Under the pieces are notes generated by a model, which searched no databases, was not told where the DNA came from, and worked only from the letters and a program-made list of their open reading frames with translations. The position numbers and the translations under genes were made by a program. DNA of 64,000 bases from Cupriavidus sp. 2SB (GTDB lineage Bacteria > Pseudomonadota > Gammaproteobacteria > Burkholderiales > Burkholderiaceae). The DNA is taken from positions 1-64,000 of the forward strand of contig NZ_SCMX01000007.1 in NCBI RefSeq assembly GCF_005503625.1, written 5' to 3'. Shown here in pieces: positions 1-64,000 of this stretch. Positions within the stretch are counted from its first letter, which is position 1. The number at the start of each line of letters is the position of its first letter.

Positions 1-50
1 CGCCACGTCCATCAGCGTTGCCCGACGGCACGCAACATTGGTGATGGACG

Positions 51-335
51 GTGCCGCAGCCGACCATCAATTACCGTGCTCGCGCATCCATCGAATCTCG
101 TGCTCACGCACACTACAACCCGGTGACGTCTTGCTATGGCTGTCCGAAGTTCATGCCATCCCTAGACCGGGAATCCCACGTCGAAGCTATCGAAGGGATG
201 CGCGACCAAGTCCGCCTGTACCTAAAGCAGGGAATCTCCGATGAGACGCCGGCCTACCGGCAACTCACGCGCGCGCTGGCGGGGGCGCAGCAGGCGTTAA
301 CCCTGATTGATGACCGACCCAAGAACCACGGATGA
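51..335 (+). CDS. Short recombinase-like protein or C-terminal remnant of an upstream recombinase
   Basis: A 94-residue product from a GTG start. Its CYGC cysteine pair and following helical segment resemble the C-terminal Cys-rich tail of the 642-residue recombinase encoded next (NPCTRHLKCFDQC followed by a helical segment). The frame is closed by TGA at 42-44, so any larger upstream recombinase is either broken here or ends here. The stop overlaps the next ATG (ATGA at 332-335), so the reading frame is probably used and translationally coupled. What I see is the coupling and the cysteine pair. That this is the tail of a TnpA-like partner is inference. Confidence 0.45.
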   Translation: MPQPTINYRARASIESRAHAHYNPVTSCYGCPKFMPSLDRESHVEAIEGMRDQVRLYLKQGISDETPAYRQLTRALAGAQQALTLIDDRPKNHG

Positions 336-2260
336 CCATCCACATCCTCTCGCCTCAACTGACGCCACCGCCGCAGGCCTATCTGAGCTTCATCGACCGG
401 ATGCGTCGTGTCGCTTCATCGCACGGACTTGACTGGCACATCGAACTCGACAGCAACGGCGCCGCCACGTCTAACACGGACTGGGACTTACGCAAGTTGA
501 ACAAAAGCCATGACCTCCACGTCCCTGGAAGTTGTGGCTTTGCGGTGTCGCGCGACCTGACCGCGATGGCGGCCTCAACTGGATGGCACCCCAGCCAATT
601 GCCGGAAGGCGCGGTGCTCGGTGAAGACGTGCAGGACTTCATCAAAGCCCTAATCGTCGAGCACTGCAGCAGCGGCCGCTCGACCGGCGACACACAACAA
701 ATAGCCAGAGCTGCTCGTCGCCTCTTCTCTCTGGTTCGATGCCCGCCGTGGGAGCTTTCACGTGAAAACTTTGACGCCGTCTTGGGCCTTAAGGCCTGGT
801 CCGACAAGCCGGCGCGCGACTTCTCAACGGTCGCGAGGTACATCGACGAGAACCTCATCTCCGTTCATTGCCCAGTCCGCCCGGAACTAAAAAGGAAGGA
901 GTCGTCAGCGTTGCTCGGCTCGCTGCAGGAACGCCAGCACGCCGAGAAGCTACCGGACCTTTCCGCGCTACTTGAACTGACGCGAATCGTCTTCCAGGAG
1001 ACGCCCCAGACCTACATGGACGCAGTTCGCTTCGGTGTCGTGAAACTGGCTCTGTTCACGGGACTGCGAATCGAGGAGGTGCTGACGATACCCGCCGACT
1101 GCTTGGTTTGGGATGAACACCTCGACATAGTCACCGGCCGCCCGGCCGGAACGGTGGGCGGCGTCTCACGCTCCTTGCGACTGCACTATTACGCCGAGAA
1201 GCACATCGACGGCGCCCCAAATCTGCTTGTTGAGGCACACCAGCATGTGCCCGCGATGTTCGAAGATGTTGTGGTCTCAACGGTCACTGAGATGGTAGAG
1301 ATTGTCGGCCCCGTCCGAGAGCTGCTGCGCCTGCAACAGCAGAACCCCAGCCGATTTCCTGACTCGGATTGCCGGATTTTTCGTACCTCCTCCGGGAGGC
1401 CAGTTTGGACTAGCGACCGCCTATTTCTGAGCCTGGGGCGGAGCACGGCAGGACGAACTTACCCGCTCCAGCTTCCCCTTCAAGAGGACACAGAAATCAA
1501 GCCGATGCTGTACCCGGGAATGCTCATCGCGCTAGGACGTCATGCAGGCCGGTCGATGTTCAGTGTGTACGGACGGTCGCCTGAGTCGAAGTTGATGTCA
1601 ATCAAGCCGCACAGTCTTCGGCATCTCATGAACACAGAGATGTTCCGTAAGAATGTGCCTGACACCATCATTACGCACCAGTTCGGTCGACGGACCGTCG
1701 CTCAGAGCTACGAGTATGACCATCGCAACCTCGCAGAGAAGTTGAGCTTCGTCAAACTGCCGCCTGCAGCGTCCAAGGTCCTTCCCGCAGGAAGCGCCAA
1801 GGAATTGGTGGGCAAGATGGTCGTCAGTGGTATGGCGCTGCAAAGCCATTTGGGGCAATCGTTTAAGCGCATCCAGCACGAGAGCGGTGATGAAGCAGCC
1901 TTCATCTACTTGGCGGCCAACGCAGATGGCTTCCACGTCACGCCGTACGGTTTCTGCACCAACAGCTTCTCTGTCAATCCCTGCACTCGACACCTCAAGT
2001 GCTTCGACCAGTGCAAGCACTTTACGGCCAGCGGGGTCGCTGAGCACCGGGTGACTCTTGAAGACCTTCGCTCGAAGCTCGTGGCGATGCGGGACGCGGC
2101 TCGTTGCAAGCCGGCCACCACCGTGGGGCGCAAGAACCAGATTGCCCATGCCGAGCGGCTGATTGCTGGTGTGTCGGCTGCGCTTCACGCCCAACCGAAC
2201 CAATCCGTCTTCGCAGACGGCATCGACCATTCCACCCTGAAAGAGGACATCTTCAAATGA
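332..2260 (+). CDS. Large tyrosine site-specific recombinase (Tn554 TnpB-like module)
   Basis: A 642-residue phage-integrase-family recombinase that would cut and rejoin DNA at element ends. The catalytic domain shows the first Arg in TGLRIEEV near residue 243, the HSLRH box near residue 426, and a Tyr in SYEYDH near residue 460. A Cys-rich tail follows (CTRHLKCFDQC). The length is close to the 630-residue TnpB of Tn554. It overlaps the short gene before it and the 160-residue gene after it by 4 bp each, giving a tightly coupled trio like tnpA-tnpB-tnpC. Family is clear; the Tn554 comparison rests on organisation. Confidence 0.85.
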   Translation: MTIHILSPQLTPPPQAYLSFIDRMRRVASSHGLDWHIELDSNGAATSNTDWDLRKLNKSHDLHVPGSCGFAVSRDLTAMAASTGWHPSQLPEGAVLGEDVQDFIKALIVEHCSSGRSTGDTQQIARAARRLFSLVRCPPWELSRENFDAVLGLKAWSDKPARDFSTVARYIDENLISVHCPVRPELKRKESSALLGSLQERQHAEKLPDLSALLELTRIVFQETPQTYMDAVRFGVVKLALFTGLRIEEVLTIPADCLVWDEHLDIVTGRPAGTVGGVSRSLRLHYYAEKHIDGAPNLLVEAHQHVPAMFEDVVVSTVTEMVEIVGPVRELLRLQQQNPSRFPDSDCRIFRTSSGRPVWTSDRLFLSLGRSTAGRTYPLQLPLQEDTEIKPMLYPGMLIALGRHAGRSMFSVYGRSPESKLMSIKPHSLRHLMNTEMFRKNVPDTIITHQFGRRTVAQSYEYDHRNLAEKLSFVKLPPAASKVLPAGSAKELVGKMVVSGMALQSHLGQSFKRIQHESGDEAAFIYLAANADGFHVTPYGFCTNSFSVNPCTRHLKCFDQCKHFTASGVAEHRVTLEDLRSKLVAMRDAARCKPATTVGRKNQIAHAERLIAGVSAALHAQPNQSVFADGIDHSTLKEDIFK

Positions 2261-2739
2261 GGCTGCTCTTAGACCCCAAGAACGAGGAGCTGGCCGACAT
2301 CCTCAACACGCTACTCACCGACAACATCGACATCACAGCGCGGGAGGTGGCACGGCGCCACAGCACGTTGAAGAACCCTTCAGCGTTCACGCGCAATGAG
2401 GCTAGAAGCGCGCTCATCGCTGCGGCCCAGGCACAGCAGCAAGGAGTACGCAAAATCGTCGCCGGAGGTGGAGGCGCCGGCAGTCTGCAAGACCAGGCCG
2501 CAGGCTACCGGCAGGACATCAAGCGGCTGGAAGCCCAGCTCACGCATATGGTGGCAGCCCACGCCGGCCTCATCCGCGCGGTTCAAATGGCCGGAGGCGG
2601 GCCTGCACTTGAGCGGTTCTGGCGAGACTACAAGGCGGTGGGCGACGCGGTACACAGCCTTTCAGCAGCCAACGCCGAGCGTCCAGTAACGCATCTGCCC
2701 TTGCGCGTCGTCAAGATGTCAGACGGAACGGCAGATTGA
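2257..2739 (+). CDS. Small coiled-coil accessory protein of the recombinase module (TnpC-like)
   Basis: A 160-residue protein whose ATG overlaps the recombinase stop (ATGA at 2257-2260). The N-terminal half has a short HTH-like helical stretch (ITAREVARRHSTLKNPSAF). A helix around residues 83-110 (QDIKRLEAQLTHMVAAHAGL) looks like a coiled coil. Position, size and coiled coil fit the third protein of Tn554-type modules, which assists orientation-specific transposition. No catalytic motif is visible. The role is inferred from context. Confidence 0.6.
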   Translation: MRLLLDPKNEELADILNTLLTDNIDITAREVARRHSTLKNPSAFTRNEARSALIAAAQAQQQGVRKIVAGGGGAGSLQDQAAGYRQDIKRLEAQLTHMVAAHAGLIRAVQMAGGGPALERFWRDYKAVGDAVHSLSAANAERPVTHLPLRVVKMSDGTAD

Positions 2740-2760
2740 AAGGTCGGAGCCGACCTGCCT

Positions 2761-2820
2761 GGGTTGAGTTTTTGCAGCAAATCCACAATGCGTTCGCATA
2801 ACAAAACCTCCACTGATTCG
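2761..2820 (-). repeat. Left copy of imperfect terminal inverted repeat
   Basis: Read on the minus strand this segment matches 26816-26875 on the plus strand. By eye about 41 of the first 51 positions agree, with a shared core TGTTRTGCGAACGC. It lies just after the recombinase module and before the ptx cargo. Read as peptide both copies give a similar string (SVExLLCERxVxLLQ), but no credible gene is present. Confidence 0.65.
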
Positions 2821-2956
2821 CGTCGCCAATCCACCACCTAATCGCGCAGTGGCAACAGCAATGAGCGCTGATGTAGCCGAAGAAAGCTAGCGCCAGCGCA
2901 ACTGTGTTGGTGTTCCTGTGATGGCAGCTATCGGCCAGAAGCAGACATTCGTTTTG

Positions 2957-4872
<1,916 letters not shown>

Positions 4873-5682
4873 TTATTTGAACTTGCGACGCAGGAAGGAG
4901 CTGAAGGCGTCGACGAGGGTAACCATGCCTAAAATAACCAGCAAAATAGCCGAGACATCCTGGTATTGCATGATGCGCAGAGAGCCCATCAGCTCGAACC
5001 CGATTCCACCGGCGCCGACCATGCCCATCACGGTCGAAGCACGGAAGTTGTATTCCCATCGATAGATCGCGGTATCGGCCATTTGCGGAAGCACTTGGGG
5101 AAAGATCCCATGAAAAATCACCTGCAATGGCGTGCAGCCCGCTGCATGCGCGGCTTCTACCGGTGCCGGATCGGCATGTTCGATCGATTCCGAAAAAAAT
5201 TTGGCGATCATGCCAACCGAATGTAAGCCTAGGGCTAAAACACCCGGCAATGCGCCGAAGCCAACGGCTGCCACGAACAGGATGCCCATGATCAGTTCGG
5301 GTATCGATCGCAAAGCGTTTAACAGGCCGCGTGTGGCTTGATACACGAGTGGATGAGGGCTAGTATTCCGCGCGGCGAGCACTCCTAAGGGAATGGATAG
5401 CAATACCGCGATTGCCGTGCCGGCGATACTCATGGCCAAGGTATCCAGTACCGGTTTGACCCAGGTGCCAGCCTGCGAGAAGTTCGGTGGGAACATCTCG
5501 CCGGCAATTTTTACCAGGCTTGGCATGCCATCCTTCAATCGCTCGGCATCAAATAGGCCGACGTAATACCAGCAACCGATCACAATCGCCAGCACAACGG
5601 CAAACTGCAGTATCGTGCGGTTCCATACGCGCTGGCGCTCGGCCAGAATCAAACCAAAATCAGCTTGCATGCTGTCGCTCAC
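4873..5682 (-). CDS. ptxC: Phosphite ABC transporter permease PtxC
   Basis: A 269-residue PhnE-family inner-membrane permease. Several hydrophobic helices are visible, and the ATPase-contact loop reads EAAHAAGCTPLQV, the EAA motif. The GTG start directly abuts the ptxB stop (TAAGTG), so translation is coupled; an ATG four codons in is an alternative. Partners are PtxA (ATPase) and PtxB (binding protein). Related PhnE proteins carry phosphonates. Linkage to ptxD supports phosphite as the physiological substrate. Confidence 0.9.
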   Translation of the reverse strand: MSDSMQADFGLILAERQRVWNRTILQFAVVLAIVIGCWYYVGLFDAERLKDGMPSLVKIAGEMFPPNFSQAGTWVKPVLDTLAMSIAGTAIAVLLSIPLGVLAARNTSPHPLVYQATRGLLNALRSIPELIMGILFVAAVGFGALPGVLALGLHSVGMIAKFFSESIEHADPAPVEAAHAAGCTPLQVIFHGIFPQVLPQMADTAIYRWEYNFRASTVMGMVGAGGIGFELMGSLRIMQYQDVSAILLVILGMVTLVDAFSSFLRRKFK

Positions 5683-7364
<1,682 letters not shown>

Positions 7365-7384
7365 GACACCTCCGGCAGATTTGA

Positions 7385-7418
7385 ATTCGTAATCAAAAAT
7401 GATGACCTGATTACGAAT
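7385..7418 (-). promoter_or_regulatory. Candidate operator of the ptx operon (11-bp perfect inverted repeat)
   Basis: ATTCGTAATCA at 7385-7395 is followed after 12 bases by its exact reverse complement TGATTACGAAT at 7408-7418. It lies 21-54 bp upstream of the ptxA start. Position and symmetry fit a regulator site, most simply for PtxE. No biochemical evidence is available. Confidence 0.6.
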
Positions 7419-8140
7419 CTGAATTGCAGCGATGGTAATGTCGTGATATGACACCCTGATGACTCGTTGATGTCATTTTTGTGGCATGGTCGCGGGTGCC
7501 TGTGAGGGAAATAAGTTGTGCTATCTATGCCAAATATAGACGTCTGCTATGGGTCGGGAGCGGCAAGCCATCAATACCAAGACCGGTCGTTCGCGTGACT
7601 CCATCTCGGGGGCATGAATCGAACGACTGGTGTTGAGGGTCAAGCGGTCAATCAAGTCGATGCCCGCCGAATGACTTCTTGCGGCAAACGCAGTCGGTCA
7701 GATCGCAAACATCAATGACCGAGTACAGCCTGAAGCTGTCCATGCCTGGTGAGCGGCAGTTCTGCAGCGTTGGGTGCCGGTCACACCCATGGGGCGCACT
7801 TGCGCAGACCAGCATCAAGCCGACCTTCAGTTCAGCGGCCGGTGCTCCCATGTGCCTCGGCGAATGGTGGGGCGGCGGCCAATCGCACTGGCACCCTGGC
7901 GTGTCGCGCAGCAAACGACCTGCTCTGCCAAAGCTGAACACTCCGATCGCTGCAAATCCAATGAAAAGTATGATCAGGCCAATCCAGGCGCCCTGGATAA
8001 TTAAGGATGGTCTGCACAACCACCGCTGACGCGGCGACTGGCGGCTGTTATTTCAGATGACGACACTTTTTTGCGTTCAAAGGGCAGATTCAGGGCGAAT
8101 TGAACCCCAGTCGCGACCCCTTGGCCGTTTTTGGGCGCAC
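7419..8140. other. Intergenic stretch between ptx operon and IS remnant
   Basis: About 720 bases without a convincing gene. The ptx promoter should lie at the left end. A minus-strand frame at 7648-8019 begins with a hydrophobic segment, but it has no recognisable family and atypical composition, so I do not call it a gene. Bases 8001-8140 probably belong to the 3' flank of the IS element. No clear IS terminus was identified. Confidence 0.4.
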
Positions 8141-9010
8141 TCATCCCTGCGCCCCCATATTCAAGAGTCGTTTGCGCACCATCCACAGGTTGGACAGTGC
8201 AAACAGCGTCATCAGATTGGCCGTGTTCTTGGCCAGCCCCCGGTACTTGACCTTGACGTAGCCGAACTGCCGCTTGATGACACGAAACGGGTGCTCTACC
8301 TTGGCGCGGATGCTGGCTTTGGTATTTTCCAACTGCTCCAGGATGCTGCCCATGGGCGTGTTCTTGTCCATGGCCTTTCGCTTGCCAGGCATCATGGCGA
8401 TGTGCCATTTCACATCCGGGTGCTTGGCCTGAATTTCTGCGCGCTTTTCAACACCCCGGTAGCCCGAATCGGCAAAGACGTCGGTTTCTTGCCCATGCAA
8501 CAGCGCGTGTGCCTGGGTGATGTCGTGCGCGTTGGCCGCCGTGGTGGTCACGCTGTGCACCAACCCCAAATCGGCATCCGAGCCGATGTGCGCCTTCATG
8601 CCGTGGTGCCACTGGTTGCCCTTTTTGGTCTGGTGCATCTCAGGGTCGCGCGTGCCTGTGCCGTTCTTGGTCGAACTCGGCGCGGCAATCAACGTCGCAT
8701 CCACGACCGTGCCTTGCTTGAGCAGCAAACCCTTGGCGGTGAGGGTGGCGTTGACGGTTGCCAAGATTTGCAAGCTCAGATCGTGAGCTTCGAGCAGATG
8801 GCGAAACCGCAAGATGGTGCTTTCGTCGGGAAGATGGTCCTCCCCCATGTCCAGCCGGACAAACTCACGGAACATCGGCGTGTCGTACAGCGCCTCTTCC
8901 ATCGCCGGGTCAGACAAGTTGAACCACTGCTGCAAAAAGTGGATGCGCAGCATCGTTTCCACAGCAAACGGTGGACATACATGTAGCTCGAATGGTGGCA
9001 CCAGACGCAA
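8141..9010 (-). pseudogene. IS5-family transposase, 5'-truncated
   Basis: The coded sequence from FAVETMLRIHFLQQWF onward is a standard IS5-group DDE transposase with VVDATLIAAPSS, the HHGMKAHIG region, FADSGYRG and the E-region RAKVEHPFRVIK. The normal N-terminal portion is missing. The frame starts with an unrelated short string (MRLVPPFELHVC) joined near 8970, so roughly 50-60 residues appear lost. The element is therefore probably inactive. Neither terminal inverted repeat could be recognised. Confidence 0.8.
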
Positions 9011-9035
9011 AAAAGGCGCTCAAAGCGCCTTTTTT
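9009..9035. terminator. Strong bidirectional terminator-like hairpin
   Basis: AAAAAAGGCGCT and AGCGCCTTTTTT form perfect 12-bp arms around a 3-base loop. It sits at the broken 5' end of the transposase and insulates the island segments from each other. Confidence 0.7.
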
Positions 9036-9041
9036 GTTGTC

Positions 9042-9063
9042 CGCGATAAGTAGCGTTATCGCG
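9042..9063. repeat. Perfect 8-bp inverted repeat with 6-bp spacer
   Basis: CGCGATAA-GTAGCG-TTATCGCG. Arms ending in ATAA and starting with TTAT around a 6-base centre resemble the layout of XerC/XerD sites, but the outer bases do not match the usual dif consensus well. Confidence 0.4.
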
Positions 9064-9294
9064 AGTTGAGCATTCACAAGTACTGGCGGGAATCCCGAAA
9101 AGGTGTCAAGCATGACTGTGTCGATGTCTGCTTTGCAGCGTGGCTTGGTTGGGACTGATAGAGGGCTTCCACCATCGCGTGCGCAGGCACACGTCCATCG
9201 GATCCATGGCCCCCGTCACAAAGGAAAGCAGCTGCTGGCGGCATGGATGGATGTCCGTGGAAACCTGGCAGGGTCCACCGTCTGTTCACTCAGG
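9064..9294. other. Intergenic, no gene seen
   Basis: No ribosome-binding site plus start combination or recognisable protein segment was found. It ends at the sigma-54 promoter of the urease-like operon and may contain enhancer sites for a sigma-54 activator. Confidence 0.4.
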
Positions 9295-9310
9295 TGGCAC
9301 AAATTGTGCT
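9295..9310 (+). promoter_or_regulatory. Sigma-54 promoter of the urease-like operon
   Basis: TGGCACAAATTGTGCT matches TGGCACG-N4-TTGCW with GG and GC exactly 12 bases apart. Relative to consensus, -24 is perfect through CAC and -12 differs at one T. Transcription would begin near 9320, giving a leader of about 130 nt before ureAB. The same motif with the same deviation occurs at 17967. Confidence 0.8.
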
Positions 9311-9352
9311 TAACAACAACGGGCGCCATTGAGTTGGAGCGTTCCATGCACC

Positions 9353-9431
9353 GCGGCAGGGCTGCCGCCCCATTTTGGCTACGTAGCCTTCGTTTCACTG
9401 CCTGACGGCGGAGCTAGGGCTTTTTGTTTTT
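9353..9431 (+). promoter_or_regulatory. ANTAR-type attenuator leader A
   Basis: Hairpin 1 is GCGGC/GCCGC at 9353-9368 with hexaloop AGGGCT, matching the ANTAR-site loop rule (A at position 1, G at 4). Hairpin 2 is GGC/GCC at 9377-9388 with loop TACGTA, where only G4 fits. Its 3' side overlaps the 5' arm of an intrinsic terminator (AGCCTT at 9385-9390 pairing with AGGGCT at 9416-9421, inner stem CTGCC/GGCGG, then TTTTGTTTTT). Stabilising hairpin 2 would prevent the terminator. The likely ligand is the AmiR-like protein encoded at 17357-18001. Confidence 0.75.
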
Positions 9432-9450
9432 GGACCACAGGTATTCTGCA

Positions 9451-10149
9451 ATGCGCCTTTTTCCTCGTGAGATTGATCGCCTTCTGCTGCACCAGGCGGC
9501 AAGCCTAGCGCAGGCTCGCCGCAAGAAGGGCTTGCAGCTGACCGAACCGGAGGCGCGGGCGCTGATCGCGGACGCCATCTGCGAGGGGGCGCGCCAGGGA
9601 GGGACTGTGGCGGATATGGTGTCCATGGCCAGCGCGCTTCTGAACGAGGACGACCTGATGGCAGGCGTGGCCGAGCGCATCGACGTGGTCATGGTCGAAG
9701 CCTTCTTCCCTGACGGGCAGAAGCTGGTATGCGTTCGCGATCCAATAGGGCCAGCCAAGGCAAAAGGGCCGTCGAATGCGGCACCGCAAGTCGAGCCACG
9801 CTGGCGCCTGGTCGAAGAACCGTTAGTGGTCAATCAGAACCGGCCTACGCTGCGCCTTCGAGTGGAAAGCACCAGTGACCGGCCGATACAGATCGGCTCG
9901 CACTATCACTTTTTCGAAGTCAATCCGGCACTTCGGTTCGATCGCGCCGCCGCGTACGGCATGCGCTTGGATATACCAGCGGCAACCACACTACGTTTCG
10001 AACCCGGCGATGCGCGAGATGTTGATCTTGTGGCCATCGGAGGTGCGCGTCGCGTGTTCGGCTTGGCGGGCCTGATCAATGGAGCACTCGACGACCCGGC
10101 GGTGCGCTGCGCAGCAATGACCCGGCTTGTCGCGTTTATCCAGGACTAG
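9451..10149 (+). CDS. ureAB: Urease gamma-beta fusion subunit (UreA-UreB)
   Basis: A 232-residue fusion. Residues about 1-100 are UreA ([15 protein letters not shown], then [12 protein letters not shown]). Residues about 125-232 are UreB ([30 protein letters not shown]). The ATG at 9451 is preferred over an in-frame TTG at 9424 because it begins the standard UreA N-terminus and because 9424 lies in the terminator T-run. Fused gamma-beta subunits are known from Helicobacter and some other bacteria. The stop is 2 bp before ureC. Confidence 0.92.
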
Positions 10150-10151
10150 GC

Positions 10152-11867
10152 ATGGCATTCACCATTGAACGTTCACGCTACGTGCAACTGTACGGCCCCA
10201 GCTCAGGCGACAGCGTCCGCCTCGGCGACACAGGGCTATGGGCCCGGGTCGAGCGTGACTACTGTCATGGCGGCGACGAACTTGTTTTTGGTGCCGGCAA
10301 GACGATCCGTGCAGGGACTGGCTGCGACGGCGCGATGACAGCGGCGGACGGCGTTCTCGACCTTGTCGTCACCAACGCACTGATCATCGACGCGGTGGCC
10401 GGCATCATCAAGGCGGACATCGGCATAAAGCAAGGGCGGATTGTTGGTATTGGCAAGGCCGGGGATCCCAACATCATGGATGGCGTGAGCCCTCAGCTTA
10501 TCGTCGGGGTCAATACCGACATCAGAGCCGCCGAAGGATTGATCGTCACGACCGGAGGCATCGATTGCCATGTCCACTTCATCGACCCGGGTCAGGTGGA
10601 TGAGGCCCTGTGCGCAGGCATCACGACCTTGATGGGCGGGGGACTCGGTCCCACCACGGTTCCGATCGCCTCAACCGGCACAACCAACCTAGGTCTGATG
10701 CTACAGGCGGCTGAGGCGTTCCCAGTGAACTTCGGCTTCATCGGCAAGGCTGCGTCACACACCGTGGCGCCCCTGATTGAACAACTCGCCTCTGGGGCCG
10801 CCGGCCTCAAAGTCCATGAAGACTGGGGCGCCAGTTCGGCCGTCATCGACGCCGCACTCCAGGCTGCTGACATTGGCGGTGGCCAGATCCAACTGCACAC
10901 CGACACCCTAAACGAATCGGGCTTCATCGAGCATACTTTGCGCGCGATCGGTGACCGATGCATCCATGCATACCACGTCGAGGGCGCGGGCGGCGGGCAT
11001 GCGCCCGACATCATCCGCATTTGCGGCAAGGCGAATGTGTTGCCGTCTTCGACCAATCCAACCAATCCGTTCACGGTCAACACCTTTGACGAGCACTTCG
11101 ACATGGCGATGACAAGCCATCATCTGAATCCTCGATTACCGGAGGACGTTGCCTTCGCGGAGAGTCGTATCCGCCGCGAGACGATCGGCGCCGAAGATGT
11201 ATTGCACGACCTAGGAGCAATCAGCGCTATCGGCTCTGACAGCCAGGGTATGGGGCGCATTGGCGAGACGATCGCAAGGACCTGGCAGCTGGCTGAGCAC
11301 ATGCGTGATCTGCGCGGCAGTCTTTCTGAGGACCTCGGCACGGGCGCCGATAACCACCGAATCCTGAGGTACATCGCCAAGTACACGATCAACCCTGCAA
11401 AGATGTTCGGCATCGATCACGAGGTCGGATCCATTGCTCCGGGAAAGTTGGCCGACCTGGTTTTCTGGCGTCCCGACAGTTTCGGCATCAAACCGGAGTT
11501 GGTCATGAAATCGGGTTTCCCTGTATGGGCACCGCTTGGGGAAGCCAATGCATCTCTGATGACCTGCGAGCCGTTGCGCTACCGGCCCATGTGGGGCTGC
11601 TTCGGTCGTGCGCCACAGGCGCTGGGCGTGCGCTTTGTCGCGCCGCCTTCCATCGCTGCAGACATCGGCCGCAGGCTCGACCTTAAATCCGCTCTGGTGG
11701 CCGTAACGGACACACGGGGACTGACCAAGCGCAATATGCTCTACAACGATCTGTTGGCCGATATCAGGGTTGATCCAGAAACCTTCCGCGTCTACATCGA
11801 TGGCCAAACGCTGATCAGCGCTCCAGCCACGCGAGTGACGCTGGGGGCCTCCTACATGCTCAAGTGA
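10152..11867 (+). CDS. ureC: Urease alpha subunit-like nickel hydrolase with Cys-to-Ser flap
   Basis: A 571-residue catalytic subunit. By alignment to Klebsiella UreC from memory, the nickel ligands are present: H140 and H142 (GGIDCHVHF), K220 for carbamylation and H222 (GLKVHEDWG), H249, H275 and D363 (GSDSQGMGR). H323 and R339 (active-site H320 and R336 equivalents) are also kept. The flap, normally MVCHHLDP, reads MTSHHLNP, so the conserved Cys is Ser322. The stretch after GGGLGP is also divergent ([14 protein letters not shown]). All maturation genes follow. It is surely a nickel urease-fold hydrolase; urea as the main substrate is uncertain. Confidence 0.9.
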
Positions 11868-11882
11868 ACAAAGGGATCTGAA

Positions 11883-12497
11883 ATGTCTGTGGTGCGATTA
11901 GGCATCGGCGGTCCGGTTGGCAGCGGCAAGACGCGCATCGTGGAGCGCCTGCTCCCCATTTTTGCCGAGGAGGGTATTTCCACGGCAGTTATTACCAATG
12001 ACTTGGTTACGCGAGAGGATGCGGAGCGTGTACGTCGATCCGGCTTGATCGATCCCGATAGGGTGTTGGGCGTCGAGAGTGGGGCCTGTCCGCACACCGC
12101 CATTCGCGAAGACCCGTCCGTCAACATCGAGGCCGTTGAATGGCTCGAACGGCGCTTTCAGCCAGACGTCATCCTCATCGAGAGTGGCGGCGACAATCTG
12201 GCCGCTACTTTTTCAAGTGAACTGGTGGATTGGTGGATGTTTGTCATCGACGTGGCTGGCGGGGACGACATACCGCGCAAGCGTGGACTAGGCGTTTTGC
12301 GAGCCGACCTGTTGGTGGTCAACAAGATCGACCTAGCTCCCCACGTTGACGCGGACCTCGACCGCATCCGCGCCGATGTGGCAATAGCTCGACCCAATCG
12401 TCCCTCGCTGTTCACGGATCTGCGTCGCGGTGAGGGTGTACGCGCAGTCTTCGAGGAGCTAAGGCGCTCGGCACTGTTCGGGCATGGCCGTACATGA
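11883..12497 (+). CDS. ureG: Urease accessory GTPase UreG
   Basis: A 204-residue SIMIBI GTPase that supplies energy for nickel insertion. P-loop GGPVGSGKT lies at residues 9-17. The UreG-specific [15 protein letters not shown] (Cys-Pro-His nickel site) and guanine-specificity motif VNKIDL are visible. Length matches the family. It follows ureC by 15 bp and overlaps ureD by 4 bp. Confidence 0.95.
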
Positions 12498-13309
12498 CCG
12501 ACGGCCTGCTTCAACTTCGTCTGGCCTGCGACCGCCAAGGCCGTACCCGATTGGTGGAGCGTAAGCAGCGCTACCCGTTGACCACCACCGCTGTGCTGCC
12601 GCTCGACGCCGGTCCGGGCGCTCTCATATATGTACAAAACGCGGCTGGATCGGTATTTGGCGGCGACCGTTTGCACCTCGACGTGGCGTTGGGTGACGGC
12701 GCTGAGCTTTGTCTGTCGACACCGTCCGCCACGCGACTGCAAGGGGATACCCTGTCGGTGCAGACCTCGCACATTTCAGTGGGGAAAGGGGCCTTTCTCG
12801 AATCCATTCCCGACATGCTGATACCGCATGCGCGCTCGATGCATAGACAGCACACCCTGGTCGAGCTTGCATCCGGTGGGCGGGCGATCATCGCCGACGC
12901 GCTGGCTCCAGGCCGTGTCGCGAGCGGCGAGCGTCACGCATATCAGTTGCTCGCGCTGCGCTTGCGGGTCTGCGTCGAAGGGTCTTCGATCCTCCATGAC
13001 GCCGCAACCTTTTGCCCTGATGAGGCGGATCCGTGGCTGGAGGGAGCACTTGGCAGGCAAGGCTATGTCGGGACGCTGTTCGCATTGACGCAGGAAGGTT
13101 GTGCGGCAGAACTCGCGGACAGGGTCCACGCCGGTATCGCAAGTGTGCAAGGAGTTTACGGTGGGGCCTCCCCATTGGCTTCTGGATATGGCGTCGTTGC
13201 CCGCTTGCTGGCCGACGACTCACCGCTATTGCGCCACGCAATGCAGCTCACGTGGGATCTCATGCGCCGCTGCCTGCTTGGCCGTCCAGCACCTCAACTG
13301 CGAAAGTAA
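12494..13309 (+). CDS. ureD: Urease accessory protein UreD (UreH)
   Basis: A 271-residue scaffold protein that binds the apo-enzyme and recruits UreF and UreG. Family features are [32 protein letters not shown] and [14 protein letters not shown]. The ATG overlaps the ureG stop (ATGA). Placing ureD between ureG and ureE differs from the common ureDABCEFG order. Confidence 0.9.
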
Positions 13310-13314
13310 CTCCA

Positions 13315-13884
13315 ATGATTGAACAACACTTTGACCCACCTATTGCAGCGCGAATCCTCGGCCGGGTGGGTGCGCCAGAGTTCGCTGGACGCTGGATCGA
13401 GCGAGTACCGGTACCCGCCGCGGATGCGGCACGCCGGCGCGTGCTGCTTCGCGGAGAGCACGGTACGGCCATCGCTGTGGATCTCCCCAAGCCAGCTTGG
13501 TTGTTTGATGGCGCGGTACTCCACGACAATGGCTGTCGCTTGCTTGTTGTCACCCGCCCACCGGAACCGGTCATGGTCATTGGGTTGGCACAACTCACAC
13601 CCGCCGATACGCTCCGCATCGGCCATGCGCTGGGCAATCGGCACAGCCCTTGCGAACTGTCTGAGGGCGAGATCATCGTCCCGGTCACTGACACGCCGGA
13701 ACTTGCCTCCCGACCCGTGTTGGCGCTGGGATTGGCCGGACTTCAGCTGCGTTTCGACCATCTGCCGTTTGCTGCCCAATGTCCACCGGCTTGCGGCGCA
13801 GCCGCACACGATCACCCGCCCCAACGATTGGATCACGGTTCGCATTTGCATCCGCATTCGACACATGCACGCCACGATGGATGA
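13315..13884 (+). CDS. ureE: Urease nickel metallochaperone UreE
   Basis: A 189-residue protein. The N-terminal peptide-binding half is followed by the metal-binding half (RIGHALGNRHSPCELSEGEI) and a His-rich tail (HDHPPQRLDHGSHLHPHS) typical of nickel storage. The ATG at 13315 lies 5 bp after the ureD stop. The 3' end overlaps ureF. Confidence 0.9.
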   Translation: MIEQHFDPPIAARILGRVGAPEFAGRWIERVPVPAADAARRRVLLRGEHGTAIAVDLPKPAWLFDGAVLHDNGCRLLVVTRPPEPVMVIGLAQLTPADTLRIGHALGNRHSPCELSEGEIIVPVTDTPELASRPVLALGLAGLQLRFDHLPFAAQCPPACGAAAHDHPPQRLDHGSHLHPHSTHARHDG

Positions 13885-14578
13885 GACTGCTGCAATGCGC
13901 ATGCTGACACTGATGCAGCTGTCGGACTCGGCACTACCCATTGGCCGTCATGCACATGCGATGGGCCTGGAAAGGCTCATTCGAGACGGACGCGTGCAGA
14001 CCCGCGAAACGCTGCGTGAGATGGTGGTCTCTGCGTTGATCCACGGGGCGGCTCGCTCCGATGGCACTGCGACCGCTCTCGCGCATGGCGCGGTGATGGC
14101 GCAGGACCTCGCCGCACTGCGCGGGGTAGACGCCAGGCTCGACCTGCTAAAGCAGACGCCCTCAGCGCAAGCCGCGTCCCGCCGCTGCGGCAGCCGCCTC
14201 GCGGCCATGGCTACCACCTTTGGAGCGCAGGCCCTGTTGACCGAATACGCCGCAGAGATCGCCGCCCAAAAGTCGCCTGGCCATCTCTCGGTAGTTTCCG
14301 GCGCTATTGCGGCCACTGCAGGTATCGATCGTGAACACGCAGTGCTGTGCGAAATGCGCGGAGTGGCATCCATGATTCTGTCGGCCGCGGTTCGTCTGGA
14401 CCTCCTCGCGTCTGCAGCCTGCCAGGGCATGCTGGCAGAACTGTCCCAGCACATCGTCAAAGCTACGCGAATCGCCTTGCGCACAGGTCTTGAGGAGATG
14501 TCGTGCAGCGCGGCCGCTGGGATTGAGGTTGCCGCCATGCGACATGCCCGCGACGACGCTCGGCTTTTTGCCAGCTGA
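13877..14578 (+). CDS. ureF: Urease accessory protein UreF
   Basis: A 233-residue helical protein that gates nickel and GTPase activity in the UreD-UreF-UreG complex. Signature segments are MQLSDSALPIGRHAHAMGLE at the N-terminus and a C-terminal helix with LEEMSCSAAAGIEVAAMRH. The ATG at 13877 overlaps ureE by 8 bp; an ATG at 13865 is also in frame. It completes the maturation set. Confidence 0.88.
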   Translation: MDETAAMRMLTLMQLSDSALPIGRHAHAMGLERLIRDGRVQTRETLREMVVSALIHGAARSDGTATALAHGAVMAQDLAALRGVDARLDLLKQTPSAQAASRRCGSRLAAMATTFGAQALLTEYAAEIAAQKSPGHLSVVSGAIAATAGIDREHAVLCEMRGVASMILSAAVRLDLLASAACQGMLAELSQHIVKATRIALRTGLEEMSCSAAAGIEVAAMRHARDDARLFAS

Positions 14579-14610
14579 TTCCTACAAACCCCCTTGAAGG
14601 CATTTCATAG

Positions 14611-16155
14611 ATGCAAAATGACCGGATGTTGCGCGTGGCTCTGGACTGGGCCGTGGACGAAATCGACCCACCCCGTTCTTTCGGCGGCTGGAACACTGGC
14701 CGCGTCGTGCAGCAAACGCACGAAAGCCTCGTCGAGGATGATTTCCATATGCCCCCCGGTTCAACCGGTGCGCCGACCCAAGTGGTGCCCAGGCTGGCCG
14801 AATCGGTGCAGCAATCGCCCGATGCCCGCCACTTCATCTTCAAACTTCGCAGAGACGTACGCTTTCACGACGGCGCCGAGCTGGATGCGGATGCCGTCGT
14901 CCTCAATTACCAGAGGATGTGCGATCCGGCCTCTCCCTATTACTCACATGTCGCTGCTGACTTCAATCGCGAAGGGGTAGGGCTCATCGACCACGTTCAC
15001 GCGCGGGACTCGATGACAGTCGAGTTTCGCTTGAGCGAACCATTCCCGGAATTTCTGCGTTACATGACGCAGGAAGACGCGCCCGGCTCGCAGGCACTTA
15101 TCAGCCCTAAGGCGATCCGAGAATTCGGACCGGATGGCTGCGCAGATCGCGCCCCAGGCACCGGGGCTTTTCGGTTCCATCGTCGATTTGAGACCGCGGG
15201 CGGATCGGCCGTGGAACTTCGACGCAACGCGGCGTATTGGGATGGCCCGCCGGCGATCGATGCCATCCAGTTCCTTCCAATTCCCGATCTGCAGGATCGC
15301 GTGCGGGCCCTGATGGAAGGCCAGGTGGACGTAGCCTACAGCCTCGAGGGCACCGATGTGGAGAACCTGCTGGCGCGCGGTTTTAACGTGCCTGCGTTTT
15401 CCCCTCCGTACCTTTGGTACTTGGTGTTCAACCAACGTGACCCATGGGTATCCGATGGCCGGGTACGCCAGGCCATTGCACATGCCATTGATCGGAAGTC
15501 GCTTTGTGACGCGCTCTTTCCAGGAACTGTACGCCCTGCAACCTCGGCGATTCCACCGGGTGCGCCAGCGCATGATGCGCATGCATTGGAACGCTATCCC
15601 TACGACCCTGATCTGGCGCGCGCCTTACTGGCAGCGGCTGGTGTTCCACAGGGCTTGGTCCTGCATGTCATTGGCGCACGCGCGGGCTCGGCGCAACTCG
15701 ATCCTGGAGCGATCTTCCAACGAATCGCACACGACCTCGCTGCGGTCGGGGTCCGACTGGAAGTCAGCTTGCAAGATGAATGGGTTGCCTATTGCAATCA
15801 ATGGCGGCAAGGCGCACCGATGGGCGTCGCAATGAGCGAGATGAGCTGGGCCATGTCGTGCGACGTGTGGTTATCTCAGGTCCTGCACAGCCGCAACATG
15901 TCCCCACGCGGGTTCAATGCCGGGTACCACCACGATCCTGTACTCGACACGATGCTGGATCAGGCGCGGAGTACCCTGTCATTTGAAGAGCGAAAATCGC
16001 TTTACCGCGCCGCTGATGCGCGCGTCATGGAGACCCTCCCCATCCTGCCCCTGGTCACCTCGGCAAGAGGGATGATCGCATGCTCGCCCCGTGTCACTGG
16101 CCTGACTACAGTGAACCAGTGCTGGCAAGACTTTCGGCGCGTACGGTTCACTTAA
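14611..16155 (+). CDS. Family-5 solute-binding-type protein without signal peptide
   Basis: A 514-residue SBP_bac_5 (peptide/nickel-binding) fold protein. Family segments include FKLRRDVRFHDGAELDADAVV, ELRRNAAYWDGPPAIDAI and FNQRDPWVSDGRVRQAIAHA. The N-terminus (MQNDRMLRVALDW) has no hydrophobic export signal, and GAAGG precedes this ATG, so a cytoplasmic product is likely. No cognate permease is adjacent. It lies between ureF and the AmiC-like gene and may sense or sequester nickel or the inducer. AmiC itself is a cytoplasmic binding protein, so a second such sensor is plausible. Confidence 0.75.
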   Translation: MQNDRMLRVALDWAVDEIDPPRSFGGWNTGRVVQQTHESLVEDDFHMPPGSTGAPTQVVPRLAESVQQSPDARHFIFKLRRDVRFHDGAELDADAVVLNYQRMCDPASPYYSHVAADFNREGVGLIDHVHARDSMTVEFRLSEPFPEFLRYMTQEDAPGSQALISPKAIREFGPDGCADRAPGTGAFRFHRRFETAGGSAVELRRNAAYWDGPPAIDAIQFLPIPDLQDRVRALMEGQVDVAYSLEGTDVENLLARGFNVPAFSPPYLWYLVFNQRDPWVSDGRVRQAIAHAIDRKSLCDALFPGTVRPATSAIPPGAPAHDAHALERYPYDPDLARALLAAAGVPQGLVLHVIGARAGSAQLDPGAIFQRIAHDLAAVGVRLEVSLQDEWVAYCNQWRQGAPMGVAMSEMSWAMSCDVWLSQVLHSRNMSPRGFNAGYHHDPVLDTMLDQARSTLSFEERKSLYRAADARVMETLPILPLVTSARGMIACSPRVTGLTTVNQCWQDFRRVRFT

Positions 16156-17331
16156 ATGACCGAAAGCATGCCGACCATGTCCCCTATCACGCACAACCCG
16201 GAGCCCTGGATCCTCGGCGTGCTCTATTCCCTCGATGGGCCGACTGCGATTTCCTCGCGCCAGCATGTGCAGGGAATCACGCTTGCTCTCCAAGAGATCA
16301 ACGCCCGCGGCGGTGTGCGTGGGCGCCTGCTGAATACCAAGGCCTATGACCCGGGATGCGATCTTGCCCTCTATCGTCAGTGCGTGGACCGACTGTTCAC
16401 CGAAGATGGCGTGGACGTGGTAATCGGATGCTGCACCTCACTGAGCCGCAAGGCTGTGCTGCCCACTTTCGAGCGGCGCAATGGTCTGCTCCTGTACCCG
16501 GACCTATATGAGGGATTCGAATATTCTCCCAACGTGATCTACGCCGGCGCTACCACCAACCAAAACACCCTTCCACTTGCTCGCTATCTGCTGCGAAGCG
16601 GGGCCCGCCGCTTCGTGCTTGTCGGCAGCGACTACATCTACCCGCGCGAGTCAAATCGCGTAATGCGCGATCTGGTCGAGCGCCAAGGGGGGGCCGTGCT
16701 CGACGAACTGTACCTCCCTCTACAGCCCGATGCGGCGCGCATGGCGCAGTTAGTGGAGCGTGTGGTTGAATTGAAGCCCGACATATTATTCAGTGCGCTG
16801 GTGGGCCAGTCGATCTGCGATCTTCTGCAGGCCTGCGCCAATGCAGGCATTGATGGCTCCATCCCGATTGTCAGCCACAACATCACCGAGGCGGAGATGC
16901 TCGCCTTGCCGAAGCCCCCAGTCGCCGGCCATATAACGTCGGCACCCTTCTTCGCAAGCCTCGACACTGCACCAAGTCAGCGCTTTGTGAACGGCTTCAG
17001 GCGCGCATTTGGTGCGCAGGCGCCGGTTTCCCAGATTGCCGCCGCAGCCTACAGCGTCGTCCATCTTTTTGCACGTGCTCTCGAGAAGTCTGGAGAGATG
17101 GATACCCAGTCCATCATCGACGCGATGCGAGGTGTGCCATTTGAGGCACCGCAGGGTCAGATGGTGGTCGACTACGACAACAATCACACCTGGATGACGC
17201 CGCGCATTGGCCGCTGGAATGGCCGCGACCAGTTCGACATACTCTGGCAGGCGAGCGAAGCCGCCCAACCCGACCCGTGGTTGGTGAGCTATGGTGGTGC
17301 CGAGACGCTTGCCGAAGCTCCGGGTCCGTGA
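16156..17331 (+). CDS. amiC: AmiC-like cytoplasmic amide/urea sensor
   Basis: A 391-residue type-I periplasmic-binding-fold protein without a signal peptide. It resembles AmiC of Pseudomonas: ILGVLYSLDGPTAISS, VVIGCCTSLSRKAVLP, LLYPDLYEGFEYSPNV and YAGATTNQN are characteristic of the AmiC/UrtA group. In the known system AmiC holds AmiR inactive and releases it when an amide binds. The start follows the preceding stop directly (TAAATG). The AmiR-like gene starts 25 bp downstream, so the pair is conserved. The ligand here is unknown. Confidence 0.88.
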   Translation: MTESMPTMSPITHNPEPWILGVLYSLDGPTAISSRQHVQGITLALQEINARGGVRGRLLNTKAYDPGCDLALYRQCVDRLFTEDGVDVVIGCCTSLSRKAVLPTFERRNGLLLYPDLYEGFEYSPNVIYAGATTNQNTLPLARYLLRSGARRFVLVGSDYIYPRESNRVMRDLVERQGGAVLDELYLPLQPDAARMAQLVERVVELKPDILFSALVGQSICDLLQACANAGIDGSIPIVSHNITEAEMLALPKPPVAGHITSAPFFASLDTAPSQRFVNGFRRAFGAQAPVSQIAAAAYSVVHLFARALEKSGEMDTQSIIDAMRGVPFEAPQGQMVVDYDNNHTWMTPRIGRWNGRDQFDILWQASEAAQPDPWLVSYGGAETLAEAPGP

Positions 17332-17356
17332 ACTCTGCTTCTTTAAATACATCGAC

Positions 17357-18001
17357 ATGAGCAATGATCCGATGCGCGAACTGCGCGGCTTGAATGTGAC
17401 GGTTTTGCATCCGCTGGACCGTGAGATCGAAGAATTGTTGCGCCATCTCAAGCGCATCGGGTGCCAGATCGACGCCTGCTGGCCGCCTCCGGCCAGTATT
17501 TCGGTATCGACCAGCGTTGTGTTCTTTGCAATCACCGCCGAAGGACCGCGTGTGACACTGCCACGATTCGTCAACCCCGCCCCGTGCTTGGTGGCCGTCG
17601 TCGACTACGAAAGCCCCAGTGCAGTCAAGAGCCTTCTCGAATCGGAAGCGCACTGCTTCATTACCAAACCCATCCGCCCCTCGGGCATTGTTTCCAGTCT
17701 GCTGCTGGCACGTTCGCTACACGGCTACCAATCCCGCCTACTCGCTAAGGTCAACAAGCTCGAAGAAACGCTGCGCAGTCGGCGCGAGATAGAGCGCGCG
17801 ACGCAAATTTTGATGGAGATGAAGCGCCTCGACGAAGATGCCGCATACCAGTTGATTCGAAGCCAGGCCACCTCGCAGCGCCTAGGGATGGGCGCTGTGG
17901 CACGCTCCATCATTACCGCACACAGGGTATTTGACAGCACGTCCACGGCAACCTCAGGCCCGAAGTTGGCACGGAAGGTGCTTGGACTAACACGGCGCTA
18001 G
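17357..18001 (+). CDS. amiR: AmiR-like ANTAR transcription antiterminator
   Basis: A 214-residue RNA-binding regulator. Residues about 1-120 form a pseudo-receiver without a usual phospho-acceptor Asp. A coiled coil (YQSRLLAKVNKLEETLRSRR) leads into an ANTAR domain at about 125-190 (IERATQILMEMKRLDEDAAY, QRLGMGAVARSII). ANTAR proteins bind tandem hexaloop hairpins and prevent leader termination. Two such leaders lie in this window, one upstream of its own operon and one directly after this gene. The ATG at 17357 is preferred to an in-frame GTG/TTG start inside the amiC-like gene. Confidence 0.88.
   Translation: MSNDPMRELRGLNVTVLHPLDREIEELLRHLKRIGCQIDACWPPPASISVSTSVVFFAITAEGPRVTLPRFVNPAPCLVAVVDYESPSAVKSLLESEAHCFITKPIRPSGIVSSLLLARSLHGYQSRLLAKVNKLEETLRSRREIERATQILMEMKRLDEDAAYQLIRSQATSQRLGMGAVARSIITAHRVFDSTSTATSGPKLARKVLGLTRR
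17967..17982 (+). promoter_or_regulatory. Sigma-54 promoter of the transporter operon
   Basis: TGGCACGGAAGGTGCT keeps GG and GC 12 bases apart and matches the consensus except one T in -12. It lies inside the 3' end of the amiR-like gene. Transcription would begin near 17993, just ahead of leader B. Confidence 0.8.
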
Positions 18002-18024
18002 CTTAGAGAGCGCTTTCATGCACC

Positions 18025-18106
18025 GCGGCAGGGCTGCCGCACTTCAGTTGGCTAGGAAGCCTTCGTTCAATTGCCATGCGGCAGGACGAAGGCTTTTTTG
18101 TTTTTG
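18025..18106 (+). promoter_or_regulatory. ANTAR-type attenuator leader B
   Basis: The first hairpin at 18025-18040 is identical to that of leader A (GCGGC-AGGGCT-GCCGC), and its 5' flank is shared (CATGCACC). Hairpin 2 is GGC/GCC at 18050-18061 with loop TAGGAA. It overlaps the terminator 5' arm AGCCTTCGT (18058-18066), which pairs perfectly with ACGAAGGCT (18086-18094) around an inner TGCC/GGCA stem. TTTTTGTTTTT follows. This is a stronger terminator than in leader A. Confidence 0.8.
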
Positions 18107-18132
18107 ACTTTCAAATCTCGATCGTGAGCCCT

Positions 18133-19323
18133 ATGCGCAAATCAACTCAATTGTTTACCGCGACGAGCATCCTCGCCGCATTTGCATTCGCGTCCGTGTC
18201 CCTGCTCGCCAGTCCCATCGCTGCGGCACAGCAAATGCCGCCTGTCGTGATTGGTACGGCGGTGGGCTTGAGCGGCGCAAACAGCGTCGTCGCTCCTTCT
18301 GTCGTACAGGCCACACAGCTCGCAATCGACGAAATCAACGCGGCAGGGGGAATTCTCGGACGCAAGGTGGTGCTTGAGGTTGCAGACGATGGCAGCGGTG
18401 CTGCAGGTGCCCAGAAAGCCTACGACTCGTTGCTGTTTCAAAAGAAGGTTGACGCTGTCATCTCCATGGAGACGAGTGCCGCACGCAACGCGGCACTCCC
18501 CATCGTCACCCGCGCCAAGAAGCCCTTTATCTACACCTCTTTCTACGAAGGCCGCTCCTGCAATAAGCACCTGTTCATCAACGCCTGGGTGCCGGAGCAG
18601 CAGGTTGCTTCAGTGGTCGACTACTTCAGCACAAAACTCAATACCAAGAGCTACTTCCTGATCGGAAGTGACTACGCCTTTGGCCGCGGCATGCTGGAGT
18701 TCACGCGCAAATACATTGCGTCGAAAGGACACAAGGTGGTTGGTGAAGAGTACTTGCCCATAGACGGCTCGGACTGGACAGCCATCATCAGTAAGCTCAA
18801 GGCCTCAGGCGCCGATGCCCTGATTAGCTCTACCTCAGGCGGGGCGCCCAACGTGACGCTCACCAAGCAGCTTCGGGCTGCCGGCGTCAGTCTTCCCTTC
18901 GGCAATCTGGCGGTGGATGAAGGCACCGCCAAGAGCATGGGCAGCGATGCCAAGGGTGTCTATACCGCGGGCTCCTACTACACCAGCATCGGCACGCCGC
19001 GCAACAAGAAATTTCTGTCCGCGATGAGCAAGCGCTTCGGACCGGATATGAAGACACCTAACGATCTCTCCACGCCTCAGTACGAAGCTGTTTGGGCGTA
19101 CAAACTCGCGGTTGAAAAGGCAGGCACTCTCGAGACCGACAAGGTCCTCAAGGCGCTCGGGGAAGTATCCGTCAACGGCCCACGCGGCGAGATCAAGATG
19201 GACCAGCAACACCACGCAGCGCTGACCATGTACATAGGCCAGGTGCAGGCTGACGGCAGCGTCAAGATCCTAGAGACCTTCCAGAACGTCGCTCCCGGTG
19301 CGCAGTGCCCGCAGCTGAAATAG
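18133..19323 (+). CDS. urtA: UrtA/AmiC-family periplasmic binding protein
   Basis: A 396-residue Peripla_BP_6 protein with a signal peptide (MRKSTQLFTATSILAAFAFA, cleavage near AAA-QQ). The core reads VVIGTAVGLSGANS, AIDEINAAGGILGRKV and FLIGSDYAFGRG. The ATG at 18133 is chosen because the signal peptide begins there; an upstream in-frame start lies within the leader terminator. It should feed substrate to the permeases that follow. Gene symbols in this operon are by analogy to the urea transporter; the true ligand may be another amide or urea derivative. Confidence 0.85.
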   Translation: MRKSTQLFTATSILAAFAFASVSLLASPIAAAQQMPPVVIGTAVGLSGANSVVAPSVVQATQLAIDEINAAGGILGRKVVLEVADDGSGAAGAQKAYDSLLFQKKVDAVISMETSAARNAALPIVTRAKKPFIYTSFYEGRSCNKHLFINAWVPEQQVASVVDYFSTKLNTKSYFLIGSDYAFGRGMLEFTRKYIASKGHKVVGEEYLPIDGSDWTAIISKLKASGADALISSTSGGAPNVTLTKQLRAAGVSLPFGNLAVDEGTAKSMGSDAKGVYTAGSYYTSIGTPRNKKFLSAMSKRFGPDMKTPNDLSTPQYEAVWAYKLAVEKAGTLETDKVLKALGEVSVNGPRGEIKMDQQHHAALTMYIGQVQADGSVKILETFQNVAPGAQCPQLK

Positions 19324-19353
19324 CGCCAACTAGACGAACCAGGAACTGATGCT

Positions 19354-20187
19354 ATGACCTTGGTGCTCGACATTCTGACCACCGCCGCCATCCTGTACGG
19401 CGTTTCGGCCGGCCTTCTGATCGTCTTCGGCGTCATGAAGATCATCAATTTCGCGCACGGTGCCTTCCTCACCGTGGGGGGATACGCCGCACTTCTGGTG
19501 ACCAATTTAGGATGGAACCCCTGGTGGTCCTTGCCGGTAGCATTCGCCATCGGGGGCTTCCTTGGAGCGTTGGTCGAGCGCCTGGTGATGAAGCCGCTTT
19601 ACCAACGCCCACTCGACGCCATCCTGGCGACCTGGGGATTGGCGATTGTTATGGGTCAATGCATCACCCTGGTCTTCGATCGTGGCGTGCAGTTCGTACA
19701 AAGTCCTCTCAGCGGCGCTTTTGACTTCGCCGGCGCTTCCTACTCGAGCTATAGGCTCTTGATGATTCCACTCTCGCTGGCAGTCGTCGGCGTGCTTGGC
19801 TGGATGATGAACGGATCTCGCCTGGGGCTCGTGACACGCGCAGTGATCATGAACGAAGACCTGGCCCGGGGACTTGGCATTAATACCAGCCTGGTGCGTC
19901 TGGCGACGTTCTCACTCGGTGCCGGACTCGCCGGTCTGGCTGGTTCCCTGATCACCCCGCTTTCCAGCGTCGACCCCAACATGGGCGTGCCTTGGCTTGT
20001 CAACGCCTTCATGATCGTGATGGTCTCTGGCGTTTCTCTGGTCAGTCTCGGCATCGCCTGTCTGGTACTCGGTGGCGCCCAAGTCTTGGTCAGCACCTGG
20101 GCCAATCCTATCTTGGGCGGGTTGACCATCGTAGTGCTTGCAGCGCTGATCCTTCGCGTGCGTCCGGAAGGCTTTGCACGAGGTTGA
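19354..20187 (+). CDS. urtB: Branched-chain/urea-type ABC permease 1 (UrtB/LivH-like)
   Basis: A 277-residue inner-membrane permease with many hydrophobic helices. Family signatures are GVMKIINFAHGAFLTVGGY, the loop TRAVIMNEDLARGLGINTS and GAGLAGLAGSLITPLSSVDP. It partners with the permease half of the next gene. It starts 30 bp after urtA-like. Confidence 0.85.
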   Translation: MTLVLDILTTAAILYGVSAGLLIVFGVMKIINFAHGAFLTVGGYAALLVTNLGWNPWWSLPVAFAIGGFLGALVERLVMKPLYQRPLDAILATWGLAIVMGQCITLVFDRGVQFVQSPLSGAFDFAGASYSSYRLLMIPLSLAVVGVLGWMMNGSRLGLVTRAVIMNEDLARGLGINTSLVRLATFSLGAGLAGLAGSLITPLSSVDPNMGVPWLVNAFMIVMVSGVSLVSLGIACLVLGGAQVLVSTWANPILGGLTIVVLAALILRVRPEGFARG

Positions 20188-20194
20188 AACACAC

Positions 20195-22024
20195 ATGAAC
20201 ATTAGCACCCAACCCGTAGTCGCAAACCCCGCAGTGACCAGGCGTCGATTGGCCTTGCCCGTCGGTCTGGCAGCCGCAGGCATTGTTTTGCTTTTCATAG
20301 CGCCCGACGTATTGCCGACCTATCTGGTCAATACGCTCATCCGCGCCTTCCTCTATGCAGCGGTCGCCATCACAGTCGACATCCTTTGGGGCTACACAGG
20401 CATCCTGACTTTCGGCCAGTCAGCGTTCTTCGGCTTCGGCGCCTATGCGGCAGCGTTGACTTTTACGCACGTCGGCTTTGGACCAGGAACGGCCCTGATG
20501 GCCTTCGGCATCGCCATCGCCGGCGCCATGCTGGTCGCTCTAGTCGTGGGCTGGTTCGCTTTCCATCCCGGTGCCTCGGCGCTTTACGGCTCTGTCATCA
20601 CCCTGGTACTGCCCATCGTTGTGAGTCAGTTGCTGTATTCCGGCGGCAGCTTCACCGGCTCAAGCAGCGGACTCGCTGGGTTCGAGAGCTTTGACCTGTC
20701 CCTCGAGGCCTGGTTCCGTATCACCGCTGGCTTCCTGCTCGTGATCACCGCGGGCGCATGGGTCTTTGTTCGCAGCGACGCAGGCCGCATTCTCGAGGCC
20801 ATTCGAGATAATGAACAGCGCTGCGCGTATCTTGGGATCAATGTCTCGCGCGTAAAGATTCTGCTCATGGTCGCCTGTGGGGCGGTCGCCTCCTGCGCCG
20901 GCTTTCTCTTCGCCTGCGTGCAAATGGTGGTGGCACCGGAATACGCTGGCTTCGCGTTCGGCACCGAACTGCTGATGTGGGTCGCTCTCGGGGGGCGCGG
21001 CACTCTGCTCGGACCGGTGATTGGTACCGTGCTGCTCGACAGCAGCACCTCCTACTTGAGTGGCAGCCTTCCGTTCCTGTGGAAACTACTGAGTGGTGTG
21101 GCTTTCGTCATCGTCATCGTTGCTATGCCACAGGGGCTGCTGCCAGCGCTGCTGAACGCTGTGCGTCGATGGTGTCGGCTCGGCACCCGGGGGAGCGCTT
21201 CGCGCGCAAAGGAGGTGGCACTGCGCGTTGCCGAACCACGGCCTCTCGCTGGCTTGGCCTCGGTCGGCCGGTTTGCGCTCAGCGTCGAAGACGTCCACAA
21301 GCGCTTCGGGAGTCTTCAGGTACTGCGCGGCATCGACTTCAAGGTGCGGCCCAACGAGCTGCTGAGCTTGATCGGCCCGAACGGTGCGGGCAAAACCACC
21401 TTGATGAAATGCATCGCCGATGGCGCTGAGCGGACATCGGGAACCATCAGGCTCAATGACCATGACATCCTTCGGTCCCCGCCAGCGACTTGTGTCGCAC
21501 TGGGAGCAGGTCGCAAGTTCCAGAATGCCAACGTGTTCGAGTCACTGACGGTCGCGCAGGCCATGCGGGTGTCCCGCACGCGGCTCGAGCCGCCGTCACT
21601 CTTGCGGCGTGCCTCGGTTCTCGCATTGCCGGATGCTGCGCTCGAGGTGCTGCGAGCCACTGGGCTGGAAAGGCAATTGGATGTCGCTTCGCGCGATCTC
21701 TCGCACGGTATGAAGCAAGCCCTCGAGTTGGCGATGGTGCTGGCGCTGGAACCTAACGTGCTACTCCTTGACGAACCCACGGCCGGGCTTACCAAGGCAG
21801 AACGTACGCAGATCGGAGCCATTCTGCTTGACCTGACTCGGAACTACGCTCTGTGCGTACTGCTGGTCGAGCACGACTTGGACTTCGTGCACGAGATCAG
21901 CAGCCGGATCATCGTCTTGCATCAAGGCCAGATCGTCCTCGACGGCAGCGTCGAAGAGGTTGTCAACTCCGAACTCGTTCGCGAGGTCTATGCCGGTGCT
22001 GGCGCACCTGGAGAACATGCATGA
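20195..22024 (+). CDS. urtCD: Fused permease 2 and ATPase (UrtC-UrtD/LivM-LivG-like)
   Basis: A 609-residue fusion. Residues about 1-330 form a LivM-type permease (DILWGYTGILTFGQSAFFG, AIRDNEQRCAYLGINVSRVK, FGTELLMWVALGGRGTLLGP). Residues about 360-609 form a LivG-type ATPase with Walker A GPNGAGKTT (near 394), a variant signature LSHGMKQ and Walker B VLLLDEPTAGL. The ATG at 20195 is chosen over a TTG inside urtB. Permease-ATPase fusions of this pair occur in some Liv systems. It overlaps urtE by 4 bp. Confidence 0.88.
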   Translation: MNISTQPVVANPAVTRRRLALPVGLAAAGIVLLFIAPDVLPTYLVNTLIRAFLYAAVAITVDILWGYTGILTFGQSAFFGFGAYAAALTFTHVGFGPGTALMAFGIAIAGAMLVALVVGWFAFHPGASALYGSVITLVLPIVVSQLLYSGGSFTGSSSGLAGFESFDLSLEAWFRITAGFLLVITAGAWVFVRSDAGRILEAIRDNEQRCAYLGINVSRVKILLMVACGAVASCAGFLFACVQMVVAPEYAGFAFGTELLMWVALGGRGTLLGPVIGTVLLDSSTSYLSGSLPFLWKLLSGVAFVIVIVAMPQGLLPALLNAVRRWCRLGTRGSASRAKEVALRVAEPRPLAGLASVGRFALSVEDVHKRFGSLQVLRGIDFKVRPNELLSLIGPNGAGKTTLMKCIADGAERTSGTIRLNDHDILRSPPATCVALGAGRKFQNANVFESLTVAQAMRVSRTRLEPPSLLRRASVLALPDAALEVLRATGLERQLDVASRDLSHGMKQALELAMVLALEPNVLLLDEPTAGLTKAERTQIGAILLDLTRNYALCVLLVEHDLDFVHEISSRIIVLHQGQIVLDGSVEEVVNSELVREVYAGAGAPGEHA

Positions 22025-22725
22025 GTGCCGCACTTGAGGTCAGTGAGCTCACCGCCGGCTACGGCGGTGCAATGGTTCTGCACGGCGTGAGCCTATCGGT
22101 TGCACCGGGGGAGATCGTTGCGCTGTTGGGAAAGAACGGCATGGGCAAGAGCACGCTCTTGAAAACCATCATGGGCCTGGTTGCGGCGCAACGTGGCACG
22201 GTGTCCATCTTTGGTGAAAATGTGAGTAAGCTGCGCGCGCACCAGGTGGCTCGGCGTGCACTGGCCTACGCCCCCCAGGAGAAGCCTCTGTTCCACGACC
22301 TCAGCGTCGAGCAGAACCTGCAGCTGGGGCTGCGCGAATCGAAATCGTTCAATAGGCAATTTGAGCGCGTCGCCGACGTCTTCCCGGTTCTGGCCACGCG
22401 CCTGAAGCAGCGTGCAGGAACGCTTTCGGGGGGCGAACAGAAGATGCTGCTGATTGCGCGCGCGCTCCTTTCCGCTCCGGCGCTCATCCTGATCGACGAG
22501 ATCACCGAAGGCCTGCAACCCTCGGTGATCGAACGCTTGGCGGCAATTCTCAGGAGCGAGCGCGAGCGCTCGGGAACCGCCATGTTGCTGGTAGAGCAGA
22601 ACGTCAGCTTCGCGCTATCGGTGGCCGACCGCTATCTGCTGCTCAAGCGCGGCGAGATCGTCAATGCAGCCAGGGTGGATTCCAATCAAGCAGCGCAGCA
22701 TATCGCGGCCGATTTGGGGCTGTGA
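22021..22725 (+). CDS. urtE: ABC transporter ATPase 2 (UrtE/LivF-like)
   Basis: A 234-residue ATPase with Walker A GKNGMGKST, signature LSGGEQKM and Walker B ALILIDEITEGL. The Asp-Glu-Ile-Thr-Glu-Gly reading is typical of UrtE/LivF. The ATG overlaps the previous stop (ATGA). It forms the heterodimeric motor with the C-terminal half of the fusion protein. Confidence 0.88.
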   Translation: MSAALEVSELTAGYGGAMVLHGVSLSVAPGEIVALLGKNGMGKSTLLKTIMGLVAAQRGTVSIFGENVSKLRAHQVARRALAYAPQEKPLFHDLSVEQNLQLGLRESKSFNRQFERVADVFPVLATRLKQRAGTLSGGEQKMLLIARALLSAPALILIDEITEGLQPSVIERLAAILRSERERSGTAMLLVEQNVSFALSVADRYLLLKRGEIVNAARVDSNQAAQHIAADLGL

Positions 22726-22761
22726 CAGCGTAATTTGCAATTTCTTCCCATTTATACGCTC

Positions 22762-23628
22762 ATGACAGCCAACCAAACTCCGATCTCGCTGCGGATCGCC
22801 TGCGTTCAGATGGAACCTCGTGTAGGCCAGAAGGCGGACAACCTCAGGCGTAGCCTGGAGTACATCGAAGCGGCAGCGGCCGCGGGCGCACGTCTTGTGG
22901 TGTTGCCCGAGCTGTGCAACACAGGCTACGTTTTCAATTCCCGAGAGGAGGCATTCGAGGCGGCGGAGCCGGTGCCCGGTGGTCCCAGCTGCGAGGCTTG
23001 GATACGCACTGCTGCAAAGCTTGGCCTTGTGATCGTCGCTGGCGTCTCTGAACGCGTTGGCGACCGGCTCTATAACTCCGCTGCGGTCATTGGTCCCGAC
23101 GGGTACTTGGGCACCTACCGAAAGAACCACCTTTGGGACGCCGAGCAGCTGTTCTTCGAGCCGGGCGACCTGGGCGTGCCGGTGTTCGAATTCGAAGGGG
23201 GGCGCTTTGCCTGCGCTATCTGCTACGACATGTGGTTTAGTGAGATCTACCGAATGGCCGCAGTCGGCGGCGCCGAACTCTTGTGTGTGCCAACAAACTG
23301 GGTTCCCATGCGACACCAGCCGTCCGACCTTCCTACCATGGCAAATCTTCTCGCGATGGGCGGCGCGCACACCAACGCGCTGTTTGTCGCCGCAGCGGAT
23401 CGCATCGGCATCGAACGCGGGCAGCCCTTCCTCGGCCGCAGCCTGATCGTGGGCCCCGACGGTTGGCCACTGGCCGGACCGGCATCACCCGACAGGGAAG
23501 AAATGCTGTTGGCGGAGATTGACTTCAACACTGCTCGCCAGCTGCGCGCCCTCAACGCTAACAATCACGTGCTGAACGACCGCCGTCCGCAGGTGTATGC
23601 ACAGGTTTTGCAACCTCCTCTTGCATGA
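22762..23628 (+). CDS. Nitrilase-superfamily amidohydrolase
   Basis: A 288-residue carbon-nitrogen hydrolase. The Glu-Lys-Cys triad is visible: E50 (LPELCNTGY), K121 (YRKNHLWDAEQLFF) and C154 (ICYDMWF). Length and the KNHLWD context fit the amidase/carbamoylase branches better than true nitrilases. It is the last gene of the importer operon, 36 bp after urtE, so it probably acts on the imported compound or a product of the urease-like enzyme. The specific substrate cannot be read from sequence. Confidence 0.85.
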   Translation: MTANQTPISLRIACVQMEPRVGQKADNLRRSLEYIEAAAAAGARLVVLPELCNTGYVFNSREEAFEAAEPVPGGPSCEAWIRTAAKLGLVIVAGVSERVGDRLYNSAAVIGPDGYLGTYRKNHLWDAEQLFFEPGDLGVPVFEFEGGRFACAICYDMWFSEIYRMAAVGGAELLCVPTNWVPMRHQPSDLPTMANLLAMGGAHTNALFVAAADRIGIERGQPFLGRSLIVGPDGWPLAGPASPDREEMLLAEIDFNTARQLRALNANNHVLNDRRPQVYAQVLQPPLA

Positions 23629-23729
23629 CCTGGCCGCTGAGCGCGTCGAGCCTCAATACCGCTTGCCTGCGCGAGCTCCTGAGGCGATCCGTGTCGATGA
23701 CACTGGATCAGTACGTCGAGCCAGTGTAT

Positions 23730-23996
23730 AGGCGTGCTGGTACCGAGAGGGCGCTGGGCCAGGACCCGGATGCGCTGTTCGACCTGCGCGCCATCTTCCA
23801 GGAGCCGTACCAGGACATCGAGCTGCACGCCTTGCCGGCCCTGCTGCATCCGCAAAAGGACCGGCACGGACTCCATAACCTGGAAAAGGTGTTTGCCCCG
23901 GATCCCAGGAGCGGCCAGGACATCTTCGCGCTGCGCGACATCGACCGCAGGCGGGGCACGCTGGTGGTGGTGCGTTCCGACCAGTATGTGGCCCAG
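23730..23996 (+). pseudogene. C-terminal fossil of an aromatic FAD monooxygenase
   Basis: In frame 23625-24101 the segment DALFDLRAIFQ, FAPDPRSGQDIF, LRDIDRRRGTLVVVR and DQYVAQ matches the thioredoxin-like C-terminal domain of phenol 2-monooxygenase/3-hydroxybenzoate 4-monooxygenase proteins. The FAD-binding part is absent. The match ends abruptly at 23996, where integrase sequence of opposite orientation begins. Confidence 0.65.
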
Positions 23997-24005
23997 TTCA
24001 AAGGG

Positions 24006-24539
24006 AAGCAACTGAACAGCACGCAGGTTTTTGGTTCGACGGTAGATGAGCGTCGCCTTCGTCCTGCGCATCGAGTGCGTACCGTAATCGGCGCGGTCTA
24101 GTCCAAGCTCATCGACCCAGTGCCCGAGGATGCGGGCGTACTGCCGGGTGCCTAAATGTGGCGAGGCGTGCAGGCGGCTGGGAAACAGGAAGTCCTCGGG
24201 CTTGAGCTTAGCCTGCTTGATCCAAGCCTGAAGCGCCTCCCGGGCCGCCAGTGTGATTTCGAACTGCACCGGGCGCTGGGTCTTGTGCTGCATGACGATG
24301 GCACGCGTTGCCATCTGATCACCGTGACACACATCCCTGACCTTCAGGGCGACCAGATCGCAGCCCCGAAGCTTGCTATCGATGCCCAGGTTGAAGAGGG
24401 CCAGTTCGCGCACTCGATGCTCCATCTGTAGACGCACCCGGAGCGCCCAAATGTCTTTCAGCTTGAAAGGAGCTTTCTGCCCGACGATCTTGCCTTTGTT
24501 CCATGGCTCGCGATGAGCCGTGTTGGTAGCGGATCCCAT
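24006..24539 (-). pseudogene. Tyrosine integrase truncated before its catalytic Tyr
   Basis: 178 residues match a widespread short phage-type integrase family: WNKGKIVGQKAPFKLKDIWA, LFNLGIDSKLRGCDLVALK, DYGTHSMRRTKATLIYRRTK and NLRAVQLL. The expected following LLGHTKLESTVRYLGIE segment, which carries the second His and the catalytic Tyr, is missing. At 24005 the frame runs into antisense monooxygenase sequence. An inactive remnant. Confidence 0.8.
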
Positions 24540-24737
24540 GATGGTCTCCCATCGAGTTGAGGGCCAACCAAGATGCGCCTACAGGCGAAATGGGCGCTTG
24601 CTCTGAGTCAAGAGGCTGTCGTACCGGCCCACCACGCCGAACGGCTGCTCTCGGGCGCGGTTCGAGACTGACACTCCCGGCCAAAAGCGGTCTCTGGTCC
24701 CCCGTGTCCGGTCTTGACGACGAGGCACCGTAGTAGT
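24540..24737. other. Intergenic, no gene seen
   Basis: Nothing recognisable. It separates the integrase remnant from the MBL-fold gene. Confidence 0.4.
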
Positions 24738-25625
24738 TTAGAACCGGAGGGTTTCGCCATCCTCGGGAATCAGCACCCGTTGCTCAATTTTATGGTCTTG
24801 CACAAACTCACGCAGGGCCTTGCGGGTGAGTGACATGTGGTTCACCGCATCCATGTGCACGGCCACGATGGCCGCATGGGGCGCTGCCTTGGTGGCCTGG
24901 AGTGTGTCCTGCTTGCCCATGATGATGGGATGCTCCTCAAAGCCACTCACGAGCGCGCTCCCTGTGTTGAGGATCACCACGTCGGGCTTGTGCAGCTTCA
25001 GTGCCTGATCCACTTCCGGACGCCACACCGTGTCCCCCGCCACGTAGACCGTCTTTGCCTGCGGCGCCGCAAACACGACCCCCATGACCGGGCCCATGAA
25101 CGCCGCACGCGCGGGGTCGGCAAACCACAAATCCGTGCCGTGCTGACCGCCGGTCCTGCTCAGCTTCACACCCTTGAAGGTGGTGGAGCCGGTGAGCACG
25201 CGGACGTCCTGGAAGCCTTGGCTGCGAATGAGCTTGGCATCCGCTTCGTTCTGCGTGAAGACCGGCAGGCTCTTGGGGATCGCCTTTTGAGCGGCCTCAT
25301 CCCAATGGTCTGTATGGGTGTGGGTCACGACCACTGCTTCCACGCTGTCCAGCACATCCTTCACTGAAAAGGGCAGCGCGACCAAGGGGTTTCTCAGTTC
25401 GCTGCGGTAAGTGCCCGGGAAGCCGGGGAACGCCCCTTGGTCCGACAGCATCGGGTCGACCAGGAAGGTCGTGCCAGCAAAGTCGATCTTCACCGTGGCG
25501 TTACGGATCTGCTGCACTTTGACCGAGGTGCCGGTGACGGTTGCCGGTGCAGACCAGGCGGTTGCCGCAAAGGCGCCCAGCGACAGCGAGACCAGCAGGG
25601 GAGTGAAAGCTTTCATCGAGAACAT
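24738..25625 (-). CDS. Exported MBL-fold metallohydrolase
   Basis: A 295-residue product with a signal peptide (MKAFTPLLVSLSLGAFAATA, cleavage near WSA-AP). The metal-binding motif HTHTDHWDE is present, and VYVAGDTVW and later His residues fit the UlaG-like/UPF0173 branch of the metallo-beta-lactamase fold. The start is one of two close ATGs (25625 or 25616); the signal peptide argues against longer forms. It is transcribed divergently from a GlxA-type regulator that probably controls it. The substrate is unknown. Confidence 0.82.
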   Translation of the reverse strand: MFSMKAFTPLLVSLSLGAFAATAWSAPATVTGTSVKVQQIRNATVKIDFAGTTFLVDPMLSDQGAFPGFPGTYRSELRNPLVALPFSVKDVLDSVEAVVVTHTHTDHWDEAAQKAIPKSLPVFTQNEADAKLIRSQGFQDVRVLTGSTTFKGVKLSRTGGQHGTDLWFADPARAAFMGPVMGVVFAAPQAKTVYVAGDTVWRPEVDQALKLHKPDVVILNTGSALVSGFEEHPIIMGKQDTLQATKAAPHAAIVAVHMDAVNHMSLTRKALREFVQDHKIEQRVLIPEDGETLRF

Positions 25626-25686
25626 GGGGGACACCCGCGTTGAGTTGAAGAGGCCTCCATGGTCGTGTCTCTCGCCCCTTTGTAGA

Positions 25687-25704
25687 ATTGACCCAAGCGT
25701 CAAT
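25687..25704. promoter_or_regulatory. Inverted repeat in divergent MBL/AraC promoter region
   Basis: ATTGAC-CCAAGC-GTCAAT, perfect 6-bp arms between the two divergent starts. A candidate site for the adjacent regulator. Confidence 0.4.
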
Positions 25705-25740
25705 ATTCGAAAGAATTGGGCCACTTCACCCAGGAGCTCC

Positions 25741-26697
25741 ATGTCAAAGCGACTTCCCCTCGTGGCCCTCGTGAGCTACCCGCACTTCAGCCCGTTTCAC
25801 TTTGGCGTGCCGTTCTTGATCTTCAGTGCGCAGTTGCCCGAGCAGGCGCTGTTCGATCTGAAGATCGTCACGCCAGGCGGCACCGCGCTGGCGGCCGAGC
25901 GGGCCTTGTTCGTCCAACCCGATGGCGGGCTGGAGTTGCTGGCCAAGGCTGACATCGTCGTGATCCCCGGTTGGCATGATCTGGCCGAGCGTCCTGAGCC
26001 CGAGCTGATGGCCGCCTTGCGCCAGGCCCGCCAGCGGGGTGCCCATGTGGTGGGGCTGTGCTACGGCGCGTATGTCCTCGCCTATGCGGGCTTGCTGGAT
26101 GGCAAACGCGCATCCACACACTGGATGGCGGAGCAGGATTTCAAGCTGCGCTTTCCGCAAGTGCAACTGGACATGAATGCGCTGTATGTCGATGACGATG
26201 GCCTGATCACATCGGCGGGAACAGGGGCGGGCCTGGACTGCTGCCTCTACATCGTGCGCAAGTTCTACGGCCAGAAAACGGCCAACAAAGTCGCCCGGAT
26301 GATGGTGGTGCCGCCTCACCGCGAAGGAGGACAGGCTCAGTTCATTGAACAGCCGCTTGCCCCTTCCACGCAAGATGCCAGGATCAATCAGTTGCTGGAC
26401 CATTTGCGCCAGCACCTGAACCAGGTCCACTCGGTCGATGCGCTGGCCCAACGCGCCGCCATGAGCCGGCGCACGTTCACGCGCCACTTCAGCAAGGCGA
26501 CCGGCATGTCGTTGGGAGACTGGCTCATCAACGAACGCCTGCAGCGGACCCGAGAGCTGCTGGAAAGCACCACCTTGCCGGTGGAAGCCATCTCTGACCT
26601 GGTCGGATTTCAGAACCCGACCTCGCTGCGTCAGCACTTCAAGCGCAGAAACCAGGTCAGTCCCAGTGAATGGCGAAGAACCTTTGGGCGCGCGTGA
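25741..26697 (+). CDS. GlxA-type AraC-family regulator with DJ-1/PfpI domain
   Basis: A 318-residue protein. Residues about 1-190 are a DJ-1/PfpI-like amidotransferase fold (VVIPGWHDL; nucleophile-elbow region GLCYGAYVLAYAGLLDG). Residues about 220-318 hold the AraC double HTH (SVDALAQRAAMSRRTFTRHF, VEAISDLVGFQNPTSLRQHF). The ATG at 25741 begins the domain; open frame upstream overlaps the divergent gene. It likely regulates the neighbouring MBL gene. Confidence 0.88.
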   Translation: MSKRLPLVALVSYPHFSPFHFGVPFLIFSAQLPEQALFDLKIVTPGGTALAAERALFVQPDGGLELLAKADIVVIPGWHDLAERPEPELMAALRQARQRGAHVVGLCYGAYVLAYAGLLDGKRASTHWMAEQDFKLRFPQVQLDMNALYVDDDGLITSAGTGAGLDCCLYIVRKFYGQKTANKVARMMVVPPHREGGQAQFIEQPLAPSTQDARINQLLDHLRQHLNQVHSVDALAQRAAMSRRTFTRHFSKATGMSLGDWLINERLQRTRELLESTTLPVEAISDLVGFQNPTSLRQHFKRRNQVSPSEWRRTFGRA

Positions 26698-26815
26698 GCT
26701 TTGTCTGCTCCGGGTCGATTTGCGACATTGAGCCCCTTTAGCTTTGACCTGTTAGATAAGTTCTGCGTGGTGAAGGTGGCGGGATTGAATGCAAATCGTT
26801 GATGAGTTTGGGATG

Positions 26816-26875
26816 GAAATCGGTGGAGGGCTTGTTGTGCGAACGCCTAGTGGGTTTGCTCCAAAATACTCATCC
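26816..26875 (+). repeat. Right copy of imperfect terminal inverted repeat
   Basis: The counterpart of the minus-strand segment 2761-2820 (shared core TTGTTRTGCGAACGC). It marks the right side of the cargo block. The 436-base gap 26698-27133 holds this repeat and no convincing gene. Confidence 0.65.
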
Positions 26876-27133
26876 GGGTGCCCACTTGGCTTCCGGGCAA
26901 TGGTCGCCACTGCCAATGAAACGCAACAGCCCTACTCGGTTAATCGCAACACCAGTCAACGACTTCCTTCTCAAAGGAAACGCAACAGTAGCCTGGTGCA
27001 CTTAGGTCTATGGAACATGGTTTGTAGTGTTCCACCGCGACGACCTGAAGCTTCTGGAGGGCTTGCCCTCCCGTGAAAGTGCTTTTGACGCGTTCCGCGA
27101 AGCGATTAACGGGCTGTGAAGGAGATACCTATC

Positions 27134-27310
27134 ATGAAAGACTTCAACGTAACTTTTACCGTCTCGGTTACGGCAGGAACGCCGGAGGAGGCGGCCCGCC
27201 TCGCACTAGACGATCTGCGCGACAGGAGCCTCGAGTCGTGGAACGCCGATGTGGAGCATCAAGGGGAAAGGAGTAGCGTTACTGTGTCGAGCGACGGTGA
27301 GCACGCGTAG
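27134..27310 (+). CDS. Small hypothetical protein
   Basis: 58 residues, MKDFNVTFTVSVTAGTPEEA start, acidic. AAGGAGA upstream sets the ATG at 27134 rather than an in-frame one at 27116. The beta-rich N-terminus followed by an Ala/Glu helix suggests a small folded domain. No family recognised. First gene of block 2, followed by a terminator. Confidence 0.6.
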   Translation: MKDFNVTFTVSVTAGTPEEAARLALDDLRDRSLESWNADVEHQGERSSVTVSSDGEHA

Positions 27311-27424
27311 CATCAAAGTCGAGCGGACCGCTGCAAGCATGCAGTTAAATCGTTGCAGCGACGCACGCTATTGACACGCAGATTAAACTCGCTAAGTAGA
27401 GGCCCTCAGAATCTAACCCCCACA

Positions 27425-27460
27425 CCCCATCATCCTGCCGAAGGCTGATGGGGTTTCTTC
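27425..27460 (+). terminator. Intrinsic terminator
   Basis: CCCCATCA/TGATGGGG arms followed by TTTCTTCTT. Confidence 0.7.
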
Positions 27461-27526
27461 TTGCCCGTGTTCGGAATCGGGTGTCGCGCAATGGGAGGGG
27501 CAGGGCGATGCGGGGAAGGATCAGGG

Positions 27527-27667
27527 TTAGCCGAGGCAGATGCCGTCGCGGCGTACAAACACATCTTCATCGGCCGAGATGACCCACCTCGCGCCTTGGT
27601 TGAATCGCTCCACGTCGTCGACTGCCCAGTGATCTTTCGCGGCCGTCTGCATGTCGAAATCGGACAT
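27527..27667 (-). CDS. 46-residue hypothetical protein on the minus strand
   Basis: It reads from ATG at 27667 (MSDFDMQTAAKDHW) to TAA at 27527 and ends in VRRDGICLG. Residue composition looks coded (WAVDDVERFNQGARWVIS), and a copy of the TAAC-type operator lies 41 bp upstream on the same strand. The ribosome-binding site is weak. Longer frames on either strand here have poor composition and are probably shadows. Confidence 0.5.
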   Translation of the reverse strand: MSDFDMQTAAKDHWAVDDVERFNQGARWVISADEDVFVRRDGICLG

Positions 27668-27707
27668 GGTTGCGGTGAGCATTCTGTCGTAGAATCCTCG
27701 GACGCAG

Positions 27708-27724
27708 AGTATGCGTATCTGTTA
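27708..27724 (-). promoter_or_regulatory. TAAC-box operator site 1
   Basis: Minus strand TAACAGATACGCATACT, two mismatches to TAACACGTA-N3-ATACG allowing G at position 6. Upstream of the 46-residue gene. Confidence 0.45.
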
Positions 27725-27762
27725 AGGTTTAAAATGATCACATGCACGTTATTGAGGGCGTG

Positions 27763-28302
27763 ATGAAAGTCAACCAAGGATTGATGCGCGGGCGGTTCAG
27801 GCGCATGAACCGCCGGCAGAAGAAGAAGGCCGACGCCAAGGCTGTGCGCCAGGAGGCGGCTATCGTCGAGGTTGGCGGCTATGCCCGCTGCGATTTTGTG
27901 GCGAAATCGACTTGTGACTGCGATCGCTGCGAGAACGCTTCACCTGGTGCGCGGCTCTATGCAGCCATTTCGAGTGCCGGGGAAGGTGGCGAAGAAACGG
28001 ACCACTATGCTTGTCCGTCGTGCGCGCTGGCGAGGACAGAACGGATTCGGAACAACAACGCGTGGTGGAAAACGGCGGTTGAGTGCCCAGTCTGTTCCAA
28101 CCTGTCAAAGCACCTTGCCTTTGACCTCATGGCGCCGCAATGCGAGCACTGCGCGCCTTATGGCCTTGTGAGCCCGGCGAAGGCAGCGGCTCTTCAAAGG
28201 AGGATGGCTGCACAGACCGGTGCGGTAACACTTCACGTGACATCCAACACGAACTACTCAGGAAGCATCCATGGGAACGAAGCCGGAACCGAAGCCCTCT
28301 AA
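27763..28302 (+). CDS. Hypothetical Cys-rich, probably zinc-binding protein
   Basis: 179 residues. A very basic N-terminus (RGRFRRMNRRQKKKADAKA) is followed by four CxxC-type pairs (CDRC, CPSC, CPVC, CEHC), which suggests two zinc ribbons. GAGG precedes the ATG at 27763. The 3' end overlaps the next gene by 32 bp. A nucleic-acid-binding role is plausible from composition only. Confidence 0.6.
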   Translation: MKVNQGLMRGRFRRMNRRQKKKADAKAVRQEAAIVEVGGYARCDFVAKSTCDCDRCENASPGARLYAAISSAGEGGEETDHYACPSCALARTERIRNNNAWWKTAVECPVCSNLSKHLAFDLMAPQCEHCAPYGLVSPAKAAALQRRMAAQTGAVTLHVTSNTNYSGSIHGNEAGTEAL

Positions 28303-28708
28303 GAAGACTGACGATCTCGCGACATTTGACGAGTTCCGGGCAGGTGTCAGCTATCTCCTCGTCCACGATCACGGCATGCCGGAGATCGTCGCCAGGGACG
28401 TCCTCGAGGGGGAAGCGGAGTATCTGGAGCAGGCGTTTCAGGATGGCGCTGATCGCAAACTGCTGCTGACGGAGGTTGCAGAAGAGTTGGCGTTCAAGCC
28501 GCGCTCGGACAGAGGCTGGATTCGAAAGGATGAAGACCATCTGCTCCTGGAGGTGAACGAAAGAGTACGAGCGCTGCTCGACAGGATTGCGAAGACAGGC
28601 CTATACGGCGGCAATCCCGAGGAAGTTGCGCAGGCCTTGCTCTGCCGCGGGATAGAGACGGTTCTGCCCGTTGCACAGAGCCTGGACGCGAACGGCCGCT
28701 TCGGCTAA
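28271..28708 (+). CDS. Hypothetical acidic helical protein
   Basis: 145 residues, mostly helical, with a basic lead (MGTKPEPKPSKKTDD) and no recognised domain. GGAAG precedes the ATG, which lies inside the end of the previous gene, so the pair is coupled. Followed after 10 bp by the next gene. Confidence 0.6.
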   Translation: MGTKPEPKPSKKTDDLATFDEFRAGVSYLLVHDHGMPEIVARDVLEGEAEYLEQAFQDGADRKLLLTEVAEELAFKPRSDRGWIRKDEDHLLLEVNERVRALLDRIAKTGLYGGNPEEVAQALLCRGIETVLPVAQSLDANGRFG

Positions 28709-28718
28709 GGGGGCACGG

Positions 28719-29507
28719 ATGCCGGAAATCATTCCCCCTCTGGGGATCGCCTTTGACTCAACGCCGATTCCGCTGACTCCCGACTCCAGAGCAGTCGCGA
28801 CGCGAAAAATCCAGGACATGATGTTTGCCTTGCAGACCCTGGCCCGAGGCGTGGGCGAGGGGAAATCGCCAAGCGTTGGGCTTGCTGACGCCACCCTGAG
28901 GGCCTGCGAGTTCAACCTGGCGGATCTCGCAGGTGTATTGGGCGTAAAGATGGACAGCGCCGCCGACGTGGAGGCACGTCACGCAGCTCTACGCAAGGCA
29001 AATGCACGGATACGCGAGGTGGAGGCCCAACTCGGCAATCAGCAGGCGCCCGAGCACACGCAACTCAGCCTGCAGGTTCTGGAGGATCGCTTGTACACCT
29101 GGTGGAGCCTTGAGGGGTTTGGGACAGTCTCCGAAGTAGCATTCCGCAGCAATGGATGCAAGGCGATACTCAGCTGCAACCCCAAGGGACGCTTCGGCTT
29201 CGGCCTGCTGGAGTCTGACACGCCTGTCTCCGACAAAGCAGCTGAGGCTGCTTGGCACGAGAGTCTCCAGGAAATGGGGTACGTGCTGACGGACGACGGC
29301 GGGGACGTAGCGGTACTGGACTGCGACGCGAGTCGGAAGGCCTTGTTTGATCCGATTCGCACCCGACTGCCATCGGCAGAGATCATGAAGACGGAGAACC
29401 TCAGTCGGCGCGGAAGGACTGAATGCGTCTTGCGCGGTGTTGAGATTTACATCTACAGGCTACCAGAAATTCTGACGCTACCGCAACCGGTACCGACCGA
29501 AGGGTAG
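28719..29507 (+). CDS. Hypothetical protein with central coiled coil
   Basis: 262 residues. A helix at about 95-130 (EARHAALRKANARIREVEAQ) looks like a coiled coil, followed by a mixed alpha/beta C-terminal region. GGGGG precedes the ATG at 28719. Last gene of a three-gene run. GGGGTCCC and GGGACCCC repeats follow at about 29517-29563 without a T-run. Confidence 0.6.
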   Translation: MPEIIPPLGIAFDSTPIPLTPDSRAVATRKIQDMMFALQTLARGVGEGKSPSVGLADATLRACEFNLADLAGVLGVKMDSAADVEARHAALRKANARIREVEAQLGNQQAPEHTQLSLQVLEDRLYTWWSLEGFGTVSEVAFRSNGCKAILSCNPKGRFGFGLLESDTPVSDKAAEAAWHESLQEMGYVLTDDGGDVAVLDCDASRKALFDPIRTRLPSAEIMKTENLSRRGRTECVLRGVEIYIYRLPEILTLPQPVPTEG

Positions 29508-29573
29508 GTCATACTCGGGGTCCCATCCCATCCTGTCCGAGGTTGAGGAACGGGACCCCTGACCAAGCGCGGG

Positions 29574-30911
29574 CTACTGCGCAGTCACACGCAGGCGGCC
29601 TGTTCCTTCTTGCCTCACCTGCACGGTCGCAACGGGGATTGGCGAGTTGTCCCCGGGAGTGCCGCGAGCCATTCCGACACCCACCGAGCGCGTCAGGAGC
29701 ACCCCTTCGTCATAGGATGCAATCTGAACCGTCGCGGTTCGCCCGGTCGCGCCGGAGAAATTGTTCACACCGATGGCATACGTCCCAAGCGCGAGCTTGG
29801 TGGCGTCACACGTAGCGGTGTAGTGCTCCGGCCCGAATCCCACGATATTGTCGACATCGAGCTCGCCGGACAATCCCTTCTTTGCTGCATAGAAAACGTG
29901 CCTGCCTGTTGGTTCGATCGAGTGAAGGTCGACGTCTCCGGCCCCATCCCACGTCAAGGTGACAGTGAAGAATCCGTCGGAGCCTGTCGACTGGGGAGCC
30001 TGCACGGTCGAGAGCGCATTGCCGAGGTGCTGCTTGACCATGCCCCTAGGGTTGAGCGGGCCAATCGGGGGGAGCACTTCGTTGAGGTAGGTGCGGACGA
30101 GCTCGTGACCGGAAACATCCTCGCGCCCCGTTGCCGAGATCTTCACGTTGTTGGCAGGCACCGTACCGATCAGGCGTAGACCGTTGATCACGAGATCCAG
30201 ATCGGCAAGCGTGTACTCGCCGTTCAGTGTCGGCGACGCCGGCGCGATGTGAACTGCCTTTACCGCGGCTGCCCCAGCCTTCGATGTTGCATAGCGGTAC
30301 GCCGCGTTCATGAACAGATTGCCCTGACTGTGCGCGACCAGGACCACCTTTTTGTGGGCTGCTAGATGCCCGTCCACCCGTGCCTGGTGCTCCAGGTAGT
30401 TGGTCAGCGTCGGCGGAGTACTTGCCCAGGAAGTGAGAGCAGCGACTGTCTTTGCGCGAATATCGTCATAGATGCCACCCAGCACGCCGGCAAAGGCCCC
30501 AACGGTCGACAGGACCCGGGTGAATGAGTTCTGCTGGGTATCCGAGGAGATGGCCTCCCAGAACAGCTCGAAACGGTTCTGCAAGACTGCGTCCTGTTCG
30601 GCCGCGCGTTGCTTGAAAGTCTCGATCAGATCCTCAGCGCCGGTGGCACCGTGTTCCGAGCCCGTCGTGTTGAAAAAATTGTCGTAACTGATCGGCTCGC
30701 CCGTTGGCGCGTATGTGTCGCCATACAGTTGAGCGAGGGCTTCCCGGGCACTCTGGGCCTGACTGCGGGTGTTCCAAACCCCGTTGAAGAAGCCGACCGT
30801 GATGCCTCCGTGTGAGCAAAGTACTGTCTGGGACTGGGCCGTCACCACGCCTGGAGCAGCCGTCACCGAGATGAGGGTGGCCAGCGGGAGGTTCCTGAGC
30901 TTATTGCGCAT
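29574..30911 (-). CDS. Exported alpha/beta hydrolase with C-terminal DUF2135-like domain
   Basis: 445 residues with an N-terminal signal peptide (LPLATLISVTAAPGVVTAQS). The nucleophile elbow VAHSQGN (AHSQG variant of GxSxG) lies near residue 195. The C-terminal part has LTWDGAGDVDLHSIEPTGRH, resembling YfaP/DUF2135 beta domains. The start overlaps the stop of the lipoprotein gene before it by 11 bp. A surface or periplasmic lipase/esterase is likely; the substrate is unknown. Confidence 0.7.
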   Translation of the reverse strand: MRNKLRNLPLATLISVTAAPGVVTAQSQTVLCSHGGITVGFFNGVWNTRSQAQSAREALAQLYGDTYAPTGEPISYDNFFNTTGSEHGATGAEDLIETFKQRAAEQDAVLQNRFELFWEAISSDTQQNSFTRVLSTVGAFAGVLGGIYDDIRAKTVAALTSWASTPPTLTNYLEHQARVDGHLAAHKKVVLVAHSQGNLFMNAAYRYATSKAGAAAVKAVHIAPASPTLNGEYTLADLDLVINGLRLIGTVPANNVKISATGREDVSGHELVRTYLNEVLPPIGPLNPRGMVKQHLGNALSTVQAPQSTGSDGFFTVTLTWDGAGDVDLHSIEPTGRHVFYAAKKGLSGELDVDNIVGFGPEHYTATCDATKLALGTYAIGVNNFSGATGRTATVQIASYDEGVLLTRSVGVGMARGTPGDNSPIPVATVQVRQEGTGRLRVTAQ

Positions 30912-31455
30912 CGCAGGTGTCTCCTCGCGGCTGGGATGAAACGGTGCCGTCTAAGGCCTTGCTGTAGGCGAGGTACGCGCGGGCGCGGAATTCCGTGTTG
31001 GCCGTCAGCTTCTCGTACATGGTCACGGCGCCGGAAGCCGCTGCGGTAGTCGTGAAGCGACTCCAGATGCAGTGGATTGCGCGATTGGCCTGCTGATCGA
31101 CTGCACGCAGCGCCTCATTGTTCGACACATCGACGAGCAGGGTCGCTTGCAAACTTTTCGCCAGCTGCTCGACGGCCGCCCGCTGGCCAGCGTCGTAGGG
31201 CTGTTTGATGATGTAGGCCTCGATGTCGTCTCGGATGCCGTTTCCATTGGCATCCGGACCTTTCACGTCTGGAGACCGGTCGAGGATCGGAAGCTGGCCG
31301 GTTTGCTCCAGGCGTTGCACCGCCTGCGCCGGCGTTTCAGTCGGGGGCGTTTGTGCCTGGGAGTCTGAACCCCCACCACATGCGGACAAGACGATCGCGC
31401 TGGCGATGATCGCGGTATGGCGAGCCAGTACACCTGATTTTCGATGAGTTGTCAT
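30901..31455 (-). CDS. Lipoprotein with Ca-binding-like loop
   Basis: 184 residues. Lipobox LSAC lies after a short hydrophobic signal. The segment DANGNGIRDDIE resembles an EF-hand or thrombospondin-3 calcium loop. AAGGAAA sets the ATG at 31455. It forms a two-gene operon with the exported hydrolase and may be its chaperone or partner. Confidence 0.65.
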   Translation of the reverse strand: MTTHRKSGVLARHTAIIASAIVLSACGGGSDSQAQTPPTETPAQAVQRLEQTGQLPILDRSPDVKGPDANGNGIRDDIEAYIIKQPYDAGQRAAVEQLAKSLQATLLVDVSNNEALRAVDQQANRAIHCIWSRFTTTAAASGAVTMYEKLTANTEFRARAYLAYSKALDGTVSSQPRGDTCDAQ

Positions 31456-31558
31456 TTTCCTTTGATCTTTGAGTCGTTTCCCGGCGGAACCGTCATGGCT
31501 AACCCCTGCATCAGCCAGCTCCGCCGGCGGCATCGACGATACACCACGATGCTTGACT

Positions 31559-31582
31559 GATACATAACACGGAGGTGGTATC
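31559..31582. promoter_or_regulatory. TAAC-box operator site 2 (degenerate)
   Basis: TAACACGG at 31565 lies within GATAC-N14-GTATC (31559-31582). TTGACT at 31554 is a possible -35 for the rightward gene at 31659. It also sits in the divergent region with the minus-strand lipoprotein gene. The weakest member of the set. Confidence 0.35.
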
Positions 31583-31658
31583 AGCCTGTATCAAGTTGAT
31601 ATATTTCCGCATGTTGCGCATCCCTCTTCATCGATCAACCCGCAAGGAAGGAGAAGGT

Positions 31659-32210
31659 ATGCAGAATCAAGTAATTCAGGTGCGAGCAGGATTTTCGTCG
31701 CGGAGACTGCGCGAGCAGTACCCGACCAAGGGATCTATGCCGCGCGACGTGGTAGAGGTGCTGTACGCAACCCGGAAGGAGGAGGTGGAGGTGCTGACTG
31801 CGAAGCCCACGGTTACCGCCGAGGATCTTCTCGATCTGGATCACGTGGCGCGAGCCATGGTTGCGCATAAACTCTTCTGTCAGTGTGACGACCAGGCGCG
31901 GAGCTTCTTGCTCAACGACGCGCATCACTGGGTTCGGAGCTCAGCAGTGCTGGCACAAGCGGACATGTCTGTCGGCCCCGCGGAAACGCGGGCTGTCCGT
32001 GACTACCGAATGGTTGACGGCCAGTTCATGTCGCGCTGGTTTCCGATGGTCCCGGGTTTGCCTGGGCAGTTCGTGCGGCCGGAGGCTTGGATTCAGTCTC
32101 ATTGCCCTGATGGTTACGCCCAGCCCGAACAGGCCCATGCCTCCGCGCATGAGTACCTGACGGGGTGCAACGACCAGGTAGCCCCGGGTTTGGCGGCAAA
32201 GGGGAACTGA
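31659..32210 (+). CDS. Hypothetical protein
   Basis: 183 residues, no domain recognised. An excellent site (AAGGAAGGAGAAGGT) precedes the ATG at 31659. Two Cys near residue 72 (FCQCDD) and a His-rich HHW. It leads a run of small genes on the plus strand. Confidence 0.6.
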   Translation: MQNQVIQVRAGFSSRRLREQYPTKGSMPRDVVEVLYATRKEEVEVLTAKPTVTAEDLLDLDHVARAMVAHKLFCQCDDQARSFLLNDAHHWVRSSAVLAQADMSVGPAETRAVRDYRMVDGQFMSRWFPMVPGLPGQFVRPEAWIQSHCPDGYAQPEQAHASAHEYLTGCNDQVAPGLAAKGN

Positions 32211-32213
32211 ACG

Positions 32214-32462
32214 ATGGCCAAGTCTTTAACGCGCAACTGCGACACGGTGTATTGCGCATCGGACGTAGAACGGAACAGGCGCTTCGGGGAGGTGACTTCG
32301 AACGGGGTGGTCTTTGACTACACCCTTGCAGGGTCATTCGGTGCGACGTTCACGCTGATTCGGGAGGAGGGCCATTCGGACGAGGACCTCGAGATTGCTG
32401 CGAAGGAGCTCTGGAGGGATCGAGACGTCATCGGCAAGATCCGGATCGCGCGTGTTGAGTAG
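32214..32462 (+). CDS. Small hypothetical protein
   Basis: 82 residues, starts 3 bp after the previous stop, with GGGG upstream in that gene. A beta-type core (FDYTLAGSFGATFTLIREEG) followed by an acidic helix. Unknown function. Confidence 0.55.
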   Translation: MAKSLTRNCDTVYCASDVERNRRFGEVTSNGVVFDYTLAGSFGATFTLIREEGHSDEDLEIAAKELWRDRDVIGKIRIARVE

Positions 32463-32543
32463 CAGGAGGGGATGTTCGCCTTACACGTCTCTGGTCGGCA
32501 TCTCCGATCGCAAGTCAACGCCACTCATTCTGGAGATCTCACC

Positions 32544-32867
32544 ATGAGCAACGCTGTGAAGCAACCCGTCAGGATTTTTGTCGCATGTTTGGACAGCGCC
32601 TGGAATCCGTCGATTCACACCTGCACGGTGGAAGTGACGGAGGAAGAAGAACTGTTGGGGAAGCACCTCGAACTGGCAAAGGCAGACGCGGTCGCCAACG
32701 GCTTCGAAGGGACGATGATCGCCCTCGATGCCGAGGCAATGCCTCCGAGCAAGCTGCGAGACATCGCAGACTGGCTTGATGACAGCCGCTGGCGTCCAAA
32801 CCCGGTTATCGCTGGCCTGATTGGGCAGAACGCCACCTCCGCTGCTGGCAACGTTATGGAGCGCTGA
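32544..32867 (+). CDS. Small hypothetical protein
   Basis: 107 residues. GGAG sets the ATG at 32544; an earlier in-frame ATG at 32472 lacks support. A mixed fold with an EEEELLGKHLELAKADA helix. Followed by a strong terminator. Confidence 0.6.
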   Translation: MSNAVKQPVRIFVACLDSAWNPSIHTCTVEVTEEEELLGKHLELAKADAVANGFEGTMIALDAEAMPPSKLRDIADWLDDSRWRPNPVIAGLIGQNATSAAGNVMER

Positions 32868-32904
32868 ATCACCGCGCTTTTCCCGTAGCCTAAATCTCAC
32901 CACA

Positions 32905-32930
32905 GGCCGTCCACCTCGGACGGCCTTTTT
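32905..32930 (+). terminator. Intrinsic terminator
   Basis: GGCCGTCC/GGACGGCC, 5-base loop, TTTTTCTTT. Confidence 0.85.
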
Positions 32931-33007
32931 CTTTCATGCGTGGGCGGGTAGAGGAGGGTGTTTGTCATAACGGTTCGCAAGTTCAACCCCCAACAAAGGA
33001 GCACCGA

Positions 33008-33229
33008 ATGGAACTCGTTCCCATCCAGCATCTGCCATACGCCTATCGCTGCGCATTGGAGGTGTTTGCCGCATCAGGCGATCGGACGAAGGCGCGGCTT
33101 GGCTCACTCGTCGAGCACTACTTGAAGTCATGCGGACTTTCCGATGATCCGCATCGCACCGTCTACGAGGAGTCGGTGTACAGCCATGCGAAGAAGTCGT
33201 ACGGCCTCGGCGCTGACCAGGGCTTTTAA
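33008..33229 (+). CDS. Small hypothetical protein
   Basis: 73 residues, AAAGGAG before the ATG at 33008. Helical, with HYLKSCGLSDDPHRTVYEES. Own leader and own terminator. Unknown function. Confidence 0.6.
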   Translation: MELVPIQHLPYAYRCALEVFAASGDRTKARLGSLVEHYLKSCGLSDDPHRTVYEESVYSHAKKSYGLGADQGF

Positions 33230-33300
33230 GTCCCCGATCGGAGTGCCCGGGTGGCCGAGCTCCATCGTCCCGAACAATGAAGTGAAGCAACCGAAACCCC

Positions 33301-33342
33301 ATGCCCGCGCGCTCGACTCACGTCGTGCCGCGGGCATTTTTT
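33301..33342 (+). terminator. Intrinsic terminator
   Basis: ATGCCCGCG/CGCGGGCAT followed by TTTTTTG. Confidence 0.8.
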
Positions 33343-33444
33343 GTTACTGCGCGTCGCAGGGCTTGCAGGCGTCACCAGTGCGATTACGGGTAGGCGTTCC
33401 GCATACCTACCTGCAAGTCAACCCACCTTACCAGGAGAATCGCT

Positions 33445-33912
33445 ATGACTCAGCAGGAAAACCGAATCGGTTGCACGAACAAGACCGCGAGGGTAGTTAT
33501 CGAAGCCAGTGGCACCAGCGAGTCCGCTGAGGCACCGACCTACGCCGCCTTCGACGTTACGCATTCGTTCATCGGCAAGCTTGCCAGGCTCGTTGCCGTG
33601 TGTAAGGCGTACGAGCTCACTGAGGCGCGTTTTGCCTGCTATCCAGCCTGGGGCCCCGGGGGCATTGAGGAGGAACTGCGACTGCAGAACGGTGAAGTGG
33701 TGGTCCAGCCTGACGGCACCTTCCGTTTCGCGGATTATCCGAGCGACGGTGGCTACATCATCCAAACGAGCAGCGCCCAGATCGCTGTACTGATGGAAAA
33801 GTTCGAGGCCGCTGCTGACGGCGATGTCTTCTTCTTGGACGACGATTTGAACCTGCATGCACGCTATGCAGAAGACTACGAGCCGATAGCCGACGAACCG
33901 GCACTCGCTTAA
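33445..33912 (+). CDS. Hypothetical protein
   Basis: 155 residues with a clear AGGAG site. Acidic, beta-rich core (VSVCKAYEL-like helix then LRLQNGEVVVQPDGTFRF). No family recognised. Monocistronic between terminators. Confidence 0.6.
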   Translation: MTQQENRIGCTNKTARVVIEASGTSESAEAPTYAAFDVTHSFIGKLARLVAVCKAYELTEARFACYPAWGPGGIEEELRLQNGEVVVQPDGTFRFADYPSDGGYIIQTSSAQIAVLMEKFEAAADGDVFFLDDDLNLHARYAEDYEPIADEPALA

Positions 33913-33923
33913 ACCCTACATCC

Positions 33924-33963
33924 AGCCCCGTGCGCACCTCCTCAGGTGGCCGGGGCTTTCATT
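33924..33963 (+). terminator. Intrinsic terminator
   Basis: AGCCCCG/CGGGGCT arms with inner CACCT/AGGTG, then TTTCATTCTTTT. Confidence 0.7.
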
Positions 33964-34048
33964 CTTTTGAAGCGTGGGTTTGCTTGTGATGCATCTCCGT
34001 TGGCACTCAACCGCGGCTCAACCCGCATACTATTCAGGAGAATGGAAA

Positions 34049-34312
34049 ATGGCTTGCACTGCAAAGCAGATGACCTATGGACACGGCAATAGCATCATCC
34101 TTCTCGTGGCCGAGAAGATGGGTTTGGAGCCATCCCTGACCGACGCAGCCAAGCGACACCTACGGGGCGAAGAGACGCACCCCATGACCGGTGCCGCGAT
34201 CGAGCGGGAGGCCGAGCGCATGAACGACTTGTTGAAGCATGACGCCTCATTGATTGCCCAGGCCAACGGCCTTGCAGAGGGTCTCAAAGTTGAATACGGC
34301 TTTACCGCCTGA
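34049..34312 (+). CDS. Small hypothetical protein
   Basis: 87 residues, CAGGAG upstream of the ATG at 34049. Helical with Met/Glu-rich EREAERMNDLLKHDASL. Monocistronic. Confidence 0.6.
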   Translation: MACTAKQMTYGHGNSIILLVAEKMGLEPSLTDAAKRHLRGEETHPMTGAAIEREAERMNDLLKHDASLIAQANGLAEGLKVEYGFTA

Positions 34313-34371
34313 TGTCATGACCGCCGGCTTCCCGGCTGAGGCGTCTGTGGTCTGACCTCATCCCCCAATAA

Positions 34372-34410
34372 GCCCGCGTGCACGATCTCCCGATCGGCCG
34401 CGGGCATTTT
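34372..34410 (+). terminator. Intrinsic terminator
   Basis: GCCCGCG/CGCGGGC with inner CGATC/GATCG, then ATTTTCATT. Confidence 0.7.
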
Positions 34411-34589
34411 CATTCGTAGTCGCCTACTCGTCGTCGCGCGGCACGGCCGCCGCCGCGGCGGCCAGCGTCGCGGGCCTGTGAGGTTTATCTCCCGGTGTTT
34501 CCCATACCACACCCGTAAGGCTCACCCCGCCAGTCGGCGGGAGAGATATGACGCTTGTTCCAATCTCAACCGATCAAGGAGATGTACTC

Positions 34590-35573
34590 ATGTTGAAATC
34601 GACTCGACCCTTTGCAATTCTGGCTGCACTGGCTGCTTCGCTGGCACTCGCTGCGTGCGGTGGTGGTGGTGAGGAGACGGTGAAGCCGGACTCCACGCCG
34701 ATCATCTCGACTCCGCAACCGGGCAACCCATCGAACCCCACACCGGCCGATCCGGCGAATCCGTCCGGTCCGACGACTCCGACCGATCCGTCGACACCGA
34801 CTGATCCCTCGAATCCGACGACCCCGACCAACCCGTCCGGCCCCGGTACGCCCGGCCTGAAGGTCACCGGCAGTGCATCGCTGGTTGGCTCGCAGAACGT
34901 TACCGTGCTGTTTGCAGGCACTGCGCTGAAGCCGACGGGTTTGGCTGGAAACTTCCTTTCGGCTCTGACCGTCCCTGCGACCGCGCAGGCAGTTACGGCA
35001 GAAGGGGCGTACAGCACGCTGGGTGCCAGCAGTGGCGCGATGTCGGTGAAGCTGTCCGACGTCGCAGAAATCGATGATGTGGCCGGCAACGGTCAGTATG
35101 CGATCGGCCGCTGGAAGGTTGGCTCGTTCGACGTCACGACGCCGACGGTCAACAACACCCAGACGCTCCGGGTCAACCAGGCTGCGCCGTATGCAGTGGG
35201 CATCCCCCTGGATCTGTATTCGGGCCCGAGCACCGGCACGCTGGCATGCGCCTACGAGGCTTCGACGAAACCGACGAGCTTGGATGGTTCGACCGCCGCT
35301 GGCACCTTCAATGGTGCGGGCAGCTCGGCGATCATCAACCTGGCTACGAAGGTGATCACACTGAACCTGTCGCTCGATATCGGCGCTGACCATGGTGTGA
35401 CTTTGTCGAAAACCAACGTGTTGGTGGACATGCCGACCACTGGCGGTGGTTCGTCCGTGATTGCCGAGACGGTTGGCTCGGACCTGAGCAAACCCTATCT
35501 CGTGATTGCGTACGGTACCGTTACCCCGACCAGCGGAGACGTGGGAGGCCTTGCGGTCTTCCGTTGCCAGTAA
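34590..35573 (+). CDS. Lipoprotein with Pro/Thr-rich spacer
   Basis: 327 residues. Signal and lipobox (LAALAASLALAAC) are followed by a low-complexity spacer at about 35-90 built from repeats of PSxPTxP type (for example DPSTPTDPSNPTTPT), then a beta-rich domain. AAGGAG sets the ATG at 34590. A surface-exposed outer-membrane lipoprotein is likely. Strong terminator downstream. Confidence 0.75.
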   Translation: MLKSTRPFAILAALAASLALAACGGGGEETVKPDSTPIISTPQPGNPSNPTPADPANPSGPTTPTDPSTPTDPSNPTTPTNPSGPGTPGLKVTGSASLVGSQNVTVLFAGTALKPTGLAGNFLSALTVPATAQAVTAEGAYSTLGASSGAMSVKLSDVAEIDDVAGNGQYAIGRWKVGSFDVTTPTVNNTQTLRVNQAAPYAVGIPLDLYSGPSTGTLACAYEASTKPTSLDGSTAAGTFNGAGSSAIINLATKVITLNLSLDIGADHGVTLSKTNVLVDMPTTGGGSSVIAETVGSDLSKPYLVIAYGTVTPTSGDVGGLAVFRCQ

Positions 35574-35585
35574 CTGTTGTCCAGC

Positions 35586-35618
35586 ACGCCGCGGAGCTTC
35601 TCCGCGGCGTCTTTTTCC
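35586..35618 (+). terminator. Intrinsic terminator
   Basis: ACGCCGCGGAG/CTCCGCGGCGT, 3-base loop, CTTTTTCC. Confidence 0.88.
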
Positions 35619-35641
35619 TTTCCTGCGCCGCGGCTTTGGAG

Positions 35642-35655
35642 TTACCCCGGGGTAA
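35642..35655. repeat. 14-bp perfect palindrome
   Basis: TTACCCCGGGGTAA in the 376-base gap between the lipoprotein and the next gene. A partial match (CCCCGGGGTAA) occurs near 60079. Confidence 0.5.
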
Positions 35656-35769
35656 TGGTCCTTGCCACGGGGGCCATCCTCATGTCTAATAGACCCCATA
35701 CCGAAACACACATCGGTCTCAGATTCTCCTCTGAGGTTGGGAAGCGATCGAAAGATCGCACTTGCAGTC

Positions 35770-35805
35770 AAAGGCCCGCACGATTGAAAGATCGTGCGGG
35801 CCTTT
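35770..35805. terminator. Very strong bidirectional hairpin
   Basis: AAAGGCCCGCACGAT and its exact complement, 15-bp arms and 6-base loop, flanked by T/A runs. No gene lies between it and the preceding terminator. Confidence 0.75.
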
Positions 35806-35908
35806 GGCTTTCTGGGCTCAGCTTTCCTCTGCGACAGCCCTGGATCGAGCGCGCACGGCCGGCTCTGTCCTGTTTCTTGGCAAGTAGAAAGATCTCACGT
35901 ATGATTCG

Positions 35909-35925
35909 TAACACGTATCTATACG
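35909..35925 (+). promoter_or_regulatory. TAAC-box operator site 3
   Basis: TAACACGTATCTATACG, exact consensus, 24 bp upstream of the ATG at 35950. Confidence 0.75.
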
Positions 35926-35949
35926 ATAACTGTCAATCCCACCCGCGTT

Positions 35950-37125
35950 ATGCAGGCATTCATCAAGTTTTTGTTGTCTTCCTTGGGTTTGGTCAGGAAG
36001 CAGGAGTTTCAAGCGAAAGTAGATCTCGTCAGCGATCTGTCAAAGACGCTTGACAAGCGCGAGGAGCAGCTTTCCCTTTTGCGGTCGACACTCGCGACGA
36101 CTGAGCGCGCTCTGACGGGAAGCCAGGAAGAGAATCGGAAACTGCGAGAAGCAGCTCAGCAAGAACGGGACCGCCAGGACTGGTGCTTGCCCTCACTGGT
36201 GGAGTTTCCGCCTGGGACGCCCGCAAGCTTCCATGAGAAAACATGGAAATTCCGAAGCGCATTCCTGAGGGATGGTGCATCGCCGTCCGACGTGAGCCGT
36301 ATGGACCAGTTCTCTAGTCCAGCGCGATGGGCGTTGTACTGGTGCGTTGTCCACGCTTGTCGCGCTGCCGCAAATGCGGTCGTGGCCAAGGTCGAGGACG
36401 GGGTCTCCGGGGAGTTCTTGAAGGCATTGGCTTCAGAAGTCGGGACGGCATCGAGGTTCTCCGCCGAAAGCGGGAATCTGCAGGTTGCCTATAGCGTGAT
36501 CTTTGAGCATGCCAAGCCGGCAGTGAAGGAAGCGGATGTAGGTGCCGATATTCTCCTGATCGTTGCTGGACAGCAGGTGGCAGGGAGCGGCTTTGCGAGG
36601 GCTTTCTGGATTCAGGCAAAGAAGGCTGAAGCCGATGCCAACCCATTCACGCTTCACTACGACCAGAAGAACACCAAGGGCTTGCAGGTTGACGCACTAA
36701 CCAAAGTGCATAGGCCAAATCGGGGTTCGTTCGGGTTGTATATCCAGTATTCCAAGCTTCCGTACGTTCCTGCGGTGTCTGTGTCCAGTCTCCCACGGGA
36801 GAACGGAGTTCTGGCCGCGGATCTGTCCGACCTCGGTTTGTGTATGCCGGAATACATCGTCGCGCACGCGGGTGTTGGGGGGAGGATCGGTTCCTTCGCG
36901 GATACAGCGGAAATCCTGGCCTACCTTGATGAGGTTTCCGATATGAAGCCCTTCTACGTCGCTACGGTCACTGCGGAAGGGGGGCTGGAGCTTGATCAGA
37001 AGCGAGCCAACAACCAGTTGCTCTCTACGATCACAGGCCATTACCGCCAACGGCTTGGGCTCAACCGGGTAGCAGAGAACGACAGCGCGACACACTCGCA
37101 ACGCGACAGGGACTTTGAGATGTGA
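35950..37125 (+). CDS. Hypothetical coiled-coil protein, candidate PD-(D/E)xK nuclease
   Basis: 391 residues. The N-terminal 75 residues are a coiled coil (LDKREEQLSLLRSTLATTER). In the middle, E186, GAD with D200, and QAK at 222-224 (RAFWIQAKKAEAD) are spaced like the E...D...QxK core of some PD-(D/E)xK nucleases from defence systems. The C-terminal half has no match I know. It has its own TAAC-box promoter and no ribosome-binding site of note. The nuclease idea is tentative. Confidence 0.5.
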   Translation: MQAFIKFLLSSLGLVRKQEFQAKVDLVSDLSKTLDKREEQLSLLRSTLATTERALTGSQEENRKLREAAQQERDRQDWCLPSLVEFPPGTPASFHEKTWKFRSAFLRDGASPSDVSRMDQFSSPARWALYWCVVHACRAAANAVVAKVEDGVSGEFLKALASEVGTASRFSAESGNLQVAYSVIFEHAKPAVKEADVGADILLIVAGQQVAGSGFARAFWIQAKKAEADANPFTLHYDQKNTKGLQVDALTKVHRPNRGSFGLYIQYSKLPYVPAVSVSSLPRENGVLAADLSDLGLCMPEYIVAHAGVGGRIGSFADTAEILAYLDEVSDMKPFYVATVTAEGGLELDQKRANNQLLSTITGHYRQRLGLNRVAENDSATHSQRDRDFEM

Positions 37126-37234
37126 AGGCAGGTTTGCGGTCGTTGACAGAAGAGATAGCGGGTGCCGGTATTTCTTGGTCAATTCTGCATGCCGCAGCGT
37201 CGCAGCAGACGAATATATGACAGGGAAGACTCCG

Positions 37235-37492
37235 ATGAAATCATGGGACTACAAAGAAGTAACAAACGAGGCTGAGCATCGTATTCAGCAGCTCTTGGAG
37301 GCATCCCGTGGTAAGCCTGCCGAGGAAGCTGAGCGTCTGCGCCAGTTTGCTCATGGCGTCTATGTTCTGTGGGATGGGCTGACACTCGGTTGGCGGCCAA
37401 GCGGATTGGATGATGGGACGCGGCTGTTGAACCTGTTGGGGTCATACCAATTTACATGGCGCACCGAACTGGGTTTGCCGGCTGACGCTTGA
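37235..37492 (+). CDS. Small hypothetical helical protein
   Basis: 85 residues. GGGAAG sets the ATG at 37235; one at 37217 is less well placed. Helical and charged (EAEHRIQQLLEASRGKPAEE). Unknown. Confidence 0.5.
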   Translation: MKSWDYKEVTNEAEHRIQQLLEASRGKPAEEAERLRQFAHGVYVLWDGLTLGWRPSGLDDGTRLLNLLGSYQFTWRTELGLPADA

Positions 37493-37549
37493 TAGCCAAC
37501 GGCATACGGTTGGCGAATGTGCGCTATCCGAGCAATGAGCGAGTTGAAA

Positions 37550-37909
37550 ATGAAGATTTCCAGCGAGATCAAAGACCAGGCGAAGTACCTCGAGTCCTAT
37601 GTGGTCCTGGACACCGTCACCGCGGCGGGTAAGTTCGCGGTAGGCCTCGGCATTGGCAATGTCGCACGCGAAGGGCTGTATCTGACGCCCGTTGGGCAGG
37701 CGGCTTACGAGCGATTGAAGGAGCTCGGGAAGAACTCGCCTCAGCTGGTCGATGTGGCATCCAAGTTCAAGGCAAAGGAGCTCGTTCGCCAGGCTTTCCT
37801 CAAGGCCGACGCCGGCGGCTCGATCTTCTTCGTTTGCAGGGAAGGCATCTACGACACGGTCTACGACCTTCTGAACGTCATAGGCTCCAGCACTGCAGCA
37901 GCGGCGTAA
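37550..37909 (+). CDS. Hypothetical protein
   Basis: 119 residues from ATG 37550; ATGs at 37517 and 37535 are alternatives, none with a clear site. Contains a Gly-rich stretch (AAGKFAVGLGIGNVAREGLY) and KELGKNSPQLVDVASKF. Followed 12 bp later by the next gene. Confidence 0.5.
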   Translation: MKISSEIKDQAKYLESYVVLDTVTAAGKFAVGLGIGNVAREGLYLTPVGQAAYERLKELGKNSPQLVDVASKFKAKELVRQAFLKADAGGSIFFVCREGIYDTVYDLLNVIGSSTAAAA

Positions 37910-37921
37910 CGGACAATCGGA

Positions 37922-38443
37922 ATGGCTACACAGTGTCTTGATGACGTCGCCACCGCCGGAGAGCCGACCGGGCGGTCTGAGCAGTACCTGGTCGGATGGC
38001 GTTTTGGCGACTGGTATTTGCAGCAGGGCGGTGACCCTGATGGCCGACCGGGCGAGCTTTGGTCTGCCGAAAAGGCCAGTGGCTTCCTTGACCGGTTGGC
38101 CTTGGGGGTTGAGGCGCCAAAGAGCGGTGCCGCGGGCGGGGCAGCGCCGGCCGAGCCCAGCTGGCCAGATGCCGAAGGGTCCGCCTTCGAGGTCCGAACC
38201 TCCGCACAGGGCGATACCGTCTGGGTCAACTGGGCCGATGGCAGTTGTATTGCCCGCTTTAGCAAGCGATTTGGCATCGACGTTCACGCCAGCGGCGAAG
38301 CGCAGATGGCCGGGGCTCCCCAGTGTCTCTTCTGCGCTCACGGTGTTGCCGGCCCAGAGCAATGGCACACGTTCCGCCAGAAAGTGCGCGAGCACCATGG
38401 CATCGACGTCCCAGATGACGCGATCGCCTTCGCCGGCGAATGA
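37922..38443 (+). CDS. Hypothetical protein
   Basis: 173 residues. A Trp-rich N-terminus (YLVGWRFGDWYLQQGGD), an Ala/Gly linker around 70-80 and a Cys pair (CLFCAHG). Its stop overlaps the next ATG (ATGA). Unknown function. Confidence 0.55.
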   Translation: MATQCLDDVATAGEPTGRSEQYLVGWRFGDWYLQQGGDPDGRPGELWSAEKASGFLDRLALGVEAPKSGAAGGAAPAEPSWPDAEGSAFEVRTSAQGDTVWVNWADGSCIARFSKRFGIDVHASGEAQMAGAPQCLFCAHGVAGPEQWHTFRQKVREHHGIDVPDDAIAFAGE

Positions 38444-39123
38444 CCCGAGCGCACATCATTCGATTCTCACACCGTCTTTTCGAAGCATCCCCACCAATGC
38501 CGTTCCTCGCAGCCACCACGTTCTTGCTGTATGCCCACATGATCGCAACTTTCCGCGCGCTTTCGAACCGCGACGGACCGCAACGCATAACTGCCGTGCT
38601 GCATTGGCTGGCCGCAACAGTGGGGGCTTGCGCGGTGATCTTCGGCTTCGGCCTAGAGGCAGTTTTCACCGGGGCGCAGCGACCAGGCACCAACCTGAGC
38701 GTGCCGCTGTTTTTCGCCTTAGGCGTGCTAACCGTCGTCGTGTTCGGCAAGAAGCTGCTCGCGGCTAGGCACCAGGCCGCGGAAGGGCCCGCAATTCGGG
38801 TCGGCATGATCGTCTGGGCCGTGCTTGCCGGCATCTACCTGACCGGGACGACACTCGATCACTGGGTTTTCTTCAGCGACCGAGACAAGTCCGGCATCGG
38901 AGACGCACGAGCCCTGGGCGTCGATGACGTCCAATGCGATGGCATCTCTCTCGTGCGAATCGACAGCGAGACGGCGCGGTACCGCTGCCCGACTTCGCTG
39001 GTTTGGGGCGGGGTACTGTCGGAGTGGCCGTTCGCGCCGTGGCCCAGCTACCAAGCAGGGGAGAGCGAAAAGCTGAAGCGCGGTATCGAGGCGCTCCACC
39101 GTAACGCCGTTCAGGCGCGGTAG
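38440..39123 (+). CDS. Multi-pass membrane protein
   Basis: 227 residues with about four transmembrane helices (for example FLAATTFLLYAHMIATF, VPLFFALGVLTVVVFG, VWAVLAGIYLTGTTL) and a soluble C-terminal tail. Translationally coupled to the preceding gene. No family recognised. Confidence 0.6.
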   Translation: MTRAHIIRFSHRLFEASPPMPFLAATTFLLYAHMIATFRALSNRDGPQRITAVLHWLAATVGACAVIFGFGLEAVFTGAQRPGTNLSVPLFFALGVLTVVVFGKKLLAARHQAAEGPAIRVGMIVWAVLAGIYLTGTTLDHWVFFSDRDKSGIGDARALGVDDVQCDGISLVRIDSETARYRCPTSLVWGGVLSEWPFAPWPSYQAGESEKLKRGIEALHRNAVQAR

Positions 39124-39171
39124 CCTCTGGTGCTCTGCACATGGAGCGTTTCACGCGCCTAAAATTCATTG

Positions 39172-39200
39172 TTGACGTATCGATACGTGTTATGTATCAT
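39172..39200 (+). promoter_or_regulatory. Sigma-70 promoter with TAAC-box operator site 4 in the spacer
   Basis: TTGACG (39172-39177), 17-base spacer, TATCAT (39195-39200). The operator is on the minus strand at 39176-39192 and contains the palindrome CGTATCGATACG. A bound protein would occlude RNA polymerase, implying repression. Confidence 0.75.
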
Positions 39201-39228
39201 AAGAACCGCTGAGTAACCGAAAAGGTTG

Positions 39229-39486
39229 ATGCCCACCATGACTCCCCTTGTTGCTGCCCGTGCTGCCCTCGTGATTTGTGCCTTCATCTTCCTGATCGCT
39301 TTCCAGCGCCGGAAGCGCCTTTTCACCGTGAAAACGGACAACGCCTCCTCCGTGCCCCCGGACTTCGACGCGTTTGTGACGGATCTGCTGGCCGAAAATC
39401 GCCTGACTCTCGTTCTGAGCGGCTTTTTCGCCACTCTCTGCCTCGTGTACGTCGTCTATACGCTGTTCGTGCCTGGCGCCGCCTGA
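39229..39486 (+). CDS. Small two-helix membrane protein
   Basis: 85 residues with hydrophobic segments VAARAALVICAFIFLIAF and LSGFFATLCLVYVVYTLFV at the two ends. AGG precedes the ATG at 39229; 39238 is possible. Driven by the TAAC-box promoter. Confidence 0.6.
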   Translation: MPTMTPLVAARAALVICAFIFLIAFQRRKRLFTVKTDNASSVPPDFDAFVTDLLAENRLTLVLSGFFATLCLVYVVYTLFVPGAA

Positions 39487-39511
39487 CCCCTTTCTCCTCG
39501 TATCACCGCTT

Positions 39512-39535
39512 GCCCGCGTTATGCGGGCTTTTTTT
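39512..39535 (+). terminator. Intrinsic terminator
   Basis: GCCCGC/GCGGGC, 5-base loop, TTTTTTTC. Confidence 0.85.
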
Positions 39536-39626
39536 CGCTCGAACATCGTGAGCCTTCCACTGAGGGTGTATTGCTACGCGATATGAAGCGAGATAGGTGG
39601 AAATGTGCTTGCCCAGGAGGGAAAAG

Positions 39627-40430
39627 TTGAAGTCAGTTCGCAGCCTGATCAAGGCAAAGGATGGGGCGGTGCGCTTTTGCGGCGTGGAAATGCCGCCGGA
39701 GACCGTTGATGGCCTGCGTGCGGTGCGCCGAGCGGCGTATGCCGCGTCACAGTTTACCGAGGAATCCTGTCGGTCGTTGCGGATGCTCGGTCTCATTGAG
39801 CCAGCTGCAGGCGCAAGTACGGGGGAAGGGGGCGATGCCATGCGTGATGGCGCCTCGCTGAAGCTCACCGTGTTGGGTGCCCTGGTGTTGCGCGTACTCG
39901 AAAGGCCGGAGGCTATTCGAGAGGATACAAATACGACTGTATTTCCAGCAGATCCGGCCGTCTATGCGCTGGAGGCCAGTGCGGCGATCGCGCTCAGCAG
40001 GCTGTTTGCCGACAGGCGCGAAGAAACTCTGGCCATCGAGCTCGCGTTCCAAGCTGGCTATGCCGGCTACCCAAACCTTGAACCATCTCCGTTGCTCGCC
40101 AGCGATATCGCACTGGCGAAGAACTGGAAGGCCGGCTGGGGCCAACGCGAGTATGAGTTGCGACCGCTCACGCGAGAGGATCTACAAGCCAAGATCCGCG
40201 AGATGTCGGCGCTGGCCAACCAGGGATGTGGCCAGTTCTACGAGCTCTACGAGCAGCGATTCACCAGCATGGTGGATGGATGGCTCCCAGATCTGCGAGA
40301 CGGCGAAAGGGCGGTTGCTCTTGAACTGTTGAAAGGAGAGGCGTATTCCCCTGATGCCGATGGACACTGGGCCTATGACGCCGAGGAGAACGACATCCAT
40401 TTTGTGCCCAAGGACGGGGCTCGCGGATGA
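39627..40430 (+). CDS. Hypothetical protein with TTG start
   Basis: 267 residues. The start is TTG at 39627 because a consensus AGGAGG lies 6 bases upstream; a GTG at 39597 has no site. Mostly helical (LYEQRFTSMVDGWLPDLRDG). Its stop overlaps the next ATG. No domain recognised. Confidence 0.6.
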   Translation: MKSVRSLIKAKDGAVRFCGVEMPPETVDGLRAVRRAAYAASQFTEESCRSLRMLGLIEPAAGASTGEGGDAMRDGASLKLTVLGALVLRVLERPEAIREDTNTTVFPADPAVYALEASAAIALSRLFADRREETLAIELAFQAGYAGYPNLEPSPLLASDIALAKNWKAGWGQREYELRPLTREDLQAKIREMSALANQGCGQFYELYEQRFTSMVDGWLPDLRDGERAVALELLKGEAYSPDADGHWAYDAEENDIHFVPKDGARG

Positions 40431-41131
40431 GCGGTTTTCAGCGTTTGAGAGTTCTCTGGTGCTGCAGCCGCAGGTTGGCTGGCCGGCGATCGAACGAGCC
40501 GTCTGGTGACGTCCACCTTGAGATGCTCGCCGAGCAGCGGCAGATCCTGGTTCCGTCCCGCTTACGCGTTGTTGGTCCATTCGATCTGCAGTTCCACCAA
40601 CTGCCCGACCATCAGCTCAGGCTTTCCGCCAGCTCGCAGGCGCAGCTGCAGGCCGTCAGCACAGTTGTCAGCCAGGGCACCTTGGTGATCGAGGTCGATC
40701 CCGGTGCCCACCACGCGTTCGAACATCAGGGACGCGTAGTCGTCGGTATTGCCGCGCCCCAGATCGCCGGCGTTGCCGCGGGCGGCGACGCGATCGTCAG
40801 CATCGCCGATATCGACGTGGATGCGCTCGAGATCCAAGGTACCGACTCCAGTGAAGTATCGGCAGGCGGACGCTGCCGGCACCTCACAGTCTCCGCCGGC
40901 GGGATGAGCTCGATTGACTGCGAGGCACTGGTCACTTCTCAGGCCGATTGTCACATCACAGAGAACGCTTCCTGCAGAACCTTCGCCCTCGATTCCATTC
41001 GCGCGCAGGTATCAGGCCATGCGTCCTTCGCAATTGGCGGCCGTCCACGGAGGGAAGAAATCGCGATCGCGGACGACGGCTACGTCAGCCGGTTGTGGGG
41101 TGCCGCCGGCGAGGGACTTGTCTCGCGCTAA
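40427..41131 (+). CDS. DUF2807 (GIN-domain)-like protein
   Basis: 234 residues of repetitive beta structure. Segments such as LRLSASSQAQLQAVSTVVSQ, LVIEVDPGAHHAF and SVSAGGMSSIDCEALVT-like turns resemble the head GIN domain of putative autotransporter adhesins. No signal peptide is seen, which is odd for an adhesin. Coupled to the preceding gene (ATGA). Confidence 0.55.
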   Translation: MSGFQRLRVLWCCSRRLAGRRSNEPSGDVHLEMLAEQRQILVPSRLRVVGPFDLQFHQLPDHQLRLSASSQAQLQAVSTVVSQGTLVIEVDPGAHHAFEHQGRVVVGIAAPQIAGVAAGGDAIVSIADIDVDALEIQGTDSSEVSAGGRCRHLTVSAGGMSSIDCEALVTSQADCHITENASCRTFALDSIRAQVSGHASFAIGGRPRREEIAIADDGYVSRLWGAAGEGLVSR

Positions 41132-41186
41132 CGAGTATGGATGGGGCGACGCCAAGTCGCCTCTGTTGCAAACAGGAGAAGGTGTC

Positions 41187-41474
41187 ATGAACAAAGCAGA
41201 GTTGGTGGCGAAAGTCGCCCAAGGTTGCGGTCTCACGAAGGTCGCCGCAGAGCGTGCACTTCAGACGGTCTTGTCGGCGATTGAGAACGAGGTCGCCGCG
41301 GGTGGCGAGGTGACCATTGTTGGATTTGGCGCATTCCGTGGGGTCACCCGCGCCGCCCGCGCCGCGCGAAACCCTCGCACTGGGGCCTTCGTCGAGATCC
41401 CCTCCAGGACGGTACCGACCTTCGCGCCCGGCAAGGGCTTCAAGGACAAGGTTGTTGGCTGGAAGCGCAACTAG
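41187..41474 (+). CDS. HU/IHF-family DNA-binding protein
   Basis: 95 residues. MNKAELVAKVAQGCGLTKVA and GGEVTIVGFGAF followed by ARNPRTG give the HU arm motif. AGGAGAAGG site. A nucleoid protein carried by the element, which may help it compact or transpose, or silence its own genes. Confidence 0.92.
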   Translation: MNKAELVAKVAQGCGLTKVAAERALQTVLSAIENEVAAGGEVTIVGFGAFRGVTRAARAARNPRTGAFVEIPSRTVPTFAPGKGFKDKVVGWKRN

Positions 41475-41519
41475 GCCGCGGCATTGAACCGCCGTTGTGG
41501 CCCCATCAACGGAGACATC

Positions 41520-42284
41520 GTGACTGCTAACAAATCCACCACCGCCTTGGAACTGGGTTGGCCGCGGCGCCGGCAAGAGACCGGCTACTTCAGCGAAGTC
41601 GAGGCGTTGACTGACGGAATCCGCCTGGACGCCGAATTTGCCAAGGAGCCGTGGCTTGTCCTCTGCCAGGTGTCCGATAGCTTTCTCTCGGAAGACTCCG
41701 GCATGGATGCCAGAGGCGTGCATGCGCAGGCGTTCAGACTAGGCGAGGCCTTTCCACGCGCGTACGTGGAGTTCGACTTGCTGTCGCCGTGCGCCGGCCA
41801 GACCCTCGAGGAGTGGCAGTTCCTGGATGCCTGCGATAGCGCCAGTAGTGCGTTGAGCTCTATGGCGATCGCACTGTCGCAATCGGCCGTGCAGGACGTC
41901 GGCCGTTTGCTCGGGTCCGCTCCGATCCTACATCTCTCCCGCATTGAGGTGAGGGCTGACCAGCAAGGTCAAAGGTTAGGCGAGTGGCTCGGCCAGTTCA
42001 TGCTGAGGTGGCTGTGCTCCTCTTTCGCTCCCGGACTACTGGTCGTGCAGCCATTCCCGCTCCAGTTCGAAAGCTGTTCGCCCTGTGAAGGTACGCCGGC
42101 ACATGCGGCGTTCCGAGAGGAGTTGGGCGCTGCCACCGCCAAGCTCGCCGGCTACTACTGCCGGACCCTGAACGTCAACGCTGTACGAGAGGGCGATTCC
42201 CATCTCATTGGCGCTCTTGCTGGTTGGCGGCTGCTCGTCGACGAGTTCGGGTGGTCTTTGGCACCCCAGAAGGAATCAGAATGA
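41520..42284 (+). CDS. Hypothetical protein with GNAT-like segment
   Basis: 254 residues from GTG 41520 (GGAG upstream). The segment LSRIEVRADQQGQRLGEWLG resembles the acetyl-CoA-binding strand and helix of GNAT acetyltransferases. Coupled to the membrane protein that follows (ATGA). Assignment is tentative. Confidence 0.5.
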   Translation: MTANKSTTALELGWPRRRQETGYFSEVEALTDGIRLDAEFAKEPWLVLCQVSDSFLSEDSGMDARGVHAQAFRLGEAFPRAYVEFDLLSPCAGQTLEEWQFLDACDSASSALSSMAIALSQSAVQDVGRLLGSAPILHLSRIEVRADQQGQRLGEWLGQFMLRWLCSSFAPGLLVVQPFPLQFESCSPCEGTPAHAAFREELGAATAKLAGYYCRTLNVNAVREGDSHLIGALAGWRLLVDEFGWSLAPQKESE

Positions 42285-42556
42285 ACGTACGGACCATCAT
42301 CGTGAACTGGCGGCAGAGCTTTCGCCCTTATTTGCTGCTCACAATCGCCTTCAACGTCCTTGCGATTGCATTCCTGCTCGCGTCGGTCGCGATCACGGCC
42401 AGGGACCTACTCCACAGGAGCACCTGGTACGTGCGTTTGTGGGCCGCCGCCGAGACCGTCGGCTGGGTATCCGGTGGGCTGGCTGTGCTGTCTGCGGCAT
42501 GGCTGATTTGCAAACTCGTACGTCGCAAACGACCAAGCAATGGGGGTGTCGCATGA
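42281..42556 (+). CDS. Small two-helix membrane protein
   Basis: 91 residues, transmembrane helices LLLTIAFNVLAIAFLLASV and VSGGLAVLSAAWLICKLV. Overlaps both neighbours by 4 bp, in operon with the signal peptidase. Confidence 0.65.
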   Translation: MNVRTIIVNWRQSFRPYLLLTIAFNVLAIAFLLASVAITARDLLHRSTWYVRLWAAAETVGWVSGGLAVLSAAWLICKLVRRKRPSNGGVA

Positions 42557-43509
42557 GCCTCTTCCTGTCGGGCTTGGCGCTGACCGCCGCCGGGCCGGCC
42601 ATGGTGGCTTACGGCCGCCGTCGGGGGGAAACAGACGAGGTCAACAGTAGGCTTCTGTCCCTTGGGTACTCCTGTGCGATCTTCGGCCCGTTCCTGCTGC
42701 TGGTCTACGTCGCCACGTTGCCCTCAGCACTGCTTGTGGCAGCTGCGGTGAGCGGCCTTCTATGGGGCGCGGACTGGTTGGCCAAGCGCACTCATGGGCG
42801 CCGCTGGACGTCCGGGGTGGCGCGTTACGGGAGCGACGCATTCCTCATGGTGCTGGGCGTATGTCTGGTGAGGTTCTTCGTTGTGGAGCCTTTCGTTGTC
42901 CCGTCGTCATCCATGCGGCCGACGCTATCAGTTGGCGACGTGATCATCGTGGATAAGTTCTCCTATGGCATCCGCCTGCCAGTGCTCAACCTCCCGCTGA
43001 TCCCAATTGGCCAGCCCGCTAGAGGACAGATGATCGTCTTCGAGTACCCGCCCGATCGAAGCCGCGCGTTCGTGAAACGAGTAATCGGAATCCCGGGTGA
43101 TACCGTCCGCGTCGATGATGCAGGTATCGAGATCAACGGTGAAAGGCTTCTCCAAACTCCCGCCGGCAGCTACACCTACACGAGCGACGCTGGCCACCCC
43201 GTGGCGGCCGACCAGTTCGTCGAGCGGCTCGAATCGACGAGGTACCAGTCACTCCACCGGCCCGGAACCCCTTGGGCGGATCTGGCCGCCGTCGTGGCGC
43301 TGCATCCCAAAGATGGTTGCGCCTTCGGCAGAGCGGGAATGCAGTGCATCGTGCCCCCGGGCCACTATTTCGTGCTCGGGGACAACCGAAGCGATAGCCT
43401 GGACGGCCGATACTGGGGCTTCGTGCCGGACAGCCATCTCCTAGGGAGGGTCGATGCCGTTCTCGGGAACACCAGTGGGCCCCGCTACACAGGGGTTTGG
43501 TTGCGCTGA
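42553..43509 (+). CDS. lepB: Signal peptidase I (accessory copy)
   Basis: 318 residues. A membrane part of several helices is followed by the catalytic domain. Ser120 (VPSSSMRPT) and Lys175 (AFVKRVIGIPGD) form the dyad, and box E reads GDNRSDSLDGRYWGFVP. It cleaves signal peptides on the outer face of the inner membrane. An extra copy on accessory DNA may process the exported proteins or pilins of this element. Confidence 0.92.
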   Translation: MSLFLSGLALTAAGPAMVAYGRRRGETDEVNSRLLSLGYSCAIFGPFLLLVYVATLPSALLVAAAVSGLLWGADWLAKRTHGRRWTSGVARYGSDAFLMVLGVCLVRFFVVEPFVVPSSSMRPTLSVGDVIIVDKFSYGIRLPVLNLPLIPIGQPARGQMIVFEYPPDRSRAFVKRVIGIPGDTVRVDDAGIEINGERLLQTPAGSYTYTSDAGHPVAADQFVERLESTRYQSLHRPGTPWADLAAVVALHPKDGCAFGRAGMQCIVPPGHYFVLGDNRSDSLDGRYWGFVPDSHLLGRVDAVLGNTSGPRYTGVWLR

Positions 43510-43537
43510 AAGAACATGTTTGCGGCAAAACGATACC

Positions 43538-43554
43538 TAACAGGTACAAACACG
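43538..43554 (+). promoter_or_regulatory. TAAC-box operator site 5
   Basis: TAACAGGTACAAACACG, one mismatch in the right half. It lies 5' of TAGAAT (43557-43562), a possible -10 for the gene at 43598. Confidence 0.6.
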
Positions 43555-43597
43555 ACTAGAATAGCGATCTGATACAACGGCCACACAGGAATTCCCC

Positions 43598-43834
43598 ATG
43601 GAACACGTTCGCGCAAACTGGCGCTCCTACTTGCTTGCCCTGATCCTGATCGCGGCGCTGACGATCCTGTTCTGCGTTGTCCTGGGCCCGATGCTGGGCA
43701 TTGCGCTGAGCGTGATCTCGCCTCTCAAGGTCGTTGTGGTGCTACTTGTCACCGGGGCGCTCCTGCGATATCTCCTGCACTCCGTGGACAAGGTTGATCG
43801 GACGCACGTCGAGACGTCCGCGCACGGTCGATAA
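43598..43834 (+). CDS. Small membrane protein
   Basis: 78 residues, two hydrophobic helices (YLLALILIAALTILFCVVLG and LKVVVVLLVTGALLRYLL). GGA upstream. Monocistronic with a terminator. Confidence 0.6.
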   Translation: MEHVRANWRSYLLALILIAALTILFCVVLGPMLGIALSVISPLKVVVVLLVTGALLRYLLHSVDKVDRTHVETSAHGR

Positions 43835-43863
43835 CTACCTGGAAGCCCGATCGTTGCCCATAA

Positions 43864-43890
43864 GGCCTGCCGAACCGGCAGGCCTTTTTC
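43864..43890 (+). terminator. Intrinsic terminator
   Basis: GGCCTGCC/GGCAGGCC followed by TTTTTC. Confidence 0.88.
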
Positions 43891-43967
43891 ATATAGCCGC
43901 GTGGAGGACATATCAGTCCACAAGGCCCATGGATCGGGTTTGATCACCCATGCTCAAGGAGATACTC

Positions 43968-44318
43968 ATGAATGAAGCAATCACCACGCAAGTAATGGTC
44001 TTCACGAACGGTCGGATCGCTATTCAACTCTGGGCTGATGAGGGTCCATACGCCAGGCTGAACGTGAACCTGCCCGATGAAGCCTTCGCGGACGATGAGA
44101 TCGCCATCAACTGGGATCTCGACGACAGCGTCCTGAAGTCGATTCTTGACCTCAACAAGTTCCAGGAAACCGATCGCGTCGTTCGCTCCGGACACGCAGT
44201 TTGTACAGTCTGGAAAGTGGTCTGCCCGGAGATGCTTCAGGAGGCCGCGCAACTGCGCAAGCAGATCAGGCGCCATACGAGCCGCCGGACGTCGATGAGT
44301 AAGGCTGCCATGCACTGA
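43968..44318 (+). CDS. Hypothetical protein
   Basis: 116 residues, AAGGAG before the ATG at 43968. A compact N-terminal domain (RIAIQLWADEGPYARLNVNL, INWDLDDSV) with a basic tail. Resembles small plasmid-borne proteins of unknown function. Confidence 0.55.
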   Translation: MNEAITTQVMVFTNGRIAIQLWADEGPYARLNVNLPDEAFADDEIAINWDLDDSVLKSILDLNKFQETDRVVRSGHAVCTVWKVVCPEMLQEAAQLRKQIRRHTSRRTSMSKAAMH

Positions 44319-44345
44319 CAGCTCACTGCACTTAACCCTGCACCA

Positions 44346-44380
44346 CCCCCGCTACGCGTCATCGCGAGCGGGGGTTTTCT
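44346..44380 (+). terminator. Intrinsic terminator
   Basis: CCCCCGCT/AGCGGGGG then TTTTCTTTT. Confidence 0.8.
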
Positions 44381-44390
44381 TTTGCCTCGC

Positions 44391-44435
44391 TTGACAAAAG
44401 CAAAGAAACAACGTTAGATAACACGTACACATACG
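44391..44435 (+). promoter_or_regulatory. Sigma-70 promoter with TAAC-box operator site 6
   Basis: TTGACA (44391-44396), 17 bases, TTAGAT (44414-44419). The operator TAACACGTACACATACG (44419-44435) covers the last -10 base and the start site region, consistent with repression. Confidence 0.78.
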
Positions 44436-44492
44436 GCGCATGAATCGAAAGCGCGCCGCGTTGATCATATGACCTTGGGAGAGACATGTTCT

Positions 44493-46430
44493 ATGCTGCG
44501 CGATCAGTTTGACTTTGAGGCATTCGTGAACGGCTATCGGCCGCAGCCGGTGCTTGATCTGGACTCGAAACTGATCGTAGATCTGTTCGCTGGCGGCGGT
44601 GGGATGAGCACCGCGATTGAATGGGCGCTAGGTAGGCCGCCGCATATCGCAGTGAACCACTCGGATGACGCCCTGAGCATGCACGCGGTGAACCATCCGC
44701 AGACCACTCACTACATCGCCGATGTGTATGAGGTCTGCCCGCACGAGGTTACGAAAGGTAGGCCGATCGGACTGCTGCATTTGTCTCCGGACTGCACTCA
44801 CCACAGCCAGGCAGCAGCCGGGCAGCCGCGCAGCAATCAGTTGAGAAGTCTCGCTTGGGTCGGCTACCGCTGGGCAGCGCAGGTGCGACCAGAGACGATC
44901 AGCTTGGAATGCGTTCGGCAGATCCTGAAGTGGGGTGGGCTTCGTGCAAAGCGGGACAAGGCAACAGGCCGCGTCGTCAAAATTGATGGCTCTGTTGCCG
45001 CTCCCGGCGAACATGTACCAGTGCGTCAACAGTTCCTCGTTCCTGATCCGAAAAAGGAAGGCCGGACGTGGAAAAAGTTCGTGAAAAGCATCCAGGAGCT
45101 CGGCTACACGGTTGACGTTCACATCGGAGTAGCGGCGAACTATGGCGCCAAGACGACACGAGAGCGCCTATTCATGATCGCTCGTAGGGATGGATTGCCC
45201 TACGTAGAGCCAGTGCAGACGCATTTCCAGAATCCGCTTCCAGGCCAAAAGCGGTGGAGAGCTGCTGCGGAAGCAATCGACTTCTCGCTCGAGTGCCCGT
45301 CCATCTTCGATCGCGAGTCGCAAGGGAAGAAGCCGCTTGTTGTGAAGACCATGCGCAGAATTGCAAAGGGTACTCAGCGCTTCGTCCTCGAAACGGCCAG
45401 CCCATTCATCGTCCCATTGACGCACCATGGTAGCGACCGCATGAACGATATCGAGCTACCGCTTCCCACGATCACATGCGCCAACCGCGGAGAGTTGTCC
45501 TACGTCAGACCGGTGTTCGCACCTGTTGGCGGGGAAGGTCGCAAACCGATCAGGTACCGAAGGGTGGTGGGGCGGGCTGGCGGTGCGTCGAACAACGGGC
45601 TTGCCGCTGCCCACCTGGTCAAGTTCCGATTTGATTCCACAGGGCTGGAACTTACCAAGCCGCTGCCGGCAATCACCGCCGGCGGAAACGGGAAGGGGCG
45701 AGCTGCAGGCGCTGCCCATGCCTTGGGTCTGTCCACCCTCTATCTCGCCCAAATGAATGGCGGATTCAACGACGAACGAGGCACCCCTGGCCACGATCTG
45801 CGCCGGCCCATGACGAGCATTACCAATAAGGGAGCCCAGCAGCAGTTGATCAAGCACTCCCTGCACCCATTGCATGCCGCCGAGCCGGGTTTGGTGGCGA
45901 CGCACTTGACTCACCTCCGACGGAACTGTGATGCACGTCCTGTGGACGAGCCGGTTCGGACGATCAGTGCAGGGGGGCAACACCACGGGCTTGTCGAAGC
46001 TCACCTTGCCGCTCGATGCTCGGCTGCTGCGAGGCCGAAGCTCTCCCTGGCGGATGAGAGGCGGGCGCTGCGAGTGGCACGGTTCTTGATCGAGCACGAG
46101 AGCGTTGACCTTGCGGGCAGGTCGCCGGAGGAACTGACGAGGGAAGAGCTCCTGGCATTGGTGACGGTAGTTGTGGATGGCCGGCAGTACGTCATTGTCG
46201 ATATCGGCTTGCGAATGCTGCAGCCACGTGAGCTGTATTCGGCGCAGGGCTTCCCACTCCACTACGAGATCGAGGTGGGGCACGACGGCCGTGTCTTTAC
46301 GAAGGAAAAACAAGTCCGGATGTGCGGAAACAGCGTCTCGCCTCACCACGGTGCCGCAGTTATCGCGGCCAATTGCGCCCATCTGCGCGTCTTCTCAGGC
46401 GAGGACGAGCGGCGACAGAGGGCCGCGTGA
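44493..46430 (+). CDS. DNA cytosine-5 methyltransferase
   Basis: 645 residues. Motif I is VDLFAGGGGMSTAIEWALG. Motif IV reads LSPDCTHHSQAAAG with catalytic Cys101 in PDC rather than PCQ. Motif VI is ECV in place of ENV. These variants are typical of plasmid/phage solitary C5 enzymes. GGGAGA precedes the ATG at 44493; an ATG at 44469 is possible. No restriction partner is adjacent, so it may protect the element from host restriction or act in regulation. Confidence 0.88.
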   Translation: MLRDQFDFEAFVNGYRPQPVLDLDSKLIVDLFAGGGGMSTAIEWALGRPPHIAVNHSDDALSMHAVNHPQTTHYIADVYEVCPHEVTKGRPIGLLHLSPDCTHHSQAAAGQPRSNQLRSLAWVGYRWAAQVRPETISLECVRQILKWGGLRAKRDKATGRVVKIDGSVAAPGEHVPVRQQFLVPDPKKEGRTWKKFVKSIQELGYTVDVHIGVAANYGAKTTRERLFMIARRDGLPYVEPVQTHFQNPLPGQKRWRAAAEAIDFSLECPSIFDRESQGKKPLVVKTMRRIAKGTQRFVLETASPFIVPLTHHGSDRMNDIELPLPTITCANRGELSYVRPVFAPVGGEGRKPIRYRRVVGRAGGASNNGLAAAHLVKFRFDSTGLELTKPLPAITAGGNGKGRAAGAAHALGLSTLYLAQMNGGFNDERGTPGHDLRRPMTSITNKGAQQQLIKHSLHPLHAAEPGLVATHLTHLRRNCDARPVDEPVRTISAGGQHHGLVEAHLAARCSAAARPKLSLADERRALRVARFLIEHESVDLAGRSPEELTREELLALVTVVVDGRQYVIVDIGLRMLQPRELYSAQGFPLHYEIEVGHDGRVFTKEKQVRMCGNSVSPHHGAAVIAANCAHLRVFSGEDERRQRAA

Positions 46431-46496
46431 ACGCTCCAACCAGCCACGGCCCGATAGCCACTTTCCCGTCGACAAGCACAAACAATGGAAGAAACT

Positions 46497-47270
46497 ATGC
46501 CTGATTCCAGCACGCCCACAGGCACAGCCGATGACTCGATCGTCATCACGCAAATGATCCCCCTCAGGGTCGGTCTCACGCGCAAGCATTTCCGGCGCCT
46601 TCGCTGGTACTTCATGGGGAACCACCACCCGGCTACCGGCCGGCCGGACCCCATCGATCTCGACTTGCTCGGTGCGGGTTTGATTGAGCGGGTTCCGAAC
46701 CCGAGATCCGAGCCCAAGTTCGTGCTGACGAAAGCGGGAGACCAGGAGCTCGCCCTCGAGCATCGACGGGAGATCGGGCGGAGAGCTGGCCACCACGACT
46801 TCGGCTCCCGCCTAGCGGGATGGCTCCGCCAGCAAGGTCGCATGACCTGGGAAAACATCGAGTTCAAGGTCACCTCTCCAGACGTGGTGACGATACCTGG
46901 AACGGCCATAGAGGTTCCGGACTGGGTCTCCATCGTCAGGCCGGACGTCTTTTCTCTCGCCAAGTCGTACAACCCCGACCGGATGAACCCGTGCATCCAC
47001 GAGGTGAAGGTGTCTCGGGAGGATTTTCTGGCCGATCTGGCAAAACCCGAGAAGCGGCGAGGGTACACACATCTGTCCGAAGTCTTCTACTACGCATGCC
47101 CCGAGGGGCTGATCCAGCTCGAAGAGGTCCCCATCGGCTGCGGGCTGGTCTACGAGATTGAGCCTGGCCACTTCGAGGTGAAGAAGAAGCCGAAGAAGCG
47201 GAAGATGGTTTTGTCACCGCGGCATTTCATGAACCTGATCCTCAAGCCCGGCAACCTCAATCGCTTCTAG
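46497..47270 (+). CDS. MmcB-like PD-(D/E)xK protein
   Basis: 257 residues. The C-terminal half has RPDVFSLAKSYNP, IHEVKVSREDFLADL, PEKRRGYTHLSEVFYYACPE and GLI, the core of MmcB/DUF based DNA-repair nucleases (D...EVK catalytic pattern). The N-terminal half looks like a winged-helix fold. Clustered with two DNA methyltransferases. The start is chosen by GGAAG upstream; 46485 is an alternative. Confidence 0.75.
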   Translation: MPDSSTPTGTADDSIVITQMIPLRVGLTRKHFRRLRWYFMGNHHPATGRPDPIDLDLLGAGLIERVPNPRSEPKFVLTKAGDQELALEHRREIGRRAGHHDFGSRLAGWLRQQGRMTWENIEFKVTSPDVVTIPGTAIEVPDWVSIVRPDVFSLAKSYNPDRMNPCIHEVKVSREDFLADLAKPEKRRGYTHLSEVFYYACPEGLIQLEEVPIGCGLVYEIEPGHFEVKKKPKKRKMVLSPRHFMNLILKPGNLNRF

Positions 47271-47286
47271 GGCTTCCCTTTGTTAC

Positions 47287-47319
47287 TTGACTAAAGTAAC
47301 GGTAACACGTAACAATACA
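47287..47319 (+). promoter_or_regulatory. Sigma-70 promoter with TAAC-box operator site 7
   Basis: TTGACT (47287-47292), 17 bases, TAACAA (47310-47315). The operator TAACACGTAACAATACA (47303-47319) spans the -10. Confidence 0.72.
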
Positions 47320-47344
47320 CCAACTGAAGCGCGAACTAAACAGA

Positions 47345-48166
47345 ATGAACGACCAGGACAAGATTCGCCAATTGGGACAGTACCCGACGCCCGCGTGGGC
47401 GGCGGAGCGGCTTGTCGAGCGGTACTTCGGCGACCTCGGGCGAGACGACCTTGTTATCGAGCCGGCCTGCGGCCCTGGCGCTTTCCTTGGGGCAATTCCG
47501 ACCGGTGTGCCGGCGATCGGCGTTGAGATTGATCCACTGGCGGCCGAGTGCGCGCGAGTCGCGACCGGACGCGAGGTAATCACTGGTGACTTCTGCACGG
47601 TCGACTTGGAGGCTAGGCCCACGGCAATCATCGGCAACCCTCCGTTCAAGCTGGCACTGGTGGACAAATTCCTTGCTCGCGCGCACGCATTGCTGCCGGA
47701 AGGGGGAAGGGTTGGATTCCTTCTGCCGGCCTACGCGTTCCAGACCGCAAGCCGCGTAGTGGATTACAACCAGTATTGGACCATCGCGCAGGAGCTCGTG
47801 CCGCGGAATGTGTTCGACGGCTTGCGGCTCCCCTTGGTGTTCGCGCTCTTTCACAAGGAACGCCATCGCAGGCTTCTGGGATTTGCCTTGTTTCACGAGA
47901 CCGTTGCCGTACACCGCATGCAGGATGACTACCAGGTCGTTCTGAAACAAGGGAGCGGCCCGATTTGGCGGAAGGTTATCGAGCTCGCGCTACGCCGTTT
48001 GGGAGGTGAGGCCAGCCTGGCTGATATCTACGAAGAACTGCAGCGCAACCGCCCAACTGAAACCCGTTGGTGGAGAGAGAAGATCCGTCAAACCTTACGG
48101 CGTTATGCCGAGGTCTTCGTTGTGAAGGGGGAGGGGCGGTACGCGCTTTCCGAAGGATTCATGTGA
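47345..48166 (+). CDS. N6-adenine DNA methyltransferase-like protein
   Basis: 273 residues. SAM-binding motif I VIEPACGPGAFL (about 37-48), acidic strand GVEIDPLA, and catalytic NPPF at 98-101. QYPTP near the N-terminus is a family hallmark. The C-terminal 80 residues look like a winged-helix DNA-binding region. Driven by its own TAAC-box promoter. Confidence 0.85.
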   Translation: MNDQDKIRQLGQYPTPAWAAERLVERYFGDLGRDDLVIEPACGPGAFLGAIPTGVPAIGVEIDPLAAECARVATGREVITGDFCTVDLEARPTAIIGNPPFKLALVDKFLARAHALLPEGGRVGFLLPAYAFQTASRVVDYNQYWTIAQELVPRNVFDGLRLPLVFALFHKERHRRLLGFALFHETVAVHRMQDDYQVVLKQGSGPIWRKVIELALRRLGGEASLADIYEELQRNRPTETRWWREKIRQTLRRYAEVFVVKGEGRYALSEGFM

Positions 48167-48212
48167 AGAGCATTGACGCTGACATGTATAACCAGTCGCT
48201 GTGGAGAAAAGT

Positions 48213-48413
48213 ATGGGTGCTTACCTTCTGATCATTGTCATGACAACCGCCCACGGAGTCATAGTGAAGACCGAACACGTCGCAAGTTTGGCTGCATGTA
48301 ACGCGGCGGCTACCTCCGTTAGGAAGCAGACTGCAGACTTGGGTGTCGGTGTGTCCAAGGACCCCTGGAAGCAGAAGCAGTACGTGTCTGTCGACTGTGT
48401 AAAGAACCAGTAG
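48213..48413 (+). CDS. Small exported or membrane protein
   Basis: 66 residues with an N-terminal hydrophobic stretch (MGAYLLIIVMTTAHGVIV) and two Cys (LAACNAAATS, VDCVKN) that could form a disulfide. GGAG sets the ATG at 48213. Confidence 0.55.
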   Translation: MGAYLLIIVMTTAHGVIVKTEHVASLAACNAAATSVRKQTADLGVGVSKDPWKQKQYVSVDCVKNQ

Positions 48414-48486
48414 CTCTAGCACCGGGACAAACACAGTTCCCGCTCCGAGCGGTTCCCGAAACTCATCAAATCTGAAGAGGCTGCAC

Positions 48487-48888
48487 TTGAAGAATGCTCT
48501 CAAATGCGCGTTGGCCGCAACGCTCCTCGGCCTGACGCAGGCCGCCAACGCGATTGAAATGAATCTGGCGTCGACAGACGCGGTCGTGGACAAGGCCAAG
48601 TTCACGGAGGTAGTGACCCAGTTCCTTCCCGCCAAGGTCCAGGCCCTTGATTCGAACTACAGGCTGATTGGAGTCATGGAGACCGCATCCTATCGGGACG
48701 GAGAGCGGTTCTTCTACTACAGCCTGATGCTCCACAAGAAGGTGATCGACCGCGACAGTGGCAAGACGTACTGGGCCGTTACCGGCGGCATCCGTGCGCA
48801 TGGCATCACCGCCGGCGGCGAAGAGTTGATCAAGCATGTACGTGAAGACCTCGTGCTGGGCGCCAACTCATTCCCCATGGATCAATAA
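48487..48888 (+). CDS. Exported hypothetical protein with TTG start
   Basis: 133 residues, TTG start with GAAGAGG upstream. Signal peptide [21 protein letters not shown]. The mature part is alpha/beta with [20 protein letters not shown]. No family recognised. Confidence 0.6.
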
Positions 48889-48908
48889 GACGCCGCAGGA
48901 TTGCCCGG

Positions 48909-49298
48909 ATGAACATGAATCGAAAGTTCCTTGTGGTTGACGACTTCGCCACGATGCGTCGCATCGTTCGAAACTTGCTCAAGGACATTGGCCACTCGAA
49001 TGTCGAGGAGGCGGAGGACGGCGTCGATGCATTGGAGAAGCTGGAGGCTGGATCGTTTGACGTTGTCCTGACGGATTGGAACATGCCTCGCATGGACGGG
49101 TTGACCTTGCTCCAAACGCTTCGCCAATCTGAGAAGTACTCCGGCGTGCGCGTGTTGCTGGTCACCGCCGAGGGCAAGAGGGACAACATCATCGCAGCGG
49201 CTCACGCCGGCGCCGACGGCTACATCGTTAAGCCCTTCACCGCGGCGACGCTGGGTGAGAAGCTCGACCGGATCTTCGGTCGGCTCGGCGAGGCATGA
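48909..49298 (+). CDS. cheY: CheY chemotaxis response regulator
   Basis: 129 residues, a stand-alone receiver very close to Che[21 protein letters not shown], phospho-acceptor Asp56 ([11 protein letters not shown]), Thr86 (VTAE) and Lys108 (VKPFTAATL). Phosphorylated CheY binds the flagellar switch. No kinase or other che gene lies nearby, so it would plug into host signalling. Confidence 0.9.
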
Positions 49299-49407
49299 GC
49301 GGGCGGGGCTACTCGTTTGTCTCGGAATCAAATACCAGGACGTGTTGTGTAGCGAAACGTCCGTCGATGAATCAAGAAAGGTCGACGGCATCGCACTACG
49401 GGAGTGA

Positions 49408-50139
49408 ATGATGAACTATCACCGCTGGATCTGCATGCTATTGCTGGCTCTAGCCGCAGTCGGGGTCGCTGGCTGCACCCAAAGTGCGCCGGTAGAACAA
49501 GTGTCTGTCTTCGATCGGGCAAAGGCCGAATCTGATGGAAACAAGGCCATTGAAATTCTGGAGGCTGAGTTGGGCAGGACTGATCCTGACACCACGAGCA
49601 TCTGCGGCTTCCCGAGGATTTGCGGGGAAGCCTTTCGTGCATACCGACGGGATCTGTATGTTGCACTGGATGCGCGGGCTGCAGAGCTGGCGCCTGTGTT
49701 GGCAACGGATCAACTTCTGAGGTACGTGCGGACCTATGAGATGAAAGCCAGCCGTGAAGCTGTTGCTGCACAGATTGTCGAGCGGGCCAAGAAGGCTGAA
49801 GGAAAGCCTGGCGACGTTCCGCTGTTGGATGATGCTGCATCGCTTCTGGCTGAAGGAAGGTCCGTGCTGAGAAATCGCGATGTCGCCGTAGCATTCTTCG
49901 AACGCTCATGGTTGGCTGGATCGACGTACGCGGCCAAAGGGCTAGGCGATCTCTACCTTAAATCGGGGGACTTAGACAACGCCTATCTCTGGTCGGTCAG
50001 GAACAAGACGCCTGGCGTGGTCTGGACTAGCCGCATTGATGGTTTGTCGCCGGAAGCGATCCATAACGCCGAGGCCGTAGCGTCAAACAAGTCGATTTTG
50101 TCTATGCGTGCCGACAAGAAAGGAGGGCCACGTACGTGA
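49408..50139 (+). CDS. Lipoprotein with Sel1/TPR-like helices
   Basis: 243 residues. Lipobox VAGC after a signal helix. The C-terminal half (FFERSWLAGSTYAAKGLGDL, SGDLDNAYLWS) resembles Sel1-type helical repeats used in protein assembly. The next gene starts within its stop codon. Confidence 0.65.
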   Translation: MMNYHRWICMLLLALAAVGVAGCTQSAPVEQVSVFDRAKAESDGNKAIEILEAELGRTDPDTTSICGFPRICGEAFRAYRRDLYVALDARAAELAPVLATDQLLRYVRTYEMKASREAVAAQIVERAKKAEGKPGDVPLLDDAASLLAEGRSVLRNRDVAVAFFERSWLAGSTYAAKGLGDLYLKSGDLDNAYLWSVRNKTPGVVWTSRIDGLSPEAIHNAEAVASNKSILSMRADKKGGPRT

Positions 50140-51266
50140 GGGCGAATGCGAAGCACCTCTGCGTGGCAGTCACTCTTCTGGTGATGTCCGCGGTGGCACT
50201 TGCGATGCCGTCGCCAGCCGATGTGGCCAGCGCAGTGAGATCAGAGGACTGGTCCAAAGCTGAGTCGCTTCTCGGGGAGGTTCTGCGGGAGCGCGAATCG
50301 CCGAAAGCGCACTACCAACTCGGCCAGGTCTATGCACACCAGTTCCGGCACGCTGAGGCGCTAGCGGAGTATCGCAGGGCGAAGGAAATTGATCCGTCGC
50401 TCAAGTTTGCATCATCGCCGAAGCTGTTCGAGGCTATGGTCACCCGAGAGGAGGCGCTTGTCGAAGGCAAGCTCGACGCCGGCGCATCAAGTTTGCAAGG
50501 CACGGACGTCTCCCACGAGACACCGGCCATAGAGGGCGCGTCGAGTGCTGCCCAGCTGCAGGCAACCGACACGCCTGCCAGCCAGCCGCAAGTGGTGACC
50601 GTGCTTGAGGACTGGGAGGGCCGCATGCTGTGGCTCATCGTTCCAGCGGCACTTTTGATGGTGGTCGCCGTCCTAATGGGGATCGTCCGAGTCCAGACGA
50701 GCGATCGGCCACGAAGCATAGCCCGGCTGCCCGATGAACTGGAGGCCTTGTTGAAGCGTTTGGACTCTGCGGAGGGTGTGTGCAAGGCGGCTTCGTACCC
50801 AACCGGCAAGAAGGATCTGATTCTCGAGTCCATCTGGAGGCTGCGCGAAGACGTGGAGCGGACAGTGTCTCAGTGGCGGCACGGCACATCGATAGAGGGA
50901 GTGATGCCGGCGCTCGTGGCCAGGGCCTCACGCTTAGAGACGGCCGCGGAAACCGGGGTCGTGACTACTCCCCCTGTGGCGGGCCCTGGCGATCATCGCC
51001 GAGTCGGGCCAGCGGTGGTGACGAGTCGACCTATTGCGCAGTCGATCGCGCCTCGAGCGGCAGTGCACAACACCGAAACGCAACGCGAATCGTCGGGCGG
51101 CGGCTTCCTTACCGGTGTGGTGGTCGGCGCCATGTTGAGCGGCTCCTCCCCCGTCAGAAGCGCGGAAAACCGCGATGAATCCAGCGGACGGTATGACGGG
51201 AGCGGAAATGGCGGCGGCGGAAGTGGAGGGCCCACGTTCGATGGCGGAACCGGAGGAGATTGGTAA
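50136..51266 (+). CDS. TPR-containing membrane protein with Gly-rich tail
   Basis: 376 residues from GTG overlapping the previous stop. Signal sequence, a TPR pair at about 35-90 (HYQLGQVYAHQFRHAEALAE), a transmembrane helix near 165-185 (MLWLIVPAALLMVVAVLMG), and a disordered Gly/Ser-rich end. Probably a periplasmic/inner-membrane scaffold working with the preceding lipoprotein. Confidence 0.65.
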   Translation: MRANAKHLCVAVTLLVMSAVALAMPSPADVASAVRSEDWSKAESLLGEVLRERESPKAHYQLGQVYAHQFRHAEALAEYRRAKEIDPSLKFASSPKLFEAMVTREEALVEGKLDAGASSLQGTDVSHETPAIEGASSAAQLQATDTPASQPQVVTVLEDWEGRMLWLIVPAALLMVVAVLMGIVRVQTSDRPRSIARLPDELEALLKRLDSAEGVCKAASYPTGKKDLILESIWRLREDVERTVSQWRHGTSIEGVMPALVARASRLETAAETGVVTTPPVAGPGDHRRVGPAVVTSRPIAQSIAPRAAVHNTETQRESSGGGFLTGVVVGAMLSGSSPVRSAENRDESSGRYDGSGNGGGGSGGPTFDGGTGGDW

Positions 51267-51313
51267 CCGGCTCAGCTCTGCTAGGTGTCCAAATTCTTGA
51301 AGAACGAGTGAAG

Positions 51314-52051
51314 ATGCAATCGCGAACGATCGATCCAGGCAGCGTGTCGCTGCAACCGCCCGCAACTACGCACCGAGCTGCAACGGGAGCCCGTAGGCTG
51401 GCCGAACCAGCTATGCAAGGAATTTCCCGAGATGAACGTCCGGCCAACCCAGCAGATGCCGGCTGGCGTGTGCGTCTGTTCAAAAGCGGGAAGTATGTCG
51501 CCAATCGCCACTTCAGAGACGCCGCCTATCATGGCAAGGAGGGATCGCTGTACGCCGCACAACGGTTTCGGGACGACATGGCCGCAGAGTACGGCGTCCG
51601 TCGTCGCGATCGCGAGGTTACTGCTCTGGCGGCCTTCCGCGTTTCCGCAGGCATATCGCAATCGACGCTCGCAAGTTGGCTGCATGTATCGACGCCGCTG
51701 GTGACGCGCTGGGAACATGAGGGCGCACCGGAGCCTGTTCTGCTACTGGCAACCGCGTTGTTCGAGGGTATCGTGAGGCCGCAGAATACGCTGCCATCGC
51801 CCGACCTGGCCGCCTTGCGGCAGAAGCTCGGCCTGCGGCAAGAGGATATGGCGAAGAAGTTCGGCCGGCGCTTGGCGGCATATGGCGAATGGGAGCGAGG
51901 AAAGCGGCAAATGCCAGGATGGGTGGCGGTCTACGTAGAAGCTGTGCTACGTGGCTGGGATGAAAAGGGTGGTGCTATGCTTGCGAGCGCAGACCAGCCA
52001 ACGCAAATTGCATCCCCGACCAGTGAATCCACAAGCAGTCAACTCAACTAG
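51314..52051 (+). CDS. Regulator with AP2-like domain and two HTH domains
   Basis: 245 residues. An AP2/ERF-like segment (WRVRLFKSGKYVANRHFRDA) is followed by two Xre-type HTHs (AGISQSTLASWLHVSTPLVT and LGLRQEDMAKKFGRRLAAYG). Bacterial AP2 domains occur mostly in mobile elements. A candidate for reading the TAAC-box operators. The start is uncertain (51260-51314). The 3' end overlaps the next gene. Confidence 0.6.
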   Translation: MQSRTIDPGSVSLQPPATTHRAATGARRLAEPAMQGISRDERPANPADAGWRVRLFKSGKYVANRHFRDAAYHGKEGSLYAAQRFRDDMAAEYGVRRRDREVTALAAFRVSAGISQSTLASWLHVSTPLVTRWEHEGAPEPVLLLATALFEGIVRPQNTLPSPDLAALRQKLGLRQEDMAKKFGRRLAAYGEWERGKRQMPGWVAVYVEAVLRGWDEKGGAMLASADQPTQIASPTSESTSSQLN

Positions 52052-52388
52052 CGAGTGGGAAGAGACGCCTGCATTGTCCGCGTCTCTGCCGATCCAATTC
52101 TCCGACGGCGCCGTACTTCCCGAGATCCGTATCTCGTGCGAGGGGTGCGGGAAGCCGCTGGTCACTAGGCTGCAGAGAGGCCGCGTGGTCAACCTTCTCC
52201 CGGACGTCTATCGCCTGACGGGGCTTGCGGCGTGCTTTCACTGCGAAGGCTTGACTCGATTCGACTATCGAGTCCGCAGCGAGGGTGCTCGCATGTCAAT
52301 GGAACATCGCAGAGATGGGGCATGGCGGTCAACTTGCATTTCCAGGCCCAGTTTCTGGGGACGTATCTTTGGCTTACTGCGGCGGTAG
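51951..52388 (+). CDS. Hypothetical zinc-ribbon protein
   Basis: Up to 145 residues. The conserved-looking part begins near residue 35. Two Cys pairs (CEGCG and CFHCEG) suggest one zinc site. The start is unclear: GTG 51951, ATG 51960 or GTG 52023, all within the preceding gene. Followed by a terminator. Confidence 0.5.
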   Translation: MAGMKRVVLCLRAQTSQRKLHPRPVNPQAVNSTSEWEETPALSASLPIQFSDGAVLPEIRISCEGCGKPLVTRLQRGRVVNLLPDVYRLTGLAACFHCEGLTRFDYRVRSEGARMSMEHRRDGAWRSTCISRPSFWGRIFGLLRR

Positions 52389-52469
52389 CAGGTCACCAGT
52401 GTGCGGGTCATCTCTCTACCGAATCGAAGGTTTCATCTTCTACCTGGCCGACGGTTCTTGAACACGACG

Positions 52470-52500
52470 CCCCGCGCACAGCGCGGGGTTCTTTTTTTCC
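52470..52500 (+). terminator. Intrinsic terminator (plus strand)
   Basis: CCCCGCGC/GCGCGGGG, 3-base loop, TTCTTTTTTT. Confidence 0.85.
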
Positions 52501-52504
52501 TGCG

Positions 52505-52542
52505 GGACAAAAGAAAGAGGCCCGCAGAAAGAACTGCGGGCC
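52505..52542 (-). terminator. Intrinsic terminator (minus strand)
   Basis: GGCCCGCAG/CTGCGGGCC arms at 52519-52542. Read leftward it is followed by TCTTTCTTTT. Ends the ParB-like gene. Confidence 0.8.
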
Positions 52543-52550
52543 ATGGTTGA

Positions 52551-53549
52551 TTAAGCTGCAACGGGTTCCTGCTTCCCAGCAGTTTTCGTCGTGGGCGTCT
52601 CGCCATTGTCGCTGGATGCGCCGGCGGCGGCGGTGCTGAGGAGGGACTCCTCGTCCTCGGCCTTCTTCAGTGCTTCGAAGATGGCGTCGATTCTTGCCTT
52701 GGTGTCCGGTGCAAGTTTGTCGAAAGCGGGATCAGCTTTGATGTCGTGGATGGCCACTCGCATTTCGGGCGCCGCCTTTGTGACTGCTTTCTTGAGGAGG
52801 GCGCCAGGCGCGTGCTTCGCGGATACCTTCGTGCTGCCCGTTACCTTGGCGCGATCGATTGCTTGCTGAATGACTTCAGTCGCCTTGTCAGCATGCTGCT
52901 TCAGCATATCGATCGCGAAGTTCGCGGTGATGACTTCCTCCCGCACCCAGTTGGTAATGGCGACTGGGCCCTCAATCATCAGCAGCAGATCTTCCACATA
53001 CCCAACCGACTCGAGCTCGAGCTCCTCCGCGATCGACTTCGCATCCGGAAGATACATCGACAACATCTTGCTCAGTTTCGCGAGCTCGTAAGTTGAGATC
53101 TTGTCGCCGTTGTTCGAGAGGTGCAAGTCTGCCAGTCTTTCTACCTCAGTGAGGTTCCTTTGTGTGGCGACTGCATAAACCTTATCGAAGGTAGCCCCTG
53201 CGTTGATGGCGCGTTTCGCTGCCTCAAGGCGGCGGTGACCGCGCTTCAGGATGACTACATCTTTGCCGTCCCGTTTGGCCACGATCACGGACAGCGGACT
53301 GTCACGCATGTAGCCAATCTGCGGCTTCATCATCGACCGCTGAATGCTCGCGACTTTGTCCCAGTACGCCTTGTTTTTCTCGCGAACGTTATACCGCTCG
53401 TCCACGATGATCTCGAAGGGGTCGATGGTCCACAAATCTCCGGAACTGGCCCCGGCAGCCTCCATGCCTTTCTTCAGGTTTCCCTTTACGATTGCCGGAA
53501 TAAGATCAAGTTGAAGGTTGTTTCGTGCGGTGTAGCTGGTCTGGCTCAT
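52551..53549 (-). CDS. ParB-like nuclease-domain protein
   Basis: 332 residues. The ParB/sulfiredoxin-like core includes IDPFEIIVDERYNVR, SPLSVIVAKRDGKDVV and the GHRR box LKRGHRRLEAAKRA. A helical middle part and a Lys/Ala/Glu tail follow. GGAG sets the ATG at 53549. ParB proteins bind partition sites and use CTP; no ParA gene or clear parS is nearby, so it may instead be a regulator of the element. Confidence 0.8.
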   Translation of the reverse strand: MSQTSYTARNNLQLDLIPAIVKGNLKKGMEAAGASSGDLWTIDPFEIIVDERYNVREKNKAYWDKVASIQRSMMKPQIGYMRDSPLSVIVAKRDGKDVVILKRGHRRLEAAKRAINAGATFDKVYAVATQRNLTEVERLADLHLSNNGDKISTYELAKLSKMLSMYLPDAKSIAEELELESVGYVEDLLLMIEGPVAITNWVREEVITANFAIDMLKQHADKATEVIQQAIDRAKVTGSTKVSAKHAPGALLKKAVTKAAPEMRVAIHDIKADPAFDKLAPDTKARIDAIFEALKKAEDEESLLSTAAAGASSDNGETPTTKTAGKQEPVAA

Positions 53550-53669
53550 GATTTCGATCTCCATAGAGGTTGGTCTTGCAACCTCGTGATGCTGGACAGC
53601 GACGAGTAAGTTCGTGTGCGAGGCCTTTGTTGCTGTCAGCCGCGGCAGGCTGGAGAAGGCGCGGGCACC

Positions 53670-53703
53670 AAATGAAACGCCGCCCCACGAAAGTAGGGCG
53701 GCG
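53670..53703 (-). terminator. Intrinsic terminator (minus strand)
   Basis: CGCCGCCC/GGGCGGCG arms, then TTTCATTT reading leftward. Follows the 109-residue gene. Confidence 0.75.
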
Positions 53704-53711
53704 CGTGTCGG

Positions 53712-54041
53712 TTAAGGCAATGTCTCTCCGGCGATGCGGGCACGCTGCACACCGGCATGGGAGACAACGTCCATCAGCCACTTGGGTTCATGGAAGCACT
53801 CTGCGAGCTTGCCCTGGGTCAACCGCATGACAGTGCCGACATCGGTAACAGCGACCGCAAAAGTCTTCTCAGCGCGCGTCTCGAACCCGGCAACCACCGC
53901 GTTCCCCATCCTGCGGCCGTCGTGCGTGCAGAGTTGGGCTCCGCGTTGCATGTAGCCTTCAGCCAATCCGATTGCCCAATGCGGGCGGAGGGCCAATTCG
54001 GTGAGCTCCTCGAGGTTATCGAGCGTCATTTCTTCGTTCAT
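53712..54041 (-). CDS. Hypothetical protein
   Basis: 109 residues with AAGGACG upstream of the ATG. No domain recognised. Minus-strand unit flanked by terminators. Confidence 0.6.
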   Translation of the reverse strand: MNEEMTLDNLEELTELALRPHWAIGLAEGYMQRGAQLCTHDGRRMGNAVVAGFETRAEKTFAVAVTDVGTVMRLTQGKLAECFHEPKWLMDVVSHAGVQRARIAGETLP

Positions 54042-54109
54042 GGGATTCGTCCTTGTAAGGTTGTCTCGGCACCCTGAAATGAGTCACAGGCAACGCGAGT
54101 TCGATCGAT

Positions 54110-54889
54110 TCAGGGATTACGCCATGACCAGGACTGCTGCTCTTTGTCCAGTCGAGTTGTGTCCCAGTGCAGATCGCGGCTGGTCGGTCGAACATTGATG
54201 GCCGCCGCCAGGGCGACGGTGTCCAAGAGTTCGGCATCGGAAGTCCGAGGGGAACCGGGCGCAGTCGCGATTGAGATCTGTCCGGCGACCCGAATGAACC
54301 GTCCGCCTGGCCCGGAGGGCTCTTCGTCTATGGTGAGGTGCGACACCTGGCCATCGAAAATGGCCAGCCCACGCCGCATGGCGTCCTGGGCGAGGGGATT
54401 CGTCTGCACAAAGAAGCGACCGAGCAAGTCCGCCGCCCCGACGCATGTGCCCACGATAGGGACATATTTGGCAAAGCATGCCTCTCGAACATGCCAGTCG
54501 CGAAGAGTTGGTGCCTCTCCGGTCTTCGACGACCAGATGAGATGGCAACTGCGCAGGAGGGTTGGCGGCAGGCCTTGGTCCCGTTCTGGGTAGTGCCAAT
54601 GTCCGTCTGACGGCGACTTGGCTCGCGGCACCTCCCTGTCCACGCGGAACGCCAAGAGCTCGAGCGAGGAGGTGCTGGAGATGTCGTAGATACGGCAAAG
54701 TCGTTGGCCTTCATCGCGAACATCCTCCAGCACAGTCTCATTTGGCCATTGGAACTTCGGACCATCCAGCAGCAGCTTGCCACCATGCCAGTAGGAGAAG
54801 CTGACTTCCAGGTCGTGGAACCAGCCGAGCTCTAGGGCGCGCTCCTGTACCTGGATGATTGACTGGGTCCGCAAAGGAGTGTTCGACAT
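54110..54889 (-). CDS. Hypothetical protein
   Basis: 259 residues, CAGGA upstream of the ATG. Acidic, Trp-containing (HDLEVSFSYWHGGKLLLDG). No family recognised. Divergent from the gene at 55048 with a TAAC-box between them. Confidence 0.6.
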   Translation of the reverse strand: MSNTPLRTQSIIQVQERALELGWFHDLEVSFSYWHGGKLLLDGPKFQWPNETVLEDVRDEGQRLCRIYDISSTSSLELLAFRVDREVPRAKSPSDGHWHYPERDQGLPPTLLRSCHLIWSSKTGEAPTLRDWHVREACFAKYVPIVGTCVGAADLLGRFFVQTNPLAQDAMRRGLAIFDGQVSHLTIDEEPSGPGGRFIRVAGQISIATAPGSPRTSDAELLDTVALAAAINVRPTSRDLHWDTTRLDKEQQSWSWRNP

Positions 54890-54937
54890 TTCTGATCCTG
54901 GTCGTTTGCCGATTCCTTACGGCAACTTTTCGAAACA

Positions 54938-54954
54938 TAACAGGTAGGTATAAT
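54938..54954 (+). promoter_or_regulatory. TAAC-box operator site 8
   Basis: TAACAGGTAGGTATAAT, which contains a perfect -10 hexamer TATAAT at 54949-54954 for the rightward gene at 55048. Confidence 0.65.
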
Positions 54955-55047
54955 ACACATGCGTCGATCAGGATGCACTTGTCTCGGCGAAACAACAGCG
55001 AGCGTGAAGCTCGTGCCGGCCACGAAACCTACGGAAGGAAACGCGAA

Positions 55048-55917
55048 ATGGAGATTGAAAAGGGAACGTTCGAGGACATCGTGAGGAAGATGATGGCTAA
55101 TCTCGATGGACAGCATCAGCCAGAGCTCGCCGGGACGAGCGGGACCACGCGGCCCGCCTACGGCCAATTCACCGATTCGATGGCAGCGTCGGCTCTTGCA
55201 GCGGCGCTGTCGGAGCATGGTTTTACCATCAACGAGGGCTCACCTGAGGATGGCCAGGTGCTCGGGGCTGAGGACTTCAAGGACATCGAAGAAGACCTGC
55301 GACGCGAGGAAGCGAGGATCTATCGGATCACGCACACGTATGACATCGGAAACCAAGACGTCTATGTTGAGCACCCGACGGGTGACGTCGACGGTAAGCG
55401 GGTGGCGCTGTACTGCTGGTTCAAGGCGTCAGAGTGGTTCGGGAGCGCGGCAATTGTGTCAAACCTTGGCATCGCCGCCGCCATGGTAAGCCTGTACGGC
55501 TTCAGACACTGTGCGACCCGTCATTTCTGCACAACGGTCGATCTATACGCAGACGCTGAAGGGTACCCCGACTACCAGTCTCTGATGGCGGACGCGTCTC
55601 TGCATCGTGAGGGTTTGCGCCATGCCTTGGCTCCGCATCTTGATGGCGATCGCCCCGAGTGCACGATTGAGAATGCCGGCGTGCTCGATTCCGCCCAGTA
55701 TCGGGAGATGCCCGATGAAATGCTGACCGCTCAGGACTTAGTGCAACAAGGAGCGGTTCACGCTGTCAGTTTTCTCCTGCAGCACGGTTGCGACAAAGCG
55801 ACCGCAAATCAGATGCTGGAGTCACTGCGGGCCAACGCGGGGCACATCCGCGAGGAAGCTGCCCGAAGAGGAAAGGGCCTCTTCAAGCAGGACCAGGTGG
55901 CTTCATTGGAGAACTAA
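55048..55917 (+). CDS. Hypothetical protein
   Basis: 289 residues. GGAAGGAA sets the ATG at 55048. Mixed fold with an acidic middle (DFKDIEEDLRREEARIYRI) and a helical C-terminus. No family recognised. Confidence 0.6.
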   Translation: MEIEKGTFEDIVRKMMANLDGQHQPELAGTSGTTRPAYGQFTDSMAASALAAALSEHGFTINEGSPEDGQVLGAEDFKDIEEDLRREEARIYRITHTYDIGNQDVYVEHPTGDVDGKRVALYCWFKASEWFGSAAIVSNLGIAAAMVSLYGFRHCATRHFCTTVDLYADAEGYPDYQSLMADASLHREGLRHALAPHLDGDRPECTIENAGVLDSAQYREMPDEMLTAQDLVQQGAVHAVSFLLQHGCDKATANQMLESLRANAGHIREEAARRGKGLFKQDQVASLEN

Positions 55918-55961
55918 GAATCGTTGCCCGCGCTGGAATCTGGGCACAATGACTGGTGCGA

Positions 55962-56489
55962 CTACACCAGCAGGGCTACTAGCGCGATCGCCAAAAAGCC
56001 GGCGCACAAGAGGTACTGCCGGCTTTTTGGGCTGATTTTGATCCCGCGTCGTACGATGAAATGCTCAATGATGGTCCATCCGTCCAGGGGCGGCAGCGGG
56101 ATCAGGTTTGTAGCTAGGAGAACGAAAGAACCCTTGGCGCAGAGCCCCACCAGCCATAGCGGGTATATGGCGTCGACAAGAAAGAACGCGATACCGGTTA
56201 CCAGGGACATCGCCGGGCCAGCCGCAGCGACGATCGCGCGCTTGTCGGAGGACGACTGCTCATAGTGTTTGCTCGCCACAAAGGCCCACAGGGGTACAAG
56301 GCCGAACTCGATCGGAACCTTCTTGATGGTGATTGTGAACAGCTTCACGCCACCAATTACAACTTTGTCGGGGCGAATGCCGACCCTCTTCATGGCCAGG
56401 AGATGGCCGTACTCGTGGATACCCAGCAGCACGACCAGCAAGTGCCACATGATGTACGCGGCGAGGAAGAGTAGGAACGCGGTCTGCAT
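55962..56489 (-). CDS. Site-2-protease-type membrane metalloprotease (M50)
   Basis: 175 residues, mostly transmembrane. HEYGH at 25-29 is the zinc motif HExxH, and TNLIPLPPLDGW (Asp136) is the second-ligand motif. Such proteases cut membrane-bound substrates, often anti-sigma factors. No substrate candidate is obvious nearby. A terminator for the converging gene is embedded in its 3' coding end. Confidence 0.85.
   Translation of the reverse strand: MQTAFLLFLAAYIMWHLLVVLLGIHEYGHLLAMKRVGIRPDKVVIGGVKLFTITIKKVPIEFGLVPLWAFVASKHYEQSSSDKRAIVAAAGPAMSLVTGIAFFLVDAIYPLWLVGLCAKGSFVLLATNLIPLPPLDGWTIIEHFIVRRGIKISPKSRQYLLCAGFLAIALVALLV
55993..56028. terminator. Bidirectional terminator inside the M50 coding end
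   Basis: AAAAAGCCGGC and GCCGGCTTTTT with a 14-base loop. On the plus strand it ends the gene at 55048-55917. On the minus strand it lies inside the protease reading frame. Confidence 0.6.
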
Positions 56490-56560
56490 GAGTCAATAGG
56501 TAGTTGGTGGCCCGGTGGGCCCGAGCGTTGGACCCGATTATATCCGACTGATACCCGTTT

Positions 56561-56577
56561 CGTATCTATACGTGTTA
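56561..56577 (-). promoter_or_regulatory. TAAC-box operator site 9
   Basis: Minus strand TAACACGTATAGATACG, exact consensus. In the divergent region between the M50 gene and the gene at 56686. Confidence 0.72.
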
Positions 56578-56685
56578 ATCGTTGAGTGTGCGACATAACG
56601 GTAGAGCCAAGCCAACGCATCGTGCGAAGGCGTGCTTTTTCTCAAAGGCGCCACTGCCGGTGCCGAGCCCCTTGGAGATGACCCC

Positions 56686-56910
56686 ATGATCCTATCTGCA
56701 TACACCGTTGATACCACCACCGTCGGCTTCACACCATGCTGGTGGCCGGCCACTTCTTTGGGAGCAGCAACGGCTGCGGCGAAATCGCTCTCTGAACGGT
56801 TGGGTGAGGATGAAAGGTACCCGAATCCCTTCTGGGTCGTCGACGCTGACAACGCCCCCGTGTGCAAGTTCTACCGTGGTAAGAAGTACGCACCAAGCGA
56901 ATCTGTTTAA
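56686..56910 (+). CDS. Small hypothetical protein
   Basis: 74 residues; TTGGAG sets the ATG at 56686. Aromatic-rich (TPCWWPATSLG, YPNPFWVVDADN). Monocistronic. Confidence 0.58.
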   Translation: MILSAYTVDTTTVGFTPCWWPATSLGAATAAAKSLSERLGEDERYPNPFWVVDADNAPVCKFYRGKKYAPSESV

Positions 56911-56918
56911 CCCATCGT

Positions 56919-56950
56919 CCGTCGGCATCAGAGATGCCGACGGTTTTTTG
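56919..56950 (+). terminator. Intrinsic terminator
   Basis: CCGTCGGCATC/GATGCCGACGG, 3-base loop, TTTTTTG. Confidence 0.88.
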
Positions 56951-57073
56951 CATTCTTGGGACCGGGCGTTGCCTGGCTCCAACGCTCACTGGGTTCCGAA
57001 CGCGAGCCGTCAGGCCGAAGAACTCATAGCGGTTGAATGTCAGGCCGCATACAATTAGTATCCGATAAACACA

Positions 57074-57090
57074 TAACGGGTATGCATACG
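57074..57090 (+). promoter_or_regulatory. TAAC-box operator site 10
   Basis: TAACGGGTATGCATACG, ending 2 bp before the ATG at 57093 and downstream of a possible -10 (TACAAT at 57050). Confidence 0.65.
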
Positions 57091-57092
57091 CA

Positions 57093-58301
57093 ATGACGTA
57101 CAAAATGAACGCTATCCGGATGCTGGCCGGCGCCGGCGCCGCGATACTCCTGCTTGCTTCAGGTACAGCGGGCGCGGACCCTCACTCGGATGGGTTGGCC
57201 TTCGGCAAGGGGCAACTGGGCGGGTTGAACGAGAAGGTGAATCCGCAGAATGCAAAGGACCTGCCGTTCTACAACAACAATCCCCCGCAGGCAGGTGGGT
57301 TTGGCGGGCCGTCACTGTTCAGCCTGGGGGTAGGGCGGATCACCACCTGCAAAACGGCTGAACACGGCCCGGACTCGGTCGCCAATCAGGAATGCGACGC
57401 GGTGAACTTCCTGGCGAAGAATCCCCAGGATCGGGTCAAGATCCCGGTGAATCCGAATGACCCGATCATCAAGGGTATCGGGGATACGATCAACAATGCC
57501 AAGCCAGGCAATGTCACGGACAGTGGTTGCGTCCCGAAGACCACCACCACGCCGGCGCAGCACGAGACGGAAGTCTGCAACGAGTACCTCGTGACCGAGG
57601 ACAAGCAATGCACGATGGGTCAGGTGGTCGAAGTCGATGCGAAGTCCAACTACCAGTGCAACATTACGAAGAACTCGACATACCTGACCACCTGCGACAA
57701 GGTCCTGATAGTTCAATGCGGCGCGGGTTATTGCGACACCGGTGGCATTTTGCCGTTGACGGTTTCGGCGACGACAGGTAATGCGAACATCCGTTACGAG
57801 GCGCCTTACTTGTGGATCACCCACAACTATCAGACGCAGTATTGGGTAGAGTCCTCCACGTTCGCCTTCAACATTCGAAATGTTAGCGAGGTTAAAACCT
57901 TTCTCTGGGAGTACACCTACGTCGACAATTGGATCTGGATTGCGATCAACGGGCAGAAGGTCGGCGTCCGAGCGAACAACGGAACACCCCCACAAGCTCA
58001 GTATGCCGATAAGTTTGAACTTGGCTACTATGTAAACGACGACACCAACATGAAATATCCCGACGGGACTATCGATCTTGGGGCGGGTGGAGTATATGGC
58101 GTTGAGCGAGCAAACAACTTTGAGATTGCGGAGAACGTTGATTTGAAGCCATATCTCCGAAACGGCACCAATGTGATTGAGTTCAAGTTGGCCAACGGCG
58201 CAGGACCAGGCAACGGCAATATTCGTATTAATGCACAGCAATATTGTCCGTGCACGGAGTATTGGGAAAATCAATGTACTTTGCTTGAGCAAAAATCATA
58301 A
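57093..58301 (+). CDS. Exported Cys-rich TraN-like protein
   Basis: 402 residues with a signal peptide (IRMLAGAGAAILLLASGTAG). The N-terminal part (LPFYNNNPPQAGGFGG, FSLGVGRITTCKT, ECDAVNFLAKNP) and many Cys residues (about 12) resemble TraN-type mating-pair stabilisation proteins of conjugative elements. No ribosome-binding site; the operator abuts the start, so ATGs at 57105 or 57120 are possible. Base composition is AT-richer toward the 3' end. TraN assignment is tentative. Confidence 0.5.
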   Translation: MTYKMNAIRMLAGAGAAILLLASGTAGADPHSDGLAFGKGQLGGLNEKVNPQNAKDLPFYNNNPPQAGGFGGPSLFSLGVGRITTCKTAEHGPDSVANQECDAVNFLAKNPQDRVKIPVNPNDPIIKGIGDTINNAKPGNVTDSGCVPKTTTTPAQHETEVCNEYLVTEDKQCTMGQVVEVDAKSNYQCNITKNSTYLTTCDKVLIVQCGAGYCDTGGILPLTVSATTGNANIRYEAPYLWITHNYQTQYWVESSTFAFNIRNVSEVKTFLWEYTYVDNWIWIAINGQKVGVRANNGTPPQAQYADKFELGYYVNDDTNMKYPDGTIDLGAGGVYGVERANNFEIAENVDLKPYLRNGTNVIEFKLANGAGPGNGNIRINAQQYCPCTEYWENQCTLLEQKS

Positions 58302-58439
58302 TAAAATCTGTGATATTTTTCGGCGCGGCATTTAGGTTGGTACCTCACGCATTAAGGTCGATATGATGTGGGGCAAGGCGCATTGGCCACTCACCGCTTT
58401 TTAACTTCCTATCTTCGTCGCTGTCAATCGGAGAACTCT

Positions 58440-59438
58440 ATGCAGGAAACACAAGCTCTGTCGGGCGTTGAAGAAGCATTTGCGGGTATCCCAGAACTCG
58501 TTTTGCTTGAGCTGCCAAACGGCGGCGTTACCGGCGTTGTCATGCGCGAGATGCGCTCCTCGTCCCACGTTATGTTCGCGGGCAAGTTCGCTGAGTTGGA
58601 CGAGGTCGAAAGGGGCATCGAGATTCTGCGCAGGCTCGACCAGAACGAGACGTACGGAACGTGGAGGATGGAATCAAGTATCGACGCCGCCTCGCTCGAC
58701 GAAGCGATCACATCGAGCTCGGAATCTTCGGCCGGCCAGAAATTCGTGAGTGTGTACCGAGGCAACGAATGGCTGTGGGGGATCTGGAGCAATCCGAGTC
58801 ATCCAAACAGGCACCTGACGGGACTAACCCTCGAAAGCGTTGCAGATTTCCATGGCACCCGCGTTTCGGCCGCCAAGTGCGCATCACGACGCGGTCTAGA
58901 TTCTGTGCGTGCAAACCAGACTCTTGCTGGCTCCTACCAGGTGATTGACGCCGCCATCGAACGGCTTCATGGGAGCCGTTTGAGAGCTCGCGACAAGCAA
59001 GACTACGAGGCTCACCCCGCTGTCCGGCAGCTCTGCGACTGGTGGAATGGCCGGGCGCCGGAGGGAAATCGGGAGGCGGGCACTGTCCGGCTTTACGTCT
59101 GGAGCGACCTGGACCGAATCTTCAATGCTTGTGATCCGGAGGAGCCGGCCGCACAGGCTAGCCAGGTCGATACTTGGACCAGCTACGCGCTATTTGAACA
59201 ACCTGGCATGCCAACGATCCTTGCCAGCTTCTTCCGCGGTCGCCGCTTCAACAAGGACGACGGCACGGGCGGTACGACGGTCTTCGCCGCCGACGGCAGC
59301 GAAGTTATGTCGCTCGGGCTCGAAGTGGCGGAGGTCGACGAGGCATATTACTCGCTGGTCGGGCTTGAGTACTTGGCGCAGCACGAAGCATTCGCCCACT
59401 TGAGGATGGCAAACCGGTATTTGCCCCGGGATCGCTGA
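58440..59438 (+). CDS. Hypothetical protein
   Basis: 332 residues, CGGAGAA before the ATG at 58440. Acidic, mixed fold (LDEVERGIEILRRLDQNETY). No domain recognised. The AT-rich gap upstream probably holds its promoter. Confidence 0.58.
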   Translation: MQETQALSGVEEAFAGIPELVLLELPNGGVTGVVMREMRSSSHVMFAGKFAELDEVERGIEILRRLDQNETYGTWRMESSIDAASLDEAITSSSESSAGQKFVSVYRGNEWLWGIWSNPSHPNRHLTGLTLESVADFHGTRVSAAKCASRRGLDSVRANQTLAGSYQVIDAAIERLHGSRLRARDKQDYEAHPAVRQLCDWWNGRAPEGNREAGTVRLYVWSDLDRIFNACDPEEPAAQASQVDTWTSYALFEQPGMPTILASFFRGRRFNKDDGTGGTTVFAADGSEVMSLGLEVAEVDEAYYSLVGLEYLAQHEAFAHLRMANRYLPRDR

Positions 59439-59551
59439 CTGATCCCTGCGCGGTGCTTTTGTCCCTTCCAGAGAAATGTGCCGCATAACTTGAGGGCCAA
59501 GCTGATTGGGCAGCCGGCCCGGCGACCAAGGCAAATCAAGGAGAACAAGCT

Positions 59552-59764
59552 ATGGTTGGAACACAGGTACTGCAGCGCAAGCCGATCATCATTCAACGAT
59601 GGGCGGATGAATCCACCGCAAACAGCATACCCAGGAAGGACGCGGCATTTATCCTTCGCGCGAACCGGAAGCAGCTCGGCAGGGAGCGCGTCGTGCGAAC
59701 CCGGCTCAACGGGCGTATCGAGATCCGTGGCCATGGGCGCACCATGATCCTGTGCCGTCTCTAG
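59552..59764 (+). CDS. Small basic hypothetical protein
   Basis: 70 residues, CAAGGAG site. Strongly basic (LRANRKQLGRERVVRTRLNG), so nucleic-acid binding is possible. Followed by a strong terminator. Confidence 0.58.
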   Translation: MVGTQVLQRKPIIIQRWADESTANSIPRKDAAFILRANRKQLGRERVVRTRLNGRIEIRGHGRTMILCRL

Positions 59765-59826
59765 TGGCGGCGCCAGACCTCTCGGTGCAATTGAGATCGA
59801 GCGTCTCCCTGAAAACAAGCGTCAAG

Positions 59827-59857
59827 GCCATCCGACTAATTCGGATGGCTTTTTTTC
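59827..59857 (+). terminator. Intrinsic terminator
   Basis: GCCATCCGA/TCGGATGGC, TTTTTTTC. Confidence 0.88.
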
Positions 59858-59961
59858 TATCGGCTGTTGAAGCGAGGAAAGACAGCGCCTGCCAATGGGT
59901 GTGGCGCATATCTCCATGTCCGATCAATCCAATGGCTTCCTCAGACAGGAGAACCAACAGA

Positions 59962-60066
59962 ATGAACAACGCACGAAGTGCGCTGCTATCGCTCGCCACG
60001 GGATTTCTTCGCGGTTCTTCGGATCGAACTGGACATGCGCAGCGGTATCGCTCCGGCCGCTCTTGA
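59962..60066 (+). CDS. 34-residue basic peptide
   Basis: AGGAGAACC precedes the ATG at 59962. The product begins MNNARSALLSLATGFLRG and ends RYRSGRS. Very small, but the ribosome-binding site is as good as its neighbours'. Confidence 0.45.
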   Translation: MNNARSALLSLATGFLRGSSDRTGHAQRYRSGRS

Positions 60067-60209
60067 ACAGGCAGCTCGCCCCGGGGTAATCGCGGCATAA
60101 GCCCATCCCCATTCAACCGTCCGTGCCGTCCCACATCCATCTGGGGCGGCATTCTTATTTGCACCGGTTCGTCATCTCCCAGTCGTCAATGACAACGGGA
60201 GATGATCCT

Positions 60210-60959
60210 ATGGCTGGAGTTGTATCTCGACGAGCTTCCAAATCTGTAAAAGCGATCGCGGACGAGCTCGATGACGGCTATCGCCACCGAATGGCAGAAA
60301 TGCTGAGGTTCATGCTGAGCGAAATCATGGTTATCTGGGGCTTCCCTGCGTGGGACCCGGTTCCAGAAGTTGTTCGCGGCAAGATCACCAACGCGATATC
60401 GGCCTACGATACGGCGGTTGCAGAAGAAGAGCCGTTCCTCGATCTCCTCGGCCCGCTCTACCAGGAGCTTTCGAGCCGAGGTGGTAAGCAGCAGCTCGGG
60501 CAGTTCTTCACGCCGTGGAACCTTGCAAAGCTGATGGCTCATTTGACCATTCCACCCGGTCCCCAGGAGGACACAAGCGGCAGGCTTATCGCAACCTGTG
60601 ATCCGACCTGTGGCAGCGGGGTGCTGATGCTCGCTGCAGCGAGTGCGGTCCTCGAGAAAGAAGGCGGTGCGGCTCTGCGGCAGTGGAGCTTCCACGGGTG
60701 CGACGTCGACCCGATCTGCGCGCGGATGATGGCCATTCAGTTTCTCGCGAACTGTGCGAGCCATCGCATCGAGGTCGGTGAGGTGATCGTGTTCCGGGGG
60801 GATAGTTTGAACCTCCAAGCGAAGAAGGAGCTGATTACGCACGCGAGTGCCCCGGGCCTGGCAGTCATGCCGGCAAATGCACCAGGTCGACAAAAGCTGC
60901 TCGCGGACACCGCCCGCGGCGCCGGCGTGACGCCTGTCACCGCGGATTCCATGGAGTAA
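60210..60959 (+). CDS. HsdM-like N6-methyltransferase domain lacking NPPY
   Basis: 249 residues, GGGAG before the ATG at 60210. QLGQFFTPWNLAKLMAHL and DPTCGSGVLMLAA are the N-terminal and SAM-binding motifs of type I/gamma N6-adenine methylases, with the acidic GCDVDPICARM next. No NPPF/Y catalytic tetrapeptide follows. It is either inactive, a SAM-binding regulator, or uses another fold variant. Confidence 0.72.
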   Translation: MAGVVSRRASKSVKAIADELDDGYRHRMAEMLRFMLSEIMVIWGFPAWDPVPEVVRGKITNAISAYDTAVAEEEPFLDLLGPLYQELSSRGGKQQLGQFFTPWNLAKLMAHLTIPPGPQEDTSGRLIATCDPTCGSGVLMLAAASAVLEKEGGAALRQWSFHGCDVDPICARMMAIQFLANCASHRIEVGEVIVFRGDSLNLQAKKELITHASAPGLAVMPANAPGRQKLLADTARGAGVTPVTADSME

Positions 60960-60963
60960 TGCA

Positions 60964-61212
60964 ATGGAGCTGCATCCAACGGTACGAGACGGCCTGACCA
61001 ACGCAGCGCAAGGTTGGCGGGAACAAGAGGAGCTGTACAGGCAGAAGAGTGCCAATGAAGGTGGCAATCCCGCGGCACTGGCCATGGCCAAGGTCTGCGC
61101 GGACGCTGCCACAAGTCTGGAAATGCAAGCACAGGACGGAGTTCCCAGGTGCGCATGCTGTCTGAAGCCGATATGGACGGATCTCGATCTCCGCCCATAC
61201 TGGAAACGATAG
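60964..61212 (+). CDS. Small hypothetical protein with CxxC
   Basis: 82 residues, 4 bp after the preceding stop. Helical N-terminus and CACCLKPIW near the end. In operon with the methyltransferase-like gene. Confidence 0.55.
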   Translation: MELHPTVRDGLTNAAQGWREQEELYRQKSANEGGNPAALAMAKVCADAATSLEMQAQDGVPRCACCLKPIWTDLDLRPYWKR

Positions 61213-61228
61213 CTGAACTGCAACCCTC

Positions 61229-61260
61229 ACGACCACCTCTAGAGGTGGTCGTTTCTTTTT
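61229..61260 (+). terminator. Perfect-palindrome terminator
   Basis: A 24-bp perfect palindrome centred on CTCTAGAG, flanked by ACGACCAC and GTGGTCGT, followed by TTCTTTTT. Confidence 0.82.
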
Positions 61261-61377
61261 GGGGTGTTGGCGTGCTTCCGTGTCTTGCTTCTTGCCTTGA
61301 ACGGTATCCCCAAAGCCGCTGTACACCTTCGTGTGCCGCATCTCAGGCCTGATAGACAACCTCACAGGAGAGAACTC

Positions 61378-62463
61378 ATGGAAACAGTTTCGGAAGTCAG
61401 TGTGTGCGGAGTACTGCCGGCCCTGCCGGGCTGGCTGCAGGAACGACTGTCACAGGTCGAACGGCTGGAGGGCCGTGGCAACGCTTTGAGCTTCTCTGAG
61501 CCCAAAGCGGTTTGGCACCAGTTGAGTATGGACGGCGTGGCCCTGCTGGAAGGGGGCGCAGTAATCAGAGCAGTCGTGCTGGGTGCCGATCCCGCCAGTT
61601 TTGAGGGTGTGGCCATCGTGTTCATTGAAGGCGGCGCGGTGGATCGGATCGTCGTGCGGGGGAACTCCGTCCAGGGCGTGCACTTTGAGGAGGCTGCCTA
61701 TGTGGCGTTGGCCGAGTACCAAAAGTACTTGCCGAAGGCCCGCGCAGTCCCGATCATCAGCACGCTGTCCCAGCCTCGTGCTTCGACGCCGACGGCCGTC
61801 GCTGCATCGCCTGCCTATGTGGCGGAACTGGCGCCCCTGGCGCTGGGCGACTCAGCAGTTGACGCGAGCATCCGTGCGGCCATGTCAGCCGGCGTTGTCC
61901 TGAACTCAGTCGATGCTGACGAGATCAGGACGGCAATGGCCAAGTGCGATGATCTGACCAGGCGAGCGACGCGGCTGTTGCGCCTAGCGTCGGACCCCAT
62001 GAGGAAGGGAAACGCGTTCCCCATGGGGGTCGGGTTCACGAAAATGACGAAGCGGGTATCCCAGCGTATCGACGCCTCTGTCCGACGTGCCGGCGAAGCG
62101 AGCGAGTTGCTTCGTCGAGCTGACAGCGCCCGCCGCTACGCGGAAGGCCTGCTGGCCGGGGAGAACACCTTTGCCGCTCGGCAGCGAGCGACCGCGGCGC
62201 AGGAAGAACTGCAGCGTCGGGTCGTTGGCGAACTTCTTCGGTGGGCCAAAGGGCGATCCATACTGAAGTTGGGCGTATTGCGCGTAAACCGCGATGGGGC
62301 GGGGTATCCCGTATCCTTTACGGTTTCTGGTGGCAATGTCTCGGCCGGCTTTGGCGACAAAGTTGATGTCGTTCGCGCGTTCTTTCGCGGTAACAAGGAG
62401 GCGTTTTGCACTCTGGTTGACCAGTTGCGCGGGTCTGAGTTGGCTGGCGTAGGTCAGACCTAA
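61378..62463 (+). CDS. Hypothetical protein
   Basis: 361 residues, CAGGAGAGA before the ATG at 61378. An Ala-rich linker near 140-160; the C-terminal half is helical and basic (RQRATAAQEELQRRVVGELL). No family recognised. Confidence 0.6.
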   Translation: METVSEVSVCGVLPALPGWLQERLSQVERLEGRGNALSFSEPKAVWHQLSMDGVALLEGGAVIRAVVLGADPASFEGVAIVFIEGGAVDRIVVRGNSVQGVHFEEAAYVALAEYQKYLPKARAVPIISTLSQPRASTPTAVAASPAYVAELAPLALGDSAVDASIRAAMSAGVVLNSVDADEIRTAMAKCDDLTRRATRLLRLASDPMRKGNAFPMGVGFTKMTKRVSQRIDASVRRAGEASELLRRADSARRYAEGLLAGENTFAARQRATAAQEELQRRVVGELLRWAKGRSILKLGVLRVNRDGAGYPVSFTVSGGNVSAGFGDKVDVVRAFFRGNKEAFCTLVDQLRGSELAGVGQT

Positions 62464-62473
62464 CTACCTGATG

Positions 62474-62510
62474 GCCACCGTATCCTCTCGATACGGTGGC
62501 TTCTTTCTTC
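62474..62510 (+). terminator. Intrinsic terminator
   Basis: GCCACCGTATC/GATACGGTGGC, 5-base loop, TTCTTTCTT. Confidence 0.82.
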
Positions 62511-62613
62511 AAGGTTCGTGCTTTGCGTGCCGTGAACTTGACCAAAGATACAAGTGACATTTGATCACGGCTGATTGCCATTACCTTGTACCAAGACAAC
62601 GTGGAGCACCATC

Positions 62614-63090
62614 GTGAGGAAGATTCTGATTCTGGCAGTTCAGCTTGCAGGAGTACTTCTGTGCGGCCAGGCATTCGGAGCGTCGATCGACGAAACCGTA
62701 GGCATGGTTGCGCAGACTCGCCAGACGACGGTCGCGACCATCAACGGACGCGACGCCGAGATCATCTATGTCGGTCGGTTCGGGGACTGTGACTCCGTGG
62801 CGGTGCGCTCGGGAAAGCACTATCAGCATTTTCGGGTGTGCAGCGGTAGAGTCCAGGCCCGTAATACCGTGGCGCCAAGTTGGGCCGACGATCAGGGCAG
62901 CCAGCGAGTTTTGGCTGCAGTGGTTCGGAACGCGATCTTCTACGGCCAGTCTGCGCAAGTGGACGAGAACGGTTACCTCATTACCGCAAGGACGCTAGGG
63001 GCGGTAGAGGCCTCCTGCAAAAACGTTGAGGTCGTCATCAGTTATGATGGAGACCTGGTCGACAGAGGCCTCAAGCGGATCTGCGGCTGA
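62614..63090 (+). CDS. Exported hypothetical protein
   Basis: 158 residues from GTG 62614 (GGAG upstream). Signal peptide RKILILAVQLAGVLLCGQAF, cleavage near FGA-SI. Four Cys in the mature part. No family recognised. Confidence 0.6.
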   Translation: MRKILILAVQLAGVLLCGQAFGASIDETVGMVAQTRQTTVATINGRDAEIIYVGRFGDCDSVAVRSGKHYQHFRVCSGRVQARNTVAPSWADDQGSQRVLAAVVRNAIFYGQSAQVDENGYLITARTLGAVEASCKNVEVVISYDGDLVDRGLKRICG

Positions 63091-63114
63091 TATCCGCTAA
63101 TTCCAAACCTGGAG

Positions 63115-63155
63115 TGCCCCTCACCACAACGGTTGAGGGGCATTTTCTTTTTTCC
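63115..63155 (+). terminator. Intrinsic terminator
   Basis: TGCCCCTCA/TGAGGGGCA then TTTTCTTTTTT. Confidence 0.82.
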
Positions 63156-63246
63156 CTCCTCTAGAACCCCTTGAGGGCCAGTCAATCTACGCACTCATGT
63201 CGAGCATCTCCTCCCTGCAAGAACAACCCTTACAGGAGCAGGCGTT

Positions 63247-63612
63247 ATGGCACAAAAAATTGTACGTTGGCGTTCCAACTATCGCGGCGAGGCCCGGTTC
63301 GACGTCGTTGCTGGACCTCTGGCCGGCGAGACGGTAGCGGTGCGGTTCCTGAAACCGGACTACTACGAAAAGGACTTCCGTGACAACGCTGGCGGCGTCT
63401 TCCTGCCGGACTGGGGGGTCTACACTCGAGAAGTGATGTCATCCGTTGGTATTGTCCGCAGCACGCTGCATCCCGCGGGTTTGCCGACTGACATCGTGGA
63501 AGCCGTGAACGCCGATTTCGACGATCTCCGGGCGTCTTCCGATCCCGGGATCTTCTTCGGCTCCTTCTTGAACGGTCGCTACGACCCGCAGGTTGGCTGG
63601 GTCGCTCACTGA
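63247..63612 (+). CDS. Hypothetical protein
   Basis: 121 residues, CAGGAG site. A beta-rich N-terminus (EARFDVVAGPLAGETVAVRF). No family recognised. Monocistronic. Confidence 0.6.
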   Translation: MAQKIVRWRSNYRGEARFDVVAGPLAGETVAVRFLKPDYYEKDFRDNAGGVFLPDWGVYTREVMSSVGIVRSTLHPAGLPTDIVEAVNADFDDLRASSDPGIFFGSFLNGRYDPQVGWVAH

Positions 63613-63635
63613 TCCCGCTTTCGTTACCCCATCGA

Positions 63636-63672
63636 CCCACCAGGTGACTGCTGTCAACTGGTGGGGTTTTTC
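63636..63672 (+). terminator. Intrinsic terminator
   Basis: CCCACCAG/CTGGTGGG followed by GTTTTTC. Confidence 0.75.
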
Positions 63673-63745
63673 ATTTGGCCGGCCACAGTGCGGCCGGGAT
63701 CTTACTGCTCCTGTTCCACATCGCCGGAAACTATCCAGCCCGTCC

Positions 63746-63789
63746 ATGCCCATCGCGTTCCGACTCAGGAACCGGTGGGCATTTTTTTA
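63746..63789 (+). terminator. Terminator-like hairpin
   Basis: ATGCCCA/TGGGCAT followed by TTTTTTT. No gene is evident between it and the preceding terminator; a very short product cannot be excluded. Confidence 0.6.
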
Positions 63790-63929
63790 TCTGTCGCGCA
63801 CGACGCCCGCGAGCGCCTCGGCGCCGGGCGGTGGTGGTCAACAATCAACGCGGGGGGCGGTGTTCAAGACTTAGTCGCGCCTGTTCCTCATCACTCCGGG
63901 CAAGTCCAACTTCCACCCGGAGATCCCAA

Positions 63930-64000
63930 ATGCAAGACCAGTTCTATGTTCTTTACTCGCCCACCGAAGCCGCGGCTCTGACCGATGCTACACCTGGTGA
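63930..64000 (+). CDS. Partial CDS running off the window
   Basis: CGGAGATCCCAAATG gives a normal start at 63930. The frame is open to the last base (MQDQFYVLYSPTEAAALTDA). Too short to assign. Confidence 0.5.
   Translation, partial: MQDQFYVLYSPTEAAALTDATPG

Follow-up and report, generated by a model that had tools for sequence, protein, structure and literature searches.

In Pseudomonas aeruginosa, expression of amiE is governed by a leader RNA together with the ligand sensor AmiC and the pseudo-receiver ANTAR protein AmiR; the P1 and P2 hairpins of the leader overlap the terminator, and amiR is part of the regulated operon (PMC3369936, PMC3369931). All of these features recur at the locus described here. 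In Klebsiella oxytoca, the nasF leader combines Ntr control (NtrA, NtrB and NtrC) with ANTAR antitermination by NasR, the same two-input logic (PMC5424462). In Enterococcus faecalis, a single ANTAR protein, EutV, serves four eut leaders, as is proposed here for two (PMC3369936, PMC3369931). A 2012 survey placed urea transporters among the genes with ANTAR RNA matches (PMC3369931, section 10); that section and the other passages covered mention neither a urea regulon under AmiC/AmiR nor a doubled cassette nor a plasmid setting. Multi-leader ANTAR regulons (eut) and the gating of Ntr control with ANTAR antitermination (Klebsiella nas) are already known, and each part of the present locus is of a known kind. 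What is new is that a plasmid urea regulon carries the cassette twice, with the weakest terminator placed before the regulator-encoding operon; the doubled plasmid arrangement was not found described.

The window, meaning the whole stretch of DNA analysed, is 64,000 nt of Cupriavidus sp. 2SB (GCF_005503625.1, NZ_SCMX01000007.1, positions 1 to 64,000, forward strand). It contains a gene cluster for urea and small-amide uptake and breakdown that is carried by a Cupriavidus-type plasmid. Leader 1 precedes the urease operon, which also holds amiC and amiR, and leader 2 precedes the urea/amide transporter and nitrilase operon. The features are as follows, where R2 is a covariance model built from 19 relatives with the window leaders left out.

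9295..9310, + strand: sigma-54-type promoter 1, TGGCACAAATTGTGCT (GG-N10-GC), 6/8 consensus positions, shuffle p 0.012 (computed on the 170 nt upstream of P1)
9353..9368, + strand: leader 1 P1 hairpin, GCGGC-AGGGCT-GCCGC (loop A1, G4); R2 match 9351-9425, E 7.7e-9
9377..9388, + strand: leader 1 P2 antiterminator hairpin, GGC-TACGTA-GCC (loop U1, G4), from sequence and alignment
9385..9425, + strand: intrinsic terminator 1, with one C-U mismatch, overlapping the P2 3' strand; predicted -15.3 kcal/mol
9451..14578, + strand: urease genes ureAB (fusion), ureC, ureG, ureD, ureE and ureF (Pfam, NCBIfam)
14611..16155, + strand: lone family-5 solute-binding protein; no signal peptide seen by eye
16156..17331, + strand: AmiC-like ligand sensor; best solved match P. 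aeruginosa AmiC (1qnl)
17357..18001, + strand: AmiR-like antiterminator, pseudo-receiver plus ANTAR (likely start; longest ORF from 17291)
17967..17982, + strand: sigma-54-type promoter 2, TGGCACGGAAGGTGCT, 7/8 consensus positions, shuffle p 0.002
18025..18040, + strand: leader 2 P1 hairpin, identical to leader 1 P1; R2 match 18023-18099, E 1.8e-9
18050..18061, + strand: leader 2 P2 antiterminator hairpin, GGC-TAGGAA-GCC (loop U1, G4), from sequence and alignment
18058..18099, + strand: intrinsic terminator 2, overlapping the P2 3' strand; predicted -22.2 kcal/mol, z -4.71 alone
18133..23628, + strand: urea/amide ABC transporter urtA-B-CD-E, then a carbon-nitrogen hydrolase of the nitrilase family (domain and family searches)

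This arrangement quite probably constitutes a two-operon urea/amide regulon in which AmiR, released by ligand, antiterminates both operons in trans. Unlike the P. aeruginosa ami system, it has two leaders and two operons, is plasmid-borne, encodes urease and a urea-type transporter with no aliphatic amidase in their place, and carries sigma-54-type promoters and a P2 loop beginning with U1. The P. aeruginosa amiE promoter is not known to be of the sigma-54 type. The Klebsiella system differs in that NasR is a one-component NIT-ANTAR protein that responds to nitrate through one leader, and in the window no NtrC site was found. EutV is a phosphorylated receiver paired with the sensor kinase EutW; its signal is ethanolamine, and no AmiC-type sensor takes part.

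Domain searches identified AmiR_N (9e-32) and ANTAR (3e-14) in the AmiR-like protein, and among solved structures it matched AmiR (1qo0, E 3e-23). This AmiR homologue, with its pseudo-receiver and ANTAR domain, lies behind an AmiC homologue and is the ANTAR protein that a first-pass annotation of the sequence had placed between the two leaders. The AmiC-like protein has a Peripla_BP fold nearest to AmiC (1qnl, E 7.3e-86, ranked above urea-binding proteins), no export signal as judged by eye, and a gene adjoining amiR. Alignment of its binding-site residues does not decide the ligand. In NCBIfam the top model for this protein is UrtA, below the cut-off. Elsewhere in the genome, ANTAR gives a single match, and that one carries a NIT nitrate-sensor domain, so the AmiR of the window is the likely partner of the leaders.

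The two cassettes are closely alike. In both, the first base of the P1 loop lies exactly 63 nt after the promoter start, and from promoter to U-run they share 75% identity (106/141 aligned columns), with an alignment score of 57.5 versus a maximum of 24.0 for 500 random window segments. A duplication of a single promoter-leader cassette is the most likely origin of the two leaders. As first annotated, an identical P1 hairpin follows both promoters, and a second small hairpin contributes its 3' strand to an intrinsic terminator. Each leader has the two stems of at least 3 bp (5 bp in P1, 3 bp in P2) with hexanucleotide loops expected of an ANTAR leader, and the P2 3' strand is shared with the terminator 5' strand; one extra pair, 1-6, could form in both hairpin loops. 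The annotation had also assigned A1 and G4 to the paired hairpin loops. The assignment holds for P1, which has AGGGCT in both leaders, but the P2 loops have U1 and G4 in the window leaders and their nearest relatives, so the leaders may be said to work like ANTAR RNA with a P2 that is no textbook match. A possible U1-A6 pair would shrink the P2 loop to a tetraloop, which counts against the ANTAR reading. A1 in both loops is reported to be important for EutV (PMC3369936), and in the EutV-RNA structure A1 makes no direct contact (PMC8934654).

Terminator 1 is the weakest among the leaders folded (-15.3 versus -19.2 to -31.9 kcal/mol, a comparison that leaves out row L046). The whole of leader 1 folds no better than its own shuffles (z -0.21), and when leader 1 is cut before the terminator a predicted alternative fold replaces P1 and P2. 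The weak stem with its C-U mismatch and the unremarkable whole-leader fold would suit an explanation in which only leader 2 functions and leader 1 is a decayed copy, its terminator hardly stopping RNA polymerase and the urease operon being set by the promoter alone. This explanation is improbable: leader 1 retains an intact P1 and P2, and in the Comamonas copy both partners of the mismatched pair differ from those of the window and give a more stable stem (-19.2 kcal/mol), which suggests selection on the stem.

Covariance searches bore on both leaders. At neither one did an Rfam family attain its gathering score. The relatives-only model R2 recovered the two leaders from the host genome of 6.98 Mb (E 1.8e-9 and 7.7e-9; next match 0.84). 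The only Rfam match at gathering score was to the 5'-ureB sRNA model, on the minus strand. In P1 and P2, 97.0% of 168 pair cells are paired and 16 cells have both sides changed (shuffle mean 5.0; 0/500 as high); the 3 pairs with a both-side change and the 4 further pair types are unremarkable (124/500 and 484/500 shuffles as high). In the terminator, 95.8% of 189 cells are paired, 36 have both sides changed (shuffle mean 11.7; 0/500 as high) and there are 18 further pair types (shuffle mean 13.7; 4/500 as high), with an unremarkable 5 pairs showing a both-side change (218/500). A1 and G4 of the P1 loop are invariant in 21/21 aligned leaders, and G4 of the P2 loop is present in 19/21. A candidate third leader at 39471-39534 (R1: 20.5 bits, E 0.02 in the genome) was rejected because the independent model gives this place an E of only 1.15 and the sequence looks like that of an ordinary terminator.

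The hairpins of the first-pass annotation are kept in relatives, usually adjoining AmiR genes and urea/amide operons, with exceptions. In the phylum search, 7/8 non-window matches at E<=1e-5 have an AmiR homologue on one side and a nit/urt operon on the other, and none of these 8 was used to build the model. In the order search, 17/25 AmiR places outside the window have a leader at E<=1e-5 on the fetched stretch, most of these leaders having trained the model; 6/25 have no recognised leader and 2 more have weak matches only. Rhizobium has the same leader, with an identical P1, between amiR and nit, and from Alpha- to Betaproteobacteria the loops of P1 and P2 retain their identity. Leaders with no adjoining AmiR occur in G599 (phylum search) and at L139-L141 (order search; stretches of 9-16 kb, one at a contig end), and G193, among such genomes, has no AmiR match at E<=1e-20. 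No leader was recognised in the plasmid clusters of Ancylobacter (L061, L062), Paracoccus (L068) and Variovorax (L070). A scan of genome contigs with the AmiR protein yielded only 5 loci.

These AmiR-free leaders, and the position of leader 2 directly behind amiR, where a terminator is expected, are what could be said for the hairpins being ordinary terminators or RNA processing or stability elements with no involvement of AmiR. That account is very improbable given loop identities kept from Alpha- to Betaproteobacteria, mostly in AmiR-linked leaders, and a leader 1 immediately 5' of ureAB with no same-strand gene identified before it. Action of one AmiR-like protein on both operons in trans, as first annotated, is likely: the anatomy fits the published P1/P2/terminator logic, and the linkage of leader to AmiR is 7/8.

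Two leader matches at E<=1e-5 were present in six of the 399 genomes of the order search, on different contigs in all except G000. G023, G029, G153 and G284 were rejected as one-AmiR cases, each leader having its own AmiR. G114 is possibly another genome with one AmiR and two leaders; it has a single AmiR match at E<=1e-20, and its second leader lies ahead of a urtA, where the 9 kb fetched contain neither AmiC nor AmiR. No leader was seen at the second urt copy of G254 (L117).

Promoters were scored against the sigma-54 consensus (GG-N10-GC at -24/-12, with flanks) and upstream regions against the NtrC palindrome consensus. The twin sigma-54 motifs first annotated are present at 9295 and 17967, but their spacer is N5 rather than N7, which yields the GG-N10-GC spacing proper to a -24/-12 promoter. 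Promoter 2 sits within the 3' end of amiR, and leader 2 is also in the path of operon-1 transcripts. The two promoters, with 6/8 and 7/8 positions, are the only + strand sites in the window with at least 6/8, and the - strand has two more. In the fetched related loci, 123 such sites, the leaders' own among them, fall within 1.98 million strand bases, a background of 0.062 per kb of single strand. Neither leader has a good sigma-70 site ahead of it; the best candidates score at shuffle p 0.68 and 0.30. Sequence scoring supports putative sigma-54 initiation at both promoters.

Nitrogen limitation acting through NtrC, the second input first proposed, was not borne out. The best NtrC-like palindromes in the 300 nt upstream have 6 and 5 mismatches (p 0.97 and 0.45), and none beats chance. 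Among 17 leaders from the nearest relatives and from clusters of the amiR-leader-nit/urt type, none has a sigma-54 site with at least 5/8 positions; the five nearest, class A, show sigma-70-like promoters of the form TTGACA-N17 (5/5 scoring 9.5 of 12.5). A gate of nitrogen AND inducer is therefore only plausible. Both observations, the missing NtrC site and the TTGACA-N17 promoters, fit real antitermination behind a different gate, with promoters that are constitutive, sigma-70-dependent or served by another sigma-54 activator, and a GG-N10-GC that is incidental or inherited with the cassette. We hold this to be possible yet rather unlikely, as both sites match the -24/-12 consensus at identical spacing, neither leader has a good sigma-70 site 5' of it, and sigma-54 sites (at least 6/8) recur in a more distant Burkholderiales group of urea-operon leaders (12/15 loci).

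The proposed mechanism of trans antitermination follows published work on AmiC-AmiR, EutV and NasR. Transcription would begin at both GG-N10-GC promoters, presumably by sigma-54 holoenzyme with an activator. By default, RNA polymerase would halt at both leader terminators, the P2 3' strand being occupied by the terminator stem. Binding of an amide- or urea-like ligand to AmiC would set AmiR free, and its ANTAR dimer would grip P1 and P2; P2 would then exclude the terminator, and both operons would be read. With amiC and amiR downstream of leader 1, the circuit would be self-feeding, and terminator 1, the weakest, could leak enough AmiR to prime it.

More tentatively, the locus may be a portable module, a promoter-ANTAR-leader cassette duplicated on a genus-crossing plasmid so that one AmiR couples two operons. 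A leaky terminator before the amiR operon would prime the switch and a tight one would guard the transporter, the inducer gate being kept while the sigma-54/sigma-70 initiation gate is swapped between lineages. The locus extends AmiC-AmiR antitermination from amidase to an apparent urea/amide regulon family in Alpha- and Betaproteobacteria, and provides a natural switch for two operons that is compact and may have two gates. Strong and weak terminators and sigma-54 and sigma-70 versions are directly comparable, and U1 in the P2 loop probes the strictness of the ANTAR recognition rule. The plasmids concerned are from sewage, soil and Antarctic isolates.

Two cassettes, each comprising a promoter and an ANTAR-type RNA leader, were located by sequence reading and scanning, in agreement with the first-pass annotation.

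Promoters and operons of the two cassettes
9295, + strand: promoter 1, TGGCACAAATTGTGCT, GG-N10-GC spacing
Leader 1 operon, in order: ureAB-C-G-D-E-F, a lone family-5 solute-binding protein (14611-16155, between ureF and amiC), amiC, amiR
17967, + strand: promoter 2, TGGCACGGAAGGTGCT, GG-N10-GC spacing, within the 3' end of amiR
Leader 2 operon, in order: urtA-B-CD-E, nitrilase-family hydrolase

The promoter spacer is N5 and not the N7 originally read. In both cassettes the first loop base of hairpin P1 (GCGGC-AGGGCT-GCCGC) lies 63 nt from the promoter start, and P1 is followed by GGC-NNNNNN-GCC (P2) and then an intrinsic terminator. Promoters 1 and 2 are the only sites on the window + strand matching at least 6 of 8 sigma-54 consensus positions; the - strand holds two. 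Between promoter and U-run, 106 of 141 columns agree in the two cassettes (75% identity), a similarity far exceeding that of 500 random window segments, and this identity points to duplication of one entire promoter-leader unit. An IS5-family transposase gene (8141-9010, - strand) lies just upstream of promoter 1, and in the Comamonas copy of the region colinearity with the window begins at 9044.

The ANTAR protein is encoded between the cassettes, as proposed, amiR being the last gene of the leader 1 operon. The best solved-structure match of the AmiR-like protein is AmiR of the AmiC-AmiR complex 1qo0 (E = 3e-23), and that of the AmiC-like sensor is P. aeruginosa AmiC (E = 7.3e-86), with urea-binding proteins ranking behind. 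The 6.98 Mb genome has a single further ANTAR match, whose protein also carries a NIT nitrate-sensor domain. The family-5 protein has no signal peptide by eye and no adjoining permease genes; it could be a cytoplasmic nickel-binding urease helper or a second sensor. An annotated ABC substrate-binding protein with a similar N-terminus adjoins amiC in an Ancylobacter plasmid cluster (L061, 22370-23809).

Among 399 genomes of the order, 22 (the own genome being one of them) encode AmiR homologues at E ≤ 1e-20, and 287 plasmid records have AmiR-related matches at E ≤ 1e-5. Plasmid regions were fetched from 12 records, seven via an AmiR match and five via a DNA match.

Classes of related clusters
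Class A: amiC-amiR-leader-urt; Betaproteobacteria; AmiR 63-66% identical
Class B: amiCR divergent from urt-ure; Burkholderiales; AmiR about 33-37% identical
Class C, alphaproteobacterial: amiC-amiR-leader-nit/urt; Rhizobium L066 and L067, Aminobacter L069, Ancylobacter L071
Class C, Paraburkholderia L065: leader before a nitrilase gene, amiR about 8 kb downstream

The hairpins are conserved in these clusters. P1 is letter-identical across the window, class A and Rhizobium. In an alignment of 21 leaders, which leaves out the near-duplicates L044 and L067 as well as L039 (unrecognised at that stage), A1 and G4 of the P1 loop are invariant (21/21) and G4 of the P2 loop is kept in 19. At position 1 of the P2 loop, the window and classes A and C have U throughout (11 rows), and class B has A in nine rows of 10 and G in one. 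The related class-B leaders L040, L041 and L044 have the P2 loop AAAAGA, without G at position 4. Outside the window, 17 of 25 AmiR places from the order search carry a leader (E ≤ 1e-5) on the fetched stretch, although most of these leaders had trained the model; two have weak matches only (L048, L052) and six have none (L042, L047, L049, L053, L057, L059). L034-L036 and L038 are identical places to L004-L007. No leader was recognised in L061, L062, L068 and L070, four clusters on plasmids where AmiR-type genes adjoin urt/ure or amidase genes.

Base pairing is retained in 97.0% of 168 P1+P2 cells, with 16 changed on both sides, and in 95.8% of 189 terminator cells, with 36 changed on both sides. 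Percentage paired, both-side cell counts and covariation score were reached by 0/500 shuffles for either element. The measures rated by the tool as less prone to relatedness give weaker support: pairs changed on both sides were matched by 124/500 shuffles for P1+P2 and 218/500 for the terminator, and pair types by 484/500 and 4/500, respectively. P2 pairs are invariant throughout. P2 and the terminator have three paired columns in common and are therefore mutually exclusive.

Predicted stabilities are -15.3 kcal/mol for terminator 1 and -22.2 for terminator 2, against -20.8 to -31.9 in the relatives folded (L100-L106 outside this set, one mis-sliced row aside). Two substitutions on both partners of one pair bring the Comamonas terminator 1 to -19.2. 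Taken whole, leader 1 is no more stably folded than its shuffles (z = -0.21; terminator alone, -1.33), whereas leader 2 is (z = -3.97; terminator alone, -4.71). Leader 1 cut before its terminator is predicted to adopt a fold other than P1+P2, and its P2 would then depend on the protein to form. Because leader 1 precedes amiC and amiR, a leaky terminator 1 might prime the circuit.

In the own genome, a model built from the 19 non-window leaders ranks leader 2 first (50.4 bits, E = 1.8e-9), followed by leader 1 (48.0 bits, E = 7.7e-9) and then by a match with E = 0.84. The 21-leader model gave 20 non-window matches (E ≤ 0.001) in 398 genomes of the phylum. Seven of the eight with E ≤ 1e-5 lie between AmiR and nit/urt; the exception, G599:C3:209809-209897 (32.8 bits), lies in 20 kb where neither AmiR nor a urt or ure gene was detected. 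Neighbourhoods cover nine of the 12 weaker matches: three precede genes for a nitrite reductase, an NMT1-type protein and a cytosine/purine/allantoin-type permease, respectively, and the other six, like G599, have only unidentified reading frames or none. One further genome with a match (E ≤ 1e-5) came from 289 genomes of the class of G440. In the order, matches of the relatives-only model outside its training set include three places before urtA; the 9-16 kb fetched for each show no AmiR, and one of the places sits at a contig end. The leaders before urtA at L139 (G114:C239) and L140 (G193:C97) have no AmiC or AmiR on the fetched stretch. Elsewhere in the genome, G114 has one AmiR match and G193 none at E ≤ 1e-20; G114 is possibly a second genome with one AmiR and two leaders.

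Promoters were compared over the 170 nt that precede P1. Both window leaders have a sigma-54-like site of at least 6/8, as do, in class B, 11/11 leaders of the main comparison and 12 of 15 loci overall, several of which come from related genomes. Among further class-B loci, L039 has none of at least 5/8 and three others score 6, 5 and 1. Sites of at least 5/8 are absent from 17 leaders (five of class A, L065-L067, L069, L071 and L100-L106). All five class A promoters instead have TTGACA-N17 (9.5 of 12.5; shuffle p 0.00-0.02), and TTGACA-like sites occur in some class-B leaders too. This distribution indicates an initiation gate that differs by lineage in front of a constant leader. Of the proposed AND gate of nitrogen limitation and inducer, the sigma-54-type sites stand; the nitrogen arm is a plausible inference from sigma-54, and no NtrC-like palindrome was found upstream of promoter 1 (best 6 mismatches, p 0.97) or promoter 2 (best 5 mismatches, p 0.45). 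Class B has weak palindromes only (3-4 mismatches, p 0.007-0.14 each).

Judged by DNA matches, the cluster sits on a plasmid. Two stretches of the window, 113-39005 and 39000-58439, match p352-2 of Cupriavidus sp. EM10 (genome announcement, PMC8444968), typed conjugative in PLSDB, at 99.95% and 99.9% identity, respectively. A plasmid of Comamonas antarctica, likewise typed conjugative, shares 9044-23996 at 99.4% identity. The stretch 113-10726, which includes leader 1 but not leader 2, has a 100% identical copy on a plasmid of C. metallidurans Ni-2 typed as non-mobilizable, and an Aquabacterium metagenome bin carries 7291-27012 at 99.985% identity. Identities of 99.4-100% across Cupriavidus plasmids, the Comamonas plasmid and this bin indicate recent spread between genera. 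A plasmid search with the leader 1 cassette returned 39 records, 34 from Rhizobium.

P1/P2 antitermination and the A1/G4 loop bases are described in the matched text of PMC3369936, PMC3369931 and PMC8934654, as are ANTAR proteins that act on several leaders and the leaders of amiE and nasF. Ntr control is joined with NasR antitermination in Klebsiella (PMC5424462), sigma-54 promoters are predicted for urease genes and for ANTAR proteins in a survey of the sigma-54 regulon (PMC12316311), and amiE-amiC-amiR operons occur on plasmids (PMC13209695). PMC8014003 and PMC10392092 mention urea transport plus antiterminators or AmiC, with no regulatory link in the matched text. Among the open-access matches listed, no AmiR/ANTAR-controlled urea or urease regulon is described beyond the urea transporters named in PMC3369931. 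The arrangement is new as a combination of known parts. On the sequence evidence it is real and conserved, and the AmiR-like protein very likely acts by antitermination at the leaders. AmiC-AmiR antitermination of a two-operon regulon is the probable overall reading; leaders that have no AmiR nearby and the covariation measures with weaker support lower the confidence slightly. A match to the Rfam 5'-ureB sRNA model (10312-10598, - strand, antisense to the ureC start; 43.6 bits, gathering 40) may reflect conserved ureC coding sequence and not an RNA.
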